Source: a virus
Direction: 5' to 3' (one strand)
DNA: 35,493 nucleotides
IMG/VR virus record: IMGVR_UViG_3300034121_000903
Span: 1 to 35,493 of that record
Both the position numbers and the translations under genes were made by a program. The notes under the pieces were generated by a model. It was not told the DNA's origin, did not search any database, and saw only the letters and a list, made by a program, of their open reading frames with translations. Positions 1 to 35,493 of the stretch are shown here, piece by piece; positions within the stretch are counted from its first letter, which is position 1; each line of letters begins with the position of its first letter.

Positions 1-10
1 CGGGAGGACT
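1..10. repeat. Terminal 10-bp direct repeat, left copy
   Basis: CGGGAGGACT at the left end is identical to positions 35484-35493. Joining the ends through this overlap keeps one reading frame open, which argues for a circular or circularly permuted molecule rather than chance. Confidence 0.8.
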
Positions 11-309
11 TGCGAAAGCAGCTACGATGCTCCCTTGATTTGGCGAGACAGAACAACATCCTGCAGGACTATAACAAAATCCTCGGCCAAGAGTTGCAGG
101 ACACCAAGCAAGAGCTTGAGGAGGCGCGCCGAGAGATCGCCAAGCTCAAGGCCAGTTCCAACGAGAACTATTGGGAGCTATCGCGCCAGCGGGGTAATAT
201 GCTCCATGCGCTGCATGAGATTAGCGCGGCGGTGAAGCGGGGGATGAGGCAGGGGGGAATCACTATTGGGGAGACTGAGGTGCTTGGGCGCATGGAGGGG
301 CGAGAATGA
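1..309 (+). CDS. C-terminal part of a coiled-coil phage protein split by the window ends
   Basis: The frame is open from base 1 with no start of its own and ends at TGA 307-309. It continues the gene that begins at 35313: both share Arg-Glu-Asp over the 10-bp overlap. The joined protein is 159 residues. This part is rich in Glu, Lys, Gln and Leu in a heptad-like pattern (roughly the first 60 residues here), so a long coiled coil is likely, followed by a Gly/Met-rich tail. Small coiled-coil proteins of this sort are common in phage early regions, usually without a known role. Its stop overlaps the next start (ATGA). Confidence 0.75.
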   Translation, partial: REDLRKQLRCSLDLARQNNILQDYNKILGQELQDTKQELEEARREIAKLKASSNENYWELSRQRGNMLHALHEISAAVKRGMRQGGITIGETEVLGRMEGRE

Positions 310-509
310 GCGAATCCCTCCGCGCATATATCGCCGCCCGCGGCCTCGACGAGGTGGCCGTGATGAACGAACTGCAAGAGCACGGGGTCATCTCCGACAA
401 TGCCGTTAGCGTGGCTGATGTGGGTAACGGGGGTGCTGCTATTGCTTGGCTGGAAAAACGCGACCAGCGGCGTTTGCGGGAGCGAGAGACGGCAAGGAGG
501 GCGGCATGA
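306..509 (+). CDS. Small hypothetical protein (67 aa)
   Basis: ATG 306 overlaps the preceding stop by four bases and the frame closes at 509, where ATGA again starts the next gene. The protein has an acidic helical N-terminal half and a basic, Arg-rich tail after a Gly-rich turn. No family is recognised. Overlaps on both sides suggest translational coupling in an early/middle operon. Confidence 0.65.
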   Translation: MSESLRAYIAARGLDEVAVMNELQEHGVISDNAVSVADVGNGGAAIAWLEKRDQRRLRERETARRAA

Positions 510-676
510 GCATTCCAAAAACGATGGATCAAGTCCCCCAGCATTATGGTCGAAGCCCTGTGCGCCCGGTTGGGCCACGATATGCGCGCAAGCGAACCAA
601 GACCAAGCGCGACTTGGCCAAAGCCAAACGGCGCAGACTCATGCAGAAACAAAGCCGGTTGCGAAACAGACGATGA
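506..676 (+). CDS. Small very basic protein (56 aa)
   Basis: Start ATG 506 overlaps the previous stop; stop TGA 674-676 overlaps the next ATG at 673. The second half is almost continuous Lys/Arg, so nucleic-acid binding is plausible but unproven. The start was chosen for the ATGA coupling; an upstream extension to 446 would overlap the previous gene extensively. No family recognised. Confidence 0.6.
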   Translation: MSIPKTMDQVPQHYGRSPVRPVGPRYARKRTKTKRDLAKAKRRRLMQKQSRLRNRR

Positions 677-1368
677 AAAAACGCCCGCAAATTGACAAAT
701 GCTGGTGGGGGATGGAACCGTCTGCGGCTTGCCCGCCGCAATTAAGCGCCGAGAGGCGGCAGGATCAACTGGTGGCCGACTGGGCCAAGACATTGCCCGA
801 AAAGGAACGCAAGCTCGTCGAGGGGCTGCCAAGGCTTACCAATGACCATAAGCCAACAGGCCAAGACAGGGACGTGGCCGAAATCGAGGGCATCCGCGAG
901 TTTGTCGATCCTTTGGCTAATTTACGCCGGCAAAGCGAGACGCCTGACATGGCTGCGGCCATCGATTCCGAGCATGAGATCCTGATGGAACAGTTCGGCC
1001 TGCACGATGCACAGGCCAAGGCCGTGGCCCTGTGGGCTAACCGGAGAGAGCACACGGCAGCCAGGTCAATGCAGGCCAAGGTGCTTGGGGCCATCTTGGG
1101 GCAATTCTTGGGAGAAAAGACGGCAGACGCCAACACGATGTTCTGGGCTCTGGCCTTCCAGAGCGGCGTGGCGCGGCATTTGACCAGCCACAACCCAAAC
1201 AGCAAGGCCAAGGAACTGGGCGTGACCCGGGCGCTGATGAGCTATTGGCAAAAGGTCTGGGAGAAGGAGCTAGAGCTTCACGACCTGACTTACGCCAAAA
1301 CCGACCAGGCTCGGGTCAAGTATTCAGCCGCTCGCAAGGCGTTTGTCCGCAAAACAAGGGCAGCATAA
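673..1368 (+). CDS. Hypothetical protein with HTH-like C-terminal segment (231 aa)
   Basis: ATG 673 sits in an ATGA overlap. A longer version starting at 400 would cover two other genes and is less likely. The protein is mostly helical. Near its C-terminus, the segment around KAKELGVTRALMSYWQKVW (nucleotides about 1204-1260) looks like a sequence-specific helix-turn-helix, followed by a basic tail. It lies close to the terminase genes and may be a regulator or packaging-linked DNA-binding protein. That role is inference, because I do not recognise the family. Confidence 0.65.
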   Translation: MKKRPQIDKCWWGMEPSAACPPQLSAERRQDQLVADWAKTLPEKERKLVEGLPRLTNDHKPTGQDRDVAEIEGIREFVDPLANLRRQSETPDMAAAIDSEHEILMEQFGLHDAQAKAVALWANRREHTAARSMQAKVLGAILGQFLGEKTADANTMFWALAFQSGVARHLTSHNPNSKAKELGVTRALMSYWQKVWEKELELHDLTYAKTDQARVKYSAARKAFVRKTRAA

Positions 1369-1375
1369 TTTTACC

Positions 1376-2011
1376 ATGAAAAACACACAACTGATGGAAT
1401 ACACGGTCCCGCAAGGGATGAAGGCAACCAAAACGGCGCTGGTTTTACCCTCGGGCATGAAACCCGAAGAGTGGGCGGCCTGTGGCGAATATTTACAGGC
1501 AGCACAGAAGTCTTTGGGCGTCTGGAAGGCCGACTGGTTGAGCTATGGCAGGGCCAACTTTGAGACTGAGTTTGTCGAAAAGACCTTGGTGCAGATGACC
1601 TTTGACCTTAAAGAGCGCGAAAGGCTTAACCTGTTGGGCGAGGTGCAACCGGCGCACAGGCATGAGGCGCTCACCTCCGAGCATTACCTGATCGCGGCCA
1701 AGAGGCTCGACAACGACAAGGAGAGGGAGACGTGGCTATTCACGGCGCAGAGCGAGGGACTTAGCCCAAGGGAATTGCAAGCAAGCATCCGAGCGCATGA
1801 AGTCATCCGCATTGAGATGGATAAGCGCCAAGTATCTTTGCCCTCACCATATGCTGCTCGCGCTGAGTATCGCGCATGGAGAAAAGAGTTGGGCGAGGCA
1901 TGGCAGGAATGGACGCGGCAAGACTTCCTCGATGTGGCCGAGACGATGAAGGAGATGGCCGAATGCTATTCGTGGCTGCTTAACATGGCCGAGAAGGCAC
2001 CCCCCCGGTGA
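1376..2011 (+). CDS. Phage/plasmid DNA-binding-like protein (211 aa)
   Basis: Start ATG 1376 follows the previous stop by seven bases, without a clear Shine-Dalgarno sequence. The pattern EEW...G..L......GVWKADWLSYGR followed by a long helical region with EHYLIAAKRL and WLFTAQSEGLSPRELQASI resembles a diffuse family of plasmid and phage proteins (GDWLNYGE-type), in which the later helices look ParB/HTH-like. A DNA-binding or regulatory role is inferred. It is the last gene before the presumed late promoter and the small terminase. Confidence 0.6.
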   Translation: MKNTQLMEYTVPQGMKATKTALVLPSGMKPEEWAACGEYLQAAQKSLGVWKADWLSYGRANFETEFVEKTLVQMTFDLKERERLNLLGEVQPAHRHEALTSEHYLIAAKRLDNDKERETWLFTAQSEGLSPRELQASIRAHEVIRIEMDKRQVSLPSPYAARAEYRAWRKELGEAWQEWTRQDFLDVAETMKEMAECYSWLLNMAEKAPPR

Positions 2012-2109
2012 GAAGGCTTCCGAACCTGTTGAACCTCTGGGGTTTAGGCGTCATTTGGTATAGATTTGAGTGTTTCCTAGGCGTTTGACTTGGCAACAGC
2101 GGGGGAAAC
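2012..2109 (+). promoter_or_regulatory. Candidate late promoter region before the terminase genes
   Basis: This 98-base gap is one of the few spaces in the rightward genes. It contains TGGTATAGAT (2056-2065), an extended -10-like element (TG at 2056-2057, TATAGA 2059-2064), but no convincing -35 box at 17 bases. GTTTGACTT at 2083-2091 is a variant of the motif seen before other late genes. GGGGGA at 2101-2106 may be a weak Shine-Dalgarno sequence. It is the natural place for late-operon initiation. Confidence 0.35.
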
Positions 2110-2745
2110 ATGGCGATGACTCACAGAGCAATGGCCAAGGCCATCGGCCTGACGGCTGGGCAAGTGTGCAAGCTGGCGAAGAAGGGGATGCCTCTGGACT
2201 CACCAGAGTCCGCATCCGCCTGGCGTGGTCGCCACATCGGCGCGCACACCAACCGCCCGGCACCGGCCCCACCAAAGCCAATGCCGATGCAGGAAGAAGA
2301 TCCAGAGGCCAAGCACGTCGAGGATCTGGCCGACCTTCCCTTTGAGCAGATAACCAATACCGACAACTGCCGCGACGCCTTGCAGGAGAGCCGCGATGCC
2401 CGCCGCTTCGCATGGAAGAAGGTCAAGGACTTGGACGCCGCCGGGCAGCTTGAAGACAGCCGCAAGTGGATGCAGACGCACCAGCAAATGCTTTTGCGGC
2501 AAGGCAATCTTGAGGAGCAGTTCCGCAACCTGATTGAGCGGGACGGGGAAACCATCAGCTACCGTGACGCCGACACAAGATACCGCAGCTTCCTCAACGA
2601 CATCCGCGTCATTTGCATGGCCATGCCGTCTTCCCTGGCGTCCAAGGTCAACCCAACCGACCCACCGCACGCGCAGAAGATTATGGAAGAGTGGCGTAAC
2701 GATGTGCTCTTCAAGACGCTAAAGGCCAAAGGTGGCGAGGCATGA
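2110..2745 (+). CDS. Terminase small subunit (Nu1-like, 211 aa)
   Basis: The N-terminus (MAMTHRAMAKAIGLTAGQVC, residues 1-20) followed by KLAKKGMPLDSPESASAW is a winged-HTH of the type in lambda Nu1, which recognises the packaging site. The middle is Pro-rich and the C-terminal half is helical and acidic, fitting oligomerisation and large-subunit contact. It directly precedes and overlaps the large terminase by four bases. The start may instead be ATG 2116, which is better spaced from GGGGGA at 2101. Family identity comes from the HTH plus position. Confidence 0.75.
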   Translation: MAMTHRAMAKAIGLTAGQVCKLAKKGMPLDSPESASAWRGRHIGAHTNRPAPAPPKPMPMQEEDPEAKHVEDLADLPFEQITNTDNCRDALQESRDARRFAWKKVKDLDAAGQLEDSRKWMQTHQQMLLRQGNLEEQFRNLIERDGETISYRDADTRYRSFLNDIRVICMAMPSSLASKVNPTDPPHAQKIMEEWRNDVLFKTLKAKGGEA

Positions 2746-4523
2746 TTGACCAGCTTGTCGCCTCAATGCGGGACGTATTCAGCGCTCCCGACATCCGCAA
2801 GCCCTGGCAGTGGGCCGAGGATGAGATTGTCCTGTCCCGCCGGCAGACCGAAAGCATCGGCCCCTATTCGACCCTGCTTACCCCTTACGTCCGCGAGCCG
2901 CTGGAGTGCTTTGCCGACAACCGAGTCACCGACCTTACGCTTTGCTTTGGCAGCCAGACCTCAAAGACCACCATCCTGATGATCGGCGCGGCGTGGCGCA
3001 TGGCCAATGATCCGGCCCCGAGCATCTGGGTCATGCCCACCGAGCACCTGTGCCGCAGCTTTTCGGAAAACCGATGGCAGCCAATGGTTGAGGACTGCGG
3101 CGTCCTGCGCGCCCTAAAGCCACAAAACCCGCACCGCTTCAAAGCCCTAGAGCAGCAATTCCGCGATGCCACACTGACTTTTATCGGCAGCAACTCACCG
3201 GCCAACTTGGCCAGCCGCCCGGCGGGCCTGCTCATCATGGACGAGACGGACAAGTTCGCCACGGCCACCGAGCGCGAATCCTCTGCCGTGGCCCTAGCCG
3301 AAAACCGCACCAAGAGCTACACCAACGCCCTGCGCGTCAAGGCCAGCACGCCCACCGTGCCGGATGGCGAAATCTGGTCGGCCTTCATGTCAGGGGATCA
3401 GCGGTATTACTTTGTGCCGTGTCCGCACTGTGGCGAAAAGCAACGCTTGGAGTTCACGCAAGTGCGCTGGGACAAGGACGCCAAGATTGACGGCAAGTGG
3501 AACGAGGATGCCGTGAGGCGCTCGGCGCATTACGAGTGCGTCCAATGCCAGGGAAAGATCACCGACGGTTACAAGACTCGGATGCTGCGCGAGGGCGAAT
3601 GGCGGGCGACTAACTCGGCAGCCTCGGCAGGGCGGCGAAGCTATCACCTCAACAGCCTCTACGCGCCTTGGAGATCCTGCGGCTTTGCCGAGTTGGCCGT
3701 GAAGTTTCTCCAAGCCAAAGACACACCGGCAGACATTCAAGACTTCAACAACTCGACCTTGGCCACGCCTTACGCGCCGATCGATGTGAACGTGAAGGAG
3801 GAGAAGGTGCGCGACTGCCGCGATCCGCATTGCCGGTGGCAGCAAGTTCCCGACCACGCCAGCGGCGACAAGCTGGCCTATTTGTTCCTCGGGGCCGACC
3901 CCGGCCAGCATCAAACGCACTGGGTGGTTTCTGCCGTCAGCACGGCAGGGGAGATCACGCCGATTGACTGCGGCACGGTGCTTTCGCCCGAGGACTTGGT
4001 TCACTTCGTGCAAGAGGGCAACCCTGCGCGCTTGGCCTACAAAGACGCGGCAGGCAACGAATACAACGTCAACCGGGGGTTGGTGGACTCAGGCTATCTG
4101 ACCGAGCGCGTTTACAACGTATGCTACGCAACGGCCCCGGTGATGTGGCCAAGCAAGGGCAGTGACGCCGCCTTTGGTAAAGACCCCGTGCGATACACCC
4201 GCCTGCAAGCGCCGGCAGGGCTGGGCCTCTACACCTACATCGACAACGACATCAAAACGGAGTTCTACGATTGGCGCATCAACCGCCGGCGCGCTCCGCT
4301 CTTTCGACTCCCGATGGACGCGCCCGAGGCGCTCATGGCAGGACTAAGCGGGCAGCAACTCATTACCAAGCGCACGGCGGGCGGGACTTCTCAGCAGTGG
4401 AAGAAATTGCCCAATGACCACTTTGGCGACTGCGTGAAGCTGGCCTATGTCGGCTGGCAGATCCTTAAAGAGAATTTTGGACAGACCGAAGAAGCACCTT
4501 TGACAGAGCCAGCAGAAGCATGA
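2742..4523 (+). CDS. Terminase large subunit, lambda gpA type (593 aa)
   Basis: This is the ATP-driven packaging motor and headful/cos nuclease. Visible parts: a Walker A-like loop FGSQTSKTT (residues 69-77), Walker B LLIMDETD (163-170), a zinc-binding CPHC (227-230) with CVQC (266-269), and a nuclease-domain start LFLGADPGQ (381-389, Asp386). The zinc knuckle between ATPase and nuclease is typical of the GpA family, as is the length of about 600. It overlaps the small subunit upstream and the gpW-like gene downstream. The gpA type would usually go with cos-site packaging; I did not identify a cos site. Confidence 0.92.
   Translation: MIDQLVASMRDVFSAPDIRKPWQWAEDEIVLSRRQTESIGPYSTLLTPYVREPLECFADNRVTDLTLCFGSQTSKTTILMIGAAWRMANDPAPSIWVMPTEHLCRSFSENRWQPMVEDCGVLRALKPQNPHRFKALEQQFRDATLTFIGSNSPANLASRPAGLLIMDETDKFATATERESSAVALAENRTKSYTNALRVKASTPTVPDGEIWSAFMSGDQRYYFVPCPHCGEKQRLEFTQVRWDKDAKIDGKWNEDAVRRSAHYECVQCQGKITDGYKTRMLREGEWRATNSAASAGRRSYHLNSLYAPWRSCGFAELAVKFLQAKDTPADIQDFNNSTLATPYAPIDVNVKEEKVRDCRDPHCRWQQVPDHASGDKLAYLFLGADPGQHQTHWVVSAVSTAGEITPIDCGTVLSPEDLVHFVQEGNPARLAYKDAAGNEYNVNRGLVDSGYLTERVYNVCYATAPVMWPSKGSDAAFGKDPVRYTRLQAPAGLGLYTYIDNDIKTEFYDWRINRRRAPLFRLPMDAPEALMAGLSGQQLITKRTAGGTSQQWKKLPNDHFGDCVKLAYVGWQILKENFGQTEEAPLTEPAEA
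4498..4506 (+). promoter_or_regulatory. TTTGACA start-associated motif, copy 1
   Basis: CTTTGACAG lies inside the end of the terminase gene, 13 bases before ATG 4520. No Shine-Dalgarno sequence is seen between them. Confidence 0.5.
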
Positions 4524-4813
4524 CCTCTGAGTTGGCCGGCATTCGCAAATATCTCAAGCGCACAAAAACGCTGTCTCAGCTTGAAGTGCTCTCCAATGAC
4601 TTATACGCCATTGCCGACTCGGAGGTCGTTATTACCAACGCAGGGTTTGAGGGCGGCACCTCGTCAGGCCAAGCCCGCAAGTATTCCAAGGGCGACATTC
4701 TGAACATCGTCGAAGACCTCATTACCGAACTCGATCCGCCCACCGATCCCGTCAAAACCAGTGGGGCAGGGATGATCTACGCCGACTACTCCGAGGCGCT
4801 GATTCACCTTTGA
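4520..4813 (+). CDS. gpW-like head-tail joining protein candidate (97 aa)
   Basis: ATG 4520 overlaps the terminase stop. It occupies the slot of lambda gpW, between terminase and portal, and has a similar layout: a helix, a short Gly-containing hairpin (ITNAGFEGG), and a second helix (DILNIVEDLITELD, about residues 58-71). In lambda gpW sits below the portal in the connector. Here an extra 25-residue tail follows. Sequence identity with gpW is not obvious to me, so the call rests on position and pattern. Confidence 0.5.
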   Translation: MTSELAGIRKYLKRTKTLSQLEVLSNDLYAIADSEVVITNAGFEGGTSSGQARKYSKGDILNIVEDLITELDPPTDPVKTSGAGMIYADYSEALIHL

Positions 4814-4815
4814 GC

Positions 4816-4824
4816 CTTTGACAC
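4816..4824 (+). promoter_or_regulatory. TTTGACA start-associated motif, copy 2
   Basis: CTTTGACAC is in the 23-base gap before the portal gene, 12 bases before its GTG start at 4837. No Shine-Dalgarno sequence is present. Confidence 0.55.
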
Positions 4825-4836
4825 TCCCGCCCGAGC

Positions 4837-6366
4837 GTGGCGGAAATCAAGGGCAAATCAAAACGCGGCGGGTATCGCCCGGGAGCGGGGCGTCCCAAGA
4901 AAGCGGACGCCAAAAATGCAGCCTACGAGGCCGCAGAACTTTATCAGCCAGGGCGCACGCTCATCTATATGCCCACGGTTCAGCCGAGGCAGGAGTTTCA
5001 GAGCGGGACGCGCACCAACATCATGCGGAAGGCTCGCTGGCTTTACAACAATGTCGGCCTCGCTGCCCGAGCCGTGGACGGTGTGGCGCGCTACACCTGT
5101 GGCACTGGCATCATTCCGGCAGCCCGATCTTCTGACGCCGCGTGGAACCGCCAAGCCGAGGAGATGTTTGAGGACACCTGTGGCCGCGAAGCCTTTGGAT
5201 TCGACGCGGCGGGCCAAGTCAATTTTTACGAGGCACAGCATTTTATCTGCAAGCACGTTGCCATTGACGGCGACTTCTTTGGCCAGTTCGTAAAGAGCAA
5301 CGATGGCCGCGCCCTCATGCGCTTTATTGGCGGTGAGTCAGTCGGCAATGCCACCACCGGCCTTGCCCAAGACGAATGGCAGGATGGCGTGCGCGTCGAT
5401 TCGATGGGCAAGCCGACCCAGTATCGTCTGCTGGCCGACGAGACGAGCAGCACTTTCACCGATGTGGCCGCCGATGACATCCTGCATTTCCACCGCCCGG
5501 CGCGCATCGGCTACACCCGCAGCCCATCTTGGCTCTCCCGCGCAGCCCTGCATCTGCATGACATGGCCGACATCGTGGCCTTCACCAAGCAGACCTTCAA
5601 GCTCGCCAGCCAGCCCGCTTTTATCATCAAGAGCCCTGACGCCATGCAAGTTGGTATGGGGGCCGCGCTCAAAAAGCAGGACGCCTCTACCGGCAGCGTG
5701 ACCCTCGACAAGCTCTACGGCGGCAGCGGCGTGGTGCAACTCCCGCCTGGCACCGAGCTTCAGCAGTTCAAGAACGAGCACCCCGGCAACAACTTCCAAG
5801 CCTTCCTCGACTTCCTTGCCCGCGACATTTCATGGGGCATTGGACTTTCTCCCGAGATGCTATGGAGCGTGGCCGGCATCGGCGGGGCCAACACCCGCTA
5901 TGTGCTGGCCGACGCGCAGGTCTTTTTCTCTGAGTTGCAGGAATGGCTCATTAACCAATTCTGCCGCCGCTTCTGGAAGTATTGGGTCTGGTCGGAGATT
6001 CAAGCGGGACGCCTGCCGCTGCGCGAGGATTGGTGGAGAGTGGACTTCATCCCGCCAGCAAGGGCCACGGTGGACTTTGGCCGCGACACCAAGGCACTGC
6101 TTGAAATCGTCCGCACCGGGGCCATGTCCACCCGCCGCTTTGCCGAAATGCACGGGCTGGACGAAGAGGCCGAGGAAGATGCGGCGATTGCTGCCGCTGT
6201 TCGCCGCAAAAACAAATGCGAGGCCGCAGGATTGTCTGTCACCGATGTTTTCCCTCCCGCGCCGGGATCACCGGCTCCCATGCAGCCAGCGCCCAAACCC
6301 GAAGAGCACGACGAGGAATACGAAGAAACGGAAGCCGAGCCGCCGGCTGACTCTAGCGCGCTTTGA
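4837..6366 (+). CDS. Portal protein, lambda gpB type (509 aa)
   Basis: It forms the dodecameric channel through which DNA enters the capsid. The GTG start at 4837 gives a protein of normal length for the gpB-type family, with characteristic stretches such as NNVGLAARAVDG (about residues 69-80), CKHVAIDGDFF, GIGLSPEMLW and a C-terminal acidic low-complexity tail (EEHDEEYEETEAE). The N-terminus carries GGYRPGAGRPKK (residues 11-22), an AT-hook-like basic motif more often seen in small terminases and other DNA-binding phage proteins. Position between gpW-like and protease genes matches lambda. Confidence 0.9.
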   Translation: MAEIKGKSKRGGYRPGAGRPKKADAKNAAYEAAELYQPGRTLIYMPTVQPRQEFQSGTRTNIMRKARWLYNNVGLAARAVDGVARYTCGTGIIPAARSSDAAWNRQAEEMFEDTCGREAFGFDAAGQVNFYEAQHFICKHVAIDGDFFGQFVKSNDGRALMRFIGGESVGNATTGLAQDEWQDGVRVDSMGKPTQYRLLADETSSTFTDVAADDILHFHRPARIGYTRSPSWLSRAALHLHDMADIVAFTKQTFKLASQPAFIIKSPDAMQVGMGAALKKQDASTGSVTLDKLYGGSGVVQLPPGTELQQFKNEHPGNNFQAFLDFLARDISWGIGLSPEMLWSVAGIGGANTRYVLADAQVFFSELQEWLINQFCRRFWKYWVWSEIQAGRLPLREDWWRVDFIPPARATVDFGRDTKALLEIVRTGAMSTRRFAEMHGLDEEAEEDAAIAAAVRRKNKCEAAGLSVTDVFPPAPGSPAPMQPAPKPEEHDEEYEETEAEPPADSSAL

Positions 6367-6369
6367 CAC
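6361..6369 (+). promoter_or_regulatory. TTTGACA start-associated motif, copy 3
   Basis: CTTTGACAC contains the portal stop codon (TGA 6364-6366) and lies 12 bases before ATG 6382 of the protease gene. Confidence 0.55.
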
Positions 6370-6381
6370 TCGGGGCCAGGC

Positions 6382-7467
6382 ATGGCCCAAAACTGGTATG
6401 CTTTTAAGAACGCTCCCGACAAAAGCGGCGAGGTTGAACTTTCTCTCTACGACGAAATCGGTTCGTTCGGCATCGGCGCAAAAGAGTTCATTGCCGAACT
6501 CAAAGAGCACAAAGACGAGCACATCCACCTCCGCATCAATTCTCCCGGTGGAGAAATTGTCGAAGGCAGCGCGATTTACAACGCCCTGACCCGCCACAAA
6601 GGCGGCCTGACTGTTCACATCGATGCCCTGGCCGCAAGCATGGCCAGCGTCATCGCTATGTCGGGTGACCCGGTCTACATGGCGGACAACGCGCTTTTGA
6701 TGATCCACAACCCGTGGACCCTCGCAGCCGGTGAGGCCAAAGACCTCCGCAAGCAGGCCGACCTGTTGGACACCATGAAGTCCAACCTCATCCGCGCTTA
6801 TCAGAAGAAGAGCGGCATGGAGGAAAAAGCCATCGCCAAGCTGATGGACGAGGAAACCTGGCTCGATGCGGTTGAAGCCGTGGCCCTCGGCTTTGTCGAT
6901 GCCATCGAGGACGGCATTCCCGCCGCCGCCAGCGCCAAAGAAATGCGGGCGCGATTTGACAATTTCGCAAAGGCCAAGATGGAAAATACCGTTATCTCCG
7001 AAGCCGCCGAGGTTTCCGCGCCAGTCGCAGATCCTGTGGTCGAGGAAACCCCTGTGGCCGTTGAGGCCGTCGATTCTGTCACCGACGCGCCAGTGGCCGA
7101 AGAAGCTCAAGTCGTTGTCGAGGAAGCGCCTGTTGCTGAAGAGCCGCAGGCCGCCGTCACCGCCGACTCGCTCGTCGCCAAAATTTCCGACATGGCCAGC
7201 AAGTTGGCCGAAGTCGAAGCCCGCGCTACTGCCGCCGAGGTCGAACTTTCCAAGGTCAAAGAAGCCTTTGCCGCGCTTGAAAAAGGCGCAGGCGTAGCCG
7301 CCGCCACCGTTGTGCCGACTGTTGCCAGCGAAGACAGATCCGACCCCGTGGCCCAGTGGATGGACGCCATCGAGCGCAAGGACTACGCCGCCGCCGGCGA
7401 CCTCTACGCCAAGCACAAGCGCGCCATCTGGGCCGCCCGCGAAAAACTTTCCAAAGCCACCAGCTAA
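6382..7467 (+). CDS. ClpP-type prohead protease with C-terminal scaffold region (361 aa)
   Basis: Residues 1-180 are a ClpP/S14-like serine protease: RINSPGG (51-57), the nucleophile Ser86 in ALAASMAS, His109 in LMIHNPW, and the ETWLDAVEAVALGFVDAI helix (158-175) carrying the acidic member. Residues 200-290 are Val/Glu/Pro/Ala-rich and then heptad-like, typical of capsid scaffolding. This mirrors lambda C/Nu3, where the protease contains the scaffold as its C-terminal part, which is later cleaved during maturation. It precedes the capsid gene as expected. Confidence 0.87.
   Translation: MAQNWYAFKNAPDKSGEVELSLYDEIGSFGIGAKEFIAELKEHKDEHIHLRINSPGGEIVEGSAIYNALTRHKGGLTVHIDALAASMASVIAMSGDPVYMADNALLMIHNPWTLAAGEAKDLRKQADLLDTMKSNLIRAYQKKSGMEEKAIAKLMDEETWLDAVEAVALGFVDAIEDGIPAAASAKEMRARFDNFAKAKMENTVISEAAEVSAPVADPVVEETPVAVEAVDSVTDAPVAEEAQVVVEEAPVAEEPQAAVTADSLVAKISDMASKLAEVEARATAAEVELSKVKEAFAALEKGAGVAAATVVPTVASEDRSDPVAQWMDAIERKDYAAAGDLYAKHKRAIWAAREKLSKATS
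6954..6962 (+). promoter_or_regulatory. TTTGACA motif inside the protease gene, before a possible internal start
   Basis: ATTTGACAA ends 16 bases before in-frame ATG 6979, near the protease/scaffold junction. The same motif precedes ordinary starts elsewhere. Chance is possible because the codons encode Phe-Asp-Asn. Confidence 0.3.
6979..7467 (+). CDS. Possible internally initiated scaffold protein (162 aa), nested
   Basis: In-frame ATG 6979 begins MENTVISEAAEV, just after the protease domain ends, and would give a free scaffold sharing the C-terminus of the protease, as lambda Nu3 does within C. The product is acidic, Val/Glu/Ala/Pro-rich and then coiled-coil-like (KISDMASKLAEVEARATAAE). 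The evidence is domain boundary, precedent in lambda and the upstream TTTGACA copy. No good Shine-Dalgarno sequence is present, so this remains a prediction. Confidence 0.4.
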   Translation: MENTVISEAAEVSAPVADPVVEETPVAVEAVDSVTDAPVAEEAQVVVEEAPVAEEPQAAVTADSLVAKISDMASKLAEVEARATAAEVELSKVKEAFAALEKGAGVAAATVVPTVASEDRSDPVAQWMDAIERKDYAAAGDLYAKHKRAIWAAREKLSKATS

Positions 7468-7508
7468 GGAATCCCAACCCAAAACAACCCAACTAACCAA
7501 CCAAAAAT
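7468..7508 (+). promoter_or_regulatory. A/C-rich unstructured leader of the capsid gene
   Basis: The 41 bases before the capsid ATG are almost only A and C (AACCCAAAACAACCCAACTA and so on). The leader has no Shine-Dalgarno sequence near the start and no evident hairpin. It probably allows ribosomes to load without base pairing to 16S rRNA, which would suit the most highly expressed gene. Confidence 0.5.
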
Positions 7509-8360
7509 ATGGCTAACGTATTCGACAGCGGACTGGTGGTATCCACCATTTCTCAGCAAATCCAGACGGTCTTGTCTAACCGACTCGCGCCCCTGCGTTT
7601 GTTCACCACAGACTTCTCAAACGAAGTCAAGAAACCCAAAGACACCATCCAAGTTCCGATTGTGTCCGCGACCAACGCGACCTCCGTCAACCCCACCAAC
7701 TTTGAACCCGGCTCGGACGTGACCGTTGGCAAGGCCACCGTCACCCTCGATCACGTTGTTCAGTTCTTCGGCATCAGCCAGAGCGACCTCGCCCTCGGCC
7801 ATCGCCTTGAAACCCTGGTTGCCATCAACGTGGCCGCGCTGGCCGACAAGCTCTGGAGCTTGGCGATCACGCCCATCACCACGGTAAACTTCGGTGCGGC
7901 GGTTGTCACCACGACCACCATCACTCCTGGCAGCGGCCATCTGGCCACTCTTTGGAGCACGATCAGCAAGTCGACCAACAAGGGTTTGGTTGTCACACCT
8001 GAGATCTATTCACGGCTCATCCCGACCAACGCCGACTTCCTCCCGCTCAACAACGGAGCCTACGGCTTCGACCAGGGCGTGTACTACGCCAACACCTTCA
8101 GTGGTGCGGTCACCGGCCTTGATGGCTTTGCTTGCTCACGCGAAGCGATTTGCGTGGCCTCGGCCAAGCCCGCCATTGATCCCGGCGTCTCCTCGCAGTT
8201 CGCCATCAGCGACCAAGTGGTCACGCTGGAGCAACTCGGAATGTCGGTTTACTGGAACGTCTGGGGCAGCACTGGCAACCGCCAGGTCAATGCCAGCATC
8301 GAGGTCATGTTTGGTGCTAACGCCGGTCTGACCAGCAGCACGATGGCTCTTGTCATCTAA
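7509..8360 (+). CDS. Major capsid protein candidate (283 aa)
   Basis: It sits directly after the protease/scaffold gene, has its own leader and is followed by two strong terminators, all typical of the coat gene. The sequence is rich in Val, Thr, Ala and Asn with few charges. Stretches such as LAPLRLFTTDFSNEVKKP and VPIVSATNATSVNPTNFEPG resemble small HK97-fold coat proteins of the P22/N4-like kind (VKKPKDTIQVP, GKATVTLDH). No separate decoration protein is seen between scaffold and coat. Family match is from position and general look, not a diagnostic motif. Confidence 0.8.
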   Translation: MANVFDSGLVVSTISQQIQTVLSNRLAPLRLFTTDFSNEVKKPKDTIQVPIVSATNATSVNPTNFEPGSDVTVGKATVTLDHVVQFFGISQSDLALGHRLETLVAINVAALADKLWSLAITPITTVNFGAAVVTTTTITPGSGHLATLWSTISKSTNKGLVVTPEIYSRLIPTNADFLPLNNGAYGFDQGVYYANTFSGAVTGLDGFACSREAICVASAKPAIDPGVSSQFAISDQVVTLEQLGMSVYWNVWGSTGNRQVNASIEVMFGANAGLTSSTMALVI

Positions 8361-8375
8361 GGTTTGTGTGTTCAC

Positions 8376-8410
8376 CTCCCGGCGGTTGAGTGGCCCGCCG
8401 GGAGTTTTAC
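8376..8410 (+). terminator. Rho-independent terminator after the capsid gene (first)
   Basis: CTCCCGGCGG (8376-8385) pairs perfectly with CCGCCGGGAG (8395-8404) across a nine-base loop, and TTTT follows at 8405-8408. It should end most capsid transcripts 16 or more bases after the stop codon. Confidence 0.85.
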
Positions 8411-8425
8411 TTAGGGTTTCGACCC

Positions 8426-8464
8426 AAGGGGTCACGGTTCCACTCACCGTGGCCCTTCCTTTTT
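8426..8464 (+). terminator. Second terminator in tandem
   Basis: AAGGG-G-TCACGGT (8426-8438) pairs with ACCGTGGCCCTT (8446-8457) with one bulge and one G-T pair, and a CCTTTTT tract ends at 8464. A small GGGT/ACCC hairpin (8414-8425) lies between the two terminators. The next gene starts only seven bases later, so its transcription must come from read-through. Confidence 0.75.
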
Positions 8465-8471
8465 GTAGCAA

Positions 8472-10178
8472 GTGCCGAAAATTCATCTCGGGATAATTTG
8501 TGGAAACGAAGCGGATTACATCACACGCTTTCTTGATTCGTTCCAACCGCACGTTGACTCAATCAGCGTAGTGCGCGCCATCGGCAACCAGCCGCCCGAC
8601 GCCACCCTAGACATTGCCAAGGGGCGGGGCTGCACGGTTGGCGAATATTTCAACGACCCCGGCAACGACTGGCCGCACGTCGATTCTTTCTGTGCCGCCC
8701 GCAACGCGGCCTTTGCCCTGGCACCCGCCGATGCCGACTGGCTTATGTGGGCCGATTGCGACGATTTGCTGGCCCCTACAGGCGAGAAGGTGCTGGCCGA
8801 GATACGAGCAGGCAAGCTGGACGCAAAAGAGGCCGTCTACGCGCCTTACGTCACATCCATGCAGGGCAGCTATGCCAGGCGAATCCGCCTTGTCCACCGC
8901 GAGGTTTTCGACAAATGGATTAACTGCATCCACGAAGACATCGAGGTCAAGCCAGACACCCACGCCGCGTGGTGCCAAGAGCTTCAAGTGGTGCATATGC
9001 CGGCGGTCAATAAGCGTGGCAGCGTCGAGCGCAACAAGCGCATCCTGACCGCGATCCCCGAGGACAAGCGCACGGGCCGCGAATGGTGGTTTCTTTTCCG
9101 CGAATGCGAAATGCAGGGCGACATCACCGGGGCCTTGACCGCCGCCGTCGTGGCCACCGGGCGGGACGATTTGGCCAAGGAGGAAAAATATCTGGCCTAC
9201 CTGTCGATTGGCCGCTGGCTCAAGGACATCGAGGAGGCCGAGCGCCCACTGCTTGAGGCCATTCGCCTCATGCCGCACCGCAGGGAAGGATATGCTGAAC
9301 TGGCCAAGGTGCATCTGGCCCGGGGGGATGCTGACAAAGCCGTGGCGTGGTGTGCCAACATGGAGGCGCACGAAGATCCCGATGATGCCTCATGGATTCA
9401 CGATGCCAGCCTTTACGGATGGCGAGCGCACGATTTGAAGTGTGCGGCATTGGCCAAGGCCGGTCGCACCGAGAAGGCCAACAAAATCCGCCGCGAATAC
9501 CACCACCGGCATCGGCCACGCATTGCTGTTGGACACCCGACGTGCCGACCCGATCAGGCCATCAAAATGCGGGAGCTTTACCTAGAGCGGGCCGCACGCC
9601 CCGAGCTGGTCGCGTATTGGTTTGGAGTCAATGAGGCCGACCAGGCAGTGGTTGATGGCATCAAGCATTATCCCCACGCTGTCAGTGCCGCCGTGCCGGA
9701 AGGTCACTCGTCAGCCGTGGCCAACTACAACGCCGCTGCCAAGGCCGCAGCCGAGTCAGCCAAGATCATCCTGATTGCCCAGGACGATTGCTACCCGCCG
9801 CACGGCTGGGACGAACAGATTGTCCAGGCAATGGAACCAAACAAGGGCAAGCCCACGGTCCTGCACGTCTTTGATGGATTCCGCAAAGATCAGATCATGG
9901 TCATGCCCTGCTTTAACTGGGCTTATTACGCGGGCCGTAAATGGCTCTTCAACCCCGAGTTCGATGGCTACTGGAGCGACACCGAATGGAGTTGGCGGGC
10001 CTACAAAGAAGGAGTCGTTAAAGACGGCAGGCACATCAATTTCTACCACGACCACCCGCTTTTTACGGGGGCCAAGTCGGACGCCGAGTATATGCGGCAA
10101 CAAAATCCCGAAGCCGAGCGCCGAGGGCGCGCAGTCTTTGAGCGGGTGGCTCCCGATGCCGTCGCCGCCGGATGGTGA
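8472..10178 (+). CDS. Two-domain glycosyltransferase with helical repeat linker (568 aa)
   Basis: The GTG start at 8472 gives MPKIHLGIICGNEADYITRF, a family-2 GT-A opening, with metal/nucleotide-sugar motif WADCDD (93-98). A TPR-like helical region (about residues 190-345) follows. A second GT-A-like domain has IAQDDCYPP (about 435-443) and an acceptor-side DTEWSW (about 503-508). It probably transfers sugars, most simply onto virion proteins, because it lies between capsid and connector genes; host-surface modification is an alternative. It overlaps the next glycosyltransferase by seven bases. The insertion interrupts otherwise lambda-like order. Confidence 0.75.
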   Translation: MPKIHLGIICGNEADYITRFLDSFQPHVDSISVVRAIGNQPPDATLDIAKGRGCTVGEYFNDPGNDWPHVDSFCAARNAAFALAPADADWLMWADCDDLLAPTGEKVLAEIRAGKLDAKEAVYAPYVTSMQGSYARRIRLVHREVFDKWINCIHEDIEVKPDTHAAWCQELQVVHMPAVNKRGSVERNKRILTAIPEDKRTGREWWFLFRECEMQGDITGALTAAVVATGRDDLAKEEKYLAYLSIGRWLKDIEEAERPLLEAIRLMPHRREGYAELAKVHLARGDADKAVAWCANMEAHEDPDDASWIHDASLYGWRAHDLKCAALAKAGRTEKANKIRREYHHRHRPRIAVGHPTCRPDQAIKMRELYLERAARPELVAYWFGVNEADQAVVDGIKHYPHAVSAAVPEGHSSAVANYNAAAKAAAESAKIILIAQDDCYPPHGWDEQIVQAMEPNKGKPTVLHVFDGFRKDQIMVMPCFNWAYYAGRKWLFNPEFDGYWSDTEWSWRAYKEGVVKDGRHINFYHDHPLFTGAKSDAEYMRQQNPEAERRGRAVFERVAPDAVAAGW

Positions 10179-10756
10179 AATTTCAGATCCTCATTCCAAC
10201 CATGCCTGGCCGCGAGGCCATGCTGTTGCGCCTGATCAAATTGATTGAGCCGCAGATCGCAAGGCACCAAGCCGCCAGCTACTTTATGGACCCGGGCGAG
10301 GGAAGTATCGGGGTCAAGCGCCAGCGCATGATCAACAAAGCCACCGCTGACTACATTGCTTTTGTCGATGACGATGACCTGGTCAGCGCGGACTACCTTG
10401 ACCGAATCATGCCGTGCTTGGCAGCCAAGCCAGATTGCGTAGGCATCACCATGCACGTCACAATGGACGGACGGGACTACCATCCTTCGCCCATCTTTCG
10501 CCACAGCCTGCGCTACAAGGAAAACTTCCAGTGGTATGGGCATGATCGCACGCCACACCACCTTTGCCCGCTGCGCCGAAGCCTAGCCACCCGCAGCCGC
10601 TTCCCCGACCTTATGTGGGGGGAAGATTACAATTATGCATTGGGCCTTTTGCCGCATCTCAAAACCGAGGTGTGGGCGGGAGACGAGCCCCTTTATTTTT
10701 ACAACTACGTCAGCAAAAAGGGCGACCCCATCTTTGACAGTGGCCAAAAGGCATGA
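10172..10756 (+). CDS. Small family-2-like glycosyltransferase (194 aa)
   Basis: This is a compact GT-A fold: opening VKFQILIPTMPGRE, VKRQRMINKATADYIAFVDDDDL with DDDD at residues 66-69 as the metal site, and WGEDYNY (149-155) as the usual Glu-Asp catalytic region. Start ATG 10172 overlaps the previous gene, so the two are probably co-translated and may act in sequence on one glycan. It is shorter than most family-2 enzymes and lacks membrane segments, so it is presumably cytoplasmic. The acceptor is unknown. Confidence 0.75.
   Translation: MVKFQILIPTMPGREAMLLRLIKLIEPQIARHQAASYFMDPGEGSIGVKRQRMINKATADYIAFVDDDDLVSADYLDRIMPCLAAKPDCVGITMHVTMDGRDYHPSPIFRHSLRYKENFQWYGHDRTPHHLCPLRRSLATRSRFPDLMWGEDYNYALGLLPHLKTEVWAGDEPLYFYNYVSKKGDPIFDSGQKA
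10732..10740 (+). promoter_or_regulatory. TTTGACA start-associated motif, copy 4
   Basis: CTTTGACAG overlaps the end of the glycosyltransferase gene and lies 12 bases before ATG 10753. Confidence 0.55.
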
Positions 10757-11100
10757 CTCGCGCCGGCATCACCGCTTTCGCCACAGCTATGGCCGACACG
10801 CTCAACGCCCTCTACGGCAGCACCGTGACCTATGGAGACGTGGATTATCAGGCCGTGGTATCTACAGGGGAACCCGAGTTGAACCTTGAGTCCGGCGGGT
10901 TCCAGAAGCCGGTGGAGTTTGTCGTTCGCCTGCGTAAAAGCGATCTGCCCGAGAGCAACCCGTTTGCCGTCTGGAGTCAGGGGCCGCCATCGGCCAAGTC
11001 GGCCATCACGATCAACAGCAAAACCTATTACATCTTTGCCGTGCGGGAGCATTTTAGCCCGCTCGCCCAGGAATGGATTTTGGAGGTCGGCACACCATGA
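10753..11100 (+). CDS. Head-tail connector protein candidate (115 aa)
   Basis: ATG 10753 overlaps the previous stop. The protein is beta-rich with a Thr/Tyr-containing early strand, a segment beginning SKTYYIFAVREHFSP, and the ending QEWILEVGTP. Its size and position after the coat gene fit lambda gpFII-like joiners that cap the head and contact the tail. No motif is diagnostic. It restarts the morphogenetic order after the glycosyltransferase insertion. Confidence 0.5.
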   Translation: MTRAGITAFATAMADTLNALYGSTVTYGDVDYQAVVSTGEPELNLESGGFQKPVEFVVRLRKSDLPESNPFAVWSQGPPSAKSAITINSKTYYIFAVREHFSPLAQEWILEVGTP

Positions 11101-11522
11101 ACCCGCTGAACGTCGAGAAGTGCATGGCCACCTATCTTGAGGGGGTCACCGGCATTGCCAATGTCATCCCCGTGCATGAGTCGATCAGTGCCGAAGACGT
11201 GGATCTAAACAAGTCGGCCATCGTGGTGGAGGCCGAAAGCACCGAGCACACCAGCGGCAGCCTTTATTTGGCCACCGTCAACGTCAGTCTTCGCAGCCCG
11301 GCTCTTTCCGTCAGCCAGTCCGACCACCTAGCCCGATGGACGCTAGTAGCCAACGCCTTGGAGAACCAGACCAACATGGCGACCTCCTTTGCTTCAACGA
11401 TCAGCACGGGCAGCTTGGGCATCGTTTTCAACGGGCGTTACGTCCGATCCTTGAGCACCTCAACCAGTGACCGCGCATGGGTCAACGCCGCCGACTTGGC
11501 AGTGGGTATCGGCACGGTTTGA
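11097..11522 (+). CDS. Tail completion/terminator-like protein (141 aa)
   Basis: ATG 11097 overlaps the previous stop and has a good Shine-Dalgarno sequence (TTGGAGGT, about 11082-11089), so I prefer it to the upstream ATG at 11073. The alpha/beta pattern (short N-terminal helix, central beta strands, helix SDHLARWTLVANALE, C-terminal strands) and its place before the tail-tube candidates suit lambda gpU/gpZ-like tail completion proteins. No sequence match is certain. Confidence 0.5.
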   Translation: MNPLNVEKCMATYLEGVTGIANVIPVHESISAEDVDLNKSAIVVEAESTEHTSGSLYLATVNVSLRSPALSVSQSDHLARWTLVANALENQTNMATSFASTISTGSLGIVFNGRYVRSLSTSTSDRAWVNAADLAVGIGTV

Positions 11523-11525
11523 CAC
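11517..11525 (+). promoter_or_regulatory. TTTGACA start-associated motif, copy 5
   Basis: GTTTGACAC contains the upstream stop codon (TGA 11520-11522) and ends 13 bases before ATG 11539. No Shine-Dalgarno sequence. Confidence 0.55.
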
Positions 11526-11538
11526 TTGTTCCAAGCAT

Positions 11539-11850
11539 ATGCCTTCCATCGGTATCACTCTGAACGACATTGCCGAGCCCTCTAGCTCCACCACTGAGGA
11601 GTTCACCAAGGACCAAAGCGTTGAGATCGTCACCATCCGCGACAAGACGGGCGTCACCAAGCACGCCACCAAGCTGGGATACAGCACCACCACCGTGACG
11701 CGCCGAGGGCGCGGAGCGGGCAGCCTGGCCGATGTTGCTGTGGGCGCGATTAGCGAAGGCACGGCCAAGATTATTTCGATCCGCAACACGCAGACCGCCG
11801 ACGATTTTCCAAGTTACGAAATTACCGCAATTCTGAAAGACGACCTTTAA
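11539..11850 (+). CDS. Tail-tube-like protein, first of a paralogous pair (103 aa)
   Basis: A small beta-rich protein starting MPSIGITLNDIAEPSSS. From QSVEI (about residues 26-30) to the C-terminus it can be laid alongside the next gene: strand TTTVTRRGRGAGSLADVAVG, then Gly turn, then a segment like RNTQTADDFPSYEITA. The position between tail completion and chaperone genes is that of lambda gpV, the tail tube. Two related proteins here may form a heteromeric or two-part tube. The tube role is inference. Confidence 0.5.
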   Translation: MPSIGITLNDIAEPSSSTTEEFTKDQSVEIVTIRDKTGVTKHATKLGYSTTTVTRRGRGAGSLADVAVGAISEGTAKIISIRNTQTADDFPSYEITAILKDDL

Positions 11851-11853
11851 GCC

Positions 11854-12174
11854 ATGCCCTCCACCGTTACAGACATTGGCGTCACCGCCTATTCGGACAC
11901 CCTCACGCAGAGCGTTGAGATCACAAAGACCGTTGAAGAGCTTCACATTGCCGAGAAAGACGGCACATACGGGCAGGGCAAAGCCTTCGACCCGACCTTT
12001 GAAGTTTCAGTCTCTGGGCGCGGCGACCTTCCCGCCCTTACCCTTGGAGGCACGGCGAGCATCACCGGCGTCTCGGGCGGCGTCTCGATCATCACGAACA
12101 TTTCCCAGACTGAGCGCAACGAGGACTACGCAGATTGGTCGTTCACGATGCGGAACTTCCCGGGCGCTTCGTAA
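11854..12174 (+). CDS. Tail-tube-like protein, second of a paralogous pair (106 aa)
   Basis: It begins MPSTVTDIGVTAYSDT three bases after the previous stop, without a clear Shine-Dalgarno sequence. It shares the order of features with its neighbour: QSVEI, a strand with SGRGDLPALTLGGTAS, and a C-terminal SQTERNEDYADWSFTM matching TADDFPSYEITA. This looks like an old tandem duplication with strong divergence. It is a candidate for the major tail protein. Confidence 0.5.
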   Translation: MPSTVTDIGVTAYSDTLTQSVEITKTVEELHIAEKDGTYGQGKAFDPTFEVSVSGRGDLPALTLGGTASITGVSGGVSIITNISQTERNEDYADWSFTMRNFPGAS

Positions 12175-12180
12175 GCATTC

Positions 12181-12624
12181 ATGCAAATAAGAGTGGTTAA
12201 ATCGCGGGCCGACAACCCGCTCACAAGCCTTGAGACTGCGTCTGCCGTGGCCGCTCTCACCTTTGGCTATCAGCTAATCGACAAGAACGAGGCCAAAAAC
12301 TTTGAGGACTACGTTGAGGAAACCAAAGAAAGCGCCCAGCGCGAAACCCTTTGGGTCTTCAATGATCTGAGCACGGCCAACATTGCCGGCGAGAACGTGG
12401 CCCTCAAAGACTTCATCACCCGTTTCATGGACTTGAAGTGGTGCGAGGCGCACGCCGATTCACCCATCGCCAACCTTCGCCACTACCACGAAAACGTCAG
12501 CCTGTGGCGGGAACACTTCCGCGCTAACAAGCCGATGATCCTCATGCGTAAAGGCCAGCGAGTTCTCAAGATCCGCCCCGACGCCACCGACAAGGAGAAA
12601 GCGAAATGGCTAAAACTGCTCTGA
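12181..12624 (+). CDS. Hypothetical tail-region protein (147 aa)
   Basis: ATG 12181 follows the previous stop by six bases. It is a helical, acidic protein with several Trp residues and a basic C-terminal segment (MRKGQRVLKIRPDATDKEK). It overlaps the chaperone gene by 19 bases, so it is likely co-expressed with the tail genes. No family is recognised; a tail assembly accessory role is only suggested by position. Confidence 0.6.
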   Translation: MQIRVVKSRADNPLTSLETASAVAALTFGYQLIDKNEAKNFEDYVEETKESAQRETLWVFNDLSTANIAGENVALKDFITRFMDLKWCEAHADSPIANLRHYHENVSLWREHFRANKPMILMRKGQRVLKIRPDATDKEKAKWLKLL

Positions 12625-13022
12625 CCGAGGAGGCTTTTCTTGAGCCCCGCCTGCGCGAGATTGGCGACTTCAAGCTGCGGCCATTCACCGTGGGCAGCCT
12701 GCCGCTTTGCAAGAAGCTCGGCCTGACCCAATTCACCGGCGAGGCACCCGACCAGCCGCTTGACCAGATCGAGCAAATGCGCCAGGTATCGGGTTTCCTC
12801 TGGGCGCACTGCGAACCCATTGACCGCATCCTGCAAGTCATCCGCGACCCTCAGAAGATCGAGGACGAGCTTCTGCGCTACCAGCTATCCATCCCGCTGA
12901 ACATCTTGCCCGAGGTCATGGTTGAGATCCAGCGCGTCAGTGACATGGCCGCAGCGGCCCAGGTAGAGATTGTCGAAAAGCCCAGCAGTGGGCAGCGGCA
13001 GGAATCGCCGCCGGGAAACTAA
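12606..13022 (+). CDS. Tail assembly chaperone, short (gpG-like) form (138 aa)
   Basis: ATG 12606 has an AGGAG Shine-Dalgarno sequence at about 12594. The protein begins ALTEEAFLEPRLREIGDFKL and ends ESPPGN. Size matches lambda gpG (140 aa). It immediately precedes a slippery heptamer at its own stop codon, the hallmark of tail chaperones that fold the tape measure protein and recruit tail tube subunits. The short form should be the abundant product. Confidence 0.75.
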   Translation: MAKTALTEEAFLEPRLREIGDFKLRPFTVGSLPLCKKLGLTQFTGEAPDQPLDQIEQMRQVSGFLWAHCEPIDRILQVIRDPQKIEDELLRYQLSIPLNILPEVMVEIQRVSDMAAAAQVEIVEKPSSGQRQESPPGN

Positions 13023-13249
13023 TTGAGCCAGCGTGGATTGCGACTTTCGCTTTCACGCTGGCGCGGGAGACGGGATGGAGCGAGGACTATATCCTTTGGC
13101 AGCTTCCGCTTTCCCGCCTTTTGCAATACCAGCACTGCGCTTTGCGGGCCAATGACGTTTGGACTGTGCCGCCCGGGCCACCGGCCAAGGAAACCAACGA
13201 TGCCTTTGAGCGCATGGCGGCTTTGACAGAGCGGTTTGAGACAGAATGA
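12606..13249 (+). CDS. Tail assembly chaperone, -1 frameshift (gpGT-like) fusion (214 aa)
   Basis: Ribosomes slipping back one base on GGGAAAC (13013-13019) bypass TAA 13020-13022 and read from 13019 to TGA 13247-13249, adding 76 residues that begin LIEPAWIATFAFTLARETGW and end AALTERFETE. The extension has no start codon of its own suited to independent expression and is well formed (WSEDYILWQLPLSRLLQYQH). In lambda the GT extension binds the tail tube protein. The layout, distance to the tape measure and slippery sequence all agree. Confidence 0.8.
13013..13019 (+). promoter_or_regulatory. Slippery heptamer for -1 ribosomal frameshift
   Basis: G GGA AAC in the zero frame is directly followed by the stop TAA. 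It fits the X XXY YYZ rule and closely resembles the lambda G/T site (GGGAAAG). The C-rich GC-dense sequence downstream could form a stimulating structure, which I did not model. Confidence 0.82.
13221..13229 (+). promoter_or_regulatory. TTTGACA start-associated motif, copy 6
   Basis: CTTTGACAG lies inside the end of the frameshift extension, 16 bases before ATG 13246. No Shine-Dalgarno sequence is near that start. Confidence 0.5.
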
Positions 13250-13884
13250 AGCCCCGTTTTGAAGTAGACGATAAAGCCTTCCAAGGCGCGCTTCGCAAGT
13301 TTCAAGCCAACAGCAAGCGCAGCGTCACGGCCAATTTGAAGCAGCAGGCCAAATTGCTTGTTGTCGAATTGGTCGGCGTCACGCCACCAAACAAGAAGTT
13401 TGAGATGAACAAGAAAGGCGGCGAGCAGACAGTCAAAAACGACTTGGCCAAACTCTTCAAGTCATCCAAGGCCGCCAAGGCCGAGCGCAACCTTTCCCGG
13501 GTTCACACCTCGGCGCGCAACCGTAGGGGGCGCGTGCCAAAAGGTATCGCCAAATTCAAAGCCGCTGGCTTGCCGGCCTATCGCAAGCTGATGCTTGGCC
13601 GCGTTGGCAAGATGGCCGCCGGCTGGAAAAACGCCGCATCAACCCTCGGGGCCAAGCTGCCCACTTGGATCACCCGGCACAGCAGTCCTGGCTTTGGCAA
13701 AATCAAGGCCACAGGGCGCAGCATCGAGGTCGAGCTTTCCAACAAATCGGTTTACTCAGGGCAAAAAGGCTGGGTCGAGCGCGGGGTCAAGGCCGCAATG
13801 CGGAAACGCTATTGGGCCATGATCAAGCGGGTGGACTTCGTGCAAAAGCAAGCCGCGCAACAGGCGGGTCTGGAGGCGAAATAA
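13246..13884 (+). CDS. HK97-gp10/lambda-Z-like tail protein candidate (212 aa)
   Basis: ATG 13246 overlaps the frameshift-product stop. The opening VDDKAFQGALRKFQANSKRS followed by a long Lys-rich helix ending LVVELVGVTPPNKKF resembles the start of HK97 gp10 or gpZ-type tail completion proteins (a helix followed by TPxxTG), though the usual Gly is replaced. The protein is strongly basic overall. It lies between chaperone and tape measure, which differs from lambda, where that protein is upstream of the tube gene. The call is tentative. Confidence 0.45.
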   Translation: MKPRFEVDDKAFQGALRKFQANSKRSVTANLKQQAKLLVVELVGVTPPNKKFEMNKKGGEQTVKNDLAKLFKSSKAAKAERNLSRVHTSARNRRGRVPKGIAKFKAAGLPAYRKLMLGRVGKMAAGWKNAASTLGAKLPTWITRHSSPGFGKIKATGRSIEVELSNKSVYSGQKGWVERGVKAAMRKRYWAMIKRVDFVQKQAAQQAGLEAK

Positions 13885-13885
13885 C

Positions 13886-15505
13886 ATGGCCACGGTATCA
13901 ACCAAGCTGACTCTGGACACCTCGGGATTTAACCGAGGGATTAAGTCCGCAGAAAACGGCATGTCCAAGTTTAAGGCTGCCGCGGGGCCTGCCGTGTTGG
14001 GCGGGGTGGCCGCAGGCTTTGCCGCAGCCGCAGCCGCTGCCGCTGGCCTTGCCGTGGGTATCAAGGGCGCGCTCGACCTCGCTGGGGCTCTCTCAGACCT
14101 TTCTAGTCGCACGGGCGTGGCCGCAGGCGAGCTTCGCATCCTGCAAGAAGCCTTTGCCCGCAACGGGCTATCCGCCGAGAAGGTGGGGCCATCAATCAAC
14201 AAGATGCAGCGCGCCCTGGTTGAAGCGGGCGACGGCACGGGGCCGGCGGCTGAAGCATTTAAGATGCTTGGCATCTCGGTGGATGGGCTGCGCGGCATGG
14301 ACGCCTCATCGCAATTTGCGGCAATCGGCCAAGCCATCAATTCTATTTCCGATCCAGCGGGCCGGGCTGCCGCTGCCATGCAGATCTTTGGCAAGTCTGG
14401 CGGCGAGATGCTCACCCTCTTTGCCAACTCAGGAGCAATGGGCGAGGCCGCCCGCAGCGTGGGCGATCAGGCCGACATCCTAACCCGCAACGCTAATCTC
14501 TTTGACCAGGCATCCGACATCCTCGGCAGCGTGGCCACCAAGATGCAGGGATTCTTTGTCGGGGTGGCCGATACCTTGGTTCCTGCGCTCATGCCTCTTC
14601 TTGAGGCCGCAGACGGCATCGACCTTTCGGGCCTCGGGCAAGACCTGGGCAATGCGATTGCCTTTGGCCTGACGGTGATTACCTCGGGAAATTTGGGCAA
14701 CATCTTGTCCGCGCAACTCAAGTTGTCAGGCGCGCAGTTTATCAATCTCTTGGTGCAGGGAATTTCTGGCATGGTTGCCTTCTTGGCCCAGCGCCTCATC
14801 GACATACCCTCCGAGTTCGTCACCCTTTTGGGGATTGTCACCAAGGCTGAATTTTGGGCGGGGGTAGGCAATGGACTCCTTGCCGCTGCCATGAAGTTCG
14901 CCGCCGTCATCCAGCGTGCCGCCGCCGCCCTGCTTGATGCCGTCAGCAATGTGCCGGGATTAGGCGGGGCCGCAGGGCTGGCCGCAGGATACCGCGAAAG
15001 CGCGGCACAAATGGACGCCGGGGCCGCAGAGCGCGGAGCCGCCGCCTCAGACGCTTTGAGCGGCCCACTGGCCCAAGTGCGCGAGCGCATCGCCCAGAGC
15101 TTCGACAATGCGATCACGGCAGCCGCTGCGGCAATGGAGCAAGCCGGCGAAACCATTGACACCACCGAATTGCAAGCGGCCCGCGACGGCCTTGTCGGAG
15201 AGATCACCACGCAGATGGATGCCAACCGACAGGCCGTGCGCTCGCGCTTTGAGGCTACCAAGACCCAGACCCCGCTGATGGAAGACATGGAAGACTCGGC
15301 GGGCAAAGGCAAGAGCAATGCCGGCGTCATCGCCCAAAGCCTGCAAAGCGTAGGCGGGGGCGCGGCTTTTGCTCGGTTCTCTGACGCGGCCAACCCAGCG
15401 GCTGAAGCTGTCCGCGAGCAAAAGAAATCGAATAACTACCTGGCCGCCATTGCCGAGGGAATCAACTACATCCGAAATGGCAACGGTTCACTGATGCCCG
15501 CTTAA
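13886..15505 (+). CDS. Tape measure protein (539 aa)
   Basis: ATG 13886 has a GGAGG Shine-Dalgarno sequence at 13870. The N-terminus (TVSTKLTLDTSGFNRGIKSA) is a classic tape measure opening, followed by an Ala/Gly hydrophobic stretch (residues 32-65), a long helical body, and further hydrophobic segments around residues 270-300 and 320-360. It sets tail length and is ejected with DNA. At about 0.15 nm per residue it would give a tail near 80 nm, short for a siphovirus. It lies downstream of the chaperone pair, as expected. Confidence 0.85.
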   Translation: MATVSTKLTLDTSGFNRGIKSAENGMSKFKAAAGPAVLGGVAAGFAAAAAAAAGLAVGIKGALDLAGALSDLSSRTGVAAGELRILQEAFARNGLSAEKVGPSINKMQRALVEAGDGTGPAAEAFKMLGISVDGLRGMDASSQFAAIGQAINSISDPAGRAAAAMQIFGKSGGEMLTLFANSGAMGEAARSVGDQADILTRNANLFDQASDILGSVATKMQGFFVGVADTLVPALMPLLEAADGIDLSGLGQDLGNAIAFGLTVITSGNLGNILSAQLKLSGAQFINLLVQGISGMVAFLAQRLIDIPSEFVTLLGIVTKAEFWAGVGNGLLAAAMKFAAVIQRAAAALLDAVSNVPGLGGAAGLAAGYRESAAQMDAGAAERGAAASDALSGPLAQVRERIAQSFDNAITAAAAAMEQAGETIDTTELQAARDGLVGEITTQMDANRQAVRSRFEATKTQTPLMEDMEDSAGKGKSNAGVIAQSLQSVGGGAAFARFSDAANPAAEAVREQKKSNNYLAAIAEGINYIRNGNGSLMPA

Positions 15506-15509
15506 TCTT

Positions 15510-16199
15510 ATGCCTTCATTTCAAACAGCCGGTTCTCGCACCACCATTACGCCAGAGGGGCGCAAGATTGTTTCCATTCCTGTCAGTGTCACAGACGACA
15601 CGGTGGCAACCATGCCAACTACGCCAACTGGGATGCGTTTGGTTTCCTCTGAATTTACCAACCGCCCCGACGGTGGCCGCGATTACGTTTTTACCTACGA
15701 GTCGAACGGCAGTGCGCCAGGAGACGCGCAAATCCAGATCAACGGGCAGGCCGCGCAAGAGCCCATCGAGACGCATCCCAAGTTTAACGGAGAGCAGGGT
15801 TTCGGAACAGTCAGTGACGCCGACCTTGCCGCTATCAGGGCATCGTTAAGCAGTGGAAGCGCACCCTCATTTACGGCCACCGGCCTTGACCTGACCGCAG
15901 CGCAAAACCTTTACGCGCTCATGCTGAAAGGTGTGACCAACTACTACACCGCAAGCGGAGTGACCTATTCCGAGACGTTCGACGAAACTGTGAAGCCAAA
16001 CCTCAACGAGCTTTGCTCAGTAGATCGCCCGCCTGCCGATGCGCCGTCTCTGCGCGAGGGCAGCAACTGGCTGCAAATTAGTTTGCGCGCCAACAAGATT
16101 TACGAACCAGACACCGGAACAAGTTTTTGGCGCATCACCCGCGAATGGTTGGCCAGCGGCCCGCGTGGTTGGAATGCCGACTTTGCCATCTACGAATAA
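15510..16199 (+). CDS. Tail-tip protein candidate (229 aa)
   Basis: It begins MPSFQTAGSRTTITPEGRKI with no clear Shine-Dalgarno sequence, four bases after the tape measure stop. It has a beta-rich N-terminal half and a C-terminal half with several Trp residues (GSNWLQISLRANKIYEP, TSFWRITREWLASG). The place after the tape measure is that of distal tail or minor tail proteins. No family motif is recognised. Confidence 0.55.
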   Translation: MPSFQTAGSRTTITPEGRKIVSIPVSVTDDTVATMPTTPTGMRLVSSEFTNRPDGGRDYVFTYESNGSAPGDAQIQINGQAAQEPIETHPKFNGEQGFGTVSDADLAAIRASLSSGSAPSFTATGLDLTAAQNLYALMLKGVTNYYTASGVTYSETFDETVKPNLNELCSVDRPPADAPSLREGSNWLQISLRANKIYEPDTGTSFWRITREWLASGPRGWNADFAIYE

Positions 16200-16201
16200 C
16201 C

Positions 16202-16825
16202 ATGCAACACGGCATCCGCGAGTTTCGCCCAAGGCAGCCGCTGGATCGCCAGCTTAGTTCTGACACGCTCAACCGCATCCTGCGGGAGTTAGAAAGCCTA
16301 CGCATCACCCGGGTGGTCAACGGCACTTTCAAAAAGTTGCCTGGCGGGACAGAGATCGTGGTTGCACCAAGAAGCGGTGGAGGAACGCCCGCCACCATCC
16401 AACCCTGGGACTTGCAGGCCCGCGTAGATCCCGCCGCCGCACCCGAAAACCCAACCCCGCCCTACCTTGTCCGTGTCCGCCCTGGCACGCTCAACGGCAT
16501 CCTGCCGACTAACTGGGACGAGGAGTTTGAGTATCCCGGCACGGGCCTGTGGTATGCCAAGGCCGTGATTGCAACGGACGGCGAGGCTATCACTGGCGTT
16601 ACTATTGAAATCGACGGCACAGCTCCCGCCGTGCAGCAGCCGCAGGAGTTTGGCATTGAGAATCCCGTTGAGTATTTGTTTGGCCTCTTCCTTGAAGGCG
16701 CGGTTTACCGCGTCATCGGGGCTGGGCATATCACGATTTCGCCAAAGCTGTGGCTGACCACGGAAAAGCCAGCGCCACCCGCGCCGGGCGAGCTTCCGTT
16801 TTTGCAATACTTTACACTGCGATGA
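16202..16825 (+). CDS. Hypothetical tail protein (207 aa)
   Basis: ATG 16202 follows the previous stop TAA by two bases. A short basic N-terminal helix (LNRILRELESLRITRVVNG) is followed by Pro-rich, beta-strand-rich sequence, with NPTPPYLVRVRPGTLNGILP in the middle. Such a helix-then-beta plan is common in phage tail fibre adaptors. An upstream extension to 16127 would overlap the previous gene. It overlaps the next gene by four bases. Confidence 0.6.
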   Translation: MQHGIREFRPRQPLDRQLSSDTLNRILRELESLRITRVVNGTFKKLPGGTEIVVAPRSGGGTPATIQPWDLQARVDPAAAPENPTPPYLVRVRPGTLNGILPTNWDEEFEYPGTGLWYAKAVIATDGEAITGVTIEIDGTAPAVQQPQEFGIENPVEYLFGLFLEGAVYRVIGAGHITISPKLWLTTEKPAPPAPGELPFLQYFTLR

Positions 16826-18618
16826 TCACCTGGGCGACCACAGTTGCCCCGCAAACCGAGGCATTTTCTTTTAGCTCTGTCTCTGAAGTGCGGCCACAAA
16901 ACCCTGGCGGCGGCGCGAGCGTAACGATCACCGTTACAGGACGAGCAACCACCCAGATTATTTGGTCAAAAACAATTTATAGCACGGCTGGATCGCTTGT
17001 CGGCGGCGGCGCGGGGAACACTGAATCCGTGCTCGGAACAACGAATTCAACAAGCTACCAAACAAATTCGGACGAGGCCGAAGTCAATCCTTCAATAACC
17101 GTGCGAAGCGTTGTTAATCAGACTTCAACGGAGACAACGCGCCAATACACCTATCGCCCGACAGCTACGAGCACCACCGCGACAACAACTTTAGGCAGCA
17201 CAGTGTCTGGGACGATCACTACGCTAGGGAGTTTTATCCCAACAACCGAAACCTACACATCGACCTTTTCTGGGACGGTATTAACGGCCACCGAGACTTG
17301 CCTGAGCACGACCACGGTAGCGCAAGAAACCGTTGCAACTCCTATTTTTGCCACCGTGATAGTGGCCGACAAGAACGAGGTGATCTGGGTTGCCAATACC
17401 ACAGCGGCGACCGCTCTTTCGGGCATTAGGGCAGCCTCGGCAGTCGCAACCTCAACCACGCGCACGACTATTATGCCGTGGACGCCAACGGTTACAGCCG
17501 TCCAAGCCAATTCGACAGAAACCACGGCGGTCAACTTGTCTGCAATTTTGGCCCAGTTTTCTTACAGCCAAACAGCCTTTGCCGCTTTTACTCAGACAGA
17601 AGTTGAGGACTACGAGTCATTACCTCACAAGACCATCACTGATGGAGGTCTTTCCCGTTCCCTTTCTGCCACGCAAATTTCCGCCACCGTGGCCGAGGCC
17701 CAAACAATCACGGTGACAAAAAGCGCAGGAACAGAAACTCGGTATGTCGAGTCCAACACAACCGCTCGCGCCTTTACAAATGGAGCCTCTTTTTCAAGCA
17801 ACGGAACAACTACTGGAACCATTGAGCGGCAGCACACTGTGCCAACAGCAGAAAGCTCGACTTCTAGTTTTACCGAAGAAGTTATTGCTTACAGCGTCCC
17901 AGAGACTTGGGATAATTCAGAGGAGGATTGGACTGAATACACATGGACGGCCAGTTTTCAGTCTTCAACCCTCAACTCACTGACCGATTTTGCGCGTCAA
18001 AGCCAAGGCATTACCACTTCTGTTGCCGTGGCCTCGACTGCCTACGAGGCGCGGTCTGGTGTCGTAGACTCAACGGGAGGAATTGCGCTTGGCTATTCCC
18101 TCAACAGCACGCTCGGAACTGGCTTTGGCGCAACCAAAGTCAGCCGCCATGCCTCATCAGCTTTTCCTTCATCAGGTGAATTTGACCAAGGCGGGACATC
18201 GCAAAACATTAGCGCGAGCTTTTCCAAGTTAAGCGTGTCTTTGTCTTTTCCCGGCTCCACCTCGACCACTACAACCACTGCGGTGTTGAGCCCATTTGGG
18301 GCGGCCTTAAGCGTAAGAGCTGGCCCTAGTGAATGGCGCTCGGCCCTGAATGCGTCAGGACTTGGCAAAAGCGAGACGGTCTTTATTACTCTGCCTCGTG
18401 GGGTTTACTCGGCCAATGGGTCAACTTTTTCAACCACTGGGCAAACAACGTCATTTGCCTCTGGCAACACCGCAACCAGCGCGGTTCCGTTGCCGGTCAG
18501 CTTTATTGTGCCGGTTACTGGCCTTGCCACCGCCGATAAGATTTGGTGGACCGCTTCGCGCAACAGCCACGAATCTTTAGGTGGGCTAACCCAAGCGGCA
18601 GCCTACTCGGCTGCTTGA
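16822..18618 (+). CDS. Very Ser/Thr-rich tail or adhesin-like protein (598 aa)
   Basis: The start is ATG 16822 in an ATGA overlap; an upstream in-frame ATG at 16750 would run deep into the previous gene. The protein is extremely rich in Thr, Ser, Ala and Val, with few Lys residues and long runs such as TATSTTATTTLGSTVSGTIT (about residues 112-131), suggesting a beta-rich extended fibre or an O-glycosylated surface. By eye the codons are more A/T-rich (ACA, ACT, TCA) than in neighbours, which may mark recent acquisition. A glycosyltransferase follows directly. No known receptor-binding domain is recognised. Confidence 0.65.
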   Translation: MITWATTVAPQTEAFSFSSVSEVRPQNPGGGASVTITVTGRATTQIIWSKTIYSTAGSLVGGGAGNTESVLGTTNSTSYQTNSDEAEVNPSITVRSVVNQTSTETTRQYTYRPTATSTTATTTLGSTVSGTITTLGSFIPTTETYTSTFSGTVLTATETCLSTTTVAQETVATPIFATVIVADKNEVIWVANTTAATALSGIRAASAVATSTTRTTIMPWTPTVTAVQANSTETTAVNLSAILAQFSYSQTAFAAFTQTEVEDYESLPHKTITDGGLSRSLSATQISATVAEAQTITVTKSAGTETRYVESNTTARAFTNGASFSSNGTTTGTIERQHTVPTAESSTSSFTEEVIAYSVPETWDNSEEDWTEYTWTASFQSSTLNSLTDFARQSQGITTSVAVASTAYEARSGVVDSTGGIALGYSLNSTLGTGFGATKVSRHASSAFPSSGEFDQGGTSQNISASFSKLSVSLSFPGSTSTTTTTAVLSPFGAALSVRAGPSEWRSALNASGLGKSETVFITLPRGVYSANGSTFSTTGQTTSFASGNTATSAVPLPVSFIVPVTGLATADKIWWTASRNSHESLGGLTQAAAYSAA

Positions 18619-18621
18619 CAC
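18613..18621 (+). promoter_or_regulatory. TTTGACA-like start-associated motif, copy 7 (one mismatch)
   Basis: GCTTGACAC contains the stop codon of the Ser/Thr-rich gene (TGA 18616-18618) and lies 15 bases before the GTG start at 18637. Confidence 0.45.
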
Positions 18622-18636
18622 GCCGCCCGCCCGCGA

Positions 18637-19659
18637 GTGTTAGCCATAGCCACCTACGCAACGCGCAGCTACTTCCACGTCTGGCCGCAGTTCCTTCGGC
18701 GCATTGCCGCCGCCGCTGGCCACCACGCCGAGGCGCATTTCATTCTCGCTACGGATCAATCGGACGAAGCCAAGGCCGCCATCGAGGCCGCGCGGCACGA
18801 ACTGCCCGAAGGCTGGCGCATCCAAGCGGTGCAGTTGCCGCTTGAGGACGGAGGCGTGGAGGGCAAGAACTACCAAGTAGACGCCCAGATGCGGATTGCC
18901 GCTTTGCAAGGGGCCGCATTCGCCGCTGCCAGAAAGATCCGCGCCACAGCTTTGTGGTCTGTCGAGGCCGACAACCTTGTCCCGCCCGATGCCCTGCGGG
19001 TGGCCGAGTGGGCGCTGGCCATGCCCACCGAGGACGGTTCGCCGTTTTACCATGTCTCCGCCGTGACCTACCCGAACGGCCTTTTTCTCGGGGGCAACGG
19101 CACACCGCAGAATCCCATTGCCGAGGACTTTACCGAGAAAGAGCGCAAGCTGCCGCCGCGCCTTGTCCGCGCTTTGGACGCCTGCCGCGCCCGACTCAAA
19201 GATTGCCAGGACAAAGCCATTGGTGAAAAGGAAGGCAAGCGGCTGGGGCGGCTGGCCGAGCGGGTTAAGCGTTGCCCGCCGGATGGCAATGTTTTTGAGG
19301 TGAGCGGCAAGCACGGTTGGCGACGGCGCGGGTGGATGGACTTCGCTTACCCTGGCATTGGCAGGGGGGCCATTGTGCCGTCCGATTGGTGTGGGCTGGG
19401 CTGCACGCTGATGTCTGCTCGGGCGCTGGCCTTGGCGACCTTTGAGGGCTACGACGGCAAAGGGACTCAAGACCTTTTCCTTTGCTGGCATCGCTGGCAT
19501 CCGAATGGCCTACGCATCGCCGCCATCCCGCACACTTGCGCGGACCATGTGAAGCGTGATGCCAAGGGCGAGGTAGTCCACCACCGGGCGTATCACGAAA
19601 CGGAAGGGGAATATCGCGGCCACCTTCGCCAACGCCAGCAACCTTGGATGCCCTGCTGA
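18637..19659 (+). CDS. Glycosyltransferase-like protein (340 aa)
   Basis: GTG 18637 starts MLAIATYATRSYFHVWPQFL, a GT-A-like first strand and helix. SVEADN (108-113) replaces the usual DXD at the end of the nucleotide-binding half. Later residues include WCGLGCTLMS and CADHVKR, typical of bacterial and phage glycosyltransferase-like folds with a late His. It is cytoplasmic and has no membrane segment. The gene directly follows the Ser/Thr-rich fibre, the obvious candidate acceptor. The enzyme class is moderately certain; the sugar and acceptor are unknown. Confidence 0.65.
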   Translation: MLAIATYATRSYFHVWPQFLRRIAAAAGHHAEAHFILATDQSDEAKAAIEAARHELPEGWRIQAVQLPLEDGGVEGKNYQVDAQMRIAALQGAAFAAARKIRATALWSVEADNLVPPDALRVAEWALAMPTEDGSPFYHVSAVTYPNGLFLGGNGTPQNPIAEDFTEKERKLPPRLVRALDACRARLKDCQDKAIGEKEGKRLGRLAERVKRCPPDGNVFEVSGKHGWRRRGWMDFAYPGIGRGAIVPSDWCGLGCTLMSARALALATFEGYDGKGTQDLFLCWHRWHPNGLRIAAIPHTCADHVKRDAKGEVVHHRAYHETEGEYRGHLRQRQQPWMPC

Positions 19660-19661
19660 CG

Positions 19662-19670
19662 CTTTGACAC
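19662..19670 (+). promoter_or_regulatory. TTTGACA start-associated motif, copy 8
   Basis: CTTTGACAC lies between genes, three bases after the preceding stop and 19 bases before ATG 19690. Confidence 0.5.
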
Positions 19671-19689
19671 AGAGGGCGAGGGCAAGGCC

Positions 19690-20217
19690 ATGCGCGTTTA
19701 CGTCAACCTCGATTCCCGCGAGTTCGTTGTTTCTCCTGTTTTGTTGCAGCGGGTCAGCACGCTCTTTTTTACCCGCCGCGATATCGTTCCTGTCCAAGTT
19801 CAGTTTGTGCGCGGCGGCACGGTGGTGGAATTGGCAGCTGGGGCAACGGGCCAGATGGGGCTGAAAAAGACTTTCGCTGGCAGCTTCTTGGCCAATGACG
19901 CCGCGTTTACCAAGACAGGAACAGGGACAACCACCGTTTATCAGTTCGACCTCAACCTAAATACCACCAACCTCAACGCCGAATTCCCGCTCGACACTGA
20001 GGACAGCATATCGGCCAAGGTCGAAATTGAGTGGACCGAATCCGGCACGACCTCCTCCACGTTGCCGACCTCCGCGACGATCTACAATGACGTGATCCGT
20101 GGCGGCGAAGGTGTTCCGACTGTTACGGCTGCGGCCAGCTTCAAGCTGCTCTCGGGAGACTCAAGCCTGTGGACGATCACGGTAGACAACGACGGCATTT
20201 TGACAGCCACCAAATAA
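19690..20217 (+). CDS. Tail/fibre-associated beta-rich protein (175 aa)
   Basis: It starts MRVYVNLDSREFVVSPVLLQ with a weak purine-rich leader. The sequence alternates hydrophobic and Thr/Asn residues, with a middle segment TVYQFDLNLNTTNLNAEFPL. The last residues, WTITVDNDGILTATK, match in pattern the end of the gene at 22416 (FALSVDDDGMLTTTRL), pointing to a shared terminal hairpin perhaps used for docking. It probably belongs to a baseplate or fibre complex. No family is confidently recognised. Confidence 0.6.
   Translation: MRVYVNLDSREFVVSPVLLQRVSTLFFTRRDIVPVQVQFVRGGTVVELAAGATGQMGLKKTFAGSFLANDAAFTKTGTGTTTVYQFDLNLNTTNLNAEFPLDTEDSISAKVEIEWTESGTTSSTLPTSATIYNDVIRGGEGVPTVTAAASFKLLSGDSSLWTITVDNDGILTATK
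20198..20206 (+). promoter_or_regulatory. TTTGACA start-associated motif, copy 9
   Basis: TTTTGACAG lies within the last codons of the preceding gene, 22 bases before ATG 20229. The spacing is longer than in other copies. Confidence 0.35.
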
Positions 20218-20228
20218 CTGAAAGCCCA

Positions 20229-21482
20229 ATGAAACTTCGCCTCCTAATCCTCCTCGCCGCCGCCGCCCTGGCTGCCGCACCAGCCGCAGGGCAGACTGTA
20301 AAATCTTTAGGCTACAACACAACAAACGGCAACATCGTCGCGGCAACCAATGTCACCTTCACCAACTCGGTTGGTTTCGCCACCAACGCCCGAGCGGCCA
20401 CGCGCACCAACCTCGGCGGCACTACGGTGGGCAATGCGGTTTTTACGGCGACCAATGCTGCGGCGGCGGCTACGGCTGTTGGCCTTGGTGCAAACAATGA
20501 GGTAAGTTTTTTAACACTCAATGCAAGAATGAATGCTGGCGAAAGCAATTCAATTGTCTTCAATTCCCCAATAGCCTTTGATGACGTAGCAGATGAAGAC
20601 ATTGTTGCAAAAACCCGCACCAACCTCGGCCTCGGCGCAACCAACAACGTCACCTTCTCCAACGTCACTGCAAGCGGCACGCTTACCGCCACCGGCAACG
20701 CGACCCTCAACGGCTCGGACAACCTCATGCCAAACGCGACCACGGCGAGCAGTGGGGCGAGCTTGATGACGCGGGAGCTAACCGACGACAATCCCCTTTG
20801 GGCACTTGGTTCTGTTCGGCCAATGGGTGCTTATGCATTCGGCAATTCTGGATCACCAGCAACGGCGGTTGAGGCAGTCACCCGTGGCGGTGCATTTCTT
20901 GCCACCGGAGCAAACACTAATGGTTATGGTCGCGCCTCTCTTTACCAAGGCATCAATGACGCGCCCCTCCTAAGTGGGCAAGGCATTAGGTTCACGCAAA
21001 GTATTACAGCGTCTGCAATATTATCAACAGTTCCGCGCACCAACGGGGTAGTGCGGCTAATCGTGGGTGGGAACGGTGGCGTTCCTGCTGCGGCGGACGC
21101 GGACGCGTTGGCGGTGCGTGGATTTGGAGTTGAATTTGCAGTTGACCCTAGCGGGTTCAAAATGCGGCTCTTTGCCCACAATGGAACAAGCTACACAAAT
21201 TCAGCTTACAGTGCGGGGATTGCTAATAGTTCGGCTCCTCCACAGCATGTTATAATTTCCAGTCAAACTAACGGCGTTATTTCTTTATACCATTCAATCG
21301 GAGTAGTCAAAAGCCCTCCTCGCCCATCGACAACGCCCTTGCTTACGCTTTCTGGGGGGCCGACTAGCGGGTTTGGAGGCGGGTATGTCGATTTGGTCAC
21401 TGTTACTGCTTCAAACACTGCTGCAACACCAATTCCGGCCACCGCAGTTTTTTACAGCGGCATGATTGAGGTGAAAGATTAA
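20229..21482 (+). CDS. Tail-fibre-like protein with N-terminal signal peptide (417 aa)
   Basis: ATG 20229 begins MKLRLLILLAAAALAAAPAA, then GQT: a textbook Sec signal peptide (basic n-region, hydrophobic core, Ala-X-Ala-type cleavage near residues 19-21). The mature part carries fibre-type repeats, TRTNLGGTTVGN (about 59-70) and TRTNLGLGATNNVTF (about 132-146), of the kind found in trimeric phage fibres, then a distinct C-terminal beta domain (about 190-417). A signal peptide is odd for a virion fibre. It may be exported to the periplasm or cell surface, or be a host-derived gene. Confidence 0.65.
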   Translation: MKLRLLILLAAAALAAAPAAGQTVKSLGYNTTNGNIVAATNVTFTNSVGFATNARAATRTNLGGTTVGNAVFTATNAAAAATAVGLGANNEVSFLTLNARMNAGESNSIVFNSPIAFDDVADEDIVAKTRTNLGLGATNNVTFSNVTASGTLTATGNATLNGSDNLMPNATTASSGASLMTRELTDDNPLWALGSVRPMGAYAFGNSGSPATAVEAVTRGGAFLATGANTNGYGRASLYQGINDAPLLSGQGIRFTQSITASAILSTVPRTNGVVRLIVGGNGGVPAAADADALAVRGFGVEFAVDPSGFKMRLFAHNGTSYTNSAYSAGIANSSAPPQHVIISSQTNGVISLYHSIGVVKSPPRPSTTPLLTLSGGPTSGFGGGYVDLVTVTASNTAATPIPATAVFYSGMIEVKD

Positions 21483-21484
21483 CC

Positions 21485-21871
21485 ATGAAACTTCTACTCT
21501 CCAACAACCATCTAACCCGCTACAGCAATTCGGGCGCATACGCCACGACCACCAGCATCCCGCTTGACGGCGACCTCGCCACAACCGCGCAAACGCTTCT
21601 CGCATGGCTGCAAGCACAACTGGTCGAGGGCGAAAGCGTAGGCCAAGTGTTCCTTGAGCCAGACGGCACACACTCCGACTACGAGACGCAAGTGGACGCT
21701 GAAGGCGTAGAGTCACAGGTCGCCACCTCGACCCGCGCCAAGCTCTCCGCTGCCGTAACCGCGCACGCTGCCGCCGGATCACGCAGCGTTGTTTACTCCA
21801 GCGAAGCCCTGCCCACCGAACTGCGCGACGGCCTGCTCGCAGCATGGGCGGCTTTAGAAGCAATGCCGTGA
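21485..21871 (+). CDS. Hypothetical protein (128 aa)
   Basis: ATG 21485 follows the previous stop by two bases. The N-terminal third is polar and the C-terminal two-thirds are Ala/Glu/Val-rich helix. TSTRAKLSAAVTAHAAAGSR is followed by SVVYSSEALPTELRDGLLAA. The stop overlaps the next start (GTGA). No family is recognised; position suggests a fibre-assembly or lysis-adjacent role. Confidence 0.6.
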   Translation: MKLLLSNNHLTRYSNSGAYATTTSIPLDGDLATTAQTLLAWLQAQLVEGESVGQVFLEPDGTHSDYETQVDAEGVESQVATSTRAKLSAAVTAHAAAGSRSVVYSSEALPTELRDGLLAAWAALEAMP

Positions 21872-22062
21872 GCCTTCTCGATCAGCACCTTTCCACGGTT
21901 GAACGTGGCGCACTCGGCACGTTGGCGACTACTGGATCAGTGGCCGTCAGCTTTATGGCCCAATTTGAACTATATCTGCGGATCGGCGGCTTGATCCTTG
22001 GTCTAGCCATCGGCGTGATAACGCTGCTCTCTGTCTGGCGCGACTACCAACGCAAAAAATAA
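21868..22062 (+). CDS. Small membrane protein, holin or antiholin candidate (64 aa)
   Basis: GTG 21868 overlaps the previous stop; ATG 21844 in the same frame is possible but overlaps more. There is one clear membrane helix, IGGLILGLAIGVITLLSVW (about residues 40-58), and a weaker hydrophobic stretch before it (ALGTLATTGSVAVSFMA). A basic tail DYQRKK ends the protein, giving an N-out/C-in pattern seen in small holins. It lies just upstream of the other lysis genes. Confidence 0.55.
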   Translation: MSLLDQHLSTVERGALGTLATTGSVAVSFMAQFELYLRIGGLILGLAIGVITLLSVWRDYQRKK

Positions 22063-22063
22063 T

Positions 22064-22411
22064 ATGGCCGCCACGACCTACGACATTCTCATTGAGCAGG
22101 GCGCGACTTACAGCCAGGTCATCACCTACAAGGACAACGGCGTGGCCGTGAACCTCACGGGATATACGGCGCGGATGCAAGTGCGGGCTACCTTAGAGTC
22201 AGCAAGCACCCTAGTCGAACTGACCACGGCAAACAGCCGCATTGCACTAGGCGGCACGGCAGGGACGATCACCCTGACCATCTCAGCCACCGACACCGCC
22301 GGCCTGACTGCCGGGCGAGGGGTTTACGACCTTGAGTTGGTCAGCGGCTCGGGCATCGTCACAAGGCTTTTGCAAGGCGTGGCCACCATTTCCCGCAACG
22401 TCACAAGGTAA
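22064..22411 (+). CDS. Baseplate/fibre N-terminal-type domain protein (115 aa)
   Basis: ATG 22064 is two bases after the previous stop. The sequence follows a pattern widespread in phage baseplate and fibre proteins: ILIEQGATYSQVITYKDNG, LTGYTARMQVR, then TLTISATDTAGLTAGRGVYDLEL, and a closing RLLQGVATISRNVTR. This domain usually forms the virion-attachment part of a larger fibre or a stand-alone accessory. It is strand-rich, with no membrane part, so it is structural rather than lytic despite its place among the lysis genes. Confidence 0.6.
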   Translation: MAATTYDILIEQGATYSQVITYKDNGVAVNLTGYTARMQVRATLESASTLVELTTANSRIALGGTAGTITLTISATDTAGLTAGRGVYDLELVSGSGIVTRLLQGVATISRNVTR

Positions 22412-22415
22412 CGTC

Positions 22416-22628
22416 ATGGCGGCTGAACTCGTCATCGAGGCAAGCACGGCAACCCTTGTTCTAGAGGTTAGCCAGGCCAGCGTCCTTGAGATCGGCGCGG
22501 CTGGCCCACAAGGCGCGTCTGCGGTCCTAGCCAACGGCGTGACCAGCGTAACCCTACGCACGGCCACCGGGGCCGAGTTCGCGCTATCGGTGGATGATGA
22601 CGGGATGCTGACCACGACTCGTCTATGA
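22416..22628 (+). CDS. Small structural protein (70 aa)
   Basis: ATG 22416 follows the previous stop by four bases. A Val/Leu/Ala strand-rich N-terminus ends in the collagen-like GAAGPQGA (about residues 28-35), and the end FALSVDDDGMLTTTRL repeats the pattern of the protein ending at 20217. This looks like a trimming-down of a fibre: attachment strand, short Gly-X-Y linker and terminal hairpin. Function is inferred. Confidence 0.55.
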   Translation: MAAELVIEASTATLVLEVSQASVLEIGAAGPQGASAVLANGVTSVTLRTATGAEFALSVDDDGMLTTTRL

Positions 22629-22631
22629 CGC

Positions 22632-22640
22632 CTTTGACAC
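22632..22640 (+). promoter_or_regulatory. TTTGACA start-associated motif, copy 10
   Basis: CTTTGACAC is in the gap after the stop at 22628 and 14 bases before ATG 22655. It supports ATG 22655 over the upstream ATG at 22625, whose reading would swallow the motif. Confidence 0.5.
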
Positions 22641-22654
22641 GTCTGCCGAGGTCT

Positions 22655-22822
22655 ATGGACTACCTCGTCTCTCGTCTAAAAGAAAAGAGCACCTATTCCG
22701 GCATCTTGGCCCTGCTCTCGGCTGTCGGCCTTGCTATCGACCCCGAGCAGTTCTCTGCCATCGCCGCTGCGGTCATGGCGCTGGTCGGCGTTTTTGAGGT
22801 CTTCCGCCGGGAGAACCGATAG
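22655..22822 (+). CDS. Holin (55 aa)
   Basis: From ATG 22655 the protein is MDYLVSRLKEKSTYSGILAL, a second hydrophobic helix FSAIAAAVMALVGVFEVF, and a basic tail RRENR. Short N-terminal basic helix, two hydrophobic segments split by DPEQ, and a charged C-terminus match a common small phage holin pattern. It would make membrane lesions that release the amidase. Stop TAG overlaps the next GTG. I prefer it to the 21868 gene as main holin because of direct coupling to the endolysin. Confidence 0.7.
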   Translation: MDYLVSRLKEKSTYSGILALLSAVGLAIDPEQFSAIAAAVMALVGVFEVFRRENR

Positions 22823-22962
22823 TGCGCGCCGTCATCTTGGCGCTGGTCGCGCTGGTTTTGGCCGGCTGCGCGGGCATGAAGCTCGGTGCTGGTTACAACC
22901 TAGAGGCCAAGCAGTTCTTTCTCCAGATTGAGAAGCCGCTAGAGCCCGGACTTAAGAAGTGA
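22822..22962 (+). CDS. Small lipoprotein, o-spanin-like (46 aa)
   Basis: GTG 22822 starts MRAVILALVALVLAGCAGMK: a basic start, hydrophobic core and lipobox LAGC with Cys16. The mature part is only about 31 residues, polar, ending PGLKK. Size and place between holin and endolysin resemble Rz1-type outer-membrane lipoproteins, which help disrupt the outer membrane. A partner inner-membrane spanin is not evident, so a unimolecular or unrelated lipoprotein role is possible. It implies a host with an outer membrane. Confidence 0.65.
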   Translation: MRAVILALVALVLAGCAGMKLGAGYNLEAKQFFLQIEKPLEPGLKK

Positions 22963-23579
22963 AACTGATCCAATGGTTAAATCGTTTATTCGCGGGCTCT
23001 CCCGCTGGCCGTCCTGCGACCTCGCAGAACTCCTCCTCGCCATCAAAGGCATCCTCGACGCCCGCGCCGAGCATCAAGCCGAAGCCAAGCGCCCCAAGGT
23101 TCCGCGAAAAGCAACTCAACACGCCTAACGTCTCGGCTGGTCGCCGCATCACGCCAAAGGCCATTGTCCTCCACCACACCGCAGGGAGCTACGCGGGGAG
23201 CGTGGCCTGGTGCATGGACCCGATCAGCAAGGTCAGCTATCACGCCATTGTGGCCCGAGACGGCAGACGCACTGTGCTAGCCGATCCAGACGAGCGGACT
23301 TGGCACGCGGGCGTTTCGTCCTGGCGGGGGAAGAAAGACCTTAACTCATGGAGCATCGGCGCGGCTTTTGAAGGCGACACCAACAAGCGCGAGTTGGGCG
23401 AGCCGGAGATGGCCTCGATGGCGGAATACCTCGTGCCGATCATGCAACGCTACGGACTGACGCTGGCCGACGTTACGGACCACCGCACCGTCAGCCCGGG
23501 GCGAAAGGACGATCTGGCTCCGAGTGAACTGGCGCGCTTCAAGGAGCATTTGTCCAAGCGCATACAAAGTGCTGAGTAG
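22959..23579 (+). CDS. Endolysin: N-acetylmuramoyl-L-alanine amidase (206 aa)
   Basis: An Amidase_2 (T7 lysozyme/PGRP-like) zinc enzyme that cleaves the bond between MurNAc and L-Ala. Motifs: IVLHHTAGSY (residues 69-78, His72/73), a middle TWHAG (114-118), and DHRTVSPGRKDDLAP (174-188) with His175 and Asp184 as likely zinc ligands. Residues 1-50 are Ser/Pro/Lys-rich and linker-like. There is no signal peptide, so release needs the upstream holin. The GTG start 22959 overlaps the lipoprotein stop. Confidence 0.88.
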   Translation: MKLIQWLNRLFAGSPAGRPATSQNSSSPSKASSTPAPSIKPKPSAPRFREKQLNTPNVSAGRRITPKAIVLHHTAGSYAGSVAWCMDPISKVSYHAIVARDGRRTVLADPDERTWHAGVSSWRGKKDLNSWSIGAAFEGDTNKRELGEPEMASMAEYLVPIMQRYGLTLADVTDHRTVSPGRKDDLAPSELARFKEHLSKRIQSAE

Positions 23580-23599
23580 TTCAAGCCACGCTTGAACTA
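23577..23599. terminator. Perfect hairpin at the end of the late operon
   Basis: TAGTTCAAGC (23577-23586) and GCTTGAACTA (23590-23599) pair over 10 bases with a three-base loop, beginning in the amidase stop codon. No long T tract follows on the plus strand. It may act as a terminator for either strand in this convergent gap. Confidence 0.55.
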
Positions 23600-23635
23600 T
23601 TGCACAAAAAGCATCTGTCTAGATTTCTGTGATTT

Positions 23636-23662
23636 TTAGACACGTTGGCGGGATGTGTCTAA
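23636..23662. terminator. Second inverted repeat in the convergent gap
   Basis: TTAGACAC (23636-23643) and GTGTCTAA (23655-23662) are perfectly complementary across an 11-base loop. TGTCTAGA at 23616-23623 adds a related half-site. It could be the terminator of the leftward operon or an operator; no clear T tract is on the proper side, so the function is uncertain. Confidence 0.4.
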
Positions 23663-23672
23663 GGCGTCGACA

Positions 23673-23819
23673 TTAGCGCCAGGTCAGCCAAAGGAAGCCT
23701 ACATTAGCCAGGGCATAGCCGCCAAACGCCACCGCCATTGGCCCGTTGCCGTCGCGGGCAAAGCCGCAGGCCGTCAGCACATACAGCCCGGTGCAAGCAA
23801 GCAGGGGCCAGAAGGTCAT
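23673..23819 (-). CDS. Small membrane protein (48 aa)
   Basis: Reading leftward, ATG 23819 overlaps the stop of the metalloprotease gene (ATGA) and the frame ends in TAA at 23673-23675. The product begins MTFWPLLACTGLYVLTACGF, then a short polar loop (ARDGNGP) and a second hydrophobic segment MAVAFGGYALANVGFLWLTW. Two membrane spans are likely. Last gene of the leftward operon. No family is known; membrane signalling or superinfection exclusion are guesses. Confidence 0.6.
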   Translation of the reverse strand: MTFWPLLACTGLYVLTACGFARDGNGPMAVAFGGYALANVGFLWLTWR

Positions 23820-24160
23820 TTGTCTGCCCGGTGCTGGCCAATGGTCACCTTGCCATCGTTGAGACTAGCCGCCCACCGAACGACGACAGACACCAGACGC
23901 TCGTGATCACGCACGTTCTCCTCGGCCACGCAAGGCATGGTGACGTGCGCGAGTTCGTGGGCGCAGATGCCGAGCAAGTTGCTTTTGAGCGCGGCAGGGT
24001 GAAGAAATACTACGCGCTTTCGGAAGTGGGCCATGCCCTCGCACAGTTCTTTGCTCGGCGGGCGCTGAACTCGGACGGTCCACCACTCTCCGTCGAACTT
24101 AAAGCGCATCGAGGGCGGCCCTTTCCTGCGCTTACGCGGGGTGCTGGCAGCCTTTGGCAT
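23816..24160 (-). CDS. Zinc metalloprotease-like protein with HELAH (114 aa)
   Basis: ICAHELAHVTMP (residues 65-76) holds an HExxH zinc motif (His68, Glu69, His72); Glu80/Glu81 or His86 in AEENVRDHE could be the third ligand. The N-terminus is very basic (TPRKRRKG). The small size and SprT/minigluzincin-like helix suggest a compact peptidase, perhaps acting on a host or phage regulator. It lies between the winged-helix-like gene and the membrane protein, an arrangement reminiscent of regulator/peptidase pairs. Substrate unknown. Confidence 0.65.
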   Translation of the reverse strand: MPKAASTPRKRRKGPPSMRFKFDGEWWTVRVQRPPSKELCEGMAHFRKRVVFLHPAALKSNLLGICAHELAHVTMPCVAEENVRDHERLVSVVVRWAASLNDGKVTIGQHRADK

Positions 24161-24161
24161 C

Positions 24162-24431
24162 TTATTTGAGTCTGTAGTGCGGGACGGGCCGAGTCTGCGC
24201 GGCCAGCTTGATCGTGAAACTGCGCTTCTCGGCCAGACCCGCTTCGACCATCCGCGCCAGGGAAGTTGATGTGCTGCACTCGCTGCGCCCTCTGGCTTTC
24301 GATAATTCCTTGCAAGTAAACCACCCCGGCGGGACCACCTCGGCCACTACGGAGCCGGCGGCGAGGGCTTCGCACCACCTCGCCAAGTCAGGGTCGGGCG
24401 TCACAATCGTTGCGGACTTTTTGTGACTCAT
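24162..24431 (-). CDS. Winged-helix-like DNA-binding protein (89 aa)
   Basis: Reading leftward from ATG 24431 (overlapping the stop of the phosphoesterase gene). Residues about 36-75 follow an HTH plan: GWFTCKELSKARG, then a Ser/Thr-rich recognition-like helix STSTSLARMVEAGLAEKR, then strands FTIKLAAQTRPVPHYRL as a wing. It is a candidate regulator of its own operon or of host genes. Family not certain. Confidence 0.55.
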   Translation of the reverse strand: MSHKKSATIVTPDPDLARWCEALAAGSVVAEVVPPGWFTCKELSKARGRSECSTSTSLARMVEAGLAEKRSFTIKLAAQTRPVPHYRLK

Positions 24432-25168
24432 AGCGGGAGCCGGTAGTGGGGATCAAAGACGGCAATGTTCACCGTGCAGTGCGACCCGTTGAAATGCCCG
24501 TATGCAGCCGCGTGACGCCACCCGAGGGTCTGCCGGCGGTTGGCCGAGTAGCCTATGTCGAGCTTGATCCCGCAGCCGATATTGTAGCCGATGCTTTTGG
24601 CGTGCGTGCGGGCGCTTTCCATAGCCACCCGGTGGGTGTGGCCCATCACCATGCTGCGTCCCGACATCTCGCAAACGTCCCGAGCGGCAGAAACCCCATA
24701 AAGCGAGCCGTGGGTAAATCCCGTGTCGCCAAGCATGAAGACGCCTGCCGGGTGGACGCCGACGTAAGGCACGACCTGGCACTTGATCTTGGCCATCTCG
24801 TCCATGATGCGGCCCATGACGTGGCCGGCGGCGTAAGACAGAACGGCATTGGGGGAGTGGGCCAGCTCCGTAAGTCTCGCCTCATGATTTCCGAGCAGAT
24901 AGGCGTTGGGCTTGAGTGCCTTCAAAAAGGACAAGCCCTGCATCAGATCATCGGCTAGGTCGGCAGCATGGTCGGCGCTGTCCGAGTCTTTGCGCGCTCC
25001 CGAGCGCAGGCATCGGGCATCAATGGCATCACCAAGGTGCAGGGTGAACTGCGGTTTCCACGCCTCTTTAAGCCGAAGCATGGCATCGAGGGCGCGGGGG
25101 TCGGCCTCTGCCCCGTGGGTGCAACTGACTGCCAGATATTTTTGCCAGCCTTTGGTCTTGGACGCCAC
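24428..25168 (-). CDS. Calcineurin-like metallophosphoesterase (246 aa)
   Basis: Leftward GTG start at 25168. Metal-binding motifs in family order: AVSCTHG (13-19), LGDAID (45-50), LGNHEARL (92-99), FTHG (151-154), and MGHTHR (175-180). The first Asp of the usual SDxHG is Cys16 here, which may change metal preference or activity. Such enzymes hydrolyse phosphoesters, including nucleic-acid ends and cyclic nucleotides. First gene of the only leftward operon, overlapped by the winged-helix-like gene. The substrate cannot be read from sequence. Confidence 0.82.
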   Translation of the reverse strand: MASKTKGWQKYLAVSCTHGAEADPRALDAMLRLKEAWKPQFTLHLGDAIDARCLRSGARKDSDSADHAADLADDLMQGLSFLKALKPNAYLLGNHEARLTELAHSPNAVLSYAAGHVMGRIMDEMAKIKCQVVPYVGVHPAGVFMLGDTGFTHGSLYGVSAARDVCEMSGRSMVMGHTHRVAMESARTHAKSIGYNIGCGIKLDIGYSANRRQTLGWRHAAAYGHFNGSHCTVNIAVFDPHYRLPL

Positions 25169-25255
25169 GATGCGGCGGGCTATGTCAAAAAAGACTGACT
25201 ATACAATTTTACAAACTGGCTTGCCTTATGCCGCAAACGTCCTATTGATTGCCCT
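25169..25255. promoter_or_regulatory. Divergent intergenic control region
   Basis: These 87 bases separate the leftward operon from the rightward early genes and are A/T-richer than their surroundings. A minus-strand TATAGT (25203-25198) is a good -10-like hexamer but has no matching -35. Divergent promoters probably lie here; I cannot place them exactly. Confidence 0.4.
25182..25190 (-). promoter_or_regulatory. TTTGACA start-associated motif, leftward copy
   Basis: On the minus strand TTTTGACAT ends 13 bases before the GTG start of the phosphoesterase gene, matching the motif and spacing seen in the late operon on the other strand. Confidence 0.5.
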
Positions 25256-25609
25256 ATGCCGAATTGCCCCTGCTGCGGCCAACAACTCCCGCCCGAGCAG
25301 CCCGAATGGCGCAAGGATGGCGAGGCTTTGGGGCGGGTGAGGGGAGCCATTGCCCAAATGCTGCGGGAGCCTGACCCGCTGGCCGGCCTGCCCGCCCAGG
25401 CCAAAAAAGCCCTGTCGGCGGCAGGCATGGCGGGCGCGCCCGAGACTATTGCCAAGGCACTTTCCGAAAATATGGTGACGGTCAAGAGTAAGGGGATCGG
25501 CCCCTGCACAATGCACCGCATTGAGCGTTGGCTGGAAGGGAAAGGAATCGTGCGCGTTAGCAGGGACGAAAAGTTTTTTTACAAAAAGACAAAAAAGTGG
25601 TTGACGTAA
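25256..25609 (+). CDS. Zinc-knuckle protein (117 aa)
   Basis: ATG 25256 has no Shine-Dalgarno sequence. The N-terminus PNCPCCGQQLP carries a CxxC-type zinc knuckle (Cys4, Cys6, Cys7). The C-terminal half has VTVKSKGIGPCTMHRIERWL followed by a basic tail (FFYKKTKKW), compatible with DNA or RNA binding in a winged or HTH-like form. It is the first rightward gene after the divergent region, so an early regulator is plausible. No family confirmed. Confidence 0.55.
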   Translation: MPNCPCCGQQLPPEQPEWRKDGEALGRVRGAIAQMLREPDPLAGLPAQAKKALSAAGMAGAPETIAKALSENMVTVKSKGIGPCTMHRIERWLEGKGIVRVSRDEKFFYKKTKKWLT

Positions 25610-25629
25610 TGCAAGTGTGCTTGTATCAC
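25601..25629 (+). promoter_or_regulatory. Candidate sigma70-type promoter before the RHH genes
   Basis: TTGACG (25601-25606), exactly 17 bases, then TATCAC (25624-25629). The -35 matches five of six consensus bases and the -10 four of six. A start near 25636 would favour the downstream ATG at 25653 for the next gene. Confidence 0.4.
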
Positions 25630-25634
25630 GCTAC

Positions 25635-25889
25635 ATGAACAAACGCACCCCAATGCAAAATAACGAAACCAAAGCCAGTATTAACCTACGCAAAGAGCGT
25701 AGCCCCGAAGCCACCGTGTTGTGCATCAGCCTGCCACGGATAATGAAAAACGCCATCGTTCGCCGGGCCAGAAACCGCGATATGAGCGTGTCCACTATGC
25801 TCCGCGATTGGATCTTGCCGACCCTGCAAGACCGTGACGAGCAGTTTGCCGCCGAATGGCAGCGACGCATGAGCCGCATCGAATACTAA
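25635..25889 (+). CDS. Ribbon-helix-helix-like protein 1 (84 aa)
   Basis: TVLCISLPRIMKNAIVRRA, then RNRDMSVSTMLRDWI, is a good RHH pattern: a strand, a first helix, a Ser-Val-Ser turn and a second helix, as in Arc/CopG repressors that dimerise and insert the strand into the DNA major groove. The basic N-terminal tail is extra. Start may be ATG 25635 or ATG 25653, the latter better placed relative to a possible promoter. Likely an early transcription regulator. Confidence 0.65.
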   Translation: MNKRTPMQNNETKASINLRKERSPEATVLCISLPRIMKNAIVRRARNRDMSVSTMLRDWILPTLQDRDEQFAAEWQRRMSRIEY

Positions 25890-25910
25890 CGGCGCGTCAT
25901 AACCCACCTT

Positions 25911-26150
25911 ATGTCCGTAATAACAAGCGAACAGTGTCCAGCCGCTGAAGTTCAGCGGGAACATCAACAAAATAATACAGCGTGTGAAAGCTCCAGTATT
26001 CAATTAGTCATGACATGTAAAGAGACTACGACCTCCGTGGAAGTGTCTCCAGAACTAGCCGCTTGGCTCGACGAAAGATGCACAGAATTAGATGTTTGCG
26101 CCCTTTCCGTTCTTGTCGGTTGCGCTGAGTTTGTCATGCAGTCTGAATAA
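25911..26150 (+). CDS. Ribbon-helix-helix-like protein 2 (79 aa)
   Basis: Starts at ATG 25911. Residues 1-38 are polar and low in structure; the second half TTSVEVSPELAAWLDERC then LDVCALSVLVGCAEFVM follows the strand-helix-turn-helix order of RHH proteins, though the turn is less typical (Asp-Val-Cys). It lies between two other RHH-like genes. A repressor role is inferred. Confidence 0.45.
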   Translation: MSVITSEQCPAAEVQREHQQNNTACESSSIQLVMTCKETTTSVEVSPELAAWLDERCTELDVCALSVLVGCAEFVMQSE

Positions 26151-26152
26151 GA

Positions 26153-26362
26153 ATGCGTAATATGCCGAAAGACGCCACAATACTCTTGCCTGTCTCGATC
26201 CGGCTCCCTGCCAACGTGGTGCAGGAGGCTCGGCAACAGGGGGAATTTGTGCGCGGCGGGGCCAGTCAGGTTTTAAGAACCTGGCTGGTCGCCGGCAAGG
26301 CCAAACTAACCCCCAAATTTTTGCGCGGGCAGTATGACGCGCCAATACACCCAAAGAAATAA
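26153..26362 (+). CDS. Ribbon-helix-helix-like protein 3 (69 aa)
   Basis: The start is ATG 26153, two bases after the previous stop, or ATG 26162. LLPVSIRLPANVVQEARQQG is the strand and first helix; GGASQVLRTWLVAGKAK forms the second helix, with a Gly-rich turn. The C-terminal tail is basic and ends HPKK. Third in a row of RHH-like small proteins, suggesting a layered or combinatorial switch. Confidence 0.55.
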   Translation: MRNMPKDATILLPVSIRLPANVVQEARQQGEFVRGGASQVLRTWLVAGKAKLTPKFLRGQYDAPIHPKK

Positions 26363-26367
26363 AACAC

Positions 26368-26559
26368 ATGGACCCTATAACAGTCATCGTTGGAACAGGC
26401 ATTACTGCCTCACTCGTCGGCTTGGCATTCTTGTCAGGCCACGAATACGGCAAGAAATCGGGCATCGTCACCGAGCGCAACCTCGCAAACCTCAGGGTCA
26501 ACTCCCTGCTACGCGAGGAAAACCGCCGCGCACCACGAACACGGAGGGCGCGCAAATGA
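26368..26559 (+). CDS. Small single-span membrane protein (63 aa)
   Basis: ITVIVGTGITASLVGLAFLS (residues 4-23) is a likely membrane helix, followed by a polar/basic helix with GKKSG and an Arg-rich tail. N-out/C-in topology is suggested by the basic C-terminus. It overlaps the next gene through ATGA. Role unknown. Confidence 0.6.
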   Translation: MDPITVIVGTGITASLVGLAFLSGHEYGKKSGIVTERNLANLRVNSLLREENRRAPRTRRARK

Positions 26560-26720
26560 GCATCCGTCCCTCCGTCATTGGCCGTCGCGGCGAGCGGCCA
26601 TGTCTTCCGGCCAATGCACTGCTGGCCGTCTGCGAGCGGCTGGCCGAGGGCGGGACGCCTTCGCTCAAGGAGCGCGTGGTCGCTGCTCTGGCTCAACTTC
26701 GCAACCGCATCGCACGATGA
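26556..26720 (+). CDS. Hypothetical microprotein (54 aa)
   Basis: ATG 26556 overlaps the previous stop. The protein begins MSIRPSVIGRRGERPCLPAN and ends in an amphipathic helix with ALAQLRNRIAR. It is basic and helical. ATGA overlaps at both ends make it a credible translated gene despite its size. No family recognised. Confidence 0.5.
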   Translation: MSIRPSVIGRRGERPCLPANALLAVCERLAEGGTPSLKERVVAALAQLRNRIAR

Positions 26721-26824
26721 CTCCGCACCCCCCGGATCAATCCTTGCTCGCCCTGCTCATTCTCTGCGCTCTCGCTCTGCTCTGCGCCTGGAGCGTCAAC
26801 ACCTTGCTGCAGCTACTGAAATGA
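26717..26824 (+). CDS. Small membrane microprotein (35 aa)
   Basis: ATG 26717 is in an ATGA overlap with the previous stop, and its own stop overlaps ATG 26821. The product is MTPHPPDQSLLALLILCALA, then LLCAWSVNTLLQLLK: one strongly hydrophobic Leu/Ala/Cys helix. Such tiny membrane proteins are easily missed. A role in host membrane modulation is only a guess. Confidence 0.5.
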   Translation: MTPHPPDQSLLALLILCALALLCAWSVNTLLQLLK

Positions 26825-27243
26825 TTTCCGAACTTGAAGGACTTACAGGGTCGGCCATTAACGGCAAACCCATCATGGCTACCGGGCATAAGTCGCCTGA
26901 GCGCAGCGGCTGGGAGTTGTTGGCTTGGGCAATTTTGGAACAGGCGGTCGACGATCTCGCCACTTACTGCCGCTACGGCCTAATTGATCCGCAGGGCAAC
27001 TGCGGGCCGTGGCCGTTTGAAATGCGGCGGCGGTTCAAAATGCAGCGCGGTCGGCTGGAATGCTTTAACCACAAAGCCCGAGCGCAAATTTGTTGCTGCA
27101 CTGGCCCACATGAACACCGCCAGTTGCGGGCGTGGTTTATCAGCGGCGAAGCGCAAATCTTTTGCGACTTGATCGGGTGCAATTTGCCTGCTGCGGAAAT
27201 CTTTCAGAGCACGGTTAAACACCAAGCAGGAGGAATGAAATGA
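26821..27243 (+). CDS. Hypothetical protein (140 aa)
   Basis: ATG 26821 overlaps the previous stop. It contains several Cys and His residues late in the chain (ICCCTGPHEH, then FCDLIGC), possibly a metal site, and Trp/Arg-rich helices in the middle (MRRRFKMQRGRLEC). The stop overlaps the next gene. No known family is recognised. Confidence 0.6.
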   Translation: MISELEGLTGSAINGKPIMATGHKSPERSGWELLAWAILEQAVDDLATYCRYGLIDPQGNCGPWPFEMRRRFKMQRGRLECFNHKARAQICCCTGPHEHRQLRAWFISGEAQIFCDLIGCNLPAAEIFQSTVKHQAGGMK

Positions 27244-27422
27244 GTTCTTACGAAATGGAAATGGAAGATTTTCTGACGGACCTAAAGCGCAAAGTCGCCG
27301 TGGTTGAACAGCAAAACCAAGACCTCCGCGAAGTAAACAGCCGTTTGACCCTGGCACTCGACGAAGCGTTGGCCATCGCTCGCCGTTATCGCGGCGGCAT
27401 GGCCGAGGAGGAAACACTTTGA
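27240..27422 (+). CDS. Small coiled-coil protein (60 aa)
   Basis: ATG 27240 overlaps the previous stop and GGAGGA lies just upstream. The sequence is largely one acidic helix with heptads, from DFLTDLKRKVAVVEQQNQDL onward. It ends EEETL, overlapping the next TTG start. Coiled-coil microproteins of this kind occur in many phage early operons; role unknown. Confidence 0.55.
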   Translation: MSSYEMEMEDFLTDLKRKVAVVEQQNQDLREVNSRLTLALDEALAIARRYRGGMAEEETL

Positions 27423-27802
27423 GCAATCTCGTAGAGGGGATGCTGGTCGGGCGGGTGGGCTTTGGGGAGTCCTTCCAAGCCTGCTCGGCCAGCTATTCCT
27501 GCACCGAGGACGCAATGGCGCGCAGCATCGTGCGCCTAGAGTGCGAAGCCGAGGAATTGCGGGCAAGCCTAGCAATGGTGGAGGCCGAGCGCGATCTGCT
27601 GCGGGTGCAGTTTCGCGCTGCCGAGGGGCTAGGTATGGCCCTGGTCAAAACCATTGACGAGCTAAAGACCGAGAAGGCCGAACTGACCGTCAAGCTGGTG
27701 AACCTACAAGCGGGCAGCCGGCGCGCCACGCTGGACGAAATATCCGAATCGGTGCGCGAGAAGTATGACCCCGAATACGAGTTTGGAGGGCGCGACGAGT
27801 AA
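27419..27802 (+). CDS. Coiled-coil protein (127 aa)
   Basis: TTG 27419 overlaps the previous stop (TTGA) and has a strong GAGGAGG sequence at about 27403-27409, which supports this unusual start. After a Gly/Ser-rich N-terminus comes a long heptad helix (about residues 33-100, with Leu, Glu, Ala and Lys). The tail EKYDPEYEFGGRDE is acidic. Function not known. Confidence 0.6.
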   Translation: MSNLVEGMLVGRVGFGESFQACSASYSCTEDAMARSIVRLECEAEELRASLAMVEAERDLLRVQFRAAEGLGMALVKTIDELKTEKAELTVKLVNLQAGSRRATLDEISESVREKYDPEYEFGGRDE

Positions 27803-27803
27803 G

Positions 27804-28370
27804 ATGAGCCGCGAGATCCATTATTGCAAATGCGGGCAGTCGATCTTTCACGACATGACTGAATGCGGCGACTGCGACCAGAGCACTGGGAGCGTTGTTA
27901 TCGGCATTGATCCTGGCACGGACAAAAGCGCGTTTGTCATGTTTGACGGCGAGACGGTCATGGATCACGGCATTTGGCCAAACGCCGAACTGGCGCTGCA
28001 CGCCATCTGGGGCCAGCCCCGTATTTTTTGCGAAATGATCGCCAGCTACGGCATGGCCGTGGGTGCGTCAGTTTTTGAAACGTGCGTATGGGTCGGGCGG
28101 TTTATGGAATATGCCCGGCAAGACAGTGGTCGGGATTTGCAGCGCGTCTTCCGCAAGGACGTGAAGCTGCATCTCTGCCAAAGCCCGCGAGCCAAGGACG
28201 GCAACGTGCGGCAGGCGTTGATTGACCGACTCGGCCCGCAGGGAACCAAGAAAGCACCAGGGCCGACTTACGGCGTGAAGAGCCACGAGTGGGCCGCGCT
28301 GGCAGTGGCCGTTTACGGCTGGGATCAAACTTTCGGACGGGCAACCAAACACGGAGGCCCGCCCATCTGA
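27804..28370 (+). CDS. RuvC-like Holliday junction resolvase with N-terminal zinc knuckle (188 aa)
   Basis: Residues 32-48 begin VIGIDPGTDKSAF, the first strand of the RuvC/RNase H fold with catalytic Asp36. Later acidic positions are Glu77 in FCEMIAS and Glu162 in SHEWAAL, where RuvC usually has Asp. Before the fold is CKC...CGDC (Cys8, Cys10, Cys21, Cys24), a zinc knuckle not found in RuvC itself. It probably resolves branched DNA from recombination-dependent replication before packaging. It sits just upstream of the annealase and exonuclease genes. Confidence 0.75.
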   Translation: MSREIHYCKCGQSIFHDMTECGDCDQSTGSVVIGIDPGTDKSAFVMFDGETVMDHGIWPNAELALHAIWGQPRIFCEMIASYGMAVGASVFETCVWVGRFMEYARQDSGRDLQRVFRKDVKLHLCQSPRAKDGNVRQALIDRLGPQGTKKAPGPTYGVKSHEWAALAVAVYGWDQTFGRATKHGGPPI

Positions 28371-28428
28371 ACGAAAACCAAGACGGGCCGAGCGCGCTAA
28401 CGCTCGACCCGCGATAGAACACACACCA
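28371..28428 (+). promoter_or_regulatory. Leader of the recombination genes
   Basis: This 58-base gap has an imperfect hairpin (GGGCCGAGCG at 28386-28395 with CGCTCGACCC at 28402-28411). It ends in an A/C-rich stretch GAACACACACCA before ATG 28429, like the capsid leader, with no Shine-Dalgarno sequence. Confidence 0.35.
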
Positions 28429-29361
28429 ATGGATACGAACCAGTTAGTAGTGTCAAACGGCACATCACACCAAGTGGCGCACCAGCGTCAAGCAACGGAA
28501 ATCGCGTCGATCTGCAAGGACATCGTCACCAAGACGGCGCAAAACATACAGGGGCGCAAATACGTCCGCGTCGAAGGCTGGCAGAGCATCGCTAATGCCT
28601 ACGGCTGCGTGGCCTCGGCCAAGGACGTTGAGCGCATTGAGACAGGCTTCCGCGCCATCGGCCAAGTCCGCAAAATGGACACGGGCGTTGTCATCTGCGA
28701 GGCCGAGGGCTTCGTTGGCGATGACGAGCGCACCTGGGCGAAGCGCGATGAGTTTGCCAAGCGGGCAATGGCCCAGACTCGGGCAATCAGCCGGGCGTGC
28801 CGCAGCGCGTTCGCTTTCATCGTGACCTACATGGACGCGGGGCTTGAGACAACGCCAGCCGAGGAAGTGCCAGCCGAGGGCTTCAACGATGGTCCGCGAG
28901 TCATTACGCACACGCCACACACCTACAAAAAGGCAGCAACGCCTGCGCCCAGGTCAACTGATGAGGACATCATCGACGTGGTGGCCGAGCGCGTAGAACC
29001 TAAAGCACCGATCCGCAAGAAGCAACCCGCCGCCACAATGGACGAGGGAGCAGATTGGACAACGGCTCGCTTCATCAAGGGCAATCGCCAAGACAAGACG
29101 AGCAAGGCCGGCAAGAGCTACACCCAGTGGGGCGTTTTCGTCGAAATTGAGGGCGCAGAGAAGGCCGAATGGCTCAACACGATTGACCGCGAGCTTGGCG
29201 AAACCGTGGACGCGCTGGAGGCAGGCGAGAACGTGTTGCTGCAAGTCAAAGTTGATGACTACGGGCGCAAACTCGGGGCAATTCGGACGGCAGATGTGCC
29301 GACCAAGCATGAGCAAGCCGCTCCCGCAGTTGAAATGGCAGAGGACGATATTCCTTTTTGA
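28429..29361 (+). CDS. Annealase-like/OB-fold fusion with SSB-type acidic tip (310 aa)
   Basis: Residues 35-145 look like a small phage recombination domain: GRKYVRVEGWQSIANAYGCV and later FAKRAMAQTRAISRACRSAF followed by acidic ETTPAEEV, reminiscent of ERF/Rad52-type annealases. After a Pro-rich linker (about 155-205), residues 210-290 are strand-rich (TARFIKGNRQ, YTQWGVFVEI, VLLQVKVDDYGRKLG) and OB-like. The last residues MAEDDIPF copy the C-terminal tip of bacterial SSB, which recruits DNA repair proteins. So one chain may combine annealing, ssDNA binding and host recruitment. Overlaps nothing; the exonuclease follows. Confidence 0.6.
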   Translation: MDTNQLVVSNGTSHQVAHQRQATEIASICKDIVTKTAQNIQGRKYVRVEGWQSIANAYGCVASAKDVERIETGFRAIGQVRKMDTGVVICEAEGFVGDDERTWAKRDEFAKRAMAQTRAISRACRSAFAFIVTYMDAGLETTPAEEVPAEGFNDGPRVITHTPHTYKKAATPAPRSTDEDIIDVVAERVEPKAPIRKKQPAATMDEGADWTTARFIKGNRQDKTSKAGKSYTQWGVFVEIEGAEKAEWLNTIDRELGETVDALEAGENVLLQVKVDDYGRKLGAIRTADVPTKHEQAAPAVEMAEDDIPF

Positions 29362-29363
29362 CC

Positions 29364-30206
29364 ATGAGAACCCTCAAATACGGAACCGCTGGCCTGTTCT
29401 ACGACATGATCGAGCAGGAGTATCGCAGCCAGACGGCGATTGCTGGCTCGGACGCCAAGCACATCCTGCCGCCTAAAACGCCGAGCCACTACGCGGCGCA
29501 CATGGCGGGGGAAACGAGGCGCGAACCGAGCAAGTCAATGACCCTAGGCGTTGTCTCGCACGTTGCCGTCTTGGAACCGAAGAAACTCGACACGGCATTC
29601 GTGGAGAAACCCGAAGGCATCGACTTTCGCACCAAGGCAGGGAAGGAGTGGCGCGAGAGCATCGGCAACACGCCCATCCTTGACGCCGACGAGGCCCGAG
29701 CCGTGCGGGGAATCCGCGACAGCATCGCCGCAAACAAAGCAGCGCGGGAGTTGCTGGCCGAAACGCAAAGCGAGGTGGCCCTGTTTGCCGAGCATCGCAC
29801 GGGCCTTTGGATCAAGGGCAGGGTGGACGCGCTCAAAGTGGTGGACGATATGGAGTCCGTCATCGTGGACGTGAAGACCACCTCGGCTGGGGCTGACTAC
29901 AACACGTTCTCACGCCAAGCGGCATCGCTTAACTACCACGTCAGCGCAGCATGGTATTCACACTTGGCAGGGCTAAACGGCCTGCCGCCGGCTCGGTTCT
30001 ACTGGATCGCGGTGGAGACGAGTGCGCCGTTTGCGGTTGCGGTCTACGAGATCCATCCCGACGCGCTGGATCTGGGCGTGGGCATGATGAATGACGCGCT
30101 GGGCCTTATCGCGCAATGCGAGGACGAAGGCGTGTGGCCGGGCTATACGCCTGAGGTGCAGTGCTTGAACCTTCCGAGTTGGGTTTATGGAAAGGGGGCG
30201 GCATGA
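29364..30206 (+). CDS. RecE-type exonuclease, PD-(D/E)XK (280 aa)
   Basis: ATG 29364 is two bases after the previous stop. Motifs: SKSMTLGVVSHVAVLEP with His66, KGRVDAL (Asp155), and VIVDVKTT (Asp169-X-Lys171), the PD-(D/E)XK core of the exodeoxyribonuclease VIII C-terminal family. It resects 5' strands to load the annealase, as in RecE/RecT or lambda Exo/Beta pairs. Position next to the annealase-like gene agrees. The last part, with PSWVYGKG, is followed by ATGA overlap with the next gene. Confidence 0.83.
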   Translation: MRTLKYGTAGLFYDMIEQEYRSQTAIAGSDAKHILPPKTPSHYAAHMAGETRREPSKSMTLGVVSHVAVLEPKKLDTAFVEKPEGIDFRTKAGKEWRESIGNTPILDADEARAVRGIRDSIAANKAARELLAETQSEVALFAEHRTGLWIKGRVDALKVVDDMESVIVDVKTTSAGADYNTFSRQAASLNYHVSAAWYSHLAGLNGLPPARFYWIAVETSAPFAVAVYEIHPDALDLGVGMMNDALGLIAQCEDEGVWPGYTPEVQCLNLPSWVYGKGAA

Positions 30207-30394
30207 ACCGCTGGACGTTTAACCCTAACCGCTATTTGTGGAGCAACCACGGCACATGGTGGATGCGGGTGCAGCCCTACGATCCGGCCAAGACCGAGCG
30301 CGTGGCGTTGAACCTCAAGACCCGCGACATCGAGGAAGCCCGGCGGAAGCGCGATGAGGCCATTGCAAGCAACGGATGGAGGTTGGCCCGATGA
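30203..30394 (+). CDS. Integrase N-terminal-like DNA-binding domain protein (63 aa)
   Basis: ATG 30203 overlaps the previous stop. GTWWMRVQPYDPAKTERVAL then LKTRDIEEARRKRDEAIA resembles the arm-type or SAM-like N-terminal region of tyrosine recombinases (G.W..R...dg..., then D..EA...rde), but nothing catalytic follows. It may be a stand-alone accessory DNA-binding protein or a remnant of an integrase. Only the N-terminal pattern supports this call. Confidence 0.45.
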   Translation: MNRWTFNPNRYLWSNHGTWWMRVQPYDPAKTERVALNLKTRDIEEARRKRDEAIASNGWRLAR

Positions 30395-30663
30395 CCTGGC
30401 AACCCGAACTGTGGAGCAGTCACTCCACCAACGTGGCCGAGGCCGACCAAGCCGAGGAAATGCACAGCAAACCGAGTCAGCGCGGCAGCATCCTCATTTA
30501 CCTACAAGCAGGAAACGCGATTACAGACATCGAGGCGCTGCGCCTGTTCCAGTGCCGCCGCCTGGCGGCGAGGATCTTGGAGCTAAAGCGCATGGGCCAC
30601 GACATCAAAAGCCGCATGGTGGAGGTGATGAGCGGGAAACGGGTGGCGGAGTATTGGCTATGA
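30391..30663 (+). CDS. HTH protein, phage HTH_39-like (90 aa)
   Basis: ATG 30391 overlaps the previous stop. The C-terminal two-thirds, SILIYLQAGNAITDIEALRL then FQCRRLAARILELKRMGHDI with a closing KRVAEYWL, is the well-known small phage HTH pattern (helix, ITDIEAL, C-RLAARI--L---G--I---). It probably regulates transcription or replication locally. Stop overlaps the next gene. Confidence 0.7.
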   Translation: MTWQPELWSSHSTNVAEADQAEEMHSKPSQRGSILIYLQAGNAITDIEALRLFQCRRLAARILELKRMGHDIKSRMVEVMSGKRVAEYWL

Positions 30664-30971
30664 ACGCAAGACAACAAGCAGAGGAAATGGTCAGCCGACT
30701 AACGCCAGAGTGGCTTTACGAAGCTGCAAAACGACATGAGGAGGTCGAGCAGCAAATGCCTCCAGAGTTAAAGTTTGAGTGCCTTGACGGCGAGGGCGGG
30801 ATGTTCCTGCAAAACGCGCTGGTCATGTTGGACGTGGCGCTTCCGCCGGATGGCCAGCCGCACCCGAAGGCACGGCAATGCGCGGAGGATGCCATGTTTG
30901 CCATGCTGATGGGCGGAATTTGCTTGGGGCGGCTGAACGAGATGCGCGGTGGGGAAGCGCAGGAGAATTAA
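30660..30971 (+). CDS. Hypothetical protein (103 aa)
   Basis: ATG 30660 overlaps the previous stop. An acidic helical N-terminal half (EEMVSRLTPEWLYEAAKRHE) and a Met/Leu/Ala-rich middle (AEDAMFAMLMGGICLGRLNE) are seen. Its stop is four bases before the helicase ATG, with AGGAG for the helicase inside its end. No family recognised. Confidence 0.6.
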   Translation: MNARQQAEEMVSRLTPEWLYEAAKRHEEVEQQMPPELKFECLDGEGGMFLQNALVMLDVALPPDGQPHPKARQCAEDAMFAMLMGGICLGRLNEMRGGEAQEN

Positions 30972-30975
30972 CTTT

Positions 30976-32787
30976 ATGTTTACCCAAAAAACAAAACTGG
31001 CGGCAGCGGTCTACCAAGACCAAACGCTGAAAGACAACGAGGCAGACCATTACATCCCGCGAGCCAACGGAGGCACAGATGATGTAACAAATTGTCACAT
31101 TATTCCGCGTGAAACAAACCGATCCAAAGGAGCAAAGCAGATCGACCTTCGTGTTTGGCAGGCTGAATTTGTCAGACAGTGGGACTCATCGGAAAAAGGA
31201 TCGTTTTTGTGCGTTGCGATACCTGGCGCGGGCAAGACTGTTGCCGCCCTAACTGTTGCGCGTAAGTTTTTAGACCAAGGCAGCGACCGAAGGCTTTTGA
31301 TCGTTGTGCCGACTTTGAATCTACGCGAGCAGTGGCAGCGAGAGGCCATAACATTTGGCATACAGCTACAAACCAAGGAGTTTGGCGCGGATTTTAAGGG
31401 CGATTGGCGCGGAGGCGTGACCACATATCAATCGCTTGATGCTTTGGCGCAGTTGTTTCGCCTCATGTGCGCTCAAAATCGAGTGCTCGTGATTCTTGAT
31501 GAGCCGCACCATTGCGGGGATCAAGCAAGATGGGGAAACCTTACTAAATCGGCTTTTGAGTGTTCTGCGCGTAGGTTGCTTTTAAGCGGAACCCCGTTCA
31601 GAACGGATGGGACGCCAATTCCGTTTGTTGAATATGACGGCGGCGGATTTTGCCTGCCAGACTTCCGCTACGATTACCCAAATGCACTGCGCGACTGCGT
31701 TGTCCGCACGTTCAATTTTGACTACTCACGGGGCAGTTACGACGAGGTGCTGCCCACAGGCGAGCGGGTGACGCACCAGTTTCACGGGGACATCACGGAG
31801 GACGAGGCATCATTTCGCCTGCGAAACATACTGAACCCTTCTGGGCAGTTTGTGGCTGAGACAATCCGCCAAGCGCACGCCAAACTACAAGAGGTAAGGC
31901 GGCACATCCCCGACGCCGGGGCTATGGCTGTATGCATAGATCAAGCGCACGCGGCCAAGGTTGCCGAGGTTATTAAGACAGAGACTGGATGCACGCCAAG
32001 TATCGTGGTCAGCGATAGCGATGTCGCCACGGACGATGTAAATTCCTTTCGCAAATCGGACAAACAGTGGATTGTTTCGGTGCGTCAGGTAAGTGAGGGA
32101 ACGGATATCAAGCGCCTTCATGTGCTTTGCTATCTCACTAATGCGACCACCGAGCTTTTCTTCCGGCAGTTAATCGGGCGCGTTTGCCGAACTCGATACC
32201 AAGACGCAAGGTCACCAAAGGCCCCGAGCGGTGAAGCGGCTGATCTTGATCTTGAGGCGTTTGTGTATCTGCCGGCTGACCCCCGCCTAATCGAAAACGC
32301 TCGCAACATTGAATCGGCGCAAATGCGCGCCTTGAGAGAGCTTTCCGACAAGGAAAAGCGCGAGATGGAGCCGCGTGAGATGCAGCCAGTGTTGAGCATT
32401 TTTGCGGGGAGCGAGCATCAAGGCACTGACCGCATCATTGTTTGCGGCAAGGAATACGCCCAATGGCAGGCCGACGTTATCAAAAGCATGGCAACGGCTG
32501 GTGGACTGCCAATGGAAAAGGCTGTTGCGCTTTACGATGCAGGATTCGGGTTGCGCTCATCAGCGCAGCCAGAACCCCCAAAACTACAAGCACAAGAACC
32601 AGAAGAAGTGTTGTTGGAGCGGGCGCGAAAAGAGGGTCAACAGCTTGCCTGGAGGCTTTCAAAGACGCTGGAGGTTGAAGTTAAGCAAGTTCACAAGGTC
32701 TATAAGCCAGCCGACCAACTAACACTCAAAGAGGCGTTGGCTAAAAATGCTGATTTGATGCGCCGTCTATCGGAGGCCAAGCGATGA
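30976..32787 (+). CDS. SF2 helicase with HNH-like N-terminal segment (603 aa)
   Basis: ATG 30976 has AGGAG at about 30960. Residues 22-54 read EADHYIPRANGGTDDVTNCH then a tail NRSKGAK, very like the core of an HNH nuclease (Asp-His, Gly-Gly, Asn, Asn-Arg-x-Lys). The helicase follows: Walker A PGAGKT (83-88), ILDEPHH (173-179), LSGTPFRTD (203-211), and RQLIGRVCRTR (about 397-407). The C-terminus carries a coiled, charged tail. Helicases like this open replication origins or act in restriction. Overlaps the next gene by ATGA. By eye more A/T-rich than neighbours. Confidence 0.8.
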   Translation: MFTQKTKLAAAVYQDQTLKDNEADHYIPRANGGTDDVTNCHIIPRETNRSKGAKQIDLRVWQAEFVRQWDSSEKGSFLCVAIPGAGKTVAALTVARKFLDQGSDRRLLIVVPTLNLREQWQREAITFGIQLQTKEFGADFKGDWRGGVTTYQSLDALAQLFRLMCAQNRVLVILDEPHHCGDQARWGNLTKSAFECSARRLLLSGTPFRTDGTPIPFVEYDGGGFCLPDFRYDYPNALRDCVVRTFNFDYSRGSYDEVLPTGERVTHQFHGDITEDEASFRLRNILNPSGQFVAETIRQAHAKLQEVRRHIPDAGAMAVCIDQAHAAKVAEVIKTETGCTPSIVVSDSDVATDDVNSFRKSDKQWIVSVRQVSEGTDIKRLHVLCYLTNATTELFFRQLIGRVCRTRYQDARSPKAPSGEAADLDLEAFVYLPADPRLIENARNIESAQMRALRELSDKEKREMEPREMQPVLSIFAGSEHQGTDRIIVCGKEYAQWQADVIKSMATAGGLPMEKAVALYDAGFGLRSSAQPEPPKLQAQEPEEVLLERARKEGQQLAWRLSKTLEVEVKQVHKVYKPADQLTLKEALAKNADLMRRLSEAKR

Positions 32788-33335
32788 ACGAAGTCGAAGC
32801 GTATCAAGTGTGCAACTCGGCCATCTCGGCTCTATCGCATGGCGAGACAAGCCTTTCGACGTTCCCAAAGTTGTTGCGCCGGATCATCAATGAGCGGGCG
32901 TGGGAATCTCGGCGCGTTCCCGGCAAGGGCGTTGTAACCATGCAATCGCTGCGCGAGCTGGTGACTACCGCGCCTATCACCGGCTGGGGCGAAGATCCCG
33001 CGAAGATCGAGGCCGTGATCCGCGATGATGCGGAGGTGCTGGCGATGTGGCGGGAAGCCATAAAGCAGAAGCAAGGCCAGCGGACAGACATCGTTCATAA
33101 TATAAACGAGGTTAGGACGAGCAAAGGAACATCCCGCGCATACACCGTCAGCCGCCTCCAACGCGAAGCGCCCGAACTCTTCGCCAAAGTCGCCGCTGGC
33201 GAAATATCGGCCAACGCTGCGGCCATCAAGGCGGGATTCCGCAAGCGCAAGTCGCCATTGGATCACCTGCTGCACTGGTGGGCGCGCTGCGGCGAACAGG
33301 AGCGCACGGTGTTTCTTAACAAGGTAACTCCATGA
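32784..33335 (+). CDS. Phage replication-associated protein (183 aa)
   Basis: ATG 32784 overlaps the helicase stop. The middle contains TSKGTSRAYTVSRLQREAPE followed by LFAKVAAGEISANAAAIKAG, a helical region common to small phage replication-region proteins, with FRKRKSPLDHL after it. The N-terminal third reads as helices around ISALSHGETSLSTF. It sits between helicase and initiator, so it may load or regulate them. Function not established. Confidence 0.55.
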   Translation: MNEVEAYQVCNSAISALSHGETSLSTFPKLLRRIINERAWESRRVPGKGVVTMQSLRELVTTAPITGWGEDPAKIEAVIRDDAEVLAMWREAIKQKQGQRTDIVHNINEVRTSKGTSRAYTVSRLQREAPELFAKVAAGEISANAAAIKAGFRKRKSPLDHLLHWWARCGEQERTVFLNKVTP

Positions 33336-34213
33336 AACTTGACCCCGGCTTTGCCTCCCATTGGAAAACCGAACGGCTAATCGCCCGCTGCGGCCATAGT
33401 GCCGTAGTCGGCCTCCTGCGCCTGTGGGGTGACTGCCAGATCCAGCGACGGTGGAGTGGCTTGGCCATCAACCCGACCAAACTGGCAGCCATGATGCGCT
33501 ACGAGGGCGACCACACGGGCCTTTGGGAGGCCATGACAGACGTTGACGCGCCCTGGCTCGATGTCGAGGAGGGTGGAACCTATGCGGTGCATGATTTTGG
33601 CCATCACCAGAAACAAGTCATTCACATGTGGGAGAACGGTCGCAAGGGCGGCAGGCCGCGCAAAGAAATACCCCCCACACCCCCTAAAGAAACAGAAGAT
33701 ACAATACATACTCTTCCTCTTACCCCATTAGGTTACGAAACCGAACCTAATGGTTACGAAACGAAACCTAATGGTTTTTCCGTTGAGATGGTTATTGAGG
33801 CAGGGCGAAGGGCCATGATAGCCGAGGAAGTGTGCCGCGCCTATCACGATGACAGGGAGGGAGCGGGCTGGATGGACGGCAAGGGCCGACCCGTCCGCTC
33901 AATGCCGCATGACTTGTCGGGCTTTAACCGCAAATGGCAGAGCAACCGCAGCCCGAAGCAATTCGGCAACGGTGCGGTCAATGGCCACAACGGCAGCCCA
34001 AAGCCTGCCGAGGGAGTTTGGCATTTGGAGAAGCGGATGGAGGCGGCGCGGCGCGAAATTGACCGCATCCAGGCGAACCCTGACAACAAAATGCAAGTTG
34101 AGGACAGTTTCGACCGAGTGCTCAAGCCCGAGCACATGGCGAAGGTAAAGGCGCTGAAGGCCAGTATTTCGGCTATGCGTCAGCAAATGGTGGGCGTGGA
34201 GGCGGTGGCATGA
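33332..34213 (+). CDS. Replication initiator/replisome organiser candidate (293 aa)
   Basis: ATG 33332 overlaps the previous stop. Residues 1-110 are a winged-helix-like region with a small DNA-hook (ENGRKGGRPRK, about 101-111). Between about 112 and 150 the protein is Pro/Thr-rich, including GYETEPNGYETKPNGF, the translation of a DNA repeat. The last part is a Lys/Glu helix. In lambda the O gene contains the origin repeats in the middle of the protein; the layout here is the same. A loader function is inferred from position and from the repeat. Confidence 0.65.
   Translation: MKLDPGFASHWKTERLIARCGHSAVVGLLRLWGDCQIQRRWSGLAINPTKLAAMMRYEGDHTGLWEAMTDVDAPWLDVEEGGTYAVHDFGHHQKQVIHMWENGRKGGRPRKEIPPTPPKETEDTIHTLPLTPLGYETEPNGYETKPNGFSVEMVIEAGRRAMIAEEVCRAYHDDREGAGWMDGKGRPVRSMPHDLSGFNRKWQSNRSPKQFGNGAVNGHNGSPKPAEGVWHLEKRMEAARREIDRIQANPDNKMQVEDSFDRVLKPEHMAKVKALKASISAMRQQMVGVEAVA
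33731..33782 (+). repeat. 21-bp iteron-like repeats inside the initiator gene (candidate origin)
   Basis: GGTTACGAAAC begins two copies 21 bases apart (33731 and 33752). Each unit is GGTTACGAAACNNAACCTAAT with two differences, and a third start GGTTTTTC follows at 33773. ATTAGG/CCTAAT flanks make partial palindromes. An A/C-rich, easily melted stretch (33661-33720) is immediately upstream. This resembles lambda ori within O. Confidence 0.5.
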
Positions 34214-34422
34214 GCGAATTTATGAAAACCCAAATCATAACAACAACAGAAGAATGTCTGATCACATATACAAAAGGTGGAAAGCCCCATGAGCAGCCAT
34301 TCGACAGCGAAGCTGAAGCGAACGAAGCGTTTAACGCGCTGATCCAAAACCGAAACTGCAAGAACGTGATGCTCTACAACATCACCGCGCAAACAACCAA
34401 AGCTCTGCAAAGGAGATACTGA
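34210..34422 (+). CDS. Hypothetical protein (70 aa)
   Basis: ATG 34210 overlaps the previous stop. It has beta strands with Thr-rich start (TQIITTTEECLITYTKGGKP) and an acidic helix (DSEAEANEAFNALIQNR). A small alpha/beta domain is likely; function unknown. Ends with basic QRRY. Confidence 0.6.
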   Translation: MSEFMKTQIITTTEECLITYTKGGKPHEQPFDSEAEANEAFNALIQNRNCKNVMLYNITAQTTKALQRRY

Positions 34423-34850
34423 TGAACACCTGTCCAAAATGCGGCTCACAGGCAATGACCCCAGAATCGTATCAAAACGAATCCAGAAGGCTCCATTTCC
34501 GATGCGATAGCTACGGATACAACGACAAAGAGAATTTTGATTTATTGTATCGCAGCGAAATGTGCTGTGAGCGTGAGGAGAATAATACTTTACGTCGAAA
34601 GGTCAAGGAACTGGAAGCCAAGCTAGACAACCTCCAAGCCTCCACGATCCACAGTTGCGGGGACTCCTGCAGTCGCCCCATGTGTGTGTTGCGGAGGGAG
34701 AGGGATGCTTACAAGGAGGCGTTGCAGATGTGTGTTTTTTGGGCTGAATCCATCAGCCGTAGAGTCACCGAGGACAGAGACAGCATAAATTGGACGGGAC
34801 TGCAGATAGCTCGCAAAGCTCTGGCAGACATCCAAAAGGAGGCGAAATGA
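34422..34850 (+). CDS. Zinc-ribbon/coiled-coil protein (142 aa)
   Basis: ATG 34422 has AGGAG at about 34411. CPKCGS (4-9) with a later FRCDSYGYNDKE gives a zinc ribbon, followed by EENNTLRRKVKELEAKLDNL (coiled coil, about 53-72) and a second Cys-rich knot CGDSCSRPMC (79-88). This layout is common among accessory phage proteins similar to Lar/NinX-type; function is not known. The last residues IQKEAK precede the ATGA overlap. Confidence 0.65.
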   Translation: MNTCPKCGSQAMTPESYQNESRRLHFRCDSYGYNDKENFDLLYRSEMCCEREENNTLRRKVKELEAKLDNLQASTIHSCGDSCSRPMCVLRRERDAYKEALQMCVFWAESISRRVTEDRDSINWTGLQIARKALADIQKEAK

Positions 34851-35152
34851 GCAACGAAGAAATCAACATCGCCATCGCGCAAGCGTGTGGGTGGACGGAC
34901 ACCGAAATCGTCAATGGGGGCGGAAAGCTAATGTATGGGCAGACAGAAGTTCCAAACTATTGCGGCGACCTGAACGACATGAGGGCGGCAGAAGCAAGTT
35001 TAACTCGCGACCAGCAAGAAGAGTGCGCTTATCAACTGTCCGAAATCGTCGCGCCGATTACTGGCGAGCCGTGGAAGTTGATGCACTCGAGTGCTTTTTC
35101 GCGAGCCAAGGCATTCCTGCGAACTGTCGGCAAATGGAAGGAGCCGAAATGA
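34847..35152 (+). CDS. Phage ABA-sandwich domain protein (101 aa)
   Basis: ATG 34847 overlaps the previous stop with AAGGAGG before it. EVPNYCGDLNDMRAAEASLT (about 42-61) and the end SRAKAFLRTVGKWKE follow the phage ABA-sandwich pattern (P-Y--DLNAMHEAE..., A-AR--AFLRT-GKW). The domain is widespread in phages of many hosts, with no known biochemical role. It is part of the small-gene cluster near the end of the early region. Confidence 0.7.
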   Translation: MSNEEINIAIAQACGWTDTEIVNGGGKLMYGQTEVPNYCGDLNDMRAAEASLTRDQQEECAYQLSEIVAPITGEPWKLMHSSAFSRAKAFLRTVGKWKEPK

Positions 35153-35316
35153 GCGACCAAGAACAAATATTTGCTTTTTCGGATGATATAGACCGACTTG
35201 TAGAGCGTTATCGCTCCGAGTTTGAAATGACCTACGCCGCAGCAGTGGGGGTGCTTTTTATGAAAGCACAACTGCTATGTTCAGAGGCGGAAGATCGTGA
35301 GGAGGAGGCGAAATGA
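35149..35316 (+). CDS. Hypothetical small acidic protein (55 aa)
   Basis: ATG 35149 overlaps the previous stop and has AAGGAG before it. The product is acidic and helical, SDDIDRLVERYRSEFEMTYA then AAVGVLFMKAQLLC. Ends in EDREEEAK, overlapping ATG 35313 of the next gene. The hydrophobic middle is amphipathic rather than transmembrane. No family recognised. Confidence 0.6.
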   Translation: MSDQEQIFAFSDDIDRLVERYRSEFEMTYAAAVGVLFMKAQLLCSEAEDREEEAK

Positions 35317-35493
35317 CCCCAGAAATTGACGCTGCAGAGCTTTACTACGATGGACCAACTGGCTTCGTGCCCATTGAGGATGCGCGGAAGGTGGAACGGA
35401 AACTCAACGATGCGTTGAAAGAAAATGCGCGGCTAAGACCAGCCCTCATGGGTTTCAGCCAAGCCGAGGAGCTAATGGAACTGCGGGAGGACT
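35313..35493 (+). CDS. N-terminal part of the coiled-coil protein split by the window ends
   Basis: ATG 35313 has GAGGAGG at 35301 and overlaps the previous stop. Sixty residues follow (opening MTPEIDAAELYYDGPTGFVP) before the window ends in frame. The following heptad region (VERKLNDALKENARLRPALM) matches in style the frame open at base 1. Joined with 1-309 through the 10-bp terminal overlap, it is 159 residues. Confidence 0.75.
   Translation, partial: MTPEIDAAELYYDGPTGFVPIEDARKVERKLNDALKENARLRPALMGFSQAEELMELRED
35484..35493. repeat. Terminal 10-bp direct repeat, right copy
   Basis: CGGGAGGACT, identical to positions 1-10 and read in the same codon phase in both copies. Confidence 0.8.

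Follow-up and report, generated by a model that had tools for sequence, protein, structure and literature searches.

A hypervariable Ser/Thr-rich tail gene is kept beside a conserved, predicted GT-A glycosyltransferase gene in uncultured phages

The tail module and its Ser/Thr-rich gene

The window analysed here is an IMG/VR record of 35,493 bases with a siphovirus-like gene order. Terminase, portal, head protease and major head protein genes make up its head side, and two further glycosyltransferase genes (8472-10178 and 10172-10756) lie 3' of the capsid gene. The gene pair studied here belongs to the tail module, recognised by its tape-measure gene (13886..15505, + strand; PHROG tail tape measure, E 6e-22). 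This tape-measure gene is followed on the same strand by a tail-associated gene of unknown family, assigned from its position (15510..16199), and by a small tail gene that we call the anchor gene (16196..16825, start approximate). Immediately 3' of the anchor gene lies the Ser/Thr-rich gene (16822..18618, +), whose ATG overlaps the stop codon of its upstream neighbour (ATGA), and then the gene for a predicted GT-A-fold glycosyltransferase of 340 aa with a GTG start (18637..19659, +). A conserved downstream gene ('MRVYVNLD...', 19690..20217, +), a second fibre-like gene, fib2 (20220-21482), an amidase gene, and nuclease and helicase genes follow the pair.

The 598-aa product of the Ser/Thr-rich gene contains 118 Thr and 87 Ser residues, so that Ser and Thr (S+T) make up 34.3% of the protein, compared with 6-23% in 28 other measured genes of the window; the dense Ser/Thr content described in the initial annotation was thus confirmed. 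Neither Pfam nor PHROGs assigned the protein to a family, tblastn against 50,697 annotated phage records gave no match, and no tandem repeats were found within 16800-18640. Its position two genes past the tape measure, together with its composition, indicates that it is probably a tail fibre or adsorption protein, and we propose it as a glycan acceptor. An AlphaFold model built from 21 sequences was mostly beta or disordered and not reliable (pLDDT 43), and exposure of the fibre on the virion is therefore an assumption. Ser/Thr-rich beta fibres that are not glycosylated exist. N-glycosylation was considered and set aside, since the 11 NxS/T sequons found were only mildly and not persuasively above shuffled sequences (6.9 +/- 2.2). 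The downstream fibres of the window also reach 20-25% S+T.

The codons of the gene are A/T-rich, as had been noted initially: its GC3 is 0.52, whereas the other genes of the window predict 0.69 for a protein of this amino-acid composition. This low value is not unique to the gene because fib2 and the helicase gene have a GC3 about as low. Moreover, GC3 was lower in the Ser/Thr gene than in the enzyme gene in 86 of 88 related loci, indicating that the skew is permanent in this gene rather than the mark of a single recent import; GC content was therefore rejected as evidence of such an import.

Comparison with the related phage L011 revealed how unevenly this region is conserved. Protein identity to the window was 81% for the tape measure, 93% for the tail-associated gene, 80% for the anchor gene, 94% for the enzyme and 98% for the downstream gene, yet the Ser/Thr protein gave no tblastn match between the same two phages. 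Correspondingly, DNA identity dropped from 0.9 to about 0.5 across the Ser/Thr gene and climbed again at the enzyme. Throughout the phage group of the window, the transferase is 81-94% identical while the Ser/Thr gene has been replaced or has diverged past recognition. Many relatives nevertheless keep recognisable conserved parts of the protein. Because composition bias swamped the scores when all Ser/Thr proteins were linked by profile HMM, this approach was dropped and the relatives were linked by composition-corrected BLAST and alignment. The aligned proteins have a common start (MIxWT), a middle stretch at residues 171-230 ('ATVIVADKNEVIW...TRTTI', 17332..17511, +) and a C-terminal W-[TSAV]-x-x-R-N motif (WTASRN in the window, residues 576-581, 18547..18564, +). 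In alignment A2, the middle stretch is the most conserved, with 34.5% identity compared with 19-28% elsewhere in the protein, and R580 and N581 of the C-terminal motif are invariant. Of the 88 partner proteins, 28 contain this motif, whereas shuffled sequences would give 0.5. Across 64 clusters separated at <50% identity, the S+T fraction was kept at 0.21-0.39.

The neighbouring enzyme

The initial annotation had called the gene next to the Ser/Thr gene a glycosyltransferase, which Pfam alone left below threshold (Glyco_tranf_2_3, PF13641, 16.4 bits against a cut-off of 27, E 0.009) and which the modelled fold upheld. The AlphaFold model of the enzyme, built from a 28-sequence alignment, reached a pLDDT of 75 overall and about 92-96 for residues 1-70, with low confidence mainly at residues 146-165 and 217-251. 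A Foldseek search with this model retrieved 78 PDB chains at E<=0.001, with glycosyltransferases on top. The best match was the collagen galactosyltransferase COLGALT1 (E 3e-7), a protein O-glycosyltransferase, and structure comparison (VIA) with the WrtF fucosyltransferase gave a Z of 16.7 and an rmsd of 2.6 over 173 residues. By its predicted Rossmann-like, nucleotide-binding fold, the enzyme is a GT-A glycosyltransferase. In addition, a DxD-like acidic motif, VE(S/A)D, follows the predicted strand at residues 105-110, and E110 and D112 of this putative metal/nucleotide motif are invariant in all 28 homologues, as are the catalytic-looking C-terminal residues H299, D303 and H304. The enzyme thus resembles GT-A enzymes such as COLGALT1 and those of GT2 type in fold and acidic metal motif, whereas its identity to them is only 10-20% and it falls below the Pfam GT2 cut-off; a profile search of the PDB found no sequence relative. 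Donor and acceptor specificity cannot be read from the fold.

Relatives of the enzyme are encoded on at least 138 viral stretches in IMG/VR, and no tblastn match (E<=0.01) was found in the 50,697 annotated phage records. The enzyme also occurs in just a few bacterial bins, namely a Chthoniobacter bin, another Verrucomicrobiota bin and one small Burkholderiales contig. Among 388 genomes sampled from the phylum of the Chthoniobacter bin, two encode it, that bin counted, and a Verrucomicrobiota host is no more than suspected.

Co-occurrence and inheritance of the two genes

The Ser/Thr gene and the enzyme gene occur side by side in about 100 related viruses. In most of these loci, the enzyme has as its partner a Ser/Thr-rich ORF, usually 430-860 residues long, and the gap between the two genes is mostly 18 nt in the closest group. 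The same spacing, reported in the initial annotation, holds in the window, where the stop codon ends at 18618 and the GTG stands at 18637. We compared the partner with other ORFs of at least 350 residues in the 59 dereplicated loci that have another large ORF. The enzyme-adjacent gene was the most Ser/Thr-rich of these ORFs in 58 loci, while about 30 would be expected at random for a most Ser/Thr-rich ORF at either of two places. The median S+T was 0.30 in the adjacent gene and 0.196 in the best other large ORF (Wilcoxon 4e-11). An automatic scan left six loci without a partner. On hand inspection, L121 and L071 proved to have a complete partner, and L044 and L046 one truncated by the end of the contig; L076 carries a partner of 340 aa at its contig end, and L078 has merely 139 nt upstream of the enzyme.

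The pairing extends to distant phages and to another gene arrangement. In an inverted group (L035-L049), the Ser/Thr gene is encoded on the other strand and converges with the enzyme gene, the two ends overlapping by four bases. When the ORFs of two members of this group, L042 and L039, were compared with those of the window and four close relatives, the only genes in common were the transferase, a cupin, an anchor-like gene and the Ser/Thr gene; the amidase was additionally common to L042, but not L039, and the window group. A 'podovirus' label for the inverted group, given from gene order, was dropped because no head or tail PHROGs matched. The two genes are also paired in L050-type phages, in L162 (enzyme 45% identical) and in L134, from a bacterial bin (enzyme 36% identical). 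Homologues of the anchor gene hold the same place in related phages, including the inverted group and L162.

We also searched from the neighbouring genes. With a narrow alignment of the anchor gene, we recovered 27 loci, most of them contigs already found from the enzyme, with L162 as a new one. The enzyme is present on all 25 contigs with enough sequence beyond the anchor gene; the remaining two stop short of its position. Similarly, with the downstream gene as bait, the enzyme was present in 18 of 19 loci, the last of which begins inside the bait. That the enzyme was missing from none of the sufficiently long contigs with the anchor gene is unusual for an accessory gene. Independent distribution of the two genes, named in the initial annotation as an outcome that would speak against an acceptor/transferase pair, was looked for and not seen; by computation the pairing is near-obligatory, and co-occurrence strongly supports the proposed acceptor/transferase relationship.

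A cupin (PF14667, FdtA) related to nucleotide-sugar epimerases is encoded near the enzyme in 44 loci of both arrangements, on the downstream side of the enzyme in the window group and on the upstream side in the inverted group. In most close relatives it lies between the transferase and the 'MRVYVNLD...' gene; the window has no cupin. The recurrence of this neighbour suggests that many of these phages may tailor the donor sugar.

The two genes are unequally inherited. The enzyme tree set the inverted group cleanly apart from the window group (SH-aLRT 100). However, the Ser/Thr C-termini gave a tree that interleaved the two groups, requiring eight changes, a number equal to that of shuffled labels, and forced monophyly of the inverted group was rejected (AU p=6e-6). 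Long branches weaken this second tree and leave individual placements unsure. Members of several fibre lineages occur in both groups, as L049 and L118 show over 414 residues. Such mixing would follow from swaps of fibre genes as well as from ancient variants common to both groups. The initial annotation had suggested that the two genes moved in together. This holds in the coarse sense that the module is common to phages with otherwise few shared genes. It fails for the present alleles: the trees disagree, the transferase is well conserved where the Ser/Thr gene has been replaced, and fibre lineages mix, indicating that joint arrival does not account for the alleles now present. The transferase persists beside a fibre that turns over.

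Proposed glycosylation of the fibre

Based on the above results, we consider it likely that a dedicated cytosolic O-glycosyltransferase, tolerant of acceptor sequence, decorates the hypervariable tail fibre. The core of the tail-module cassette would comprise the anchor gene, the Ser/Thr-rich fibre gene, the GT-A glycosyltransferase gene and, often, a cupin-type nucleotide-sugar epimerase gene. The soluble transferase would act in the cytoplasm of the infected cell, before or during tail assembly, placing a sugar derived from a nucleotide sugar on many Ser/Thr hydroxyls of freshly synthesised fibre, and neither a lipid carrier nor a secretion step would be required. If the fibre lies at the virion surface, where receptor binding and/or escape would strongly favour diversification, its sequence would turn over while Ser/Thr density is retained, and the transferase would then have to read the local Ser/Thr-rich beta or loop context instead of one sequence, perhaps together with the conserved ends or the middle motif of the fibre. 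The enzyme might also extend a glycan begun by another enzyme, given the two other glycosyltransferase genes of the phage. We infer the fibre as acceptor, and likewise the sugar, the timing and the benefit, which may be protection, stability or receptor binding.

Known systems resemble this arrangement in part. The serine-rich repeat protein (SRRP) adhesin loci of Gram-positive bacteria encode GtfA/GtfB and an accessory Sec system (PMC6973325). Like the window, they place the gene of a Ser/Thr-rich adhesive protein beside O-glycosyltransferase genes, and the dense Ser/Thr modification of SRRPs is what we propose for the fibre. In contrast, the SRRP acceptor is a secreted wall protein with serine-rich tandem repeats, whereas that of the window is a probable virion protein without them, and SecA2/SecY2/Asp and GtfA/GtfB had no Pfam match among the larger window ORFs scanned. 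The GtfA/B type also differs from the GT-A fold predicted for the window enzyme. Virion glycosylation is described for mycobacteriophages (Che8 gp110, Corndog gp38, Myrna; Freeman et al. 2023) in PMC12363180 and PMC12619734. There, as proposed for the window, a phage-encoded glycosyltransferase acts on virion proteins, with a suggested shielding role; the acceptors described are the C-termini of capsid and tail tube proteins, whereas the acceptor proposed here is the adjacent hypervariable Ser/Thr-rich fibre. Pelagimyophages, aquatic phages with a hypervariable fibre region, carry a host recognition cluster of tail fibre and glycosyltransferase genes in which GT8 is the most represented family (PMC7029224). 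Their glycosyltransferases lie in large variable islands and are read as modifying host O-antigen, whereas the window has one conserved enzyme at one fibre position. A literature search, limited in papers and wording, returned no report of a phage glycosyltransferase adjoining a hypervariable tail fibre.

Other targets of the enzyme were weighed against the fibre. Since known phage virion glycosylation concerns capsid and tail tube (PMC12363180), and the capsid protein of the window has 20.5% S+T, the enzyme might glycosylate one of these proteins and owe its place to the order of the tail module. We regard this as unlikely, because the pairing is kept, even inverted, in phages where only the anchor-like gene was found to relate to the head and tail genes of the window, and two other glycosyltransferase genes already lie beside the capsid gene. 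Glycosyltransferases encoded in phage host-recognition regions, including those beside pelagimyophage fibres (PMC7029224), are usually interpreted as modifying the host surface (O-antigen or other receptor glycans) against superinfection, and serotype conversion is a common role of such enzymes (PMC12619734). Host-surface modification appears quite improbable for this enzyme, which always accompanies the module, unlike an accessory gene, and always with a Ser/Thr-rich partner; moreover, no flippase, lipid-carrier glycosyltransferase or integrase matched among the Pfam-scanned window ORFs.

The Ser/Thr richness could also be the mere composition of a fast-evolving, beta-rich fibre that neighbours the enzyme without a functional link, as the S+T content of about 20-25% in other fibres of these phages and the low-confidence, mostly beta or disordered fibre model would allow. 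This is very improbable given that the adjacent gene exceeds all other large ORFs in nearly every locus and that the linkage outlasts inversion and backbone change, with no module lacking the enzyme in the anchor-first search. Glycosylation of modified phage DNA, a role of some phage glycosyltransferases cited in PMC12619734, is scarcely credible for an enzyme that sits in the tail module and tracks a Ser/Thr-rich protein, and no base-modification genes were found among the scanned window ORFs. None of these alternatives explains why the enzyme stays by the most Ser/Thr-rich gene through changes of arrangement and backbone.

Returning to fibre glycosylation, a broader reading, to which we give about even odds, is that the module serves uncultured phages as a portable cassette for adsorption. 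Its conserved O-glycosyltransferase, which would tolerate many acceptor sequences and has no family members found among annotated phage records, would sugar-coat a Ser/Thr-rich fibre that keeps changing. Fibre alleles would swap between otherwise mostly unrelated phage groups while the enzyme stays, and the glycans would keep the fibre functional despite near-total turnover. If so, many uncultured viruses, so far seen in metagenomes only, would carry built-in O-glycosylation for a receptor-facing fibre, and acceptor sequence and glycosylation, which are usually tied, would become separate. The roughly 60 unrelated-looking acceptors of one enzyme family would then form a natural collection, useful to learn what a protein O-glycosyltransferase actually reads, and a testable prediction would be available to a field in which the roles of phage glycosyltransferases are mostly guessed.

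Neighbours of the transferase gene in related loci

A cupin sugar-epimerase-like gene (PF14667/FdtA) was found close to the transferase gene in 44 loci, for example at 11008-11436 in L017 and at 9576-10004 in L042, and the side of the transferase that it takes is opposite between the same-strand arrangement of the window group and the convergent arrangement of the inverted group, which includes L042. The window is without this gene. Five relatives, namely L007, L008, L009, L011 and L014, have a member of another gene family adjoining the transferase (at 11028-11708 in L014), and this family looks like the L050 gene at 4219-4887, whose Pfam match is DUF3431. The ORFs immediately 3′ of the transferase in L067 (11095-12087) and L070 (11046-12020) have similar N-termini (MI-AI-YH-GD--LM-RW), and a Pfam scan of the L067 protein returned no match.

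Additional Ser/Thr-rich ORFs

Besides its usual upstream Ser/Thr partner, the bacterial-bin locus L134 carries a 462-aa ORF (11174-12562; Ser+Thr 55%) immediately 3′ of its distantly related transferase. Ser/Thr content is also very high in two L050 ORFs, 4912-6635 (41%) and 6632-7723 (51%), which are adjoined by a different, GT1-type glycosyltransferase gene, possibly forming a second acceptor/transferase pair with an enzyme of another family.

Other glycosyltransferase genes in the window

Immediately 3′ of the major capsid gene, the window contains two more GT2-like genes (8472-10178 and 10172-10756), and ORFs resembling the former also occur in the relatives L002 and L017, far upstream of the fibre-transferase pair. 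The capsid may be the target of these two window genes.
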